Below, piece after piece: positions 1 through 64,000 of a DNA stretch of 64,000 nucleotides. The number at the start of each line of letters is the position of its first letter. The stretch's first letter is position 1. Made by a program: the position numbers and the translations under genes. Source of the stretch: Miscanthus floridulus (lineage: Eukaryota > Streptophyta > Magnoliopsida > Poales > Poaceae); assembly GCF_019320115.1 (NCBI RefSeq), contig NC_089586.1:1054001-1118000 (forward strand). The letters run 5' to 3'. The notes under the pieces were generated by a model. It searched no databases. It saw only the letters and a program-made list of their open reading frames with translations, and was not told the DNA's origin.

Positions 1-440
1 AACATTCTGACAAACGCAATGGGCCCCGTGTGATTGTACTTCGGAAAATATTAACGACTTCCTTGATCATTTGAGGTCAAGCACTCCATCAAGCGCAATA
101 GACCCTCGCATGATGGGCACTTCGAAATTAATGAGTACTTCGATCACTTGAGGTGAAGAACTCCGTCAAGTCTTCGGACCCTTGCATGATTGTGTACTTC
201 GATGATATTAACGAGTATCTCGATCACTTGAGGTCAAGCACTCCGTCGAGCACAACGGACCCTCGAGTGATGGTACTTCATAACGTACTTTGGACTCGTT
301 TGAGATCAAACACTCCATCGAGCACAAGGGACTCTCTTACGATCAAGACAAGTAGTAATAAACTGAGTACCTTGGACCAACTTGAGATCAAATACCCCGT
401 CGAGCACTTCAGACTCTCTTGTGGTTAGGCACTTCGTATA
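1..440. repeat. Degenerate ~78 bp tandem repeat, at least five units
   Basis: The phrase TTGAG(G/A)TCAA followed by an ACTCC box recurs at about 71, 148, 228, 300 and 382, so the spacing is 72-82 bases. Between the phrases sit related words such as GTACTTCG and GGACCCTC. Units differ at many positions, so the array is old. It begins at or before the window edge, and its full length is unknown. Short open frames across it follow the repeat and do not look like a gene. It is probably part of the leader or LTR of a decayed retroelement, but no element boundary is visible. Confidence 0.7.
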
Positions 441-731
441 CATTCACATGTCTAGATGGTTTGGACTACTAGGTGGTCGTTATCGAGTTGACTTATCTCT
501 TTTCTCCTTGATGTTGTTTTTCCTTGGTGTTACGCACTTTGTCCACTTAAGTGTAGCCTCCGTGCGTAGGACACTAGCCATATGATGATGTGACCCGTAC
601 AATATTGGGTTATGGCGTTAGTTGTTGTTGCTAACAAAACTTTACACATAGACATATCATGCACGTACTTAAATCGCAGAGAAAAAGGTGGGCATACACC
701 AGAGTGCGATTATTATGTGTAGTAGCCCCTG

Positions 732-768
732 ACTTTCTGCTAAGTTGGAGGCCAACTTAGTAGAAAGT
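732..768. repeat. Perfect-looking hairpin, 17 bp arms, 3-base loop
   Basis: The left arm ACTTTCTGCTAAGTTGG (732-748) and the right arm CCAACTTAGTAGAAAGT (752-768) are inverted complements except for one position, which still gives a G-T pair in RNA. They are separated by three bases. The hairpin follows a run reading AGCCCCTGA, which resembles the AGCCCC-type purine/pyrimidine tracts beside gypsy LTRs elsewhere in the window. Confidence 0.75.
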
Positions 769-1366
769 AAGAGCAAAAGATAACATAATAAAAATAATTA
801 TGAAAACGACTTAGCTGACCCAACGGAATGATGATGCCGTTGTTGTAGAGTGCTGCCACGGCGAGGGATGGCGGGAGGCCAAGAGCCGTGATGAGAGTTT
901 GATCGTGACCGTGTCGAGGATACCTGTCGACGTTGCTCGAGTAGTACTTATCGATGTCATTGTCAGAAGCGGGATGGCTAGCCCGAAGTAGTCCGTCGAT
1001 GGTGCGCCTGAGTAGTCGTTGCCAGTGATACTGTCACCGTACACCCGCGTTCGACGACATAGATGACGAATCTACGAAGCACGGTGTGCTAATGACAGAG
1101 GCCACCCGAAACGACGAATCGAGAGTCAAAACATAATGATGACCAAACAACGCAGGACATCGACGAGGGCTGCCTCGAGACGACGATGATGAGGGTTGTC
1201 GCCGGCTCCTGTAAATAGTAGTTACGTGGACACATGCAGATATCGAGAGATATACATGTATTATAGAATTTTTAATTAAAATAAAGAACATGACTTAGTT
1301 TGATCGACGCCGAGTGAAGTAGTCATCCTGTCACGATATCCGAGTAGGTGGATGTTGCTCAGACAG

Positions 1367-1560
1367 CTAGCTCGCTTGCGGCTCGCATGACATGACGGCT
1401 CGCTTGTGGCTCGAACCGCTCGATAGAGACCCAACGGCTTGCTTGCGGCTCAGGCAGCTCGCTTGAGACTCAACGGCACACTTATGGCTCAGGCGGCTCG
1501 CTTGATGGCTCGCCAGAGACTCAGCGGCTCGCTTCTCGGCTTGGACAGCTCGCGTACTGA
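1367..1560. repeat. Degenerate short tandem repeat (GGCTCGCTTG words)
   Basis: Variants of CGGCTCGCTTG(C/T)GGCTC recur roughly every 28-36 bases, about seven times. On the minus strand this reads as a low-complexity serine/alanine-rich open frame (within 1367-1615), which I take to be a by-product of the repeat and not a gene. No known element is assigned. Confidence 0.55.
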
Positions 1561-2170
1561 TCTTGCGTTGGAGCCGGGACAAAGACGTACTCCTAGATGA
1601 ATTCCAGTCGGACATGGATGAGTACGAACAAGTCCCGACGTCTTGATTATCTTCAGCTGGCTTGCATGTCGACGACGGAAGTTACCCGATCAAACCTTGC
1701 ACATACGTATATGCACTATCTTGATTACTCTATTTAGCCTGCATGGTTGCCGTCGCTGGTGGCGTCTTCCGATCAGGCCGGGAGGCGAGCCTTCCCTTGC
1801 TGACAGCAAAAGAATCGAGTTATCCTGACGCCGAGCCCGATCGATCGGGTTGCGAGTGCCGGGGTCGCCACTTCGAGTGGGGTCATGCATCGTCGGGGTT
1901 GATGAGATGTCGTGTTGGTGCCGAACTCTGATTACTAGCAGGTACCCCGGCCGGAATTGTAGCACATCATATGACTATACATGGAGAAAAAAGAGTAGTA
2001 ACATTAGTTACAGATGGTTTGAGTATGTGAGCCTTTCGTACGATAGTGTTAGCATAGTACATGGCTGTTTCAGCAGGATAGTGTTAGCATTGCAAAAGGG
2101 GTAATGTCGCAGAGAGCCTGTCTAGTTGCTACATGAGGATACCGGATACTATGGAGTAAACCTGAAATAG

Positions 2171-2185
2171 TAAGAGCAACTCCAG
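2171..2185. repeat. Left target duplication (TAA) and terminal inverted repeat
   Basis: TAA at 2171-2173 is followed by GAGCAACTCCAG at 2174-2185. It pairs with the right end at 6108-6122. Inside the 12 bp match the two ends diverge, though both stay rich in GGGCCCC/AATAGGG-like words. Confidence 0.85.
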
Positions 2186-2493
2186 CCCAGCATGCAAACT
2201 GGGCCCCTATTTTTTTCATTTGCATGTAAAATAGGGACCCAAATTTGCTTCCAACTCCAGCCCAAGACCCTATTGCTACCCCTCCAGCCCAAGAACGCCA
2301 CCAGCACCGGCGCCCCGCCCGCGCGCCGCCAGCACCTCCCGCGCTCTGCCAGCACCGGCGCCCGCCCGCGCGCCGCCTGCTCCGGCGCCCCGCCCGCGCG
2401 CCACCTGCTCCGGCGAGGGAGTGACCGCCGACTGGGAGGAGAACCCAGGCCGGACCGCCGACTGGGAGAACCCAGGCTAGAAACAAGTACACA

Positions 2494-2946
2494 ATGGGGT
2501 ACTATCTTGCTGATGGGATATACCCAGCCTGGGCAACGTTTGTCAAAGCTTTTCAACATCCACAGGGCAACAAGAAGATCCACTTCACAATGGCACAAGA
2601 AGCAGCGAGGAAAGATGTGGAAAGAGCGTTTGGGGTACTCCAAGCTCGCTTTGCAATTGTGCGGGGTCCTGCAAGAATGTGGGACAAGGAAGATCTATGG
2701 TATATAATGCAAGCTTGTGTAGTCTTGCACAACATGATCATTGAGGATGAGCGAGATGAGGAAGATGATTTTAACTACCATCAGGAGGGTGTCCCTGTGT
2801 TGCAACCTATGGACTACCAACGTCGTAATCCGCTTGTGCTAGAGGACTTCCTGAAGATACACGACGAGATTGAGGATAGGTCTTCACATGAGCGACTTCG
2901 GGATGACCTTGTAGAGCACTTGTGGGCAATTCATAGTTCTAGATAG
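2494..2946 (+). pseudogene. Harbinger transposase, C-terminal fragment
   Basis: The 150-codon open frame matches the C-terminal half of the plant Harbinger DDE transposase (PF04827/DDE_Tnp_4 type). Near the start it has the Y-Y-L-A-D-G-I-Y-P box, whose aspartate is the second catalytic acid. Around residues 50-56 lies D-V-E-R-A-F-G, which holds the catalytic glutamate, and the I-M-Q-A-C-V-V-L-H-N-M-I segment follows. The first catalytic aspartate and the N-terminal helix-turn-helix are missing: the 320 bases between the left terminal repeat and this frame are GC-rich low-complexity DNA. The reading frame itself is uninterrupted, so the loss is an internal deletion and not point decay. In the intact family the protein cuts and pastes the element with help from ORF1. 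Confidence 0.85.
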
Positions 2947-3780
2947 TTAGAACTAATAGTTCTAGATAGTTAGGACTGTATGTGTCTTTTTCCTATATTC
3001 TTGGTTTGCATGGCCATCTGAATGAGAGTTGTGTTGCAGAAATTGGATAGGGCCTGTTTGGACAGCTCAGTAAACTTATTCACTTGCAAGAGCTTTCCAG
3101 TTGTAATTATTTAACTACTGCTGTTATTCTGCATATTTGAACTATTCATAATGTTTAATTACACCAGGGATTTTGATGCTTTTGATTTACGATTGAGGCT
3201 TCCTACTAGTGGTTAGCAAATTGCTTATATGTTCTGGATTCTTGGGTACAGTCTCAATGAAGGACATCAACTGCTGCAGGACATCAGCTGCTACATAAGT
3301 CATGTGTTGTGCAGTGGCATAAACAACCAGTGAAGCACTTTTTCTACCACTTATACTGTAACACTTTGGTTCAGTTTTTAGTAGCAGCAGTGAAGCAACA
3401 CTGAATCGAAGTGGCATGCTTTTGAACTTTTGTGAATGAAAGTAAAAATGTATAATAGTCCTAGAGCTAGGCAAGCTTTCTCTGAACTGTTGGAAATGAA
3501 ATGTAATATATTATGTAGCACATTCAGATTCAGTACACTGATTATCAAGCAAAGACAGAGAGCAAGGCACATAATTCAAACTGAAGGAAAAGGTCTTTCA
3601 CAAATGACCAAGGCACAGCCATAGTTTGCAGACTACATAATTCATATTACACATAGTACCCTCATTGAACTGAAGAACACACCAAGCTTTTCAACAGAGA
3701 GCAATAACAACAGAGAGCAATAAGATGCTAATTTTCTTGAGACATAAACTTAAGAAATGACCACTCCACTCTCACGAAAC
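2947..3780. other. Spacer between the convergent Harbinger genes
   Basis: This is AT-rich DNA downstream of both genes, with no coding similarity on either strand. It presumably contains the two 3' untranslated regions. Nothing else was recognised. Confidence 0.5.
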
Positions 3781-5715
3781 CTACACTCCACTCTCACCAC
3801 TAGCCGTCTCGCTTACACTACCGCTCATCTCCTTCACAATCCGAGCTCTCTTTGCCTTCACATATGCCCTTTGATCATCATCCATGGTGGTGACATCACA
3901 AAACATAACTTTCTGTTCTTGCTCCCACTACAGACGCCGCTCTTCCACCTCAATCCTGCGCTGCTCAAGCATCATATCCTTGTCCCACCTTTCTTTCTTC
4001 ATCTTATATTCCTCGGTCTTGAGTACCACTAAGGTTTGCATCATATCCTTGTACTCATCCTCTCCTTCATTTCTTTTCAGCATTCTCTTTGGATTGCTTT
4101 CTACCCGGAGGTCGGGTTGTCTTGGCAGAAGGAATTGAAGAGCTCTCTTGGCCTTGGGCAGTTGAGTCATAGTCTTGTTGAGTTCCTACGGAGAGGTTGA
4201 GCTCTCTGGACTTGGCCGGCCTCTTGCTGACTTCAAGTGTTGATTCAAACTTCTGAGTATGCCTCAACGTGAGCCAGCATTCTTCGAATTGACATTTTTT
4301 GCCCTTCAGCTTTTCTGGCATACCTTTCATGGGCTTCCAGCAACTACAGCAAAGATCAAGTGCGTGATTAGATATATAGCAGCGACAACATATGGGATGA
4401 ACCAAGTGCAAGATGACATACATGTTCTTTGTATGGGACGCCACTTGGATGACGACGCTCGACCTCCTCGTAGTAGCCTTGGAATTTCATGCACTCCTTT
4501 AGTATGATTCCAAAGCGATGCTCGAGTGAATTTGGAGTCCTATCGGACTCAAAGTCCCTGTTCCTGTGGAAATCATTAGCATTCCTCTCCCAATAAGTTT
4601 TTCCTGTCTGATCATTCCCTATGATAGGGTCATTGATGATATGAATCCAGGATTTGCAAAGTTGGATATCTTCAAGACTAGTGTAGTTACTGCCTCGCTT
4701 GGATGCTCCTTTCCCGCCGGTACTTGGAGTGGCAGCCTGCTGATTCACCAATTCCAAATCATTCATCCTTTTCCTGTGTCATTATGTTTGTGAAATATTG
4801 TGAACTTGAAGCCCATGGTTGCTGCAAAGAATAAGAGACAGTCAATTTTCAGTGAAACTGAAAATGAGTACAGTGGCAAATAGATAGTCAACAATCTAAC
4901 TGAATGCCATCTACTGCGACTGCTAGTATTCATGACTGATAAAAAAATTCACAGCATGACAACTGCTCATGACAAGAATTGAGCATGCCAACAACCAAAT
5001 GATGCTCAGCTAGAAAATCCCTCCCCAACTAACACCAAATCTATCCCAACTCGGAGCTGTCATTGCAGACATTGAGGTCACATGTCCATCAGTTGTGCAT
5101 GCACCAAAAATTCAGTTTCACATTCACACAAAATATTAGCATCAGAACTCAAATGGCATTCAGACCCATTGGCGTCAGATAGCATTCACATTGAGACACT
5201 AATCTTTGGAGCATATAGAACATAATCTTTGGGGCTAAACTCACCGAGTAGTCAGGCGTCCAATGGTTGGGGCTAAAGTCGTCGCCGGCGACCTCGTACA
5301 CTTCTGCTGGTGATGTTGTCATTCTGCAGGCGTCCCAGGTGGCGGCGTGAGGCTCTGTGAAGTTCAACGCGCGAGGGCCGAGTGGAGGTGGGTCGTTGGG
5401 GAGCCGACGAGAGAAGCCGACGCCGGCGCCAACGCCGCCGCAGCTGGGAGAAGGCATCCGGCCACCACTGCCGCCGCCGCCGGGAGAAGGCATCCTGCTA
5501 CCGCTGCCGCTGCCGGCGGGAGAAGGCATCCTGCCACCACTGCCGCCGCCGGGAGAAGGATGTTCTTGGCGACCAGGCAGGTTGGCGTCGAGAGAAGATG
5601 ACGTGGGAGGACGGGAATGCGGCGCGACGAACGGAGCACGACGTCGCGTGGTAGACACCGACGGACGGGGAGGCAGCCCGCCTCCAGAGAATCCTCCTGA
5701 CGCGCTGCCGTCCAT
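3781..5715 (-). pseudogene. Harbinger ORF1 (Myb/SANT-like DNA-binding protein), three exons, broken
   Basis: ORF1 of PIF/Harbinger elements is a Myb/SANT-like protein that binds element DNA and helps bring the transposase into the nucleus. Exon 1 (5715-5245) encodes a Gly/Pro-rich N-terminus with three copies of an R-M-P-S-P-x-G-G-G repeat and ends in a good GTGAGT donor. Exon 2 (4821-4422) starts after TTCTTTGCAG in matching phase. It holds the tryptophan-containing SANT-like segment (S-W-I-H-I-I-N-D-P-I-I-G) and ends at GTATGT. Exon 3 (4343-3781) holds the charged coiled-coil tail (E-E-Y-K-M-K-K-E-R-W). Damage includes frameshifts near 4770 and 4075 and an in-frame TAG at 3930-3928. Splice sites are my inference from signals and phase. 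Confidence 0.8.
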
Positions 5716-6107
5716 AGGAGCAGAACCGGCGGGAGAAGAGGAAGAGGAGGCTCGCCGGACCAGGACCTCGCCGGATCCGCGAGCTCTGGGGCGGAGCTCG
5801 CCGGATCTGCGGGGTCTCGCCGGACCGCCGGGAGGAGCCGGGAGGAGTCGCTGTGGGGAGGAGCTTCCGCGGTGCTCGTGTGGAGAGAAGGATGCGGCCG
5901 CGTGCGGGAAGAGGAGCGACGGTGGAGGAGCGGCGGCCGCGGCGGCGGGAGGGCATCGGGGGCGGAATAGGAGCCCCTGGTTCCTGGGGACCTGAAACTA
6001 AATTTTGGGAGTTCTCCTAAAATGGGAGTCCAAGTAGGAGCCCCATTGGAGTGGTTTTTTTTGCTCAAGCCCCTAAAATTGGAATAGGGGCTTGTTTAGG
6101 GGCTCCA

Positions 6108-6122
6108 CTGGAGTTGCTCTAA
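6108..6122. repeat. Right terminal inverted repeat and target duplication (TAA)
   Basis: CTGGAGTTGCTC at 6108-6119 is the exact inverted complement of the left end and is followed by TAA at 6120-6122. Confidence 0.85.
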
Positions 6123-8385
6123 GACCTGACTTAGATAGTAACAAATTAGAGGTGATTGATAGTAAAGGAAATTGAGGGTAGCAAGACGACCTGGCCAAGC
6201 TGAGTACATGAATGACATCACGTCAATTTCGTGACCTACAATTCGTGGAACAAACAAATGAGGAAACTAATTATTAGGATCAGATAAGCAATTTTAGGCA
6301 ACCAGCTGTTTATGTGAAGCAGCATGAGCAGTGGCAGTAAAGAAGAACTGATTTTGGGAACGATGTTATTCATTACGGACAATGCTCTAAAGGCATATAC
6401 TACCATGGCTACGTACCAAAAGCTGTAGCGTCAATATGTACCAATGGATTTAGCAGCGTGAAGTGATAAGAGATGGAACTTTCACATCGAGCATGAGTAA
6501 ATTGGGAAATAAATTGTCGTGAGAGAACAGGCTCACATTTGCGTTGACTGAAGCATTGAAGAGTAGAATATTTGCTAGCTTGCACACGTCCAATATCAAT
6601 CCTGCACCAAGACAGTATTATATATTTGCCAGCACCACAATACATTGCTACAGATTTAGTATTCACAAATAGTGCAGTGGTATATGTAATCTCAAGGATT
6701 GGACTATTTAATTAGTTCGCAGCTGACCTAGGCCTGAATTAAGAAGGCAAAGAAAATCATTTGCCTAAACTAAAGGCCTTTAATGTTGCAGACTTGCAGT
6801 ACATCACCAGAAAAAACAAAAGGGATGACTATTTCATCATGGGATTATTGTTCATGTGCACTGGAAATGCAATCTCTTTATACGTGGTTGTTTGGAACTT
6901 TAAAAAAAACGCTAAATTGGGATGTAAGCCTGAAGGAAATTTAAACCAATACGTGTAACACCAAAATGATAAGTAGAGTCTAAACATGGAAGGGAATGAC
7001 AGGAGATAGTCAGCTGCAGCATATGTATTGGAGGCTTAGTAGTTATGGTAAAGCATGAGGGCTAATCTGATGATGTTCTTTTTCTGCAATGAAATTAGCT
7101 AAAAATTTTCAACAGCGAAGACGACATCAGGACAGACGCAAACCTGTAAATAAATAGGTCATTAGGATATGTTTGCTGACTCAATTTTGGAAGCAGAGGA
7201 ACATGGTTGTACAAAGGTAGGGACAAACATAGTCAGCTGCAGCATATGTTTGGGAAGAAAATAAGGGAGGTAAGCAACCTGGAATATTGTTAACTAACCC
7301 TACTCCAACTTCAAGTGCAGGAATATTCATAGACCCATTGAAATTGCAACTGTAAGAGGTCAGCAACCACTCAGAAGTATCAACTTATGCAAACATAGAG
7401 TAGGTGCTAAAATCAACAAAAGGGGACATATGGTCCTGACAGCACCTACTATTTTCTGAAACATATATAAACTTTGTAGTTTGTAGACTATTTAGATGAC
7501 CCAAGAAATTGGGAAGGGAATTTAAAAAAAAAAATGAAGACGCAAGTAGCAGGAAGACTGGAAACAGTGGCAGTGCGGGAGATCGCAAAAGGCTGATCAG
7601 GTCAACTTACTTTGAGAATGAGTAGAGCTACAATCCAGTGTTTCCCGTACAATGACGATGTGACCTGCAGCTTTAGGCTTGTTAAACGCAGTTTTAATTT
7701 TGTATAACGTGGAATCAGACTTTACAACTTGAAAATTTGTTGGATAATCTTTGAATGAACAGGAAAGGTTGAGTGGTGAATGGCCTCGAAGATGAATCCC
7801 TCGATATGTATATGTTGTATCAGTCTGCTAAAAATGGTCACTGCTAAACCTTGGAAAATGGTCCTCTGTAAAAGGGTCATCCCTACATCCAAATTTTTTA
7901 AGCAATTAAATCAACCTTTAAAAAATCCAGGATATGAAGTTCAACTGGACGCATCTCTCATTAATGCTAAAGCTGAAATTAGATTGTTTAAGTCTGACAG
8001 AGAAAGGCTACCAAAGAAATAATGGGCACTTGACCAACATAGAAGATTATGCATTTTCTCATTTCCTCAGAAAAGTATCATTTGTATTCTTATTGCCAAT
8101 AGACTGAAATGAAATCACATGTTCATAGCTAGTATGATAAACAGACATGAACTATTTGCACCACAGAAAAGTATGACATTGTAGGTGTTTTTCCTTGCAG
8201 TGTCACCCAATCAAGGAGAAGCAACCATAGTTTATAATCTGGGTAGTACAAAAAATTAACACAAAGTAAAGGGGTAACCCCAAAATACATACAAATGCCC
8301 ACATACTGAAGAGGCTCGATGGGGACGGTGGTGATTCACTTGCCGCTGCAGGACTGACTCGTGCCAGCAGATGATTCAGTGATGG
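6123..8385. other. Unassigned AT-rich DNA, no gene seen
   Basis: This is the right flank of the Harbinger insertion. Open frames are short and show no family resemblance. One near-duplicate phrase (GTCAGCTGCAGCATATGT) occurs at about 7008 and 7231. I found no transposon ends, LTR signals or RNA genes. Confidence 0.4.
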
Positions 8386-8543
8386 TTAATAATATTCGCC
8401 AAAGATCTGTGTGCACTTGTGAAGGAAATCCAAGGCAGCAGTCAAATCTTTGCTAAACACACTGAATAATCCAGAAGAAGCCAGAACTGTATCATATATT
8501 ACCTCAACAGCATTTCAGCGAACACATGGTGGCTGCCGTCCAT
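8386..8543 (-). pseudogene. Possible tiny spliced ORF or gene fragment at the edge of a GC-rich island
   Basis: I do not recognise this. Reading leftwards, an ATG at 8543 opens 13 codons. A GTAATAT donor at 8502 and a TTATTCAG acceptor ending at 8462 then join in matching phase to a 24-codon tail ending in TAA (8388-8386). The joined frame is the only one of three that stays open through the donor. The tail reads like real amphipathic protein (A-L-D-F-L-H-K-C-T-Q-I-F). Against it: the implied intron is only 41 bases, short for a plant, and upstream the frame closes at TAG (8618-8616). It may be a transposon-captured exon fragment. Confidence 0.25.
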
Positions 8544-9200
8544 GTCGACCTCGAAATCGGAGGGGACGGCCGAGGAAGGGACGGAGGGTGACGCGACGGA
8601 GGGGCGTAGTCGGCGCTAGACGGAGAACGGGACGGCGGCTGTCGTCACGACCTCGGCAGGGACTGGCTGCGGGCGGCGCTGGCGTGGCAGTGGCTTCCGC
8701 GGCCACCGGCGGGGCCACAGCCGGGGCTTGCTGGCGTGGCCGCCCCGGCGTCTACTCCGGTGGCGGCACGTCTCCGCCGAGGGCGAGGCACGGAAGGAGA
8801 TGGCCGCAGCCATGGCACGGGTACCACGGGGGGATGGGGCCGTGGGATGCGCCGCCGCTGGAGGACGCAGCCACGCGAGGAGGACTCCGCGAGGGCGCCG
8901 TCGGTGGGGGCCGGGGATAGGATAAGGTCGAGGGCAGGCACCAGGAGGAGCCGCGGCGTGTGGGCGCAGGCGTGGCGGGCATCCGGCGTCCGCATGCAGG
9001 CGCCGCCGCTGTGTAGGAGAGGGAGAAGCGCCGCCGCTGTGTGGGAGAGAGAGAGCGAGGGGCGCCGATGTCGGGGGGAGGGAGAGGGGCGACCGGCGCC
9101 GTGCTCGGGCCCGAGAGAGAGGACAGGGAGGAGCCGGAGATTCACGAAGCCTGGACGCGTGGAGGGTACGGGACAGAAGGATGAGAATCCGACGGTGGTG
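8520..9200. other. GC-rich, CpG-rich island
   Basis: About 680 bases of very high GC with many intact CpG dinucleotides stand out from AT-rich surroundings. Several overlapping open frames on both strands (for example minus 8645-9145) are compositional shadows rich in R, P, A and G. The island looks like the first exon/5' leader of a grass gene reading leftwards, or a captured fragment of one. No recognisable domain is encoded. Confidence 0.45.
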
Positions 9201-9719
9201 GTTGGGTTACTGTTGTGGGAACAGTGATGTGGATGGTATACGGGAGGTATGGTAGATTACTCGGGACCTCATGTCCACGACGAGCGGATTGTTGACGTGC
9301 CAATGGCAAGGGCGCCGCTGCTATTAGCAATCGTGGACACAGGTAGAAAAATATCCGAGGATACACAGATGTAAAAATATTTATTTATAATTAAACAAGA
9401 AATCTGACTTAGCTTGTTTGATGCGCAGCTCGGCATGTCAACCACGTGTTGGAGTTGGATCCAACAATACAAACAGACAACAGGGAGAATTGCACGCACG
9501 TGCCTCGTGGCGGTGTAGATCCGTTCTCCCTTTGTTCGCTTGCCAATTACTTCTTCACGTGCATTACCTTGGTGATCAGGTCACCCGTTGTCACGGAAAC
9601 AGGCTTCGTCGCATGGACCGGCGAGTTTCTCTGGCGGCGGCGCGCTGCATCTCGGGGACAAAACTCCTCCGATGATCGGTAGGATTGGTCTTCATGCAGA
9701 ATTCTACTTAGGCGCATTT
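9201..9719. other. Unassigned DNA left of an LTR-like block
   Basis: The stretch contains short open frames with no family resemblance. If 9720 onwards is a minus-strand 5' LTR, this would be the start of that element's internal region, but the primer-binding site is not convincing. Confidence 0.3.
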
Positions 9720-10303
9720 TTGTCGGTGTTTTTTACCGGCAGGTATTTGGTTCTTGAAACCTCGCTTAGTGCAAAGATCAATTACATTAGAGAGACGAGA
9801 TTTATACTGGTTCGGACCCCTGGAAAGTGAGTAAAAGACTTACGTTCAGGTGATACTTCTTGTATTATGTATTCGGCGAGATTACGAGTACAAGATGGCT
9901 ATGCCTGTGAGTTACAACAGAGGGTATTGCTAGCTATTTATATCGAGGCCTACTTGCCATGTAAGCCACACGTAGTCGTGCTCTAGTTGGAGTCTTGGGG
10001 TGATCCTGAGATATCGTTCCTTAAATGAGCGAGATGTGAGCCTTCTGGTCTTCTTCGGTATACGGACTAAGTAGACAGCATATTCGGTAGTCGGGATTTT
10101 TGGGAATATGGTATCATAAAAAGGAATATTTTTTGGTTCGCATTTACACCGCAGGTTAACGAGGAGACAAGTCATAGCGTGTGGTGGATTAAGGTTTTTA
10201 TTTTCTGGAGAACTCGATCCTATATTGAGGAACAAAACCGGAAAAAGGTACAAAGTCTACGGAAGGAAACAATTAGGTCTGGATCCTTGAATTAAATTCA
10301 TTT
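9720..10303 (-). mobile_element. Probable gypsy-type LTR fragment (minus orientation)
   Basis: The block opens with TGTCGGTGTT, the inner edge of many grass gypsy LTRs read on the plus strand, and contains the phrase TTTATACTGGTTCGGACCCC seen in such LTRs. On the minus strand TATAAA lies at 9942-9937 in a good promoter context. The right boundary is not clear: a LINE inserted just beyond 10303. No partner LTR was found in the window, so this is a solo or truncated LTR. Confidence 0.45.
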
Positions 10304-10319
10304 TAATAATCATAATTTA

Positions 10320-10958
10320 AGAAAGATACTTTCTGTTATCTAGGATCGATGCCACAGAAGGATGGAGATATTGATGCAGACGTTTACCATAAGATCAAAG
10401 CAGGGTGGTTGAAGTGGCACCAAGCATCTGACATTCTCTGTGACAAGAAGGTACCACAAAAACTTAAATGCAAGTTTTATAGAACGGCGACCAGACCCGC
10501 TATGTTGTATGGAGCAGAATGTTGGCCTAAAAAAGATGACATGTCCAACAACTAAATGTCATGGAAATACATATGTTGCCATGGATTTGTGGTCACACAA
10601 GGATGAACCGAGTTTAGAACGATGATATACGTGACCATCTAGGGGTAGCACCAATTGAAGAAAAGTTTGTTCATCATAGGTTAAGGTGGTTTGGCTATGT
10701 CCAAAGAAAACCTTCAGAGACACCAGTGCATTGTGGAATTCTAAGTCGAGATACCAATGTGAGGAGAGGTTGAGGAAGACCGAAGCTGATATGGGGAGAG
10801 ACAATAAAAAGATATTTAAAGGGTTTGTGATATACTTAGAGATCTTTGTTTAGATAGGAGTGCTTGGAAAGCAGAACTATACTAGGGGCTCATATTGGGT
10901 TTCAACTCTAATCTACCCCAACTTGCTTGGAACTAAAATGCTTCGTTGTTGTTGTTGA
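10320..10958 (+). mobile_element. 5'-truncated RTE-type LINE, 3' end with (GTT)n tail
   Basis: The sequence is colinear with the last ~640 bases of the longer LINE at 47968-50899 and keeps pieces of the same C-terminal coding region (around 10349-10555). It ends in a GTTGTTGTTGTTG tail, as RTE-clade LINEs do in place of poly(A). It is flanked by a perfect 16 bp target duplication, TAATAATCATAATTTA, at 10304-10319 and 10959-10974, so both insertion ends are exact. 5' truncation is the usual outcome of incomplete target-primed reverse transcription. The frame carries several stops and the copy is dead. Confidence 0.9.
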
Positions 10959-10974
10959 TAATAATCATAATTTA

Positions 10975-12244
10975 GACACATATTAATTAAGCTAATATTA
11001 TTGTATATGGATTATATTTGTATTTGTATATTATTGTTAGCTATACGAGAGAGATACTTATGTGTTGCATTTCTATTATAGGGGAGTGGGTTAAAGAGCA
11101 TGCTATAAGTTATAAAGTATAAACATAGCATGATGATCTATATAATCAATTCTTATCGCCCACTCAAAACAACAACAAAAAAACCCTCATCGCCCACCTA
11201 TGAATTTGAGATAAGTTTATATGTGAATTTTAAAAAGTGGTGGAATGTCAAATTTAAAGACAAATAACCTAGTTTATTAAGTAGATTTTATTTTCTCCGG
11301 ACGAAAGGATCCATCTCCTGGACTGCTGCTCGCCATGGATCCTCCTTTGAACACGGGATCCTTACTGAGGAGGGACTTATTTCCAGATGGAGAAAAACGT
11401 GCCTCATAGCACGGTCGAGAAAAAAGTATCCAAATGGCCCCTTAGAGGACGAGAGTTACTTTAAACACTAATTTCTGGTGACAAGAAAAGAAAACCTCCA
11501 ACAATTTTATATCTGAACTCGATAAAGATAATCACTTGGTAAATCTCTCTCAGCACTCCTCCTTGCTATCCATTTGGGCGCCCTCTCCCTTCGTGGTTTT
11601 CGAGTAGTTTCCCTCTCTCCCGCTCGGTTTTCGAGTTTTATAGAGTTAATTATGAGAAACTATTTCTATGGTTGAGTAGGTGCTTCCAACTAATTTTTTT
11701 TGTAAAAACTCAATAACAAGTTAGTAAAAAAAAACAAATTATCCAAAACTAACATATGATGGTGCGCGAGACGGTTTGCATCCTAGGGCCTTAGAAACAA
11801 TTCAATCTCTAAAAGTGTAAATTGCTTAAATTAACGAGAAGAAAGTAATTGACTCAATAAATACATGGACATGATAGTGATTTATTTCTTGGTGTTAATC
11901 AAGGGGACTGAGACGTCTAAGAGGGATTGAATTATATATGACTTAAAAGCTAAGGCAAAAAAACCACTTATAAAAATCTACTCAAGTTCTAACTATATGT
12001 GCACAAGGTTTTTCTAAATGTTGCTATCTCTAACCTAAGCGCAAGCAGGTCGCCGCCAAACCTCTCCCAAACGCTCTTTGTCGTCTCCACTTGGTAGAAC
12101 TTCGGCCAAAACACCGTGCGCCTCTTGTCTCTCATACACCGTGAACCATAACTCTGGTGGTTTCTCCCCCCTCACCGGATATATCTGGTGCTCAGTGTAT
12201 ATAAATGGACTCTTTAGAATGCACCTTATAAAACCCTAAGCCAT
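10975..12244. other. Unassigned AT-rich DNA, no gene seen
   Basis: No coding similarity was found. Around 11905-11945 the words AGACGTCTAAGAGGGATTGA resemble the outer edge of copia-type LTRs (compare 19008-19030), so a decayed LTR may be present, but I could not define ends. Confidence 0.35.
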
Positions 12245-12262
12245 CACTACTACAAAACAAGA

Positions 12263-12545
12263 ATATTGTAACACAATCTTGTAACACAATCATCAATATG
12301 TTCCAAAGAAATTTAATAGTAACACAAACTATATGTTACAGACATAGGTTGTAACACAAAATACTTGTTTTACAAAAATGTGTTACTGATAACAATAATA
12401 GTAACACAAAATGTAATGTTACAAGTAAAATGTTATAAAAATGGTACTATATTGTAACACATAAATGGAACATATCAAATATGTGAGAAATATACACCTT
12501 ATAGTAACATAAAATAATGATACAACTAAAGTGTTACAAAGAATC
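12263..12545. repeat. CACTA subterminal repeat cluster (GTAACACA / TGTTAC)
   Basis: At least twelve copies of GTAACA or its complement occur in about 280 bases in both orientations, directly inside the CACTA terminus. Subterminal arrays of this kind are where CACTA transposases bind; that role is inferred from the family. Confidence 0.7.
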
Positions 12546-13345
12546 ATATACATGTGGACCTTCTAATTCATGGGCGGCAATGACTTTGCACTAGGTGGCA
12601 TCCTGCCTAACACGAAATCACACCAACAAGTGTATGATTCAAAGGAAATGTAAATGCCAGAAGCCACATTGAAATTATTGAGCTGATCTAAGACATTGTA
12701 GATGGGGCAAGATCATGAGATGAACAAGTACGATGGGGAAGAAAAACAAAAAACTACGTAACATTGAAAGGGAGAATAGTAGATTTTTTGGCATTGTTCG
12801 GCCAAACCCAATGCTTATCTTGAGCCTACAATTTATAGGGTCATCTAGAATTTTATCCTTCTAGTCGAAAGAAATCAAGTTAGATAACAACTCATTTTCA
12901 CATGATTTTGCTTTCTATACTAAAAAACTGAACACAAATGTTTCTTGGTTTTGAGAATAAAAAAATGCTATACAATTGTTATATGTTTAAGTGGACTTAA
13001 CAAGTTTAAGTGTCACATAAGTCTAAATGAACTTACCACATGAACACTTAACAAGACATGCACGTTTAAGTGTAACAATTAATTGGCTAAATGAGCTTAA
13101 CAAGCTTAGGTGACCTATGTCGATTTTGAATATTTCTTTTGGGATATACATATACCTTATGGATGAATCCACACCGAATACGCATGAAACCGATTTCAAA
13201 TATTTCTTTTGTTTTAATAGAACATAGTCATTATAAAAACAGGGATTAAGAATAAAGAAACCGATAAGTTGATATATTCTCAATTTTTCAAGATATATTC
13301 TCATTTGTTATACACTCCTATGTCATTTGATTGCTTATAACTATT

Positions 13346-13600
13346 GCCATGGTTGTTTTGGGTTGCAATAATCTTTAGTGGTGTTGCAATTGTTAGGTGG
13401 TTATTGCAACAAGAATCCTGAATGGATGTAATAGCATGTTCCTATTGTCATGATTTTTTGGGTTGTAATAATCCTCAATGACGTTGCAATTGTTAGGTAC
13501 TTATTGCAACTAGAATCATAAATTGACACAATATCATGTGTACTGTTGCCATGGTTTTTTTTGTGTTGCTATAGGCATGTGTCCTTGTTGCAATACAATG
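13346..13600. repeat. ~103 bp tandem repeat, about 2.5 units
   Basis: The phrase GGGTTG(C/T)AATAATC followed by GTTGCAATTGTTAGGT recurs at about 13360 and 13463, with a degraded third start near 13548. The spacing is about 103 bases. The array is non-coding and lies inside the CACTA-like element. Confidence 0.65.
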
Positions 13601-13689
13601 TTGCTAGCGACACTTGATTGTTAGGTGTTTTACTTTATTTGTTATATTAAACTTTAGCATGGTGTAAAAAATGATAAAAAAAATAGGCC

Positions 13690-15038
13690 AAACATGTTTA
13701 TCTGAAATCATTTACTATATTAAAATTCTCTTCAAAATTCTGATCATAAGCAAATAAAAATGGAGCAACCACCGAGATTTGAACCCGCAACCTATCACCC
13801 TTCAGAGGACACCAACATCACACTACCACTAGACCACTTCAATGTTTGTGCAATATTTGGTATGTTTATTTTATTTGTTATAAAAACATGGTTTGAGCTA
13901 TCAGAACATAAGTTTTGAATTGTTGAAACAAAGTCGGACGAAAAATGACCAAAAGAAAAGTTGTAGATCTTGATGAGTTCTACAACTTTGTTGTTGAAGA
14001 CTTTTTCATTTGTAATCATTTGATGTCCCATAGTTCTGGTTAAAGTTCTCATATTTTGAAATTTAAATTTTGAATTGTTCAAACAGAGTATAATGGAGAA
14101 ATGACCAAAGCAAAAGTTATAGCTCTCGATGAGTTGTACAACTACTATTGATGACTTTTCCATTTCAAATCATTTACTGTACCAAAATTCTATTTGAAGT
14201 TTCAATATTTTAAAATTCAAATTTTGAATTGTTTAAACAAACTCGAATGAAGAAACAACCAAAACGAAAGTTATAGATTTGGATGGGTTCTAAAAACTTG
14301 TGGTTGACAACTTTTCCATTTGAAAATCATTTACCATCCCAAAAATTTATTTGAAGTGTTCATATTTTTAAAATTAAAATTTAGCATGGCGTGAAAAAAA
14401 ATACAACAAAATCCATTTGAAATCATTTACTATCCCGTAATTATATATAAAGTTTCCATAGTTTGAAATATAATTTTTGCATGGTGTTGAAAAATGACAA
14501 AAAAAATTAGATTAACCTTCAAGATTTGAACTTACAACATCACCAACCACCCACAAGAGGATAGCAACAACCCCACTACCACTATACCACTTATATGTTT
14601 GTGAAGGATCCTGTGTTTTATTTTATTTGTTATAAGAGCAATGGCTTGAGCCATCAGGTCATAAATTTTGAATTGTTTAAATAAAGTCGGACAGAAAAAT
14701 GATCAAAAGAAAATTTGTATCTCGATGAGTTTTACAACTTTGTTTTCGAAGACCTTTTCATTTAAAATCACTTAATGTCCCAAAGTTCTAGTCGAAGTTC
14801 TCATATTTTGAAATTTAAATTTTATTATCCAAACAAAGTTTAATGGAGAAATGACCAAAACAAAAGTTGTAGGTCTCGATGAGTTGTACAACTTTGCTAT
14901 TAATGGCTTTTCCATTTTAAGTTAGTTACTATACCAAAATTCTATTTGAAATTCTCATATTTTAAAATTCAAAATTGGAATTGTTTAAACAAACTCGAAT
15001 AAAGAAACAATCAAAACAAAAGTTGTACATATGGATGA
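13690..15038. repeat. 752 bp tandem duplication built of ~150 bp sub-repeats
   Basis: Matching landmarks sit at 13944/14696, 14093/14846 and 14249/15001, a constant offset of 752-753. Inside each unit a ~150 bp module recurs. Each module has an A-rich start, AAAGTTGTAG, then a short spacer, then CTACAACTTT, then a run of T-rich DNA ending ATTTTGAATTGTT. In the module at 13957-13989 the two 11-base arms are exact inverted complements. The second unit is cut off at 15038. Confidence 0.75.
13764..13846 (-). other. tRNA-like sequence (SINE-type A and B boxes), with a second copy at 14513-14594
   Basis: On the minus strand an A-box-like TGGTCTAGTGG and a B-box-like GGTTCAAATCT lie about 45 bases apart, the internal promoter layout of tRNA genes and tRNA-derived SINEs. 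The acceptor stem does not pair and the T stem is imperfect, so it is not a functional tRNA. A weaker copy sits about 749 bases away as part of the 752 bp duplication, where the B box is degraded. Confidence 0.4.
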
Positions 15039-15043
15039 TGGTA

Positions 15044-15300
15044 GGCGCCCACAACACTGTTGGATGTCAGATGCATGTGGGAGGTTGTGTTGTCTTCTTC
15101 GGGTATGGCAGACGTTGGCGCCTGCCACACTGTCGAGACCTGGAGGCATGCAAAGGGGTTTTACCATGTTCACCTGGTACGGTAAATGTCGGCGCCCACA
15201 ACACTGTCGATGCCCAGAGGCATGTGGGGGAGCCTTACCGTAAGGGAGTTAATGGCGCCCACAATACTGTAGGGAAAATGTCAGCGCCTACAACACTGTT
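15044..15300. repeat. Degenerate tandem repeat (GGCGCCCACAACACTGT), ~73 bp spacing
   Basis: Variants of GGCGCC(C/T)ACAACACTGT occur at 15044, 15117, 15191, 15254 and 15282. The first three are about 73 bases apart and the last two closer. The array sits at the outer edge of the LTR-like block adjoining the CACTA element. Confidence 0.65.
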
Positions 15301-15805
15301 TGGGCTCTGTCGTGCTAGGGAGGTTGTAGAGTACTATTTTTGCAGGTGCACAGGGTACGGACCCTGGTATTATGGTTTGACTTGTGCGCCCTACTTTGCT
15401 TTCTCTATTCGTTCCCTGGTCCTTACCGAGCGGGCGTCCCTAGTTGGTTGGTTTCAGTTGGCTCTGATTGCGCTAGTCGGAGAAGAGCAGTGAGCAGGGG
15501 TTTGGCGCTCCCTCGGTCAAAGACGCGGGTTAGAGTCGGAAGTAGTGCTTTGGCCAGGCCTTCTGGTCAGAGAGGCCGTTCGGAGGTGGGCTGGATACCG
15601 GAGCAAGCGCTCCGGTCAGAGAGGTGGGCCGGAGGTGGAAGACGGGTGTCGTGCCTCCGTGGCCAGACCTTCCGGTCGGTGATTGGATTGCCCTTCTGGC
15701 CTGTCGTTTAGATACCTGGGCCAGCCCATGAGTTGCGTGTTGTCTGCTTGGGCTGAGCCTCTGTTGGGAAGCTAGTCCACGAGGAACCCTGGGTTTATGA
15801 ACCCG

Positions 15806-16040
15806 ACAGGAGCCCCCGAGCCCCCGGGCGATTTGGGTAGAATCGACTGGGGGATTTTTGTCTTTGACGGCGGGTGCACATGAGTGCACCCGCGGGTGTA
15901 GCCCCTGAGCCCCCGGGCGATTCGGGTAGAATCGTCTAGGGGTTCTGCGTGTTGCTAGTGGGGGAGTTTTTGTTTTGTCGGTGCGTGCGCACGAGCGCAC
16001 CCATGGGTGTAGCCCCTGGGTGATTCGGGCAGAATCGTCT
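15806..16040. repeat. Repeated GAGCCCCCGGGCGATT...GAATCG block beside the LTR
   Basis: Three copies of a phrase containing GGGCGATT(C/T)GGG and AGAATCG(T/A)CT lie near 15820, 15910 and 16020. The first directly follows AACCCGACA. Read on the minus strand the G-rich phrase followed by TGTCGGGTT looks like a polypurine tract and LTR start, so the repeats may be duplicated priming tracts. Confidence 0.5.
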
Positions 16041-16129
16041 AGGGGGTGTTGTCAGCGGCCGTGTGTGTGTGTTTTTTAGTCGAGACGGAGTCGTCAACTA
16101 AGGCATCATTGCATAGCTGAGGCGTTTAG

Positions 16130-16590
16130 TTTTGGGATCGGGCGAGACAGAGCTTGCGGATCCTGGCGTCAGTGCATGGTGTGGATCGGGCAAGGCAGTT
16201 AGTTTTAGGGATCGGATGAGACAAAGCTCACGGATCCTGGCATCGGTGCACACTGTGGGATCGGGCGAGTCGGGGTCATGGATCCTAGCCTCGGTGTAGC
16301 CCGCTCAGCCGAGGTAGTTAGTTAGTTAGTTTAGGGATCGAGCGGGGCGTAGCTCACGGATCCTGATGGGGTGAGTTCGAGGTCACAGACCCAGGTAGTT
16401 TTGGAGTGCAGTTGAAGCGTAGCCAGATGGGGTGAGTTTGGGGTCGCAGACCTAGGCATTTGGTGTGTAGTCGAAGCGTAGCTGGATGGGGCGAGTTCGA
16501 GGTCGTAGATTAAGGCATTTGGTGTGCAGTCGAAGTGTAGCTGGATGGGGTGAGTTCAGGGTCGCAGACCTAGGCATTTGGTGTCTTGAG
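16130..16590. repeat. Two adjacent short tandem arrays in the gypsy leader
   Basis: From about 16130 to 16370 a unit containing GATCGGGCGAG and CGGATCCTGGC recurs at intervals of about 50-80 bases. From 16406 to 16590 a different ~59 bp unit (GTGCAGTCGAAGCGTAGC then GGGGTGAGTT) recurs at 16406, 16465 and 16524. Neither encodes protein. Such arrays are common between the 3' LTR and the antisense ORF in Tat elements. Confidence 0.6.
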
Positions 16591-17932
16591 CCCCTGAGCC
16601 CCATTGGGCCTTGGTAGGGGTCGATTTGAGTTTGTGTGCGTTACCCCATCCTTGGTTTCTCACAACCGGAGGGGCTGAGTTTTGTCACTTGTCCCGATCG
16701 CTCGGGCTCAAGTGACGCACTCGGTGAGCTCGCTAACAGGTATGATCGAGTGAAATCTGGGTCCGTTGTTCGTGATGGGGTTGGCATAGCCCTCTTGTGA
16801 CATTCCACTGCTCCTTTACCTGTAACCCAATATATGCCTGGGTCATTCTAGAGACTGACCCGGGTGGCCAAATGGCCTTCCCTCGATGGAGATTCTATGG
16901 GCTTGGCAGAGGCTTAGGATCTAATGAGAAGGTTAAGATGACCCTATCTGCTTTGGAGCAGACAGGGCAAGGGCCACATGGGGCTCATCTATGTTTTCTT
17001 CCCTAGCTCTGTTTGACGTGGGGCAGCCTCGAGCCCTTCGTGGGCTAGCCTTTGAACCCTGGTCGGTCGTTGCTCATGTCGAATGAGGCAACTACCGCTT
17101 CGTGACGCAACACGGAGCGTTGTGGTGCATTTCGCTGCATGTGCGATGCTTAGTTCCTGAGCCCCCGGGTGGTTCAGGGCCTAAATCGTCCGGAGGCATG
17201 GGCATATGGAATGAATGCGTGTATGGATGTATGAAATGATTATAAAGAAATAGCGGGGGTCAGTAGTGTTACCTTGATGACTCGAGTGATGGGGTTTGAA
17301 GAGCTCCAATCGGAAATGTCCGACCAGGACCCGTGCTCGTCATTCGTGACAAAGTCGGCATGGCCTACATGGGGGCGTCTCTTTACTCCTTACCTATCTC
17401 CCGACATGTTTTTCTGAGTTGTTCGATCGACTTAGGAAGCCCGATGGTTTCTCCTGGCGGAGATCCCGTCATTTGGTTTTTTCCAAGTCTGGCCTGGGGA
17501 AGCGGAGGGCCGCCTGCATGCGGTGGCGCTTTGGTTCTTGTGCCCAATGTGCGGCAGTGGTTGGAGTGTGGTAGTGGTGGGCCATGCCTAGGCCATGTCC
17601 CGTCTGATCAGGCGCCGTTCCGTCGGGCAGGGCACATCTCATCGGTCAAGGTGTGTCCCATTTGCATTAAATGGGAAAGAGAGGTTTTTTTGCTCCGCCA
17701 TTTCGTCTTTCCCGATTGGCATGCCTTCCCCAACTGTTGCACTCTTTTCCTTAAGTAGTAGAAGAGAGAATGTTTTCGCCCTATTCCTTCACCTATTCCT
17801 CATCTATCGCCTCCTTTTCTTTTCCTTCTTGCCGAGAGCGTTCTTGAGAGCCACGACGGTTTCTAGGAAAGAAAAGGGAGAGAAAGAGGGAGAAGAGAAA
17901 ACTCACAAATCCTTTCATGATCCCAGAGCAAA
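16591..17932. other. Leader between repeat arrays and the antisense ORF
   Basis: No domain-bearing ORF was found. The last ~170 bases are C/T-rich and then purine-rich, like a 5' untranslated leader on the plus strand ahead of the ATG at 17933. No clear TATA box was chosen. Confidence 0.35.
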
Positions 17933-18993
17933 ATGTCGGACTAGAGGTCATCCACTGTGAGGGAGTCGGTGTTGAAGGCCTTCACCATGAAGGGGTTTCT
18001 ACCACTGAAGGAGGTGGCGCACTAGAGGGCTCCTAGGAGGTAGGAGTTTCTACAACCTCAGCCCAGCGTGGTGGTTTCCTTTCTTGCCTTCCATGAGCAT
18101 GGGTTAGGATACCTCGTGCACTGGTTCCTATGTGGACTCCTCAATGAGTGGAGTCTGGAGCTGTAGCACCTCAATCCAATGGGGGTGCTACACATCACTG
18201 GCTTTGTCACCGTCTGTGAGGCCTTCCTAGGGATGGAGCTACACACGGACTTCTTCCGGCGGGTGTTCTCTGGATGAGCTTTGCCAGTGGGGAATTCGCC
18301 CAAGGTCGCGCCAGTGGGGGGTTTTGCCCTACAGAGGAAACCGAGTGCGGGAGGCTCATATCCTGTGTACATCCCCTACGACTCCAACCAGGAGTGGCAC
18401 GGGGAGTGGTTTTATATCAAGAATCTAGCAGAGGCGTCGTTCCTGGCATTCACTGGTGGGAGGCTGGAGAAGCAGGATAGTTGGTCATGGGGCTATTCCT
18501 GTCAAGAGAAGAAGAAGGTGGAGATCATTGAGGAGGAGCTCCGGAAGCTCATGCGGCGTGGCCTTGATGGGGTGTGGGTGTTCCACACCCTCTACCACCA
18601 CCGGGTTGCTTCGTTGGCGAAGAGGTCACGACTGATGTGGAGGTACGGTGGCCTGTTGGACCCTAATCGTGCGTCACCGGAGGAGCTGCCGGATGACAAG
18701 GGCTAGAGTCACCTTGACCGGGTGCTACAGCTGAAGCCCAAAGAGAACGTCGATGGAAAGCCCATACCTCTCAATGCCTCGGTGGTGTCCAAACTGATAT
18801 GCTCCTCTTTCTTTACTTTGTGTTCTTTTCCCCCTTTACTCTCCTACTTTTTGATTTTGGAGTCACCAATTTCGTAGGGACTTGATGCTTATAGGTCCCG
18901 GCTGCACCTTCCGAAGGGGCCAGAGGGCGTGGCTCGGCTGGCCGCCCAGAAAGAGGTGGCGAATGCTAGGAAGAAAAAGAAAGCCGAGGTGGC
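17933..18993 (+). pseudogene. Antisense ORF of Tat-type gypsy element, 5' part (Transposase_28-like domain)
   Basis: One frame runs from the ATG at 17933 to an intron near 18795-18878 and on into an exon cut by the TR-GAG insertion. Around 18120-18280 it carries the segment H-L-N-P-M-G-V-L-H-I-T-G-F-V-T-V-C-E-A-F-L-G-M-E-L, typical of the 'putative gypsy type transposon' family PF04195 found in grass gypsy elements. A W/Y-rich segment (18390-18700) follows. In-frame stops are TAG at 17942, 18023, 18041, 18164 and 18704, and TGA at 18275. The probable donor near 18797 reads AT where GT is expected. The protein's role is unknown. The right half resumes at 29148 in the same frame after the 5 bp target duplication. 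Confidence 0.75.
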
Positions 18994-21337
18994 TGAAAGG
19001 GTTGAGATAGCGACTAGAGGGGGGTGAATAGTCCTTTTTAAAATTAATCATGTCGGCTAACCGAAACAAGTGCGGAATTAGAACTATTGGTCTAGCCAAG
19101 ACTATACCCCTCTATCTATGTTCACTAGCACCTTGCAAAGATACTAATCAAGCAACAAAGGTGCCGGGCTAAGTAGAGCTCTCCTAACCAATTCTAGGAG
19201 CAAGGTCACATAAACCTATGCCACTAGTACTTTATTCAACAAGGGAGCTCCTACACATGCTAGTAGGCAAAAGCACAAAGCCAACTAAGCTTACTAACAA
19301 TGCTCAATAACAAGGCAACCAATGCCAAATTAGAGAGCGCAATTACTTAGCTACACAAACTAAGCAATGTGACTAACAAGGTTACTAAAACCAAATTAGC
19401 CACGCAAGGGAGCTACTTCTATGCTACACAAGCAAGAAGGTAATTAGCAAGCTACACAAGCTATCTAATTACAAGAGCAACTACACAAGCTTAATATGTA
19501 TAAAAGTAATTGCAAGCTTGTGTAATGGGGATGCAAACCAACGGGAAGAACAAGGTTGACTCGATGATTTTTCTCCTGAGGTTCACGTGTTTGCCAACAC
19601 GCTAGTCCCCGTTGTGTCGACCGCTCACTTGGTGGTTCGGCGGCTAATTAGCATCACCCGCTAAGCCCGCATGTCGGGCGCCGCAAGAACCTACCCCTTG
19701 AGTGAGGGTAGCTCAATGACACGCTTTAATAAAGTTGCTCTTCGCGGTTCCCACGGGGCGAGCACAAGTACCCCTCACAAGCACTTCTCCGAAGCGCCGC
19801 ACAAGCTTCTTGCGGGCTTCGACGGAGACCACCACCAAGCCGTCTAGGAGGTGGCAACCTCCAAGAGTAACAAGCACCACCGGCTTGCAACTCGATCACC
19901 TAGTGCCACTCGATGCAACCTCATGATGCAATCGCACTAGAATCGCTCACTCACATAATTGGATGATCACTATCAAGTATGTGTGAGATGGAGGGCTCCC
20001 AAGCACTCTCAAGCATAGATACAAAGTTCCCTAAGGTGCTCCACCCCAGCCATGGCCAAGGGCCACTTCTATTTATAGCCCCATGGGCTAAACTAGCCGT
20101 TACCCCTTCACTGGGTGTTTTTCGGGCTGACCGGACACAGCACCGGACGCACCAGACGTGCATACCGGACGCGTCCGGTTGCAATACCGGACATGTCCAG
20201 TAGCGCCTGATCACCATGTGTCCCATTCAAACTAGCCATTGCCACAATGGCTCTCTGACATGTCTGATCGGACACTCACACTGGACGTAGAAGCAGACAT
20301 GACCGGACGCTGAGGCGCTACGTCCGGTCGAGTCCAGTAAGCACCCAGGTCCGACCGGACGCGTTCGGTCACCCCTGACCGGATGCTGCCAGCGTCCGGT
20401 CGACCGTTCACAGAATGCCGACCATGTAGATTCACACCGAACACGTCCGATGTGGTGACCGGACGTGTCCGGTCGCTGAGTTCGCTGGTTAATACCGAAC
20501 GTGTCCGGTCACCATACCGGACGTGTCCGGTCACTCCTTTTCTTCACCAAGTTGATACACATCAACTCCAACTTCATCTCCTTTATAAATGTGCCAACAC
20601 CACTAAGTGTACACCACCATGTGTATGTGTGTTAGCTTTTCACAATCATTTTTCAAAGGATGTTAGCCACTCAACTTGCCACGGCACTCGATCCTAGCGA
20701 TGATGCAAAGTTAGATCACTCGAGTGGCACTAGATGACCGATATGCAAACAAGTTTGCTCCTCTTTATAGTACGGCCATCTATCATAAACCTGGTCATAA
20801 ACTTCTCTACACACCTATGACCGGTGAAATGAAATGCCCTAGGTTATACCTTTGCCTTGCGCATTCCATTCCATCTCCTCCAATGTCGATGCAACACATG
20901 CACCAACATGATCAATAATGATATGATCCACTTCATATCATCACATGATCATATTGGTTCATCGATCTTGACTTTACTTGCTCTTCACCATTGCCATCGT
21001 CCATCGGCACTAAGTCTTGCTCAAGCTTCACCGCCACGTGGTCCATCGCTCCAAAGCCTCCAACTTGCCCTTCACGCTTGCAACTGGTCCATCAAGCCAA
21101 GTCTTGTCTTGATCTTCTCCACCTTGATCACATGACTCAATGTCATGTCTCATGTGCATTTAAGCTCCTTCATCATCACATGTGTGAGCTTTGCAACATC
21201 TCCAAGCCATTTTCACCTTTATGGCATATGTTGCTCACACACATGTACCTGTGGACTAATCACCTTGTATCTCACATAAACACAATTAGTCCACCTAAGT
21301 TTCCACTCAGTTACCAAAACCAAACAAGGACCTTTCA
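18994..21337 (-). repeat. TR-GAG 3' LTR (left copy)
   Basis: The LTR starts TGAAAGGGTTGAG and ends GGACCTTTCA. On the minus strand a TATA box (GCTATAAATAG) lies near 20075-20065. The region 20110-20540 is packed with CCGGAC/GTCCGG words. It directly abuts the target duplication GTGGC on the left. Confidence 0.92.
20110..20540. repeat. Cluster of ACCGGAC-N-GTCCGGT words in the TR-GAG LTR (also 27930-28345)
   Basis: Around fifteen near-palindromic words built on CCGGAC(A/G)(T/C)GTCCGG or its half-sites are spaced over ~430 bases. The right LTR has the same cluster at 27930-28345. Between copies most differences in these words are C/T or G/A changes at CpG or CHG positions. The cluster lies between the TATA box and the left LTR end on the minus strand, that is, in the transcribed R/U5 side. 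Confidence 0.75.
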
Positions 21338-21352
21338 ATCTCCCCCTTTTTG
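21338..21352 (-). promoter_or_regulatory. Polypurine tract of the TR-GAG element
   Basis: On the minus strand, AAAAAGGGGGAGAT immediately precedes the 3' LTR start TGAAAGG. This is where plus-strand DNA synthesis primes in LTR retrotransposons. Confidence 0.85.
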
Positions 21353-24300
21353 GTAATTGATGACAACTCTACAAAGATATATAAAATAAGCTCTTTTGGA
21401 TTCATGTTGCTTGCCCAAGCAATTTTACCATGTGAAAATGATTTTGGACAAGTTTCATGAACCCCAAATGGTAGCAATTGCTCCCCCTACATATGTGCTA
21501 AGAGTTTGGATTGTATCTTGCACATATGCATAGATTAAAAATGTGGGAGAGTAATTACTACAAAATGATGCTAAGGTGTATAGAATAAACCTTTGAAGCG
21601 TGTACCAATCGGAGTTGCACCTTTAAGTTCATCCTTAGCACCATGGTTAGCTAGATATCACTTGGCAATAAAACACTAAATACCTTGTGAGATCAACATT
21701 AAAAGCAAGGTACTAGCTTTACTTGAAAAGCATACCAAGTGTCTAGCTATCATCCTATGCATGCTAGTTATCAAATCATCATTCAAGCTCTACAACTAGC
21801 ATACACCACACAAGCATGCATTATTGAATTTAAAAGCTTATGCAATGCAAGCAAGCATATGAATATGCACATATCAAATGCAATCAATCAAAGTTCATGA
21901 GCTTGCTCCCCCTACTTGTGTGCTTCTCTTGTCCAAAAAATTTGATCCATCTCTTTTCTCCAATGTTGCTCCCTCTTTGTCTATATTCATGTCCAACCTC
22001 CTAAGCTTTCATATCTTATCTCTCCCCTTACACAATTTATCTCTCCCCCTTATAGAGGCTTTCATATCTTTGTACAATCTCTCCCCCTTTGTCATCAATT
22101 TCCATAAAATGTGTGCTTCTCATTGATGCAAAGGTATGCATTTGGGGTAGATGGTTGAGGCTTGGATCTTGCATTTTTGATGGACATCACTTGATTGTTG
22201 GAATAACACCATTTGTAAATACCACTTGTAGCTTGTGTAGGGCTTCTTGAGATACCACACATAAGATTTTTTGATCTTGTGATCAATTTGTGGGACACCT
22301 CCCCCTATGTGATAGCATGGGTCATCCATTTGATACACTTAAGCTCTTGTAGGTGAGGGATGCATTCTTCATTTGATGATCACTTAAAGTTGAGGATCAC
22401 TTGTGGAACCATTTTCTTGCATGATTGATACTATGTATAGATACCACTTGTAGGAAGTGAATACCATTTGAAAGAATCTTCTAGTATGGAACCACTTGTT
22501 TGATTTATCAATAAAGACCATTTCTTGAACATTTGCTATCTTCATGAGTACCACTTATAGGATATCACTTGTGAGTTGATCTAGACATTATTTGTAGATT
22601 CTTGATAAAATACTTGAGTCTAGATACCATTTGAAACAAACTAGATATCCATTTGCATTGTTATCTTGTGCTTGTACTCTTATCACTATCATGAGCTTCT
22701 ATGATTGACTTGAACTAAAATGATTTGCCTAAGTTTTCAAGTTCGGTTTGAACCAATGACAAGCTTCTTCACACCTCTTGCAAGGGTTATCTTGCCAATG
22801 TTGTACTTGTCACTTGTTAGCAATCCAAATTAAGTCAAGTACTTGGGTTTGCTAGCTCATGAACAAATTCATATACTAACCACTAGATCTAGTAATCATT
22901 CAAACAATAGTGGTAGGCTATGAAATTAAACATTTCATTTGTTATGCATGATCCTATGAAGCATGTACTATATGCACTAACCGCATACTAGTAAGGGATG
23001 AAATGATCATGCATATTACAATGATACCTTTGCTATGTTGGAGTAGAGGATAGTCACATAGATTCCAATTCATTACTCCAATAGCAATGTGAAGTCCAAT
23101 TATGAGCTTGGTGAAGACCAATAGATACAATGTTGAATTTCATTCTTCACCCATATGAAATGAATACCATTTATGATCAAGTGCACTTTCTTATTGTGGT
23201 TGGCTTGCTTCATCTTTTGATCAATGCTTGCATGAGAGTATCAATTTGAGAATACTACTTGAAATATCTTGATCATCTCTCTTTTGGGTATTGCTTGCTT
23301 TTCTTGATCAACCCTTTTGATTGCTTCAACTAAGCATCTCAAATGTTCCTCGGATCACCACTTCCATGTTAGCCTTCCAAGTACCACACTTGGTTTACCT
23401 ACACATAGGCGACAAGCCCCTACACTAGGGAGAAGTGACCTCTCTCCAAGAATCATTCTTGATACTCACTTGAAATAACTTGATTGATTGATCCAAGTGA
23501 TGGACTTAACTTGATGAGTAACCTTGATTCCTTCTTTAAGTCCTTTTCTTTCTTCTTGTTTAAGTTCTTTTCTTTCTACCAAATGATATCCAATAGCCAC
23601 TAGAACTTAAATTTCAACTTCATCTTGAGTTTAATCTTGATCTTCTAATTTGAGTACCAAATGTGTGCAAAGTACACTCCACAATCAAATGGCCTTGTAC
23701 TCTTTGCTTGTCATGCCTTTAGATCATCTCAAAACCAAACTTAGGTACCTCAAACACTTGTAAACATGTTTCCAACTTGAGGACCTTTCAATCAAAGTGA
23801 CTCTAGATCAATCCAATATTTGTAACTTTTCTGACAGATTTTGTACCCTTCAAAGGAATAAGCATATTTCTCAAAGTACAACTCCAAATACCACGAAATT
23901 TGGTGGAGATGTTCTTTACTAAGTTATATAGCAGCTGTAAAAATTTGAGCTTCATTTGACTTCTATATTGCTACCATATATCAATTCTTCTACCACTGCT
24001 ACATGCTGAAAACTGCTGCACTATAGCTGACAAGATCTACCCCAAAACCAAAGCATTTCTTATCCAATTCTCATGAAATTTCTACAGCATCTTATACCAT
24101 AAGTCTAGAGCATATATACCAATTTTCATGCCAATCCAATAAGTTTTGATCACTCAAATATGGCTAAGATCACAGCTAGCTCAGATTTTGCAATATAGAA
24201 TAGATTTCAACACTTGAGCTATTCTTCATCAAATATGAATCAAACTTGATACTAACTTGTTTGAATACTTCCATAAGACATATATCCATTCAAACCACTT

Positions 24301-24707
24301 ACTAAAAGTCATCTTATGAACTTATCCAACACAAATCAATCCAAACTTGACTATTAATCAATTATTCATTCAAACATCTCCTAGCAAGCAACATTGCATA
24401 TTTATCCAATTCAATCAACTCATATGCACCCAAATGAAATGATCAACAAGAGATATACCTTGGTTAGCTCATGATCATCCAACTAGGCAAGCTTCAACTC
24501 AATTATTTGCAAGTCATCAAATATATCCAATGAATCACCAACAACTTGAAATTTACACTTGTATGTTGTAGCACATTTGGACTTCATTCAATTTGTCATG
24601 GCATTGGGATAATGATCATCACTTAGCAATACTCGGCTCAACTACATGATCAACAAGATGAATATCATTTGAACCAAGCCTCCAATGCCGATGGTACCTA
24701 CAATCAA
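21353..24707. other. Non-coding internal region of the TR-GAG element
   Basis: This is 3.3 kb with no pol-like frame on either strand. Near the LTR (21353-22300) it holds seven or so further CTCCCCCTT-type tracts, which on the minus strand are polypurine-like. From 22330 to 23300 the words CCACTTGT, TACCATTTG and ATCACTTG recur irregularly. AT content is high throughout. Confidence 0.6.
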
Positions 24708-26746
24708 TCATCCACTTTTTGATGGTACCCAAATAAGTTTGGGTCCTCTCAAGTTAGGAGCAACATACTTAGGTGATGCCTTAGTATGAGTAGCGGGATG
24801 TTTTGTAATAGCAACCATAGAGGTACCATTGCCATCCTTCCTAAGCATAGAATCATCATCAATTGAAATAGACTTAGGAGTATTACCTAGGGGACATGAA
24901 TATGTTATGTGTCCCCTTTCCTGGCATGAGTAGCACTTTCTTTTTGATTGAGCCTTCTCTTCCTTGCTCATGTGGTGCTTCTCATTGCCTTGCCTCTCAT
25001 GGATTGCTTGAGCCTTCTTCTCAAGCTTGGTAGGACACTTAGAGGCAAAGTGTCCCATACTTCCACACTTGAAGCACTTGATGTGAGCAAAATCTTTCTT
25101 CTTATCTTCATTCTTGCTCATCATCTTGGTATCTTGAGTTTGCATTTGATGCCTTGCCTTTCCACCCCTTCTTGTTTTCTTCTTCTTTATCATCAAAGCA
25201 TCACCATCTTCATGGTTGATCTTGATTTGCTCTTGGGGTGTCTTCTCTTGCTCAACTTGTGGCTTTGGTTGAGGCTCTTTTAGTTGCTTCACCAATTGCT
25301 TGGTTGGGCACATTGAGGTAAGGTGACCCCAAGTGCGGCACTTGAAGCACTTGACATGCTTTAGCCTCTCTTCTTCTTTTATATTCTTGAGCTTCTCAAT
25401 GTTAGGGCAACCATTTGCAAGGTGTCCCGCTTCATGACACCGGTAGCACATGGTATAAGAGAGCTTTCTTTGTTGTAGCTTCTTCATCTTTCTCTCTCTC
25501 TCTTTCTTTCACCCTTTGTCATCTTCTTCTTGAAGCCAAGGCCACACTTGTCACCATAGTTTATTTGAGTCTTCAACATATGCTCAAAGGTGACTTTTGA
25601 GTTGTAGCACCTCTCTAACTTGTTGCTCAATTTCTTCACTTTATTTTTGAGCTCATTGTTCTCCTTCAAAAGGTTAGTCTCACAAGACATAGAAGTAGAA
25701 CAAGCATCTATTTATGAAGAGCATGGCATATCTAATAAATCATCACAAGAGGTGGATACATGCTTCTTGCCTACATCACAAGGGTTAGCAACAATGTGTG
25801 ATTGATCAATTGACCCATGTGATGAACTCTCATTATTTTTAAGTTTCTTGGTAAACATTTTAATGAGAGAAGCATGTTGTTCTAATAATTCATCATGAGA
25901 TGCAAGTAGTGTCTCATGATTCAATTTTAGCTCATCAAGTGAAGATTTATAAGCATTATGTAATTTCTTATGTTCTTCACAAGAGTTCTTTAGAAATGAG
26001 TTTTCATTTTCTAATTTCAATGTTTTAGCTTTCTCATTTTCTAAAGACATGGTCATGCTAGCAAGTCTACTAACAAGCTCATCATATGAATCAATATGAT
26101 CAACCACATTATCATTTGATACCTTGGTGTCACCTTGTGACATGAAGCAATGTGGTGATGTAGTTGGAGAGCTTGTAGTAGCATCTTCATCATGGCTTGA
26201 GCATGAACCATCATCACCATCAAGTGTGCATTGGGTAGCATCATCACTTGCAACACTTGTGGCGTCATCATCAACCTTGTCAAGTGAACTTGTAGTGGAT
26301 CGATCATCATCATCACTTGACCATGAGGTGGAGCAATCTTTCACAATCACCAAATTGTGATTATGCTCGACACACTCATGCACCTCCTTCTTAGGCTCAT
26401 CCTCCTTTTTGAATTTGCCATCATCCCATGTGGAGGAATCACCGAAGGTTTCCTTGATGGACTCCCATATTTCATGAGCGGTTCCCTTGATGTTTACTTG
26501 TTTCATCAAATCAAAGCTTAAAGCATCCATTAGAAAACAACAAGCATGTGCATCAAATTCATAGAGAACTCTTTGAGCTTTGGTGAGATTTCTATGGTCC
26601 AAGACATGGGTGAGACCACTTGTGACAACCCACCAAAATTTAGGTCCCTTTGCACGAAAATGATCAAGCATGTGATTTTTCCAAAGTGCAAAGTTTGTGC
26701 CATCAAAAATGTGCGCCTCACAAACATCTAGCCCATTAGACGCCAT
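24708..26746 (-). pseudogene. Copia-type Gag with four CCHC zinc knuckles (TR-GAG element)
   Basis: Gag packages element RNA into virus-like particles. The ATG at 26746 opens the UBN2/DUF4219-type N-terminus, with F-D-G-T-N-F-A-L-W-K-N-H-M near residue 14 and a W-E-S-I-K-E segment near residue 93. An acidic D/S-rich spacer and coiled coils follow. Four CCHC knuckles lie in the last 250 residues (C-Y-R-C-H-E-A-G-H, C-F-K-C-R-T-W-G-H, C-F-K-C-G-S-M-G-H, C-Y-S-C-Q-E-R-G-H). The frame has one TAA at 25714-25712. It changes frame once near 25485-25510, inside a GA microsatellite, consistent with repeat slippage. The rest is open, so the copy is only lightly damaged. Confidence 0.88.
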
Positions 26747-26782
26747 CCTCTCGGGTCGGTGAAGACCACAAATGAGAGACCG

Positions 26783-26795
26783 GGCTCTGATACCA
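26783..26795 (-). promoter_or_regulatory. Primer-binding site (initiator Met tRNA) of the TR-GAG element
   Basis: The minus strand reads TGGTATCAGAGCC two bases inside the 5' LTR. This matches the 3' end of plant initiator methionine tRNA, the usual Copia primer. Confidence 0.9.
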
Positions 26796-26797
26796 AT

Positions 26798-29142
26798 TGA
26801 AACGGTCGAGATGGCGACTAGAGGGGGGGTGAATAGTCCTTTTTAAAATTAGTCACGTCGGCTAACCGAAATAAGTGCAGAATTAGAACTATTGGTCTAG
26901 CCAAAACTACATCCCTCTATCTATGTTCACTAGCACCTTGCAAAGATACTAATCAAGCAACAAAGGTGCCGGGCTAACTAGAGCTCTCCTAACCAATTCT
27001 AGGAGCAAGGTCACATAAACCTATGCCACTAGTACTTTAATCAACAAGGGAGCTCCTACACATGCTAGTAGGCAAAAGCACAAAGCCAACTAAGCTTACT
27101 AACAATGCTTAGTAACAAGGCAACCAATGCCAAATTAGAGAGCGCAATTACTTAGCTACACAAACTAAGCAATGTGACTAACAAGGTTACTAAAACCAAA
27201 TTAGCCATGCAAGGGAGCTACTTCTATGCTACACAAGCAAGAAGGTAATTAGCAAGCTACACAAGCTATCTAATTACAAGAGCAACTACACAAGCTTAAT
27301 ATGTATAAAAGTAATTGCAAGCTTGTGTAATGGGGATGCAAACCAACGGGAAGAACAAGGTTGACTCGATGATTTTTCTCCCGAGGTTCACGTGTTTGCC
27401 AACATGCTAGTCCCCGTTGTGTCGACCGCTCACTTGGTGGTTCAGCGGCTAATTAGCATCACCCGCTAAGCCCGCACGTCAGGTGCCGCAAGAACCTATC
27501 CCTTGAGTGAGGGTAGCTCAATGACACGCTTTACTAAAGTTGCTCTTCGCGGCTCCTGCGGGGCGAGCACAAGTACCCCTCACAAGCACTTCTCTGGAAC
27601 ACCGCACAAGCTTCTTGCGGGCTTCGATGGAGACCACCACCAAGCCGTCTAGGAGGTGGCAACCTCCAAGAGTAACAAGCACCACCGGCTTGCAACTCGA
27701 TCACCTAGTGCCACTCGATGCAACCTCACGATGCAATCGTACTAGAATCGCTTACTCACACAATCGGATGATCACTATCAAGTATGTGTGAGATGGAGGG
27801 CTCCCAAGCACTCTCAAGCATGGACACAAAGTCCCCCAAGGTGCTCCACCCCAGCCATGGCCAAGGGCCACTTCTATTTATAGCCCCATGGGCTAAACTA
27901 GCCATTACCCCTTCACTGGGCGTTTTTTAGGCTGACCGGACGCTGCACTGGACGCAGCACCGGATGCACCAGACGCGTCCGGTCGCAATACCGGACGTGT
28001 CCGGTAGCGCCTGATCGCCACATGTCCCATTCAAACTAGCCGTTGCCACAACGGCTCTTTGACATGTCCGACTGGATGCTCACACTAGACGCAGAAGCAG
28101 ACAAGACCAGACACTGAGGCGCTGCGTCTGGTCGAGTCCAGTAAGCACCCAGGTCCGACCGAACGCGTCCGGTCACCCCTGACCAGACGTTGCCAGCGTC
28201 TGGTTGACCATTCACAGAACACCGACCATGTAGATTCATACCGGACACGTCTAGTGTGGTGACCAGACATGTCCGGTCGCTGAGTTCGCCGGTTAATACC
28301 GGACATGTCTGGTCACCATACCGGATGCGTCCGGTCACTCCTTTTCTTCACCAAGTTGATCCACATCAACTCCAACTTCATCTCCTTTGTAAATGTGTCA
28401 ACACCACCAAGTGTACACCACCATGTGTATGTGTGTTAGCTTTTCACAATCATTTTTCAAAGGATGTTAGCCACTCAACTTGCCACGCCACTCGATCCTA
28501 GCGACGATGCAAAGTTAGATCACTCGAGTGGCACTAGATGACCAATATGCAAACAAGTTTGCTCCTCTTGATAGTATGGCCATCTATCCTAAACCCGGTC
28601 ATAAACTTCTCTACACACCTATGACCGGTGAAATGAAATGCCCTAGGTTATACCTTTGCCTTGCGCATTCCATTCCATCTCCTCCAATGTCGATGCAACA
28701 CATGCACCAACATGATCAACAATGATATGATCCACTTCATATCATCACATGATCATATTGGTTCATCGATCTTGACTTTACTTGCTCTTCACCATTACCA
28801 TCGTCCATCGGCACCAAGTCTTGCTCAAGCTTCACCGCCACGCGGTCCATCGCTCCAAAGCCTCCAACTTGCCCTTCATGCTTGCAACCGGTCCATCAAG
28901 CCAAGTCTTGTCTTGATCTTCTCCACCTTGATCACATGACTCAATGTCATGTATCATGTGCATTTAAGCTCCTTCATCATCACATGTGTGAGCTTTGCAA
29001 CATCTCCAAGCCATTTTCACCTTCATGGCATATGTTGCTCACACACATGTACCTGTGGACTAATCACCTGTGTATCTCACATAAACACAATTAGTCCACC
29101 TAAGTTGTCACTTAATTACCAAAACCAAACAAGGACCTTTTA
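26798..29142 (-). repeat. TR-GAG 5' LTR (right copy)
   Basis: This copy is colinear with the left one along its whole length and starts TGAAACGGTCGAG. Its last dinucleotide reads TA where the left copy has CA, so the terminal inverted dinucleotide is mutated. The minus-strand TATA box is near 27883-27873. It is followed by the duplicate GTGGC at 29143-29147. Confidence 0.92.
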
Positions 29143-29147
29143 GTGGC

Positions 29148-31795
29148 TTAGTGGAAGTATAAGAAGGAGAAGGAGATTGCCCGACGTGTGAAGGCCAGGG
29201 AAAATAAGAGCGACGTCGAGTCCGAGCAAGAGTCGGAGGATCCCACATATGTGGATGACATGGTTTTCTCCAAGGAGGAGGAAAGTCTGGAGGTCATTTT
29301 GACCTCGGTGGAGCACCGTGACCCTGCAGCGATGTCCACTGGTGATGAGCAGGAGGCGGAGAGGCACACCGAGGTTCCCATGCTGAGGAAGCATGCAGTG
29401 AGCACAGACGCCGCCGACGAATGGGAGGTGAAGTGGGCACAGTCACTACGCCCCTTGGTGGAGTCGCTGGTCTCGTTCCCGCCTGCCACGGGCGCGACCG
29501 AGCAAGTCAGGCAGTCAGAGGAGTAGGCTTGCACCTATGCATTGCTAGGACTAGTGCCAGTGCATGACTCGCAGCAGGAGGATGCCCCGCCTGCCGCTTC
29601 GATCGGTGCATCCTGAGCCGAAGGTCGCGGTGACCTATAGGCTAGGTAGGAGCCGGTCAGGATGACTCCGCCCCCGGCTAAAGTGTGGGGGCGTGGGTCA
29701 TAGCCTAGGAGCGGTCCTCACCCTATGGGCCCATCAATGCTGGGTCTTGGCTTCAGAGTCGTGCCGCTTACCTCCCGGTATGTTTTTCTTTGTTTCTTTT
29801 TGATCTTGTTGTTGAGTCCTTTTTTTGGAGTATGACTGACTCGTACTCTTTGTCAGCGGCCGAGAGATGACAAGGTTGAGTATCGCCCCAACTCCTGTGC
29901 AGGATGTTTGGAGGCCCACCCTGTAGCGCACCGCGGTGAGCAGCGGTGGGAATAGGGTGGTGGCAGTGAACCTTCCCTTCCGGGGGTGGTGCTCCCCGGG
30001 TCGGTTGCTGGTACGGCGACAGTGGTGGAAACAGTGCTGGTGACGATCCCGGTGGTGACCACGGAGGCTTCGCCAGTGGTGTCCCTTGCGGCCCCTCCTC
30101 CACCAGCTATAGTGGAAGAGGAGAAGGAGACTGAGCCCCCTACCTCACTAGGCAGAGGGCTGCATGGCTCACCCTCGCGGTTGGAGCTGAAAATGTTGGG
30201 GGGAGACACAGCCGAGAGAGAGTCGGAACACCCATCGGTGGCCCATGCAACCGATGTGGTGGAGATCCCATTCGATGACAAAGTGGATGATGCGGTGGAG
30301 CTTTCGATGCCATCGTGGGAGCTGGCGGTGGTTTAGTCGGAGGCTGGGCCCTCCGGCGGGCTACCAGAGGGTGATCTAGAGTGGCCCTGCCTCGAGGACC
30401 CATCAAAGGTGCGGTTTGTCCTTCGGGATTCCTAGGAGTGTCAGCTCTGGGACATCCTTGGGGGGAAAGGACTTGCCATAGAGTCCAAACTCACCAACCT
30501 ATCGGTGAAGCTCGAGGACTCCTAGGAGTGGGTTAAGTCCACCCAGCATTTAGTCAAGGTCAACCTATAGCTCACCATGGAGGTGAGTTTCCCGTATTTG
30601 TCATTGATCTCTGAGTCTCTTGTTGGTTGCCTTAGCATGCTTGCTTTTGTTTTCGTAGGGTCTGAAGGAGATGTCATCCTGCAAGTTCTGCTTCCTCCAA
30701 ATGGAGCATGCCTAGGTGGTTGAGCTTGAGCATCAACTAGAGTCTGCCTGCCATGAGTCCTAGGACCAGGTGGCCAAGGTGACCGCGGTACGGGTGGAGG
30801 AGTAGCATGCAGCGGAGCAGGCGACCGCCGCCGAGCGGGGGCTTGAGGCGGTGAAGGCTCGCCAGGCAGAGACCGAGGCAGGGTTGCGGATATCCCTGGC
30901 AAACACTGAGGCAGTGCTCCAAAAGTCCCTAGAGACCCTTGAGTCAGAGCGGAGTACCCTGGAGTCAGCGCGAAAGGCCCTAGAGTTGGAGCGTATGGCT
31001 CGGTTGGAGGCAGACCAGGAAGTGCTCACGCTTTAGGGCCAAGTGATGGGGACAGAGGAGGCGAGCACCTAGATGCGCGAGCAGGTGGCCCAACAGGCAG
31101 AGGAATTCTTCACCCTTGAGAACTTCTGCCTTAGTATGTACCTTCTCCAGTTTTTGTCGTGTTGGTTTCTCAGCTTGTTTCTGAGCTTGTCGCCCTTCTT
31201 GCAGAGCTAGGCAGAAATGTGAAGTCGTTGGAGTGGGACCTGGAGATGGTCAAGGCAACTTTTGGCTAGAATGTAGAGGCACTGGCCAAGTCCCTTAAAG
31301 AGCGATGTGCTCTCAAGGGGGAACTTGACCAGGTCTGCAATGTTGCCCAGCTTGTCGTCTCGGAGGTCTTCGGGTCAGCGCCAAGTACTAGCACGCTCAC
31401 CATCTAGCTGGCGGAGGTTCCGGATGAGGTCCAGGCCATTTTCACAAGCGGGCTGTTCTATGGAGCATTGGTGGTGTTGACTTTGGTGGCGATGTACCAT
31501 CCAAACCTGGACTTCGCCACTATCTATGGTGGGTATGCCGACGGCTTGAGCACGGAGAACATCCAATCGCTCGGGGAGAGCTTGCTGCCGCAGTGGGTGA
31601 TGGATGTCCATCATGAAGACATGGCTAGAAGCATGCATTGAGGGGGATGTCGTCCAGCCTATGGATGGCATGGAGCCTAGGTCAGAAGTGGACGTCGTCC
31701 CACCTTCAACCGAGCCAAATGTCGTCCCACCAAGGAGTGAGCAGCCCGTGCCTTCACCGGTTGCACCGACAACAGATGCCGTCAAGCCACCCTAA
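29148..31795 (+). pseudogene. Antisense ORF of Tat-type gypsy element, 3' part (coiled-coil region)
   Basis: This continues the frame interrupted at 18993. Likely introns with good signals lie at about 29778-29858, 30583-30659 (GTGAGT to TTTCGTAG) and 31135-31206 (GTATGT to TTCTTGCAG). Exons encode an acidic segment (29188-29526), then Glu/Ala/Arg-rich coiled coil (30700-31130). They end in a Pro/Val-rich tail closed by TAA at 31793-31795. In-frame stops are almost all TAG (29149, 29524, 30334, 30433, 30523, 30568, 30713, 30761, 30803, 31034, 31070, 31267, 31405 and others), with one TGA near 29623. The frame of the last ~190 bases is offset, so a frameshift lies between 31407 and 31604. Function unknown. 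Confidence 0.75.
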
Positions 31796-32451
31796 TAGCT
31801 TGTAAAGTATAAGTAGTTTAGTAGATGTAAAAGTTTAAGTTCATGGGGGAGCCCCCATGCAAACATTCTTGTGTACTTAATGACTGCAATTGGTTTCATT
31901 TTTTGTGATGGAGTTACTCCGTTCGGGGAAGCTTGTCCCTTCCGTTCCTTAGTTTTACCTTAGCATAATTTTGTTTTTTATTCTTTCTTTTTTGTACTTG
32001 CCTATTCATCCTATAGGATGCAACCTTAGAAGCCCAGGGCATGGCCCATGAGGCTTAGCTGCTCATAACCGTAGATAGAGGTGGGGTGCGATCGGTCGGA
32101 ATTTTTTAAAGCAAAGCTACATAAGGCAATTTAAAGGAACGAACTACCCTTTTGTTCGGTTAGGAAGGAGTTTCACCATATGATAATAAATGAAAAAAGA
32201 GAGGTAGTAGTGCACCCTCGTGGAGCCCCCGAGTGACCTCGGGCTAAAAATGTTCAAGTCAGGGCACGTTTATAGGAGCAAATGCTAAGTGAACAATGGT
32301 AAGAATAAAATTTAGGGGAAGAAAATGACATAGTTGTTCCAAGCATTTGGTGGGAATGTTGTCATTGTTATCCTTCAGTTAGTAGGCGTCCAGTCAGATC
32401 AACTCAACCTTCAGTCGTCCAGATCCTTGTCCACTACGCCCCCTTTCTTGG
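31796..32451. other. Spacer between the antisense ORF and gag remnants
   Basis: The antisense gene's 3' region comes first. A run GTGGAGCCCCCGAGTGACC near 32220 resembles the AGCCCC tracts elsewhere. In intact Tat elements protease-pol would lie between gag and the antisense ORF; here only about 650 bases remain and no pol similarity is visible. Confidence 0.5.
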
Positions 32452-33965
32452 TCACTGCTTCTTCGCCTTTTTCTTCCTTTGGCCTACCGGCCTATCATAG
32501 AAGGCGCTTGAGGAGCTCGCAGTCCTTGTAGAGGTGTTTGATGGGTAGGCATGGTTGGTGCATGGGCTCTCCATGAGCTCATTGAAGTGGCCCGGAAGGT
32601 CCTGTTGGGGCTGCTTGCTCGTGTGATCGTCCATGGCAACCAATGCAGAGTTGGCCAGTCGGCGGTGATCTTTTCTGTTCTTTTTCCCCTTCTACATGGA
32701 GGGGCCCTCATCCTGATCCTGGCGCTTGGCCTTGCCTTTGCCTTGGCCTCCGTTGGAGCACTACAGGAGCGGTGCTCACTGGATGCATCGTACAAAGGCC
32801 CATGGTCCTAGGCCATCCGAGCTAGGACTCCGGTCGCTGCTGTGAGCGTCTTGGTTTGGCCTGAGCCACTTGTGTATAGGCGATCGGTGCAGAGCGGTCG
32901 TTAAGTCAAGATGAGGCGGAGATGTGGCTTCTACACTCAACGGCTGTAGCGCTGAGCAGGTGGAGTGGTTCATTTGGTGCGTCCCCACTCCTTCGATGGG
33001 GAGAGAGGCCACGAGTCAGTGTCGCGATGCGGAGCTCTCTGCCTATTAAACGATGGCAGTCTCCACTAGTGTCTAGAGGTCCCGGTGGATCACCTGTTCC
33101 TGGGGGTCATTTGGCTTGGGAAGGCCACGTAGAAGCATTGCCGCAGCGGCGATGTTCTGATTGGCCTGAGCGAACTATGGGGGATCGTTCCCCCTATCCA
33201 TGGTGTTGTGCTAGACCCAATGGGCGTGACCTTGGGTGCCGCCTAGTGGTTTATGCGCATGGGGCACAGTGTGGTGCGCCGAGCGTGCTAGCGCAGTTTG
33301 CGGCTGGTTCAGTCGCTGTTGTCGTAGCTCTTCGCTGTGCTCCTATGTGAGTGCAGGGGTCTCCACATGAGGGTCCAGAGGGGTGTGAGTCTATGAGGAC
33401 TCTGCTTCCATCGATGGCTATCTCGGAGCATCCGCCATAGCATACTCCTGGGACAGACGGTGGTGAGGTGCCACGTCGCCGATGCTAGAGCCATCACTCT
33501 CAACATTATCATCCATGAGGTCGAGGAAATAGGTGGGAGCATAGCTTGCCATCCCCACGAATTCAGACATGAGAGCGAGAGGAGCTGGCATCCTTCGGAG
33601 CCCCTAGGCATACACATCCATGGGGGACGCGAGGCTGTAGGGGAACCGGTCGCATGGCGGTCGCGGCGGAGACAACGGGGTCCCTCTGGATAATCGGCGA
33701 AAGATAGAAAATAACAAGTAAATAACAGTTTGTATGTTACTTATAGTGGGGTTTGAGCAGAGAGTTTGCTCCGAATGAAGCACAGATGCCTTGTCATTGA
33801 AGTCATCGTGTGTCCCAGAGCCAATGGAGGGCGCCCCTCTGATGGGTGCCAGAACAAGAGCCTCCTCGCAGAGGTGTAGTACGCCGAGCCAGTCAGCGAC
33901 GAAGTCCAAGCTTTCAAAGAGGAAGGCCTAGGATGGCTCGAAGATGGGTGGAACCCACATCCCAA
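32452..33965 (-). pseudogene. Tat-type gypsy gag remnant
   Basis: Minus-strand pieces resemble the gag of grass Tat/Grande-type elements. Near the primer site is an N-terminal segment (D-F-V-A-D-W-L-G-V-L-H-L-C-E-E-A, around 33905). At the left end a segment (H-F-N-E-L-M-E-S-P-C-T-N-H-A) is followed, in a shifted frame, by K-H-L-Y-K-D-C-E-L-L-K-R. An intron-like gap may lie near 33700. Stops and frameshifts are frequent and no complete domain remains. Identification rests on short motifs, so it is moderately sure. Confidence 0.5.
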
Positions 33966-34088
33966 CAGGTGGGAGTGCGGGAAACTCTAGTGAGCCAAAG
34001 CGAATCTATCGCCTGAGCCTGCCATGGTGATGGTGGCAAAAAAGTGGACCATCCGATAACCAAAAAGTGTTGAACATACAACGTCTTC

Positions 34089-34106
34089 CCCACGGACGGC
34101 GCCAAC
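34089..34106 (-). promoter_or_regulatory. Primer-binding site beside the 34107 LTR
   Basis: The minus strand reads GTTGGCGCCGTCCGTGGG directly after the LTR end CACCGACA. A TGGCGCC-type primer site at this place is usual in Tat-type gypsy elements. Confidence 0.7.
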
Positions 34107-34528
34107 TGTCGGTGCAGAAAGTTACCATCGATGTTTGACCACCGATAGCCTAACACGGGGGTCCCTAGGGCAGTATGTTCGGGCTTCAGCGTATGCGGAA
34201 CTCAACGGTTAACGCAAGAGATAGTCGATTTATCCTGGTTTGGACCCTCAATCGTTGATCGAGTAATAGCCCTACGTCTTGTCGGCGTTAGCCTTTGCGT
34301 TGGATTGATTGTAAAGTGTTGTATTGTACAATTGTTCTCTGAACTCCCGATCCAAGGAGCCCTGCCCTTCTTTATATAGTCAGGAGGCCAGAGTCCTAGT
34401 CGGTTTACGATGAGAGTTCCTAGTAGGATTACAAAATAATACTACTACTAAGATTACAGGGGAAGAATCCTAGTTAGGCTAGTTCTTCTCCCTTCCTTGC
34501 GGGGTATCCCATGGGTCCCGCACCAACA
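34107..34528 (-). repeat. Gypsy-type LTR, minus orientation
   Basis: The plus strand starts TGTCGGTGC and probably ends GCACCAACA (34528). The minus strand has a TATA box (CTATATAAAG) near 34377-34368 and the usual phrase TTTATCCTGGTTTGGACCC lies at about 34220. The right end is a judgement: the next bases, AGCCCCCGAGC, look like a polypurine tract on the minus strand, as if internal sequence of another element begins there. No matching partner LTR is in the window. Confidence 0.6.
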
Positions 34529-36410
34529 AGCCCCCGAGCACTTCATGGTTGAGTTCTGGAAGCCTCGTCTTGTTCCTTCAAGTCTTGTCAAGTAGGAACA
34601 AACGTCGTCCAAGTGCTTTCTTGAGCGAAACCATGCAGCGCTTCGTGAGATCTTTGCATGGTGTGTACCTTTTTGAAGAAAAAAGTACCCCCATTTGGAT
34701 GTAGCCCCTGAGCCTCTTGCTTTTTGGCACAAGGAGCTTGAGGGTCTTTTCTTGAAATCTCCCTAATTCTTCGTCGAAAGGCTCCCGAGCATATACCTGG
34801 TTTCTTTGTTGAAAAGAGCTCGGATTTAGCTATGTCCAGGTTCTTTTTGTCGAAAAGAGCTCAGATATAGCTATGTCCGGGTTCTTTTTATCTTGTGGCC
34901 TTGAAGTTGTCTGTCTTGAAGAAGTCTTCTGAGTGACGTGTGCTTTTTTGAAGAAAAAAGTACACTCACTGAGTGTAGCCCCCGAGCCTCTTGCTATTTG
35001 GAACAAAAAGTTGGACGGTCTTGAATCTGAGTTGTTTGAAAGAACTATATTCCTTTCCTTTTGTAGCCCCCAAGCATATATCCAGGTTGTTTTGCTCAGG
35101 AAGAACTCGGATGCTGGGTCTTGGCGTATTCTCTGGTAGTCTGCTATTGTCAGATGTAGTTGTATGGTGGTGGTTGAGTGTAAATGCCTTTTGTTCATGG
35201 GTTGTACTGTGTTGGTATATTCTCTCGAATATGCTTGTTGTTGAGTACTGTTCCTTCACGCCTGAGTCCTCTTTCATTGAATTCTGTCTTTTCACTGTGT
35301 CCTTTGTTAGGCTTGTTTTGTTGGTGCTCCTGGTCCATGTGCACCGCTCCTTTGGTCTATAAATACCCTCCTGGAGTGTTGTTTTGATTCGTTGAGCATT
35401 TTGTTGCTTGTTCTGAAGTCTCCATAGTCATGAATATGGTAGTTTGTGAGGTAGAGCAGCCCTTGGGCACATTTTGTAGTTCTCATATGTCTTGTCATAG
35501 CTGGAGGAAGTCTTGTGATAGGGATTAGAGGTAGACTAATCCCATAGCAGCAACGTACCAGGATGTACGTGGCAGTAGTTGGAGGAAGTCTTATGATATG
35601 GGCTTCATTCCTTCATCTGACAGTTCTTGGTTGATCCTCGCCGCTTGTCTTGAGATTGTCCGGTGCAGATCAACACCATATCCAGCATCACATCGGACTT
35701 GGGTAGACAGATGCCTACCGGCCTTCTCTGCTCCATGTTGTCCTGCCGTTCTGCTGATTTCTGCCTTGGGTGCACTGCGTCCATCCTTTGAAGAAAATAA
35801 TGTAGCCGAGTGCGGTTTGTTCTACCGAGTAGCGATTTGGAACACGTAGTTGTTCCAGAGCCTAGTTGTTTCTGGGTTCCTTTTTGCTACTTGCCTGTCG
35901 TAGTTCTGAGTTCGTTGGGTCTTGTAAGATGTGTAATCTTGTATCTTTTGAAGTCATTTGTAATAGAGAGAATCTTGTCTTCTAAGTTGTCATTCTTTAT
36001 TCTGCTGATGTCCTGGTTGTCTATGAGAATCCCGAGTTCTTTATGTTAGAACCGGGTTGTTATGTTCCTTGTGAGGTAACCTTCCATTGCTCCATGGCTG
36101 ATGAGTTCTTTTTGCAGCCATATGGTAACTCTACTATTTTGCTAGATGGATAAGTCCGAAATCTATCCGTTGAACTATACCATTGTGTGGATTTGTGCCT
36201 TCCGTCATTTTAGCTGTGTCAGTAAATGGACCGTTGTGTTCTCACACCGTGTTTTAACGGGCCTGGTGGGCCGCGTTTTTACCGGTGTTACTTCCTTCAC
36301 CCTAAGTCTGGGTTGGGTAGTGAGTCTGGGTTGAATTATGTAATCCATCCTGGTTACTCTTTAGATTTTGATCAGATGGTCTTAATTAGATTAATCTTGC
36401 TTCCTACAGT
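34529..36410 (+). other. Putative promoter and spliced leader ahead of the H3-like ORF
   Basis: No coding domain is present. The first ~550 bases hold a duplicated block with GTGTG(T/C)(A/-)C-TTTTTTGAAGAAAAAAGTAC followed by GTAGCCCC(T/C)GAGCCTCTTGC, at about 34660 and 34938, plus a tandem pair GAAAAGAGCTC(G/A)GAT near 34812 and 34853. A plus-strand TATA box, CTATAAATACC, sits at 35358. Just before the ATG at 36411 the sequence CTTGCTTCCTACAG is a good splice acceptor, suggesting a leader intron. That makes 35390-36410 a probable untranslated leader. The donor was not located. Confidence 0.45.
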
Positions 36411-36980
36411 ATGGCTTACACCAAGGTAACGCCCTGTAAGTCCGTTGGACCTAAAGGAGTTCCTCGTCACCAGCTTGCCCCTAGAAATGATGGTGCTAGC
36501 AGTAGCAGCTCTAGGCCTGATCCCCAGGTAGAGATATAGAGGCTTTCAATAGAGTTAGCACATGCTACTAGGGATAGAGCCTTGGATACTATCCGGCTGG
36601 GCAAGTTAAAGGAGCAATTGAAGTGTCGCACGACCGCTCATCAGAACTATGAGCGTATGTTAGTTCGTATGGTGGAAGGGAGAAATGAGGCTTGGCATAG
36701 GGAAGATGTAGCTAGAGCTAGAGCGCATGAACTAGAATTTTATGTAGAAGATTTAGAAGAACATAATACTACTTTGCATGAAGAAGTCCATAGACTGAGC
36801 AACCTCCTGGATCCAAATCATGAACCTCAAGCTGATGCAATGGACCCTGGTGTCATCATTGCTGATGATGATGAACTTGAAGAGGAAGAAGAAGAAGATC
36901 CAGAAGAATTAGCGATGGTTGATGAAAGTGATAATGAAGGCGGAAATGTTTTCGGAATAGATACCGATCATGAGGTTTGA
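36411..36980 (+). pseudogene. ORF with histone-H3-tail-like N-terminus, coiled coil and acidic tail
   Basis: This frame has 190 codons counting the stop, with one internal TAG at 36537-36539. Aligned to the mature H3 tail with one inserted residue, the first 24 codons keep A1, T3, K4, T6, K9, S10, G12, K14, P16, R17, Q19, L20 and A21. There is no histone fold. Residues ~25-40 are Ser-rich, ~44-135 form a charged heptad-like coiled coil, and the end is strongly acidic. An AATAAA at 37113-37118 follows the stop, and a splice acceptor precedes the ATG. It may be the extra 'orf0' known upstream of gag in RIRE3/RIRE8-type gypsy elements, or the antisense ORF of a truncated Tat element. Function is unknown; a role in mimicking or binding chromatin partners is inference. 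Confidence 0.6.
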
Positions 36981-37152
36981 TGTGGTCGAGAAGAAGAGTA
37001 GAGTTGTAAAATAGGAGATCTAGTTAAGTTAAGTAGTCTTGTTTAGGTGCGGGCTTGTGCTTAAATAAGTAAACCCAATGTAATGTGTTTGCAGTGAGCT
37101 CTTTTATATCTCAATAAAAGCTTGTGAGTAAAGTTTGGTTTGTTATGAACAG

Positions 37153-38298
37153 ATGCCTCGTACTCGTGCTTTGGATATTCCTGGTTCTTCGCATGAAGAG
37201 GGTGGTGTTCCTGATCCATCACCAGTTCCGCCAACTTTAGCTGATGCTATAGTAGCACTGGTCCATGTGACCGTAGAAAATGCTTAATTGCTTTGAGAGA
37301 TCGCTCAGAGTAACCAGAATATGGTGCATAATCAGAATATGGTGCAAGGAAATAGTGGCCGCAATCATAACAGGCAGGAGGCTACGTATGTTGATTTTAT
37401 AGATACAAGACCCCTAGTGTTCACTAAGGCAGATGAACCACTAGAGGCTGATGATTGGCTTTAGACCATGGAGCAGAAATTTGATCTTATTCCATGCACA
37501 GAAATGCAGAAACCTGTGTTTGCTGCTCAGCAACTTAGAGGTGCAGTGGGTGCCTGGTGGGCAAATCTAGTGGCTATGCAACCAGCTGGCATTCTAATAA
37601 CTTGGGCTGAGTTCCGTACTGCCTTCAGAGCTCATTATATTCCAGAAGGGGTGATGGCCATGAAGCTAGATGAGTTCCTTGCTTTGAAGCAAGGGGATCA
37701 AACGGTTATGCAATATGTGGGTAGATTCAATCACCTATCACAGTATGCATCTGAACATGTCAATACAGATGCCAAGAAAAAGAAATGGTTCATGAGAGGA
37801 CTGAATACCAAATTATAGACAATGATGACTGCATGTGCCAATGTTACTTATCATGAGGCAGTGAACATTGCAATTGCTTCTGAGGAAAAGTATCGGCAGC
37901 ATAAGGAGATCAAGAAAAAGAAGAGTGTGCCGTTTGGATCTTTTGGTGGAAATCAAAAGAGGCAAAAGATAATCTATCATCCAATCAACCATTATCATCC
38001 TCCTTATCGTCCACCACAGTTCCAAGCTGGGCAATAGTCAAATGTCTGTCCTGCTATAACCTACCCGAATTCACAACAGACCAATGCTCCTGGTGGCAAT
38101 GCTCCAACATCCCAGGGTCACAATTATCCGTGTTACAATTATGGAAGGAACGGTCACTTCTCCAGGAAATGTTCGTATCCCAAACAGGCTAATCAAAATT
38201 ATCAGAAGGCCCCTGCCAATCAACAACAAGGTCAAGCACAGAACAAGAACCACAATCAGAATGCTCAGAAGGGCAAAGATGAAAGGAAGATAGGACGG
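37153..38298 (+). pseudogene. Chromovirus Gag
   Basis: The ATG at 37153 follows a splice-acceptor-like TTATGAACAG. The retrotransposon-gag core (PF03732 type) is clear between 37468 and 37818: A-A-Q-Q-L-R-G-A-V-G-A-W-W, then W-A-E-F-R-T-A-F-R-A-H-Y and F-L-A-L-K-Q-G-D-Q-T-V. A basic region and one CCHC knuckle follow near 38130, but its second cysteine is tyrosine (C-Y-N-Y-G-R-N-G-H), a change one G-to-A transition explains. In-frame stops: TAA and TGA near 37285-37300, TAG at 37462, 37816 and 38035. The frame continues into pol without a shift. Confidence 0.8.
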
Positions 38299-41200
38299 GT
38301 GTTCTATATTCAAGCTGGAGAAATTCTAGAAGGGGAGCCAGTGATGATGGGTATGTTTCCTGTCACCAATCACCCTGCTGTTATGCTTTTTGATTCTGGT
38401 GTATCTCATTCATTCATCAATAGAACCTTTGTCGTAAAGCATGCAATTCCAATTGGGGAAACAAAGGAAAGTTTCTTTATACAGTCGCCCGAGGGATGTC
38501 TGTGTACTAAGGAAATGGTATACCAGGTACCTATAAACCTGGGTGGGCATATTTTTCCCACTACCATGATTATTCTCAAGGATCAAGATATAGATGTGAT
38601 CTTGGGAATGAATTGGATGTTTCAGCATAAGGCTGTTATAGATGCTTTGCATAGGACATTAAGGGTGAGTTTGCCTAATAGTAGTTCTCAGCTTCTTATC
38701 CAACTTCCAACCTTAAGGAGATCAGTGGAAAGAGTTTGTGCAACTTTTGTCAAGGAGATTAGAGATATCCCGGTAGTTTGTGAATTCCCTGATGTTTTTC
38801 CTGAGGATTTACCCAGTCTACCACCAGATAGGGATGTTCAGTTTAACATAGAGTTAAAGCCTAGAACAGCTCCGATCTCTCGGAGAGCTTATAGGATGCC
38901 TCCCAAGGAATTAGTCGAGTTGAAGACTCAGTTGCAAGAGTTGATTGAGAAAGGATTTATTCAACCTAGTTCATCACCTTGGGGATGCCCTACAATCTTT
39001 GTGAAAAGAAAAGATGAGACTCTGAGGTTATGTGTTGACTATCGTCCGTTGAATGAAGTGACCATTAAGAACAAGTATCCCTTACCTCGGATAGACTTGC
39101 TTTTTGATCAACTGGCTGGAGCCAAAGTTTTCTCTAAGATTGATTTAAGGTTAGGCTATCACCAAATCAAGATTAAACCTGATGATATTCCCAAAATGGC
39201 ATTTACCATGAGATATGGATTATATGAATACTTGGTAATGTCTTTTGGTTTGACAAATGCCCCAGCTCATTTTATGTATCTGATGAATTCAGTATTCATG
39301 CCTAAGCTAGACAAGTTTATGGTAGTGTTTATTGACGATATCCTAGTTTATTCCAAGAACAAGAAGGACCACGCGGAACATCTCAGAATTGTCCTGACCC
39401 GCTTAAGAGAACATCAACTATATGCCAAATTTAGTAAGTGTGACTTCTGGCTTAAGGAAGTATAGTTTCTTGGACATGTCTTATCAGCTGAAGGAATTGC
39501 TGTTGATCCGAGCAAAGTTAAGGACGTGCTTGATTGGAAACTGCCAACCACTGTTCATCAAGTTCAGAGTTTTCTAGGAATGGCGGGGTATTATCGTCAT
39601 TTTATTCTAGATTTCTCTAGAGTATCCAAGTCCATCATTGGGTTGTTGAAGAACCAAGCCAAGTTTGTCTAGTCATCTGAATGTGAAGAAGCTTTCTAGA
39701 ATTTGAAGAGATTGTTAACCACTACACCAGTATTAGCCCAACCTGATATCGAGAAGTCATTTGATGTTTATTGTGATGCTTCGGGTATTGGCATTGGATG
39801 TGTATTGATGCAAGAAGGCCGAGTCTTGCCTATGCTTCCAGGCAACTCAAGCAACATGAAGAGCACTATTCCACTCATGATCTAGAGTTAGCAGGAGTTG
39901 TCCATGCTCTAAAGATTTGGCGGCATTACCTGCTTGGTAATACGTGCCATATTTATATAGACCACAAGAGCTTAAAGTATATCTTTACTCAATCGGATTT
40001 GAACATGTGACAGAGAAGGTGGTTAGAATTGATTAAGGATTATGACTTAGAAGTACATTACCATCCTGGTAAAGCAAATGTAGTTGCAGATGCCCTCAGT
40101 CAAAAGAGCCATTGCAATTGTCTGACAGTAAGAACAATGGTTTGACTTTATGCCAAGAGATGGAAAAGTTGAGTATAGAGGTAATTCAACAAGGTAGTTT
40201 GGCCAATATAACTGTTGAAGTCATTATTCAAGATTAGATTATTGCTGCTCAGAAAGAAAACAAGGGTATAGCCCATATCAAAGAAAGAATCAAGAATGGG
40301 AAAGCAGAATGCTTCAAAGTAGATGATGAAGGTATGTTATGGTTCAACAATCGCTTAGTGGTACCAAAGGTTCCGGAGTTGCGACAGTCAATTCTTGAAG
40401 AAGCCCATGCTACTAGGTTATCAATTCATCCGGGAAGTAATGAGATGTACCATGACTTGAAACAAAGGTTTTGGTGGACCAAAATGAAGATAGAAATTGC
40501 CCGGTATGTAGCCAAGTATGATACTTGTCAAAAGGTGAAAGCTATACATTTGAGGTCTGCTGGAGAGTTACAGCCATTACCTATTCTAGCTTGGAAGTGG
40601 GAGGATATTAGTATGGACTTTATTGTTGGTCTACCCAAGACATCAAAAGGTTTTGACTCAATATGGGTCATTGTAGATCGACTAACTAAGTTAGCACATT
40701 TTCTTCTAGTCAAGAGTATATATCCTACTATCCAGTATGCCAAGATGTATCTAGCAAGAATCATGAGTCTACATGGAGTACCAAAGACCATTGTGTCAGA
40801 TAGGGGTACACAGTTTGTCTCCAGCTTTTGGAAACACTTGCATGCTTCGTTAGGTACCAAACTCCTGTATAGTACAACTTATCATCCCTAGACTGATGGT
40901 TAGACTGAAAGGGTCAATCAAGTACTTGAAGATATGTTAAGGTGTTGTGTCCTTAACTATTCCAAGAAGTGGGATGAATGTTTGCCTTTGGCTGAGTTTT
41001 TTTACAATAATAGTTATCAAGAGAGTATTAGAATGGCTCCATTTGAAGCACTCTATGGTGGTAGATGCAGAACATCACTGAGTTGGTCTGAGCCCGGAGA
41101 AAGAAGATTCTTTGGAGTTGACCTTGTGAAAGAAACAGAAGACAAGGTTAAACAAATACAAAGTAATTTGAAGATAGCTCGATCCTGAAAAAAGAGTTAT

Positions 41201-41659
41201 GCAGATAAACGACATAGACCATTGGTGTTTAACAAGGGAGATTTTGTATATCTAAAGGTATCACCGATGAAGGGGGTTACTCATTTTGGTGTTAAAGGCA
41301 AGTTGGCACCTCTATATATTGGGCCATTTCAAATTTTAGAGAGGTATGGAAAAGTGGCATATCGCTTGAAGCTACCCGAACATCTTTCAGCTGTACATTA
41401 TGTGTTCCATGTTTCTCAATTAAAGAAGTGTCTCTGAGTGCCTGAGCAGAATGTTGAGGTTGAAGGAGTGGAACTTGAACCTAATTTGACCTATTCCGAA
41501 TATCCTATTCGAGTCCTAGATCAGAAAGATCGCGTCACACGAAGGAGGACAATCAAGTTCTACAAGATACAATGGAATCAACATTCCAAAGAAGAAGCTA
41601 CTTGGGAATCCGAAGATTACTTGCTAGAAAAGTTTCTAGAGTTTCTTGCGTCAATATAG
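38299..41659 (+). pseudogene. Chromovirus Pol (PR-RT-RH-INT-chromodomain)
   Basis: The protease motif [10 protein letters not shown] is near 38390. Reverse transcriptase spans ~38870-39460 with F-I-D-D-I-L-V-Y intact. RNase H is in pieces across 39670-40100. Integrase is at 40340-41190, where the zinc-binding H-H-C-C motif has lost its first cysteine (K-Y-D-T-C-Q), and D-R-G-T-Q-F carries the second catalytic Asp. The C-terminal ~50 residues (41490-41657) resemble a group II chromodomain (W-N-Q-H-S-K-E-E-A-T-W-E). In-frame stops: TAG at 39463, 39670, 39697, two near 40890-40905, TGA at 40008, 41186 and 41435. A frameshift lies near 39825. This would be the replication polyprotein; chromodomains steer insertion to marked heterochromatin in the family. 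Confidence 0.85.
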
Positions 41660-41805
41660 AGTAATGTTAGTTGAGCTCGGTTGTTACAACATGTGTTTTG
41701 TAAAGGAACCTCAGCTGTTATATGGATAGATTTTGTATGTGTTCTCGTGACACATTTCCTTTTCCATTACTTACCCTATGGCTTTGAATCTCGGGATGAG
41801 ATTTC

Positions 41806-41820
41806 TTTTAGGGGGAAGGA
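41806..41820 (+). promoter_or_regulatory. Polypurine tract of the chromovirus
   Basis: TTTTAGGGGGAAGGA lies one base before the LTR start TGTAACACC at 41822. This is the plus-strand primer position. Confidence 0.85.
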
Positions 41821-41821
41821 T

Positions 41822-44800
41822 TGTAACACCTCGGGTGTTTAAATACTAAAACCTACCATGTCATCATATGCATTGCAAAGCATTTGGCATTTAGTGAAAA
41901 TTTTGATATACATACAATAAAACAAGTTTACCTTTATGTGGTATGTGTTGAATTGTATTGTTTGAATCAAGTTTGAAATTTGGCTTGAATTTGAATTTTC
42001 AAGAAAAAACCTGATTTTCAGTATTTAAATCCTACCCTAAAAACTTATTTCAAAATCTAAGCATATTTTGGAGTTGGGCCTAAAAGCAAAAGTGTAGAGC
42101 TTGGCAAGTTATACAAAGTTTGTTTTTGGAGTTTTCAAAGTTGTTATGAAAAATTTGAAGTAATTTGAAAAGGAAAAATTCGTTAAATGTCCCCTATTTG
42201 AATTCAAAAGTTCATTTCAAAATGTAGACCGAATTAGGGGATGGTTATAAAAGCAAAGTTGTAGAACTTTGGATTTTGAGCAACTTTTATTTTTGGAGAT
42301 TTTTGAGTTGTTATACCAATTTGGAAGTAATTTGGATTTTAAAACGGATGACAATTCTGTAAATATGGTGAACAGTATCACGACCACCGCCCCACCGCCG
42401 GCGACCTTCTGCTCGGTTCCAAACGTGCCTGTGGCCGCCCTTGGCTTCGCGCTGGTGCGGAGAAGGCCACTGCGTGTCGCCTCCTTGCTCTCTCGGCTGC
42501 TCTATAAAGCTCAGACGCTGTCGTTGACCTTCCTTTCGCTGCTCTGTTTTTCCCGTCGCCCTTGCTCATCTCCGATGAGCCCTCGCCGTCGAACCAGTGC
42601 CTGTACCATCGCAGCAAAGCGCTCAATAGCTTCACCTACATCTTGTGCGCCTAGCCATCCAACTGCGGTCGCCTGATTTCACCGGGAATCCACGGTGTGA
42701 ACCCTTCTTCCTCGCGGCCGGTAACTTCTTCGTCATGGCTACGCCGTCGTGGCCAGCGCCCTCCGGTGAGCCGTTGCCCTTGCTTTGTGTACCTATAGCT
42801 CTGTCTTGAGGCCGTGGTGTTTACTCCCTTGTTGCTTGGTCATTTTGCCCACTGCAGTCGCTGAAACACCGCCACTGACGAGCTTTGCTTCGCCGTGATC
42901 ACCGTGGACGTCGACCCGCGTCACCGTTGCTTCTCCGGTCTCGCTCTTTGCTTCAACACGTTCGGGGTGAGCTACTGATGCTTCCTGGACCCTTTGTTTG
43001 ACTGCTACTAGTCTCCTATTGCTGGCATAGTGCTGCCATGCTATCGCATCCGCCATGGCCGGCGTCAGCCTTGAATCATGTTGTAATCGCTTAAGCTAGT
43101 GCCTTCAATCGATGCGCCTAGTCATGGTGATTGTGTTGGTGTCTTCGCTGTCACTGTTGGTCTCACCGTCGGCAAGGAAGCGTCGGTCAGCGCCATCGCC
43201 ATCGTGGTCAAAGCTAGAGGTTGAAGATGACAAGTGGGACCCGATGTTAGTGACTCAGCAGTTTGAAAATGATTTTTCCTTTTTCAGAATTGAGTGAATA
43301 GTGTCTGTTTTTGTTATTTTTGTGTAGATTTATTTAGAGCTCCAAAAATTATGAAAATTTTTGTGTGACCTCTCTGTGATGAATATTATTTAGTAAAATT
43401 ATGAAATATTGATTTATAATACTTTTAAATGTGATAAAAATTGCTCAATTAATTAATAAATGGGTTTCCATGATTTTTCTAGGCTTAATTAGTTATCCAA
43501 AAATTATGAAAATTGTTTTGCCACTTAGTTATCATGTGATGAACCTTTACAAAAATTTTGAGCTCAATTAGAATAAGTTGATTTATTTCATAATTTTGAA
43601 ATTAAATAATTAATTCATAAAAGCAAATAGTAACCTTTAATGATTTAGGTTTTGTTTGAAATTTTGGAATTGAGTGATGACCTTGGGTCATTAGTTGATA
43701 ATGATCCTTGGCAATTGATGTATGTGTTACAAAAAAGATCTAGTTCGTTTGACTTGCAACTGTACCGCGAAGGAAAGTTGTATTCGATTTGTTAATTTTA
43801 CATCCATCATCAAGCATCATGTTTCATATTCCGCATCATGTTAAACATGGCATTGTTACTACGTGTAGCAAACGAAGGTGAGCACGTGGTAGTTAATCAA
43901 GTTGTGGAGGAGGTTAATCCGTTTGTTGAGGTCGGATCAGATAATTGTGGAACGTCGTAGGAACCTAACCTTTCCGTCAACGAAGGCAAGCCCTGGATGC
44001 ATTTAACCCTACCATGTGTTTTACAAATTTTATCGCTTTTGCTTTTCTATACTGCATTAAGTGATTAGGAGTCAAGTGGAAACCTAATTGGTGCATCACC
44101 AACCTTGTTTTTCCATATCTACCTTGATTACCTGTTTTATTCGTAAATGTCTAGTTATGCTTAGTCATGCTTAGTTGGGTGATTACCTGTCACCTGAGAA
44201 TTTTAAATGGATCTTTGGTTACTTATGTTATCATGAGATATGAGCATGGAAGTAATAAATCTAGACTGGGCAGACTCGGTGTGTGAGAGCCATAAGACAT
44301 GGAGGTCTTGTGAGCGGCTTCTTTCCGCCTATGTCGATTAAGGTCTGTCCATTGTTGAATTGCATGAGGTGAGACTTTGTAGTAGTAACCACATACTTCG
44401 GTAAGCCTTAACTCGGCTATTCTATTATGAGAATGGCTATTCGCGCACTGGGAGTGGAGAGATGGCAGGAATAGCGTGTACCCACGTGGCAATGGGCCGG
44501 ATTGGTGAAGTACTATATTCTCGGGTGGCGCGGACTCGTTCTTGTTTTAGAAGATCCGAGGGTAGGTTGATATATGTAAGTCGGGGACCTGCATATGCCA
44601 TGTGGTCTAGAATCCCCAGCTGGGTTAATAATCGGTTCGAATCGTCATTGCTCCTCGGTTATGGAGACTCAACTCACTGTTCATCATCGTAGTTAATAAC
44701 TAGAACTTGAGTAAGGTTTGAAACAACTGGTTTGTAAACTAAGTTACCGTAAGACTTCCGCTATTTTACTCTGATGTATATATTTGAATAAATGTTGTAA

Positions 44801-44971
44801 TACTGCAATGACTCTGTAATGTGACCCTACTCAAAAATCATGGATGATTCGGGGTTCCCCGAGGACACCCGACAGACTTCTTAAGTTACCAGGAACATAT
44901 GCATAGTTGTCAAAGATCGTTAGACAGTGACAAGTGCATGTGGGTCCTATAACTTAGGAGGTTCTGCCACA
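41822..44971 (+). repeat. Chromovirus 3' LTR, ~3.15 kb
   Basis: The LTR starts TGTAACACCTCGGG and ends GGTTCTGCCACA, immediately before RTE LINE coding sequence. Inside are an AT-rich U3 with a ~167 bp tandem duplication (42010-42362), a TATA-like CTCTATAAAG near 42503, and a CpG-rich transcribed leader (42380-43250). Open frames in the leader (42269-42676, 43112-43297, minus 42793-43056) are low-complexity by-products. The right target duplication would be CCTTC (44972-44976); its left partner is not in the window. Confidence 0.8.
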
Positions 44972-47150
44972 CCTTCTCCAAGTCAATAAAAATCATGTGT
45001 AGGTCCTTCTTCTTCTCTCTATACTGCTCCATAACTTGTCTTATTAAGAAAATTGCTTCCATGGTTGACCTACCGGGCATGAAACCAAATTGGTTCATAG
45101 AGACCCACGTTATTTCTCTCAAGCGATGCTCGATAACTCTCTCCCATAGCTTCATAGTATGGCTCATAAACTTAATTCCCCGATAATTAGTACAACTTTG
45201 AATATCCCCTTTATTCTTGTAGATTGGTACCAATATACTTCTCCACTCGTCAGGCATCTTTTTCGATCGAAAAATATGGTTGAACAGCTTGGTTAGCCAT
45301 ACTATAGCTATGTCCCCGAGGCATCTCCACACCTCGATTGGGATACCATCCGGTCCCATCGCCTTACCTCCTTTCATCCTTTTCAATGCCTCTCTGACCT
45401 CAGATTCTTGGATTCTCCACACAAAGCGCCTATTGGTGTCATCAAAAGAGTCATCCAACTGAAAGGTTGTGTCCGTATTCTCACGATTGAACAATTTGTC
45501 AAAATACTCTTGCCATCGATGTCGGATCTTATCCTCCTTCACCAAGAGATGCTCCATTTCATCCTTAATGCACTTAACTTGGTTGAAGTCCCTTGTCTTT
45601 CTCTCACGAACCCTAGCCATCCTATAAATGTCCTTCTCTCCTTCCTTCATACCCAAATGTAGGTAAAGATCCTTGTATGCTCTACTCTTTGCCACACTTA
45701 TAGCTTGCTTTGTAGTCTTCTTTGCCACCTTGTACTTCTCTATGTTGTCCACACTCCTGTCATGGTACAAGCGTCTATAGCATTCTTTCTTCTCCTTAAT
45801 AGCCCTTTGGACTTCCTTGTTCCACCACCAAGTATCTTTAGCCTCGCCTCCACTTCCTTTGGTTACTCCACACACCTCTGAGGCCACCTTCCGGATGTTG
45901 GTTGCCATCTTCTCCCACATGTTGTTTATGTTCTCTTCTTCCTTCCAAGAGCCCTCTTTGATAACCCTTTCCCTGAATACCTCTGACGTCTCCCCTTTCA
46001 GTTTCCACCACTTTGCTCTTTCAATCTTAGCTTGCTTATCCCTATGGGCACGCACCTAAAAACAAAAGTCTGCCACCAAAAGCTTATGTTGAGAAACAAC
46101 ACACTCCCCTAGTACCACCTTGCAACCCAAGCATGCTTGTTTGTCCTTTCTTCTTGCGAGGACAAAGTCAATCTGGCTATAGTGTTGTCCGCTACTGAAG
46201 GTCACTAGATGAGATTCTCTCTTTCTAAAGAAAGTGTTGGCTATCATCAGGTCAAAAGCTACCGCAAAGTCCAAAACTTCCTCCCCCTCCTGATTCCTAC
46301 TACCATACCCAAAACCTCCATGAACTGCCTCAAAACCTGCGCTTGTAGTACCTACATGCCCATTAAGATCTCCTCCTATAAAAAGCTTCTCACTACTAGG
46401 TACAGCTCTAATCAGGCCATCTAAGTCTTCCTAGAACTATCTCTTAGCACTATCGTCAAGGCCTACTTGGGGGCATACACACTAATTACGTTCAAGACCA
46501 TATCACCAATGACAAGCTTGACTAAGATAATCCTATCTCCTTGCCTTCTTACTCCCGCCACACTATTCTTGAGGCTCTTATCAATCAAAACTCCTACTCC
46601 ATTTCTATTCATGACTGTCCCTGTGTACCAAAGCTTGAAACCTGTATTGTCCACCTCCTTCGCCTTCTGATCCTTCCATTTAGTCTCTTGAACACATAAT
46701 ATATTTACACGCATCCTAGTCATGGTATCAACTAATTCTCTTAACTTACCTGTAAGCGACCCTACATTCTAACTACCTAAACGGATCCTAGTTGGTTCGA
46801 CTAGCTTCCTTAGCCTTCACACCCGTCGACTCAGATGTGAAGACCCTTGCTCATTTTTCACTATACCCAGGCGCCGATGTAGCGCGCCACTAAGGATGCG
46901 ACAACCCGATCCTTGCTCACTTGACACCATGCCTAGATCGTGACACGACGCGTCACAGGGGTGATGACCTGGCTCTTGCTCATTTAACACCATACCCGGG
47001 TTCCGATATGGCGCGTCGCTAAGAGGGTTCGCCCCCAACGGTTTTATTTTGGGTTTCATCTTCATTAGAATGGCTAGATTTAACGTTGGCTCACCACGCC
47101 TATCACAACCCTCCTCCTTTACCAGGGCTTAGGACCTGCTATGTTGAGAC
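44972..47150 (-). mobile_element. RTE-type LINE, 5' end present, cut in the reverse transcriptase
   Basis: Read on the minus strand, an open frame starts near 47065. Its N-terminal region has three ~25-residue repeats, followed by an AP-endonuclease domain (46760-46060: V-Q-E-T-K-W-K, N-G-V-G-V-L-I-D-K, V-Y-A-P-K). The reverse transcriptase N-terminal part (46055-44976) follows and includes G-P-D-G-I-P-I-E-V-W and Q-F-G-F-M-P-G-R-S-T. It stops at motif A (I-F-I-D-L-E-K), exactly where the chromovirus LTR begins. Endonuclease-RT would nick the target and copy the RNA in place. TGA near 46818 and TAG near 46770 interrupt the N-terminus, and a frameshift or stop lies near 46056. The RT half is a clean 381-codon frame. 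The missing 3' half is not on the other side of the LTR element. Confidence 0.85.
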
Positions 47151-47967
47151 AACATAGTTGTTAAAATTTATTACACTATACTTGTTATTGTGATATGATG
47201 TAGTACTTGCTATTGTGATAAAATTTATACACTATATATTGCTATTCACAGCATTTTTGGAGGCGAGCAAGGTGCTGAAGAAGGCGTAGTCCACAGGGAA
47301 GAAGGTGGAGCTATGGCCATGCTTAGTCAATCCTTTGACTTTGCAACATCCATGTTTCTTTTGTTATTTTACTTGGCCTTATAGGTATTTTTTCAGTGTT
47401 ATAACTAATTCCAATTGGACTGACTAAACTGCAACTAGAGATGTCAAACTAAGCATTATTTCGTGTTATTCCTCAGGACCCTCTTTTACAATAGATTTTA
47501 TTTATATGTAGCAGCTAATGCTTGTTGGGGATGTGGGATAAATGACTACAACATATGCTCAAATCTTGAATTAGACTTCTATAGGTGTTCGCCAAAGTAT
47601 GAAGGTCAAATTCACTGATGCTCGTTGGGGACCATGGGATTAGGAATGCACTTTTCAAAATCTATAGCAACAATAGTTGTTTTGATATTTACCAGGTAAC
47701 TCAAATCACAAACCATTCAAATTTACATATTATTGCTAAACTAGAGAATGCAATGATTTGGATCATATGAACTGCACTTGCTTGTAATCTGTTTTAAGCT
47801 TCATATTCAAATCAGTAAACTGAAGTTTTGCTTGAGAAAGATAATATTTAATTCGATGCTACTAGATAGAAAAAGATTTACATTCAAATTGGCACATAGA
47901 AAAACATAATAGTACAATTGAATCATGATCCATTACTAGTGTTACATCACGCTCAATGAATCAATTT
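47151..47967. other. Spacer between head-to-head LINEs, no gene seen
   Basis: This is AT-rich DNA without a recognisable coding domain. At its left edge CTATGTTGAGACAACATAG (8-base arms) forms a small hairpin next to the LINE 5' end. Words around 47515 and 47616 repeat (GCTCGTTGGGGA-like, TGGGATAAATGAC/TGGGATTAGGAAT). Confidence 0.4.
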
Positions 47968-50899
47968 TTGGTTCCATTTAGGTAGCTGGAATGTAGGGTC
48001 CCTTACGGGTATGTTAAGAGAGTTAGTGGACACAACGGTTAGGAGACGTGTAAATATCTTATTCGTCCAAGAGACTAAATGGAAGGGGTAGAAGGTGAAG
48101 GAGGTGGACAATACTGGCTTCAAGCTCTGGTACACAGGGACAACTTCAAATAAAAATGGAGTAGAAGTTTTGATTGATAAGAACCTCAAGGATGGTGTGG
48201 TGGAGGTGAGAAGGCAAGGGGATAGAATCATCTTAGTTAAACTTGTCATTAGTGATATGGTCTTAAACATAATTAGTGCGTATGCCCCTAAGTAGGCAAT
48301 GACGAGAGTGATAAGCGACTTTTCTAGTAAGACTTAGATCGCTTGGTTAGAGCTATCCCTAGTAGTGAGAAGCTCTTTATAGGAGGTGATCTTAATGGCC
48401 ATGTAGGTACATCAAGTGCAGGTTTCGAGGCGGTTCATGGGGGTTTCGGATATGGTAGTAGGAACCAAAAGGGAGAGGAAGTCTTAGACTTCGCCATAGC
48501 TTTTGATCTGATGATAGCTAACACTTTCTTTTGTAAGAGATGGTTCCATTTAGTGACCTTTAGTAGCGGCCAATACTCTAGTCAAATCAACTTTGTCCTT
48601 ACAAGAAGGATGGATAAACAAACATGCGTGGACTATAAGGTGATACCTGAAGAATGTGTGGTCACTCAACACAAGCTGGTGGTGGCTGACTTCTGCTTTC
48701 TGGTGCAAGCCTGTGGGAACAAACAAGCTAGAGTTGCTAGAATGAAGTGGTGGAAATTAGAAGGGCAGGCATCAAAGGTCTTTAAGGAAAAGGTCATTGA
48801 AGAGGGCCCTTAGAAGGATGAAGGCGATGCAAACAACATCTGGGAGAAGATGGCAACATGCGTTCGAAAGGTTGCTTCAGATGTGCTTGGAGTGACCAAA
48901 GGGAGCAGATGTGTCTCAAAAGACACTTGGTAGTGGAATGAAGATGTGCAAAAGGCTATTAAGGAAAAGGAGTGCTATAAGCGCTTGTATCATGATAGGT
49001 GTGCAAACAACATAGAGAAGTACATGGTGGCAAAGAAGACTACAAAACGAGCGATGAGTGAGGCCAAGGGGTGAGCCAATGAGGACCTTTACCAATGTTT
49101 GAGTATGAAGAAATGAGATAATAACATTTATAGGATGGCTAGGGCTCGCAATAGGAAGACAAGGGACTTCAACCAAGTCAAGTGCATAAAGGATGAGAGG
49201 GAGTAGCTCTAGGTGAAGGAGGATGAGATCAGACATAGATGGCAAGAGTATTTTGATAAATTGTTCAATGGTGAGAACGAGAACACCATTGTTCTATTGG
49301 ACAACTTGTTTGATGACACTAGCAGGCGCTTTGTGTGGAGGATTCAAGAATCAAAGATTAGAGAAGCCTTGAAAAGGATCAAAGGGGGCAAAGTAATGGG
49401 CTCTGATGATATCCCAATCAAGGTGTGGAGATGTCTTGGGGATATAGCTATAGTATGGCTAACCAAGATGTTCAACAATATCTTTTGATCGAACAAGATG
49501 CCTGAGGAGTGGAGAAGAAGCATATTGGTACCAATCTACAAGAACAAGGAAGATATCCAAAGTTATACTAATTATTGAGGAATTAAGTTGATGAGCCACA
49601 CTATGAAGTTATGGGAGAGAGTCATCAGCAGCACCTATGAGGAACGATGCAAATATCAACAAACCAATTTGGTTTCATGCCCAGAAGGTCAACCATAGAA
49701 GCAATCTTCTTAATAAAACAAGTTATGGAGTGGTTTAGAGAGTAGAAGAAGGACCTCCACATGGTTTTCATTGATTAGAGAAGGCTTATGACAAGATACC
49801 AAGAAATATTATGTGGTGGGCTTTGGACAAACATAAAGTCCCATCAAAGTATGTGACCCTCATTAAGGACATGTACAGTAATATTGTGATTAGTGTTTGA
49901 ACAAACGATGGTAACACAGATTACTTCCTGATTAAAATTGGACTTCATCAAGGGTCAGCTTTAAGTCCGTATCTCTTTGCCTTGGTAATGGATGAGGTTA
50001 CCATGAACATACAAGGGGATATCCCTTGGTGTATGTTGTTCACTGATGATGTAGTGTTAGTGGACGAAAGCCAAGCAGGAGTAAATAGGAAACTAAAGTT
50101 ATGACGGCAGACCCTTGAGTCTAAAGGTTTTAGATTGAGCAGAACTAAAACCGAATACATGAGATGCGACTTTGGTGGAGCTACATAGGAGGAGGGAGAC
50201 GTGAGTTTAAAAGGTCAAGTAGTGCCTAAGAAGGATACCTTTTGGTATCTGGGATCGATGCTAAAGAGGGATGGAGATATTGATGCGGATGTTAGTCATA
50301 GAATCAAAGCAGGGTAGATCAAGTGGCGACAAGCTTCTGGCATTCTCTTTGACAAGAGGATACCATAAAAGCTAAAAGGCAAGTTTTATAGAACGGTGAT
50401 TAGACCAGCTATGTTGTATGGAGCAAAATGTTGGCCTACAAAGATTCAACATGTTCAACAACTGAGTGTTGCAGAAATGCGTATGTTGCGATGGATTTGT
50501 GGTCACACAAGAATGGACCGAGTTCAGAATGATGATATACGTGATCGCCTAGAGGTATTACCAATTGAAGAAAAGCTTGTCCAACATCGTTTGAGGTGAT
50601 TTGGCCATGTTCAAAGGAGACCTCCAGAGGCACCAGTGCACTGTGGAGTCCTAAGCCAAGCTAATAATATGAGGAGAGGTAGAGGAAGACCGAAATTGAC
50701 ATGGGAGAGGCAACAAAAAGAGATTTGAAAGCTTAGGATATACCTAGACATCCTTGTTTGAATAGGAGTGCTTGGAAAGCAGCTATTGAAGTGCCTGAAC
50801 TGTGACTTAGGGCTCTTGGTGGGTTTTAACTCTAGCCTACCCCAACTTGCTTGGGACTGAAAGGCTATATTGTTGTTGTTGTTGTAGTAGTAGTAGTAC
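47968..50899 (+). mobile_element. RTE-type LINE, 5'-truncated, complete 3' end
   Basis: This is the same family as the minus-strand copy at 44972-47150, entering just before the G-S-W-N-V-G-S start of the endonuclease. Endonuclease pieces lie at 48000-48720, including G-G-D-L-N-G-H-V-G, and RT from 48730 to 50160. The catalytic box reads F-T-D-D where F-A-D-D is usual. The C-terminal region (50396-50599) and a tail of GTT then TAG repeats (50868-50899) follow. Stops are mostly TAG (for example 48090, 48294, 48810) with some TGA (49488). Several frameshifts follow 49560. The element cannot encode active protein. A clear target duplication was not found. Confidence 0.85.
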
Positions 50900-51708
50900 A
50901 ACATAATTCAAACTTAAATTATTATGAGATTATTTTGATCAAGTTGCATGATCCTAGTGGCTAAAAAATGCTAATTCTATTTTTTTGGCAGTCACTTATT
51001 GTAGAACGATGAGCAGTCACTCGTAGTTAGAGGCCGAGCCGCTGAATTTTAGTTTTGCATGGCTAGTAGGTGGTGTTGGCTGATCTTTGCCTTACATGTG
51101 AGCGTGGCTGAGTGTTAGAAGCTAAGAACTCAATTGAGAACTTGACACCGTGACATCATTAGAAACTAAGAACTCAACTGAGTCTAGTACTCCTGCTCCA
51201 TCCTCCCATAGGTGGAGCTAGCTAGGTGGACATGTGGTCCATGGACCACACTAAAAATTAGTAAAGGTTAAATTAGAGTAGATGACCTCTCTAAAATCAT
51301 AAAAATTGTATATGAATCACTCTATAATTTCGTTTTACATCTAAAATAGATCACCCTTGCTCTAGATCCTAGTTACGCCACTGCATCCTCCTCTCTAGAA
51401 ATCAACGTGTGCTCTGTGCTTTGTGTTCTCCAGAAATAAATAATGTGTGCTCTCGTAAAGAAAAGAGTTAAAGATTTCGGATTGCTTTGTCTACTAGTGC
51501 TAGACTGCTAGATAATGCATTTGTTAAATGACTTTATTCATGTTAGGTGTGTGTCAGTGTGTATTATTGTATTATGCACTTAGGCTGTTAGCTCTAGCAC
51601 ATAGGTTCTTAATTCTGAAAGTCTGAAATATGAATATAGCAAGTACATAGTTATATGCTTCTTGTCACCTATTTTCATGTCCCTATTTAGAATTTGAGAG
51701 ATTGATGG
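50900..51708. other. Flank between LINE and Tat element, contains a MITE candidate
   Basis: This is AT-rich DNA without coding similarity. GAAGCTAAGAACTCAA(T/C)TGAG-like words repeat near 51117 and 51162. The candidate MITE is at 51211-51382. GATGG at 51704-51708 would be the left target duplication of the Tat element; its partner lies beyond the window. Confidence 0.45.
51211..51382. mobile_element. Candidate MITE with degenerate inverted ends
   Basis: The left end GGTGGAGCTAGCTAG and the inverse of the right end (AGTGGCGTAACTAG) are similar. They resemble the GTGGCGGAGC-type termini common in plant MITEs. Just inside the left end is the perfect 18 bp palindrome TGTGGTCCATGGACCACA (51233-51250). 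The length is ~172 bp. No clear target duplication was found. Confidence 0.35.
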
Positions 51709-52506
51709 TGTTGACGCAAAAGTGGATCTGCAAACACAAAGGGCTAATACCCGAATCTGTATCCAAGGCGTGCCAGTCGATTTGACCTGTTAATCGACAA
51801 GGATGAAGATACGAGCACTTTGGTCCTGACAACAGCGATACGCTCGGAAGTCACGGCCAAGAGGTACTCACGTGGAACTCGAGGATCGCCGAAGGTCGCA
51901 CTGAAGCGATGCAGCTCGCCGAATCAATGAGAACTCGTAAAGAGAAAATAATGCAAATTGACGAAGTCACCGAAAAGTAAGTAGATGCAAATAGGAGTAA
52001 AAATTGGTTTTGATATTGATTGATATCTCTTTACATTGCCCCTCACTCCATATTTATACCCTGATCTAAAGAGACACAACCAAACACAACTAGGACACCA
52101 AGCCCATATCTAAGGAAACACGTGACTCTTACATGAATCATACTCTAACAAATATAGAAAAGGAAATCAACTCCTATCTATTTCCCTGTCCGCCTTAATT
52201 ACGATGGAAATCTCACTGTCCTTCTTCCCATCGGCATACCCCCTGTTTCATTGGCAATAGTCTTCAAGTCTTCCCTCATCAGCATACTCCTTGTTTCATC
52301 GGCAGCAGTCTTCAAATCTCCCTTCATCGGCATACTCCCTGTTTCATCAGCAGAAGTCTTCAAGCCTCCCTTCATCGGCATCACCAGCTATCGGCAACCA
52401 TCTTTACAAGCTGGCTTTCATCGGCTATCAAAGTATACAGTAACTTTCCCTTTGCTGATTAGTCCACTCCGAACATTTTAACATGTGTAAAAAAACGGTG
52501 TCAACA
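51709..52506 (-). repeat. Tat element 3' LTR (798 bp)
   Basis: The LTR starts TGTTGACGC and ends GGTGTCAACA, giving matching inverted termini TGTTGAC/GTCAACA. On the minus strand TATAAATA lies near 52056-52049. U3 contains a 48 bp tandem repeat (52230-52425). Same sequence as 63281-64000. Confidence 0.93.
52230..52425. repeat. 48 bp tandem repeat in the Tat LTR U3, four units (also in the right LTR)
   Basis: Units begin with ATC(G/A)GCAT at 52230, 52278, 52326 and 52374, a strict 48-base period. Because 48 is a multiple of three, the minus strand reads as a 16-residue repeat (M-P-M-K-G-D-L-K-T-type), which I regard as incidental. The right LTR has the same units around 63805-63990. Confidence 0.85.
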
Positions 52507-52526
52507 CATGCCCCCCAATTTCGGAG
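52507..52526 (-). promoter_or_regulatory. Polypurine tract of the Tat element
   Basis: The minus strand reads GAAATTGGGGGGCATG immediately before the LTR start TGTTGACACC. Confidence 0.8.
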
Positions 52527-52916
52527 TATAAAACCATTAATGCTCCGAAATTTACTCCAGATTACCGTAACTTATTCTCCAAGCCAAAACCTAATCTGTT
52601 ATCAAATCCAATCAAATCTAATCCTGATTCACGCACTTCAGTAAATATCGCACAATCGCCAACCACTCTTGCCTTGATTATGGTTAAGATACTAAAACAA
52701 TAACCCATCGGCAAGATCTTAACATGATAATGCTGTCATTTTCAGAATTAAAATATCCTGCACCGATATCTCTTCCAAGTCATGATTACTTGCCATCAAC
52801 CCATCTGTACAATCCCCTGATCATCGTGCAAACAGTTACCATATTCATCTGAACCACTTCGACCTACATGCGCGCGGCATAGAGATAAGTCCGAAATACC
52901 CCTACTCCAAGCGGCT

Positions 52917-52924
52917 TATAAATA
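52917..52924 (+). promoter_or_regulatory. TATA box of the antisense gene
   Basis: TATAAATA lies in a GC-containing context, about 30 bases ahead of a C/T-rich stretch typical of plant transcription starts and 163 bases before the ATG at 53087. It is on the strand opposite to the element's own transcription. Confidence 0.6.
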
Positions 52925-53086
52925 GATTCCTCCAGAACACTTATCTTCTACCCTCAGACTCCATTCTTCGACATTTTCTCTCTCCGGCGGCGACTCCGAT
53001 GAACCACTGCACGACCTCAACCAATAAGAACCCTTCTCCAGTGTTACCTCAAGTCTCCAGCTCGTGCCCTCATCTTCCTCAAGATA

Positions 53087-56000
53087 ATGGCAATTAACTT
53101 CGACGTCCCCACGGTTCGCTTCACTTCCATTACCTTTTACTTTGATTCCCCTAGTTTTTGCAAGTCTACACAGTTGGTGATTTTTCCTTTCTTTTGTTCT
53201 CCGGATCCTTTAAACTTTAGGAACTGCGCAACAAACTAGTTATTCCAACCGATCAGCCGCATGTCCAATGCCTAGGACCAATGGGCAACCCAGATCCAAC
53301 CGATCTGATTAATGCAGAAGTTAACAGAATCCCCTTTAGAGCCCAAAATTTCTCTCTAAATTTATGGAAAGACACATTCTGATCTTGGCCCAAAACCACC
53401 AAAGGGTGAAAAGATTGGTACTTGAGGGTTAATAGATCGATGCAAGTATACTGGGCAGAACGGAAATTAGACCAATGCATTAGGCTATCTATTGCCGATA
53501 TGCAGAAGAATGAATCGATGATGATTGCAGCTGCTTACTTATGGTCAGACACAACAAACACTTTTATGTTTAGACATGGCCTAGCTACTCCTACACTTGC
53601 CGATGTCCACATGCTCACTGGCTTGGATATTTCAACTGCCGATGAAGGCTCCATTTATGGTAGAAAATCTGAATATAGGGTGAATACCCGCAACATCGGC
53701 GGTTGGACGGGATACATTCAAGAATACCAGAAGACTGGGACACTTAACCAGAGGGAACATGCCACATTCTTGAATATGTGGTTAGAAAAATTTATTTTCT
53801 ATGGTCGATCAGTAGGACCAACCAACGCCTTCCTCCCCGCAGCTGAACTTTTGGCTAATGGCGTAAGGTTTCCTCTTGGCCGATACCTTCTGAGCTCCAC
53901 TTATCATCTTCTTCATCAAGTGTCTCAGAAACTTCTGCTTGGCGAACCCATCGGCAACCTAGGAGGCCCGTGGTGGTTTATCAACATGTGGCTGAATGCC
54001 CATATGCACAAACGCTTGCAATGGGACTTTTTTGCCCAACAATTCCCACGAGAAATTGCTGAAGACCATGTGCTTGGGGATGATGAATCGGCAACACGCT
54101 CACCCCTTAATTTTGGTGAAGCCATAATTGTCCTTCCCGGAACAGAGGCCAATGAAGACCAGATCGGCAGATTCTTCCAAAACTTCTACAATGGTCTCTC
54201 TCGTGATCATAGAGCCTGGGTACCTTATATTGACGAGGACAACAGATTTCCCCTTCTTTTCAACTTTGCCGATGACACCCTAAATCAGGATAAGGAACTC
54301 ATGATGGCCATCATTACTCCCAGGGCAATTCTAGTGAATACATTTGGTAGCGGAAAAAACACCAACATTTCATATGAATTTTACAACCCATCGGCAGTAT
54401 CCCGTCAATTGGCTTTTGGGCAACTGCCAATCAAACTTTGCTTTGCCGATGTGATCAAACCTAGGGAAACAATCACCCGTGGAACAGATTGGAACAAGGT
54501 GGTACAACTCTCCCCCGATGCCGATATCACAGATGTTGATATATCCACCTGGACGCCAGTATCCTTCATCACTGAGTCATACAAGCAATGGTGGCGAGAG
54601 TGGAAGGAACAACTGTTTGCAACTTCTGCTCACACATATCGGCACATGATCGACCCTGAATATGCCATCCCTGACGATGTAGTAAGTTTCTTTTAACTCC
54701 TTTTTGCTTTTTCCCTACATATATCAGTAACTGACTCTCTCATGACAGGTTAACAACCCAGCACCATCGGTGAGCAAAAGTGGGAAACCCTTCGATCTTC
54801 AGCCTATTTCCCCAATATCACCGATCGGCTACAATGCCCCCACCTTAACTGCTTTGACCCACCAGAAGATCCGTACTAAGACCATCACCTCTAAGTCCAG
54901 ATTGGCTATAGCTAGAGCCACTCCATCGGCTGCTGCCACAACCTTGGTCAAGGCATTCAAGGTAACAACCTTGTTTATTTCTACTTATACCGATTATAAA
55001 CTGTATTAACATTAATCACCAGGGGGTAAGAGCTGCCACTAGATCATCATCGGCAATTCCTCCAACATCAAGCACCACTTCTTTTGACAAACCTTCAGAG
55101 GTATTCTCTTGACTTTTCATTTTATTCGTTAAATATCATACCTTACACTTGTTTTGCAGCAACAATTGGGTACATCGGCAAGCGTACCAGACGTCCAAGC
55201 TTCACAACCAACAAGTACTGATGCCCCCCAGCCAATCGTTGCCGATGCCCAAGCAAAGCGCAAAGCTCTAACAGATGCCGAGGCACAGCCAAAACGACAA
55301 AGGTCCATGCCGATCCCTACATCTGCCCCAATGTCATCGGTCATCATACCTCAAGAGCCAACCACTGATGAAGTCATAGAGGACATCCCATCGGCAAGCT
55401 CAGCCGATCCCTCACATGACACACTCCAGGTTGTTTCTTCCAGTCAAGCACAGGAAATTGCCTTGAAACAGGTAAACCGATTAACCTAGCTGATTTACAA
55501 TATTCATACTTATCCTTAACCGACCTCCTTTTCTTTTCCTCAGGAACAAGACTCCCCAAACAGCCTATTCTCCTTCGCTATTGACATCTCTGACGATGAT
55601 GGAGAGGAAACAAGTTCTTCCCTTGTACTGGGAACAATATCGGCAGAAACTAAGTCCAGGTTGGAAGCTCTCCTGAACTTGCTACAGCAGGATACCGCCC
55701 AACTTGTAGATGACTCGGACCCCGCAAAGGCAATTTTCAAAACAATCCGTGGCCAAGTCCCTGCCGATGTTGAAGAAGTACTCTTCCCAGCAGCCCATTT
55801 AGAGAGTCGCCAACTACAATATCAGCGGGCTGCCCAACGTATTGCCGATAGAGCAGCTCAGGCTCAACTCAAGGAAGAGATGCTACAACTGAAACAAATT
55901 GCCGATGAGAAGCACAAGGGCATCGGCAACTTGCAGACTTCAGGTGCTGAACTTAAGCGGAAAATCTTGGATTTATCAGCAAGGAAAATGGCTCTATTGG

Positions 56001-56239
56001 CTGAATTGAAGGAAATCGAGGCAGCTTTAACTCATGCTCAACAAGAAGAAAGCTAGCTACCCAATGCCATAAAAACCCTTCAGCAAGAAAGAGATATCCA
56101 GGCTCGCAAAGCTTTGGCCATGAAGAAAAAACTCAAGCCCGTGGAGGGTACTACCGATGACGATATCAAAGAAATGGAGGAAGCCGAGCAGATTCGCCTG
56201 CGTGCGATATTAGCTATCCAATCCTTGTTGAACTTGTAA
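53087..56239 (+). pseudogene. Antisense gene of the Tat element: six exons, plant-mobile-domain-like protein
   Basis: Proposed exons: 53087-53113, 53221-54681, 54749-54961, 55023-55100, 55160-55471, 55544-56239. Every junction has GT...AG, good pyrimidine tracts, and phase 0, giving 929 codons counting the stop. Exon 2 resembles the plant mobile domain (aminotransferase-like PMD, PF10536): L-W-S-D-T-T-N-T-F, L-T-G-L-D-I, F-L-N-M-W-L-E-K-F-I-F, R-F-P-L-G. Later exons are Ser/Pro-rich and then coiled coil (55660-56230). Three premature stops break it: TGA at 53380 and 53407 and TAG at 56054. Extra antisense ORFs between pol and the 3' LTR are known in the Tat lineage; their job is not established. 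It ends 85 bases from the convergent pol stop. Confidence 0.78.
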
Positions 56240-56324
56240 TCTTGTTTATTGTATCGGCACTTTATGAGACATTGACATCCTTGCATAATTCTAGCCGATA
56301 GGACTGTTATCGGCACTTATACTT

Positions 56325-59300
56325 TTATGCATCCATCCAGATACTAGGGTAATATTTCTTTAAATATTTTCTATTTAATGCTCTAGGAAACACAACCCCT
56401 TTGAGAGTTTCTAGAATATATGCGTTACCAGGAACAAACTGATTTATCCGATATGGACCTTCCCAATTAGGAGACCACTTTCCAAACTTTGAACTTTTAG
56501 TCCCAATCGGTAAAACCAGTTTCCAGACCAGATCTCCATCGGCAAACTCCTTTATCTTCACCTTCTTGTCATACCATCTGACTACTCTTTTTTTATTTTC
56601 TTTGATGCTAACTAAAACCCTTAACCGATGACCCGCCACATCTTCCAACTCATCCTTCATAAGAGTATTATAATCATCGGCTGTCAGCTGATCTTGAGAA
56701 TGTATTCGCATAGAGCCAACTTTAATTTCCCAAGGCAATACTGCATCGTGTCCATATACTAACTGATAAGGAGTTACTTTGGTTGCACCATGATATGACA
56801 TCCGATATGACCACAAGGCTTCGTTTAATACTGTATGCCACCTCCTAGGATTTTCTTCAATTTTGCGCTTAATGAGTTTGATGATCCCTTTGTTAGAAGC
56901 CTCAGCTTGACCATTAGCTTGAGCATAATATGGAGAAGAATTTAAAACTTTAATTCCCATACCTACAGCAAACTCATCAAATTCTCCTGATGTAAACATA
57001 GTGCCCTGATCGGTAGTGATAGTCTGAGGAATACCAAATCGGTAAACAATATGCTCTTTCACAAAATCAATCATATTAACCGATGTCACCTTTTTCAAAG
57101 GAATTGCCTCAACCCATTTTGTGAAATAATCGGTAGCAACCAGAATAAATTTATGTCCCTTACTCGATGGCGGATAAATCTGACCAATGAGATCAATAGC
57201 CCATCCCCGGAACGGCCACGGTTTGATTATAGGGTTCATAGCCGATGCAGGCGCTCTTTGAATATTACCAAACTTTTGACATCCCTGACATCCTTTAAAA
57301 TATTTAAAATAATCTTCAAGAATAGTCAGCCAATAGTATCCATTCCTTCTGATCATCCACTTCATCTTGAAAGCCGACTGATGCGCACCACATACTCCTT
57401 CATGAATTTCACCCATCAAAGTTTTCGATTCATCACTACCAACACATCTGAGTAAAACTCCATCTATAGTTCGATAATATAATTCATCATCGAGGAGCAC
57501 ATACTTGGTAGCTTGGAACCTTATACGTCTTTCAACCTTTTTATATGGATCCTTTAAATAATCGACAATCTCCTTTCTCCAGTCATCGGTATTAACTGCC
57601 GATGTTAGCACTTCCTGAATAAGTTGATACCCTGAAGCATGCTGAGCTAGTCGATTAGCTTCCTCATTATGCAATCGAGGGATATGTTCAAGACGAAAAT
57701 CCCTAAATCCTTTCAACAATTGCACACATTTTTCATAATACGAAATCAAAGCTTCACTTCGGCATTCATAAAGTCCAGCCAATTGATTTATAACTAGCAT
57801 AGAATCACCAAAGATTTCAACAGCATCGGCACGTATCTCCTTCAGTAATTCTAACCCTTTTACCAAGGCTTGGTATTCAGCCTGATTATTCATCGACGTA
57901 GCAACAATCGGTAATGAAAACTCATACTTCCTTCCTTGAGGTGAAATTAACACAATTGCGATACCTGCTCCTTCACCACACGTGGACCCATCGAAGAAAA
58001 GTGTCCAGGGAGCAACTTCCAAAGAGTCCACTGAATCATAATGCTGAGTGACCAAATTAGCCATCACTTGCCCTTTAACTGCCTTAGTTGATTTGTAACG
58101 TAGTTCAAATTCTGATAATGCTAAAATCCACTTGCCGATTCTACCACTTAATATCGGCATCGACAGCATATACTTGACTACATCGTCTTTGCATATGACC
58201 GTACATTCGACAGATAATAAATAATGCCTTAATTTGACACACGAAAAGTATAAACATAGACATAATTTTTCGATGGCCGAATACCTCATCTCAGCATCCA
58301 CTAGTCTTCTGCTCAAATAATAAATAGCACGTTCTTTTCCTTCAAATTCTTGAATAAGAGCTGAACCGATAACTGTATCATCAGTTGATAAATATAACCT
58401 GAAAGGCTTCCCGTGTTGAGGTGGAACTAGCACTGGAGGATTTGTTAAATATTTCTTAATTTCATCAAGGGCTAACTGCTGCTCAGCTCCCCATACAAAT
58501 TCCTGATCGACTTTTAATTTAAGTAATGGACTGAAAGCCTTGATCTTACCCGACAAATTAGATATGAATCTTCTAATGAAATTAATTTTACCGATCAAAG
58601 ATTGCAATTCAGTCTTATTGGCAGGAGCAACCACCTTGTTAATTGCATCAATAGACTTCCTATTGATTTTGATGCCCCGCTGATGCACCATAAAACCCAA
58701 GAATTGACCTGCCAATACGCCAAATGCACATTTATTAGGATTCATCTTCAATCCATGCTTCCTTGTACACTCCAGTATCTTTCGCAGATCAGCTAGATGT
58801 TTTGTGATATCTCCAGATTTAATCACCACATCATCAATGTAGATCTCCACTAATGTGCCGATGTATTCATGAAAAATAAAGTTCATAGCTCTCTGATAAG
58901 TAGCACCGGCATTTTTCAAGCCAAACGTCATGACTACCCACTCAAACAACCCTACATGACCTGGACATCTGAAAGCAGTCTTGGGAATATCTTCTTCAGC
59001 CATAAATATTTGATTGTAGCCTGCATTACCATCCATAAAGCTGATAATCTGATGTCCAGCTGCAGCATCAATCAATAAATCAGCAATCGACATTGGATAG
59101 CCATCCATCGGTGTGGCTTTGTTGAGATTCCTGAAGTCAATACAAACACGAAGTTTTCCATTTTTCTTATAAACAGGAACAACGTTAGAGATCCACTCTG
59201 CATATCGACATTGCCGAATAAACTTTGCCTCAACTAATTTAGTTATCTCGGCCTTAATATCAGGAAGTATATTAGGGTTGCATCGGCGCGCTGGCTGCTG

Positions 59301-59561
59301 ATGTGGCCGAAATCCAGATTTGATAGGTAACCGATGTTCAACTACCGATCGGTCTAATCCAGGCATCTTAGTATAATCCCAAGCAAAACAATCTTTATAC
59401 TCCTTTAACACATCAATTATTTGCTGCTTACACTTGGAATCTAACTTAGTACTAATAAAAGTAGGTCTTGGCCTATCGCCATTACCGATATCTACTTCTA
59501 CTAAATCATCTGCTGATGTGAACCCTTGATCTAATTTTCCATCATCGGCAAACCTATCCAT
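56325..59561 (-). CDS. Tat-lineage Pol: RT, RNase H, second RNase H, integrase
   Basis: This is an unbroken 1078-codon frame. Reverse transcriptase covers residues ~100-290 with catalytic F-M-D-G near 177 and Y-I-D-D at 241-244. The usual gypsy RNase H follows at ~350-500. A second, archaeal-type RNase H (W-T-L-F-F-D-G-S, then A-E-Y-Q-A-L) is at ~520-650, diagnostic of Tat elements. Integrase has the H-H-C-C zinc motif at ~720-770 and D-D-E residues in A-I-D-L, T-D-Q-G and G-Q-A-E-A. There is no chromodomain. The first methionine is probably not the true start: protease lies upstream in another frame, so expression needs a frameshift or splicing. All catalytic residues I can check are present. 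Confidence 0.95.
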   Translation of the reverse strand: MDRFADDGKLDQGFTSADDLVEVDIGNGDRPRPTFISTKLDSKCKQQIIDVLKEYKDCFAWDYTKMPGLDRSVVEHRLPIKSGFRPHQQPARRCNPNILPDIKAEITKLVEAKFIRQCRYAEWISNVVPVYKKNGKLRVCIDFRNLNKATPMDGYPMSIADLLIDAAAGHQIISFMDGNAGYNQIFMAEEDIPKTAFRCPGHVGLFEWVVMTFGLKNAGATYQRAMNFIFHEYIGTLVEIYIDDVVIKSGDITKHLADLRKILECTRKHGLKMNPNKCAFGVLAGQFLGFMVHQRGIKINRKSIDAINKVVAPANKTELQSLIGKINFIRRFISNLSGKIKAFSPLLKLKVDQEFVWGAEQQLALDEIKKYLTNPPVLVPPQHGKPFRLYLSTDDTVIGSALIQEFEGKERAIYYLSRRLVDAEMRYSAIEKLCLCLYFSCVKLRHYLLSVECTVICKDDVVKYMLSMPILSGRIGKWILALSEFELRYKSTKAVKGQVMANLVTQHYDSVDSLEVAPWTLFFDGSTCGEGAGIAIVLISPQGRKYEFSLPIVATSMNNQAEYQALVKGLELLKEIRADAVEIFGDSMLVINQLAGLYECRSEALISYYEKCVQLLKGFRDFRLEHIPRLHNEEANRLAQHASGYQLIQEVLTSAVNTDDWRKEIVDYLKDPYKKVERRIRFQATKYVLLDDELYYRTIDGVLLRCVGSDESKTLMGEIHEGVCGAHQSAFKMKWMIRRNGYYWLTILEDYFKYFKGCQGCQKFGNIQRAPASAMNPIIKPWPFRGWAIDLIGQIYPPSSKGHKFILVATDYFTKWVEAIPLKKVTSVNMIDFVKEHIVYRFGIPQTITTDQGTMFTSGEFDEFAVGMGIKVLNSSPYYAQANGQAEASNKGIIKLIKRKIEENPRRWHTVLNEALWSYRMSYHGATKVTPYQLVYGHDAVLPWEIKVGSMRIHSQDQLTADDYNTLMKDELEDVAGHRLRVLVSIKENKKRVVRWYDKKVKIKEFADGDLVWKLVLPIGTKSSKFGKWSPNWEGPYRINQFVPGNAYILETLKGVVFPRALNRKYLKKYYPSIWMDA

Positions 59562-59743
59562 TAAAATTCTTCTTCAGAACCGACTGCTTGGATCGGTGGA
59601 ATTTCATAATCAGCAACTCTAAGGAACTCTTTTTCCCAAACTTCTCCTGATATGCATTTAGTTCGCTCATAAGTATCTGATTCTGCCGATGCGATGATAT
59701 AAGAAGAATCACCAGGGACAACCTCAATCTTATCCCCAATCCA

Positions 59744-60808
59744 CTATACGAGGCATTGATGCATTGTAGAAGGAACACAACAATTAGCATGAATCCAATC
59801 TCTCCCTAGAAGCAGATTATATGCACCCTTGCCGTTAATAACAAAGAATGTCGTCGGTAAGGTTTTGTTGCCGATGGTCAATTCAACGCATACTGCCCCT
59901 TTAGCCGGCGACACATTGCCTTCAAAATCTTTTAGCATCATATCGGTTTTGGTCAAGTCTTGATCTCCCTTACCAAGTTTCCGATACATCACATAAGGCA
60001 TAATATTAATCACAGCCCCTCCATCAATAAGTACCTTAGACACAGGCTGCCCATCAACTCTGCCCTTCACAAACAAAGCCTTAAGATGCTGTCTCTCGTC
60101 ATCGGTAGGTTTCTCAAAAACAGCCATCATTGGATCTAGTATCAACTGAGCTACTTGATCAGAGAGAACAACTTCTTCCTCATTATCAGATAATGCCAAA
60201 AATTCCATCGGCAACATGAATACCATATTAACATCTGCCGATGGACCCTTATTTTTGTGTTTTACCTGCCACTGCTGATGACCGGACTTCTCATTGGAGG
60301 AATTTTCCTCTTGGTATAAATCCTCCTGACGCTCACGTTGCATCCTCCTTCTCTGTGTTTTTGTTAGACCCTCTGGGCACCATCGAGGAAACTTAGTTTT
60401 CCAAACCGGCTGATAACAGGTCCTAGTCGATTCCACACGGCGTATATTAGGGTCCCTGTAGAATATTTCCTCATCGGGAACTCTTGCATTCGCCATTTCC
60501 TCAAGCTCCTCTTGATTCCTCGGAAAACATCCAGCGTGTTTACCAAGCCTTTCATGTACACTAAGTCTGCCCCCCAGCCGATCATGTACTGATGCTCTGC
60601 TTCTAATTGGCTCATTGATAAATAAACCCCGATTGCCAGGTTGAAATCTTCTTTCTGACCGATTGACCCCTTAATAACCATTGCACTCAGGGCAATTTTC
60701 AACAGTTGGTAATTTAATACCTTCTTCCCAGCAATGGATAAAAAATGGGCACCTCCAATGATCTTTATGCCGATGCCATTCTTCCTGACGTTTTTCTTCT
60801 TGCTGTTG
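59744..60808 (-). pseudogene. Gag C-terminus and aspartic protease of the Tat element
   Basis: The frame is the same as gag upstream but separated from it by TGA (60811-60809). A Cys-containing basic stretch, then acidic spacer, lead to an aspartic protease (59800-60130) with L-I-D-G-G-A-V-I-N-I-M-P as active-site box and L-L-L-G-R-D-W-I near the end. A TAG at 59746-59744 (beside a TGG) closes it early. The downstream pol is in a different frame. Protease would process the Gag-Pol polyprotein. Confidence 0.82.
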
Positions 60809-63274
60809 TCAATATCGATCATTACGCTGACGCCAACCCTCCTGCTGCCTTCGATGAGTAATCACAATGCCAGGTCGAGGAGGTTTTTTGGAACTACTGC
60901 TTTCTCCCAGCAATCCCTTACTTCTTGCATCATTGGTAGTTATCCGATGTTGGGGATCCACTGATGCGTTTTTCTCAGCAGCCTCGGACGTCAATACCTT
61001 GGTCTTCCCTTTAGCCTCCAACGTATTTGCTGGAAAGGGGTGTTGATCAATTTTCATCGGCCTTTGGGCATTAGAAGTACCAAACTTAATTCTCCCAGAT
61101 TCAATAGCCGATTGTAACTGTTGCCTGAACACCTTGCATTCATTTGTACTGTGTGAAGTTGCATTGTGCCATTTGCAGTACAAGATCTTCTTCAACTCTT
61201 CTGCTGATGGGATCACATGATTAGGTGATAGCTTAATTTGACCCTCTTGAAGCAGAAGATCAAATATTTTGTCAGCCTTGGTGATATCAAAGATAAACTT
61301 TTCTGGCTCTTTTTGACTAAAGGGACAAGATATTGGCTTTTTATTCTTAACCCACTCAGCTAAGCCGATAACTGGTTCTTCATCAGAATCAAAATTTCCT
61401 ACTTCTTCAACAAATGATACCTTTTTACTCCAATTCTTTTTAGGTTCAAAAACCCTAGTATCTTGATCGGAGATCCTTTGCACAAGATGACTGAGGCTTT
61501 CAAATTCCTGAGAAGCATATCTGTCTTTAAGATGTGGCAATAACCCTTGGAAAGCCAGATCGGCAAGCTGCCGATCATCCAGCACCAAACTGTAGCACTT
61601 ATTTTTTACATCTCGTAGTCTTTGCACAAAGCTCTCTACCGATTCATCATTGCGCTGTCTCAATTTTACTAAATCGGTAAGCTTCTTTTCATGGATTCCA
61701 GCAAAGAAATACTTATGAAATTGTTTTTCTAGATCAGCCCAGGTAATAATAGAATTTGGTGGTAATGAAATGAACCACGTAAATGCCGATCCAGACAAAG
61801 ATGATGAAAATAATCGAACTCTTAATTCATCTCTGTTAGCTGCCTCTCCACATTGAATAATGAAGCGATTGACGTGTTCCATTGTTGATGTATCATCCTG
61901 CCTAGAGAATTTAGTGAAATCTGGTACCTTGTACCGATTTGGGAGAGGAATTAAATCATATGCAGGAGGATATGGAGTCCGATAAGAATAAGTATTGACC
62001 TTGGGCTTTATCCCAAACTGATCCTTCATAATTTCTACTATCCTATTGGCCCAAAAAGCATCAGCTTCCTGCTGACGAACTGGCTGAATTTCTACAGGAG
62101 GTACCTGCTGATATCCTTCCACATATCTTTGTGGTCCATGATCTCCAACAATCAGCATATTTGCCGTTACTTGTGGTCCATTAACCTGTTGGAAAGGATT
62201 CATCGGCTGAGCTGCCGATGCTTGATTCTGAACACCAGCTTGCATATAACCTTGTTGAATCCCTGCAATCTGTTGATTTTGTTGAACTGTGTGTTGAACA
62301 GGTAACTGTCCTGACCAACCATTATTAGAACCCATCGGTACAAAACTCACCGATGACTAGTAATTTGCTGACATTGTTGGATAATTATAACCAGCTTGAG
62401 GCATAAACTGAACCCCAGTTTGACTCATAACAGGGGCTTTCTGCTGTATCGGCAGTAAGCTTGCCGATGGATTTGAACTGGGCGTTTGAACCAAAGGCAT
62501 TTGGAAACCCCCTGGAGTTGGTTGCATAGTAGTTGTTGTGGCATATTGAGGCACTTGGGCCATCGGCGAAACAGCCGATGGTATAGGAGCTTTACCTACT
62601 GCGTCAAACACTTGAGGTAATCCAAGATTGAAAGCAGATGACTCCGGAGGCATACCATATCCCCACCAATTAGTAGGAATCTGGCTATTCCGAGACACAG
62701 GGCCTGACATAGCTGATGCCGATAGATCCATACTAAGCTGAATTCGTCCTCCTGGTAGTACCAGATCTGATCGTATCGGTGTAGATTGAATATTAGGTAA
62801 GCCTGCCAATACTGGAGAAGAAGTAACTTCTGTACCCACAACGGCCGAGGGAGCCGATGGAGTATTGACAGATGCCGGCTCTGGTTGGTGATAGGCAGGC
62901 TCAACATAATGCGGTGACGCTTGTCCTTCTTTGAGAGTTCGAACCACAGCATTATGAACAGTATTGGACAACACATTGGAATGATTAATCAAAGCATGAT
63001 TTACTGTAGAATTAACCATCTCTTGAAGTTTACCAGGATTGGAGTCAAAGGTAACCTGCCGAGGCAATGGCAAATCTTGCTTCTGGATGACTTGTCCACT
63101 CTTGTTCAGGCTAAATGATTTCAGACAAAGCTGCCTGTATTCTTCTATGGCCTTTTCCATAGCCTGCCTCTGTTCTTCCTTAAGATCTTCTTCTGATACC
63201 GTGATAATGTTCCCCGCATCGATCTCGGAATTGAACATATTGACCGGACTGATTGGTCCCACTGGGCGTGCCAA
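60809..63274 (-). pseudogene. Gag of the Tat element
   Basis: The ATG at 63274 lies seven bases inside the LTR, overlapping the primer site, which is unusual, so the true start may be upstream or created by splicing. The first 305 codons (63274-62360) are low-complexity Q/P/S-rich with a short helical N-terminus. TAG at 62359-62357 interrupts, then 513 open codons carry the retrotransposon-gag core (61500-61920: R-L-F-S-S-S-L-S-G-S-A-F-T-W-F, then W-A-D-L-E-K-Q-F-H-K-Y-F, then F-V-Q-R-L-R-D-V-K-N). A K/R-rich end closes at TGA 60811-60809. Gag forms the particle that carries element RNA. Confidence 0.85.
63255..63273 (-). promoter_or_regulatory. Primer-binding site of the Tat element
   Basis: The minus strand reads TGGCACGCCCAGTGGGACC seven bases inside the 5' LTR. 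This TGGCACGCCCAGTGGGA-type site is familiar from grass Tat/gypsy elements. I do not assign the tRNA with certainty. Confidence 0.75.
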
Positions 63275-63280
63275 AAGATG

Positions 63281-64000
63281 TGTTAACGCAAAAGTGGATC
63301 TACAAACACAAAGTGCTAATACCCGAATCTGTATCCAAGGCGTGCCAGTCGATTTGACCTGTTAATCGACAAGGATGAAGATACAAGCACTTTGGTCCTG
63401 ACAACAGCGATACGCCCAGAAGTCACGGCCAAGAGGTACTCACGCGGAACTCGAGGATCGCCGAAGGTCGCACTGAAGCGATGCAGCTCGCCGAATCAAT
63501 GAGAACTCGTAAAGAGAAAATAATGCAAATTAACGAAGTCGCCGAAAAGTAAGTAGATACAAATAGGAGTAAAAATTGGTTTTGATATTGATTGATATCT
63601 CTTTACATTGCCCCTCACTCCATATTTATACCCTGATCTAAAGAGACACAACCAAACACAACTAGGACACCAAGCCCATATCTAAGGAAACACGTGACTC
63701 TTACATGAATCATACTCTAACAAATATAGAAAAGGAAATCAACTCCTATCTATTTCCCTGTCCGCCTTAATTACGATGGAAATCTCACTGTCCTTCTTCC
63801 CATCGGCATACCCCCTGTTTCATCAGCAATAGTCTTCAAGTCTTCCCTCATCAGCATACTCCTTGTTTCATTAGCAGCAGTCTTCAAATCTCCCTTCATC
63901 GGCATACTCCCTGTTTCATCAGCAGAAGTCTTCAAGCCTCCCTTCATCGGCATCACCAGTTATCGGCAACCATCTTTACAAGCTGGCTTTCATCGGCTAT
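63281..64000 (-). repeat. Tat element 5' LTR, truncated by the window edge
   Basis: The LTR starts TGTTAACGC and runs colinear with 51709-52428 with only scattered single-base differences. About 78 bases of U3 and the right target duplication lie outside the window. Confidence 0.92.

What the first reader, a model, noticed from the sequence alone, without database searches (positions are those of the whole stretch)
36411..36980. Retroelement ORF whose N-terminus mimics the histone H3 tail
The first 24 codons line up with H3 residues 1-23 with one insertion and keep 13 of the first 21 positions. These include K4, K9, S10, K14 and the P-R-x-Q-L-A block (H3 residues 16-21), yet no histone fold follows: the rest is coiled coil plus an acidic tail. 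A match centred on the very residues read by chromatin factors is unlikely by chance. It sits directly upstream of a chromovirus whose Pol ends in a chromodomain-like module, so a decoy or bait for H3-tail readers or writers is a natural hypothesis. The alignment is seen directly; the role is inference, and I cannot tell whether the family is already described.
Basis: partly seen in the sequence, partly recalled or inferred. Interest (0 to 1): 0.88.

Follow-up and report, generated by a model that had tools for sequence, protein, structure and literature searches.

The report
Retrotransposon protein wearing histone H3 tail
A jumping gene of a large plant genome, probably a grass, carries an extra protein whose first 25 residues copy the tail of histone H3 and, across distant relatives, are kept far better than the rest of the protein, so the element may be imitating a chromatin signal, although what the imitation is for has not been tested.

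Summary
The ORF at 36411-36980 starts with a real histone-H3-tail look-alike, followed by a long helix and an acidic tail, not a histone fold. It lies upstream of a decayed chromovirus gag-pol that ends in a chromodomain. It is not a one-off. Of 88 genome copies found with a query lacking the N-terminus, 86 have a recognisable tail. Eight relatives under 60% alike in the body average 83% identity over residues 1-25 against 28% elsewhere (seven of the eight were found through the tail). A longer sister branch begins MARTKQTARKSTGGRAP; two of its ORFs match H3 in the PDB at E 2.6e-5 and 3.9e-5, and its ten-residue start has 1878 exact coding matches genome-wide, an unknown part of them true H3 genes. 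Among 46 full tails, K4 is kept in 44 and K9 in 45; S10 (30) and K14 (35) vary, and K18 and K23 are never lysine. It looks like the 'ORF0' of grass Retrosat2/RIRE3-type chromoviruses. I recall, but could not read, a 2011 report of partial H3 similarity there. A bait or decoy role is plausible and untested.

The parts
36411..36980 (+). ORF0: extra ORF upstream of gag; 189 codons plus stop, with one in-frame TAG at codon 43 (36537-36539). Copies without the stop exist in the same genome.
36411..36485 (+). Histone-H3-tail-like block, codons 1-25 (H3 residues 1-23 with one inserted residue)
36486..36533 (+). Ser-rich linker, codons 26-41
   Evidence: low AlphaFold confidence in relative P0006
36522..36815 (+). 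Long helix / coiled coil, about codons 38-135
   Evidence: AlphaFold of relative P0006: helix 38-133; homologous to the coiled coil of the longer sister branch (E 1e-14)
36816..36977 (+). Acidic C-terminal tail, about codons 136-189
   Evidence: acidic fraction 0.40 in the last 60 residues of copy L004
36387..36410 (+). Sequence before the ATG: acceptor-like CTTGCTTCCTACAG, A at -3, G at +4; well kept in the family
37153..38298 (+). gag remnant (interrupted by stops); capsid part 37465-37815 = PF03732
38299..39465 (+). Protease and reverse transcriptase part of pol (PF08284, PF00078)
39777..40007 (+). RNase H part (PF17917)
40334..41434 (+). Integrase: H2C2 zinc-binding domain (PF17921) with a sub-threshold core match (40334-40891), and SH3-like C-terminal domain PF24626 (41189-41434)
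41438..41656 (+). Chromodomain at the end of pol (PF00385)
44471..44971 (+). Pieces matching the region just upstream of the primer-binding site of copy L004: probable end of this element's 3' LTR
36286..36286 (+). Left edge of homology to other copies; the 5' leader, primer-binding site and 5' LTR of the family were not found left of it in the window

Best explanation
The ORF is ORF0 of a chromodomain-bearing Ty3/gypsy retrotransposon, by architecture of the grass Retrosat2/RIRE3 (Tekay/Del) type. Shown: its protein is an H3-tail module, a Ser-rich linker, a predicted long helix and an acidic tail; the module is conserved over ORF0 families whose remaining sequence has diverged to about 28% identity; and relatives in a sister branch match H3 at PDB-wide significance. 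Inferred: the module descends from a captured H3 5' end. Inferred: after removal of Met, the helix bundles several A-R-T-K-x-T-x-R-K tails into a multivalent ligand for host proteins that bind or modify unmodified or methylated, but not acetylated, H3 tails at K4 and K9. Because host silencing of such elements runs through readers and writers of exactly these residues, the most likely use is to compete for or recruit those proteins, as an anti-silencing decoy or a chromatin tether.
For: Tail in 86 of 88 copies found with a query lacking it, in 30 of 30 of a second set found with a relative that includes the tail, and in 20 of 20 copies found with the body of divergent P0135 alone. Eight families: tail identity 0.83 against body 0.28, tail higher in 28 of 28 pairs. 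Sister-branch ORFs L167 and L159 hit histone H3 at E 3.9e-5 and 2.6e-5; the 60 rows shown of 134 and of 127 are H3-type chains. L159 and L167 are 45% identical in the body and 20 of 24 in the tail; their first 17 codons differ by 7 synonymous and 0 nonsynonymous codons, 2 and 0 of them outside the ten codons fixed by the search pattern. 1878 exact matches to the ten-codon pattern, control 0. Helix with disordered ends. Chromodomain downstream in 16 of 20 copies and 2 of 3. K4/K9 kept while K18/K23 are not lysine.
Against: No partner, expression or localisation data. Within the window family pN/pS is 0.59 in the tail against 0.37 in the coil. Between the two own-genome subfamilies the tail (identity 0.82) is no better kept than the coil (0.82) and less than the linker (0.90). 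H18, P22 and R23 are as invariant as K4/K9 (46 of 46 each) but are not H3 residues, so part of the block is conserved for something other than faithful mimicry. A subfamily with T3 replaced by Ala exists, two relatives have R at K4, L159 and L167 differ at 4 of the last 7 tail residues, and some sister copies lack Q19. The one window-family ORF tried in the PDB search is not significant alone (L004, E 0.41).
Confidence: 0.42

Rival explanations
1. Nuclear-import rival: the captured H3 tail serves as an H3-type nuclear localisation signal that brings ORF0, and what it carries, to the nucleus through the importins that carry H3.
For: The block is basic (7 K/R in the first 25 residues of L004), disordered and at the very N-terminus. 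Recalled: the H3 tail is itself an import signal. It would explain why the P-R-H-Q-L-A-P-R half is as conserved as the K4/K9 half.
Against: An import signal need not keep A-R-T-K at the extreme N-terminus. The lysines recalled as important for import, K14 and K23, are variable or replaced by Arg.
Confidence: 0.22
2. Fossil rival: the tail is inherited from a captured H3 5' end and is kept for an element-internal job such as packing with Gag or integrase, or translation control at the start of ORF0, with no H3-like binding.
For: The fixed non-H3 residues (inserted G, V15, H18, P22, R23) are as conserved as the H3 ones. The start region also overlaps an upstream out-of-frame ATG and a well-kept acceptor-like site, so nucleotide constraint is possible.
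Against: L159 and L167 differ by 7 synonymous and 0 nonsynonymous codons in the first 17, which points to protein-level constraint, although ten of those codons were fixed by the search pattern. The retained residues include the A-R-T-K start and R8-K9.
Confidence: 0.25
3. Self-binding rival: the tail is a ligand for the element's own chromodomain, for example masking or recruiting integrase.
For: ORF0 and a chromodomain integrase occur together in both branches.
Against: The chromodomain aligned to Clr4 keeps the tryptophan but has His where HP1-type domains have the third aromatic residue (cage positions recalled). Neumann 2019 says type II domains lack cage residues and have no identified partner (passages).
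Confidence: 0.07
4. Chance resemblance of a short basic N-terminus.
For: The match is only 25 residues, and the one window-family ORF tried is not significant alone in the PDB.
Against: 0 of 100,000 shuffles for each of nine tails; E 2.6e-5 and 3.9e-5 for sister-branch ORFs.
Confidence: 0.02

Closest known systems
ORF0 of rice Retrosat2, RIRE3 and RIRE8 and the maize, sorghum and Brachypodium homologues ZMsat2, Sorsat2, Brasat2 (Gao et al. 2012, PMC3485330)
   Same: Extra ORF, ORF0, besides a Ty3/gypsy polyprotein ORF; reported only in grasses; low ORF0 similarity between species against a better-kept ORF1 (abstract, passages and section 14 read).
   Different: The word histone does not occur in that paper, which suggests ORF0s are metabolic enzymes. 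Here the body is a helix with an acidic tail and the conserved part is an H3-tail block. Direct sequence comparison with those ORF0s was not possible with what is held.
Extra ORFs in the 5' region of Poaceae chromoviruses with partial similarity to histone H3 (Steinbauerova et al. 2011, Genetica 139:1543)
   Same: From recall of the abstract: chromovirus extra ORFs confined to 5' regions in grasses, part of them similar to histone H3. If the recall is right, this is the same family and the H3 resemblance is already in print.
   Different: Not held; seen only where other papers cite it. I do not recall it analysing which residues are kept, the tail-only nature, or the contrast in conservation.
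Histone-tail mimics of viruses and host proteins, e.g. influenza NS1, G9a, SNAIL1 (recalled, not looked up)
   Same: Short segment resembling the H3 N-terminus, able in those cases to bind H3-tail enzymes or readers.
   Different: As recalled, those are short matches of a few residues. Here the match spans H3 residues 1-23, is N-terminal like the histone itself, and occurs in high-copy retrotransposon families.
Histone H3
   Same: N-terminal tail; first ten residues (with Met) identical in relatives P0133 and P0134 and, by the search pattern, in the sister-branch copies.
   Different: No histone fold found.

Membership tests
Grass Retrosat2/RIRE3-type chromovirus ORF0 | Sense ORF between the 5' leader and gag | tested here: met
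Grass Retrosat2/RIRE3-type chromovirus ORF0 | Ty3/gypsy gag-pol order with integrase before a terminal chromodomain | tested here: met
   chromodomain in 16 of 20 copies
Grass Retrosat2/RIRE3-type chromovirus ORF0 | Primer-binding site of the tRNA-Met type (assignment recalled) | tested here: met
   TGGTATCAGAGC about 400 bases before ORF0 in copy L004; not in the window copy, whose homology starts at 36286
Grass Retrosat2/RIRE3-type chromovirus ORF0 | LTRs of about 3 kb | tested here: inconclusive
   No 5' LTR found in the window; only the probable end of the 3' LTR was located
Grass Retrosat2/RIRE3-type chromovirus ORF0 | Sequence homology of ORF0 and RT to Retrosat2/RIRE3 | not testable with these tools
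Histone H3 | N-terminal tail sequence | tested here: met
   alone is not significant
Histone H3 | Histone fold | tested here: not met
Histone-tail mimic | Sequence match beyond chance centred on modified residues, conserved | tested here: met
   K4 and K9 met; S10 and K14 not conserved between families
Histone-tail mimic | Binds or is modified by an H3-tail reader, writer or eraser | not testable with these tools
   needs bench work
HP1-type (group I) chromodomain partner | Three aromatic cage residues | tested here: not met
   alignment to Clr4: Trp kept, third position His; cage positions recalled

The most novel reading that the evidence does not exclude
Chromodomain retrotransposons of grasses encode a multivalent H3-tail mimic that keeps the methylatable K4/K9 half while its acetylatable K18/K23 (and, in the sister branch, K14) are replaced, and use it to titrate or hijack the host's H3K4/H3K9 readers and writers: a transposon-encoded chromatin decoy present in hundreds to thousands of copies.
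Probability: 0.33. Interest if true: 0.92.

Novelty: new member of a known kind. Interest (0 to 1): 0.66.

Why it matters
Plant transposons are silenced through proteins that read or write H3K4 and H3K9 (general knowledge). A high-copy element family that has kept an H3 tail on a probably self-associating protein, through extreme divergence of the rest, would be a direct counter-move and a readily testable one. It would also give a mechanistic lead for ORF0, whose effect on transposition Gao et al. 2012 call not clear, and it may explain why ORF0 looks so divergent in comparisons: the conserved part is only 25 residues long.

Tried and rejected
Chance resemblance was rejected by shuffles and PDB significance of sister-branch ORFs. 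Selection within the family was tried and gave no support for the tail (pN/pS 0.59 against 0.37 in the coil, 86 copies). Between two own-genome subfamilies, fixed differences were 3 synonymous and 2 nonsynonymous in 25 tail codons against 13 and 7 in 94 coil codons, and mean identity was 0.82 in both; not decisive. My first residue count used a text anchor that could not match Lys at the last tail position; it is replaced by the alignment-based count.

A relative in viral contigs was sought and none confirmed. The extra central domain of the sister branch was modelled from P0147 alone (mean pLDDT 64, alpha-beta-beta-beta-alpha); the fold search had no match at E 0.001 or below, so a double-stranded-RNA-binding-like fold is only a thought. 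Papers: in ten searches, no listing or passage that I saw reports the H3 resemblance; most listed papers were not opened, and Steinbauerova 2011 is not held. The number of true H3 genes among the 1878 matches could not be counted.

Full report
What is there. Reading 36411-36980 on the + strand gives a 189-codon ORF with one in-frame TAG at codon 43. Its start, M-A-Y-T-K-V-T-P-C-K-S-V-G-P-K-G-V-P-R-H-Q-L-A-P-R, matches H3 at 13 of residues 1-21 (14 with Met) when one inserted residue is allowed. No shuffle of 100,000 reached this, and the best of the other 2738 ATG-anchored 25-codon reads on both strands scored 8. In-frame stops at 36387 and 36369 and no in-frame ATG between them and 36411 make this the first in-frame start; A at -3 and G at +4 are a good start context (recalled). 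Downstream lie gag capsid, protease-RT, RNase H, integrase with an SH3-like end and a chromodomain. The gag-pol reading frame is interrupted by stops and frame changes.

The window copy is a decayed member without a recognisable 5' end. Homology to 37 other copies with long flanks begins abruptly at 36286-36288. In copy L004 the leader, a TGGTATCAGAGC primer-binding site and the LTR lie further left; in the window only the probable end of the 3' LTR is recognisable, at 44471-44971. The departures from H3 that are peculiar to this copy are of the cytosine-deamination type seen across the family. Copies without the stop exist. The tail of one of them, L004, MARTKVTPRKSVGPKGVPRHQLAPR, aligns only to an H3 peptide in the PDB, but at E 0.41 that is not significant by itself.

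The tail is a family trait. Using a query that lacks the N-terminus (ORF residues 58-189), 150 places were scored out of 9389 candidates. I read 88 of the 150, the window's own copy included. A recognisable tail is present in 86 of 88; L012 and L047 have other sequence there. Over all 88, K4 is present in 84, K9 in 86, S10 in 80, K14 in 84, R2 in 67, R8 in 41 and R17 in 59; 16 copies have a stop at the Q19 position. The arginine losses are mostly to His or Cys. A second set of 30 of 150 scored places, found with the relative P0097 (tail included in the query), has K4, K9, S10 and K14 in 30 of 30 and T3 in 22 of 30. A third set of 20 of 150 places, found with the body of the divergent relative P0135 alone, has the tail in 20 of 20, one of them (L152) recognised by eye because my text pattern missed it.

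Relatives elsewhere. In a 5.8-billion-protein collection, 655 relatives passed E 0.01, 120 of them listed. Of those 120, 20 have the full tail, 4 are cut inside it and 96 lack it, 95 of these because they start after residue 45. Searches with residues 1-45 of L004 and of P0134 added 27 more, which are selected for the tail and therefore biased. Over the 46 full tails of 147 proteins, K4 is kept in 44 (R in 2), K9 in 45, T3 and T6 in 43 each, Q19 and L20 in 45 each and A21 in 44. S10 is kept in 30 and K14 in 35. The positions of H3 K18 and K23 are H and R in 46 of 46. P0133 and P0134 begin MARTKQTARK, identical to H3, and P0133's best PDB hit is H3 at E 0.0049. Among eight families below 60% body identity, the tail averages 0.83 identity against 0.28 for the body, higher in 28 of 28 pairs. 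Seven of these eight were found through the tail, so the contrast is inflated; the body-only sets above are the control, and P0135's body alone finds the family at E 7.4e-14.

A sister branch settles the origin. A degenerate pattern for MARTKQTARK has 1878 exact matches in the genome against 0 for the reversed control. I fetched 10 of them, the first ten along contig C1. All 10 read on not into a histone but into a longer ORF0, MARTKQTARKSTGGRAP... (two with one change in this stretch), with an extra central domain, then a helix region and acidic tail homologous to the window family (E 1e-14). The open ORFs L167 and L159 match H3 in the PDB at E 3.9e-5 and 2.6e-5; the 60 rows shown of 134 and of 127 are H3-type chains. 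In the 10 copies the positions of K14, K18 and K23 are never lysine. L159 and L167 are 45% identical in the body and 20 of 24 in the tail. Their first 17 codons show 7 synonymous and 0 nonsynonymous differences, of which 2 and 0 fall outside the pattern that fetched them; the last 7 tail residues differ at 4. Integrase and chromodomain were found at the expected distance in 2 of 3 such copies. How many of the 1878 are true H3 genes was not established.

Structure. AlphaFold of relative P0006 with 19 sequences gives one helix, residues 38-133, at high confidence, with low-confidence, unfolded first 37 residues and C-terminal tail, and no histone fold.

How it most likely works. Shown: an N-terminal H3-tail module, conserved between families and predicted to be disordered, joined to a long helix and an acidic tail, encoded with a chromodomain integrase. 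Inferred from general knowledge: Met before Ala is removed, exposing A-R-T-K as in H3; long helices of this kind usually self-associate; H3K4 and H3K9 readers and writers control silencing of such elements. The inference I commit to is a multivalent ligand that competes for or recruits these host proteins (0.42). Rivals are an H3-type import signal (0.22), an inherited tail now used within the element (0.25) and binding to the element's own chromodomain (0.07). Against my reading: several non-H3 residues of the block are as invariant as K4/K9; within the window family the tail shows no extra constraint, pN/pS 0.59 against 0.37 in the coil; and between the two own-genome subfamilies tail and coil are equally alike, 0.82 each. 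Methylation-type decay of the CG-bearing arginine codons may explain the last two points, but they remain results against me.

Relation to what is known. Gao et al. 2012 (PMC3485330; abstract, passages and section 14 read) describe ORF0 of Retrosat2, RIRE3 and RIRE8 and homologues in maize, sorghum and Brachypodium, not found outside grasses; the word histone does not occur. Neumann et al. 2019 (PMC6317226; passages) list Retrosat-2 under the Tekay clade and count only extra ORFs of at least 250 codons, so the 189-codon form would fall below that cut-off. The word histone does not occur in Vicient and Casacuberta 2020 (PMC7264820; passages). I recall that the abstract of Steinbauerova et al. 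2011 reports partial similarity to histone H3 in part of the Poaceae chromovirus extra ORFs; it is not held, so this is recall. If right, the resemblance itself is known, and what is added here is its restriction to the tail, its conservation against a diverging body, which residues are kept, and the high-copy sister branch.

Limits. Clade membership rests on architecture, not a tree. Paper searches.

Noticed in passing
36387-36410 and 37140-37155: Both the ORF0 ATG and the gag ATG are directly preceded by acceptor-like sequence (CTTGCTTCCTACAG|t ATG; GAACAG|ATG). The first is well kept in 86 plus 30 copies (the C of its CAG in 68 of 86), and the sister branch also has CAG directly before its ATG in all 10 copies read. 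Alternative splicing may choose which ORF is translated.
   Followed up: partly
36376-36429: An out-of-frame upstream ATG starts a 17-codon ORF that overlaps the ORF0 start.
   Followed up: partly
L159 and L167 (sister branch), residues about 30-150 of the ORF: Extra central domain with no Pfam match above threshold; low-confidence alpha-beta-beta-beta-alpha model from P0147, no significant fold match.
   Followed up: partly
44910-46055 (-) with 44972-46788 and 47970-49784: ORF on the minus strand that looks by eye like a non-LTR reverse transcriptase, beside the 3' end of the element and in one arm of an 81% inverted repeat of 1.8 kb.
   Followed up: no
18994-21335 and 26798-29140: Direct repeat of 2.3 kb, 95% identical: possible LTR pair of another element.
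   Followed up: no
51708-52428 and 63280-64000: Direct repeat of at least 0.7 kb, 98% identical, running to the window edge: possible recent LTR element.
   Followed up: no
13341-15038: Diverged direct repeats at several spacings.
   Followed up: no
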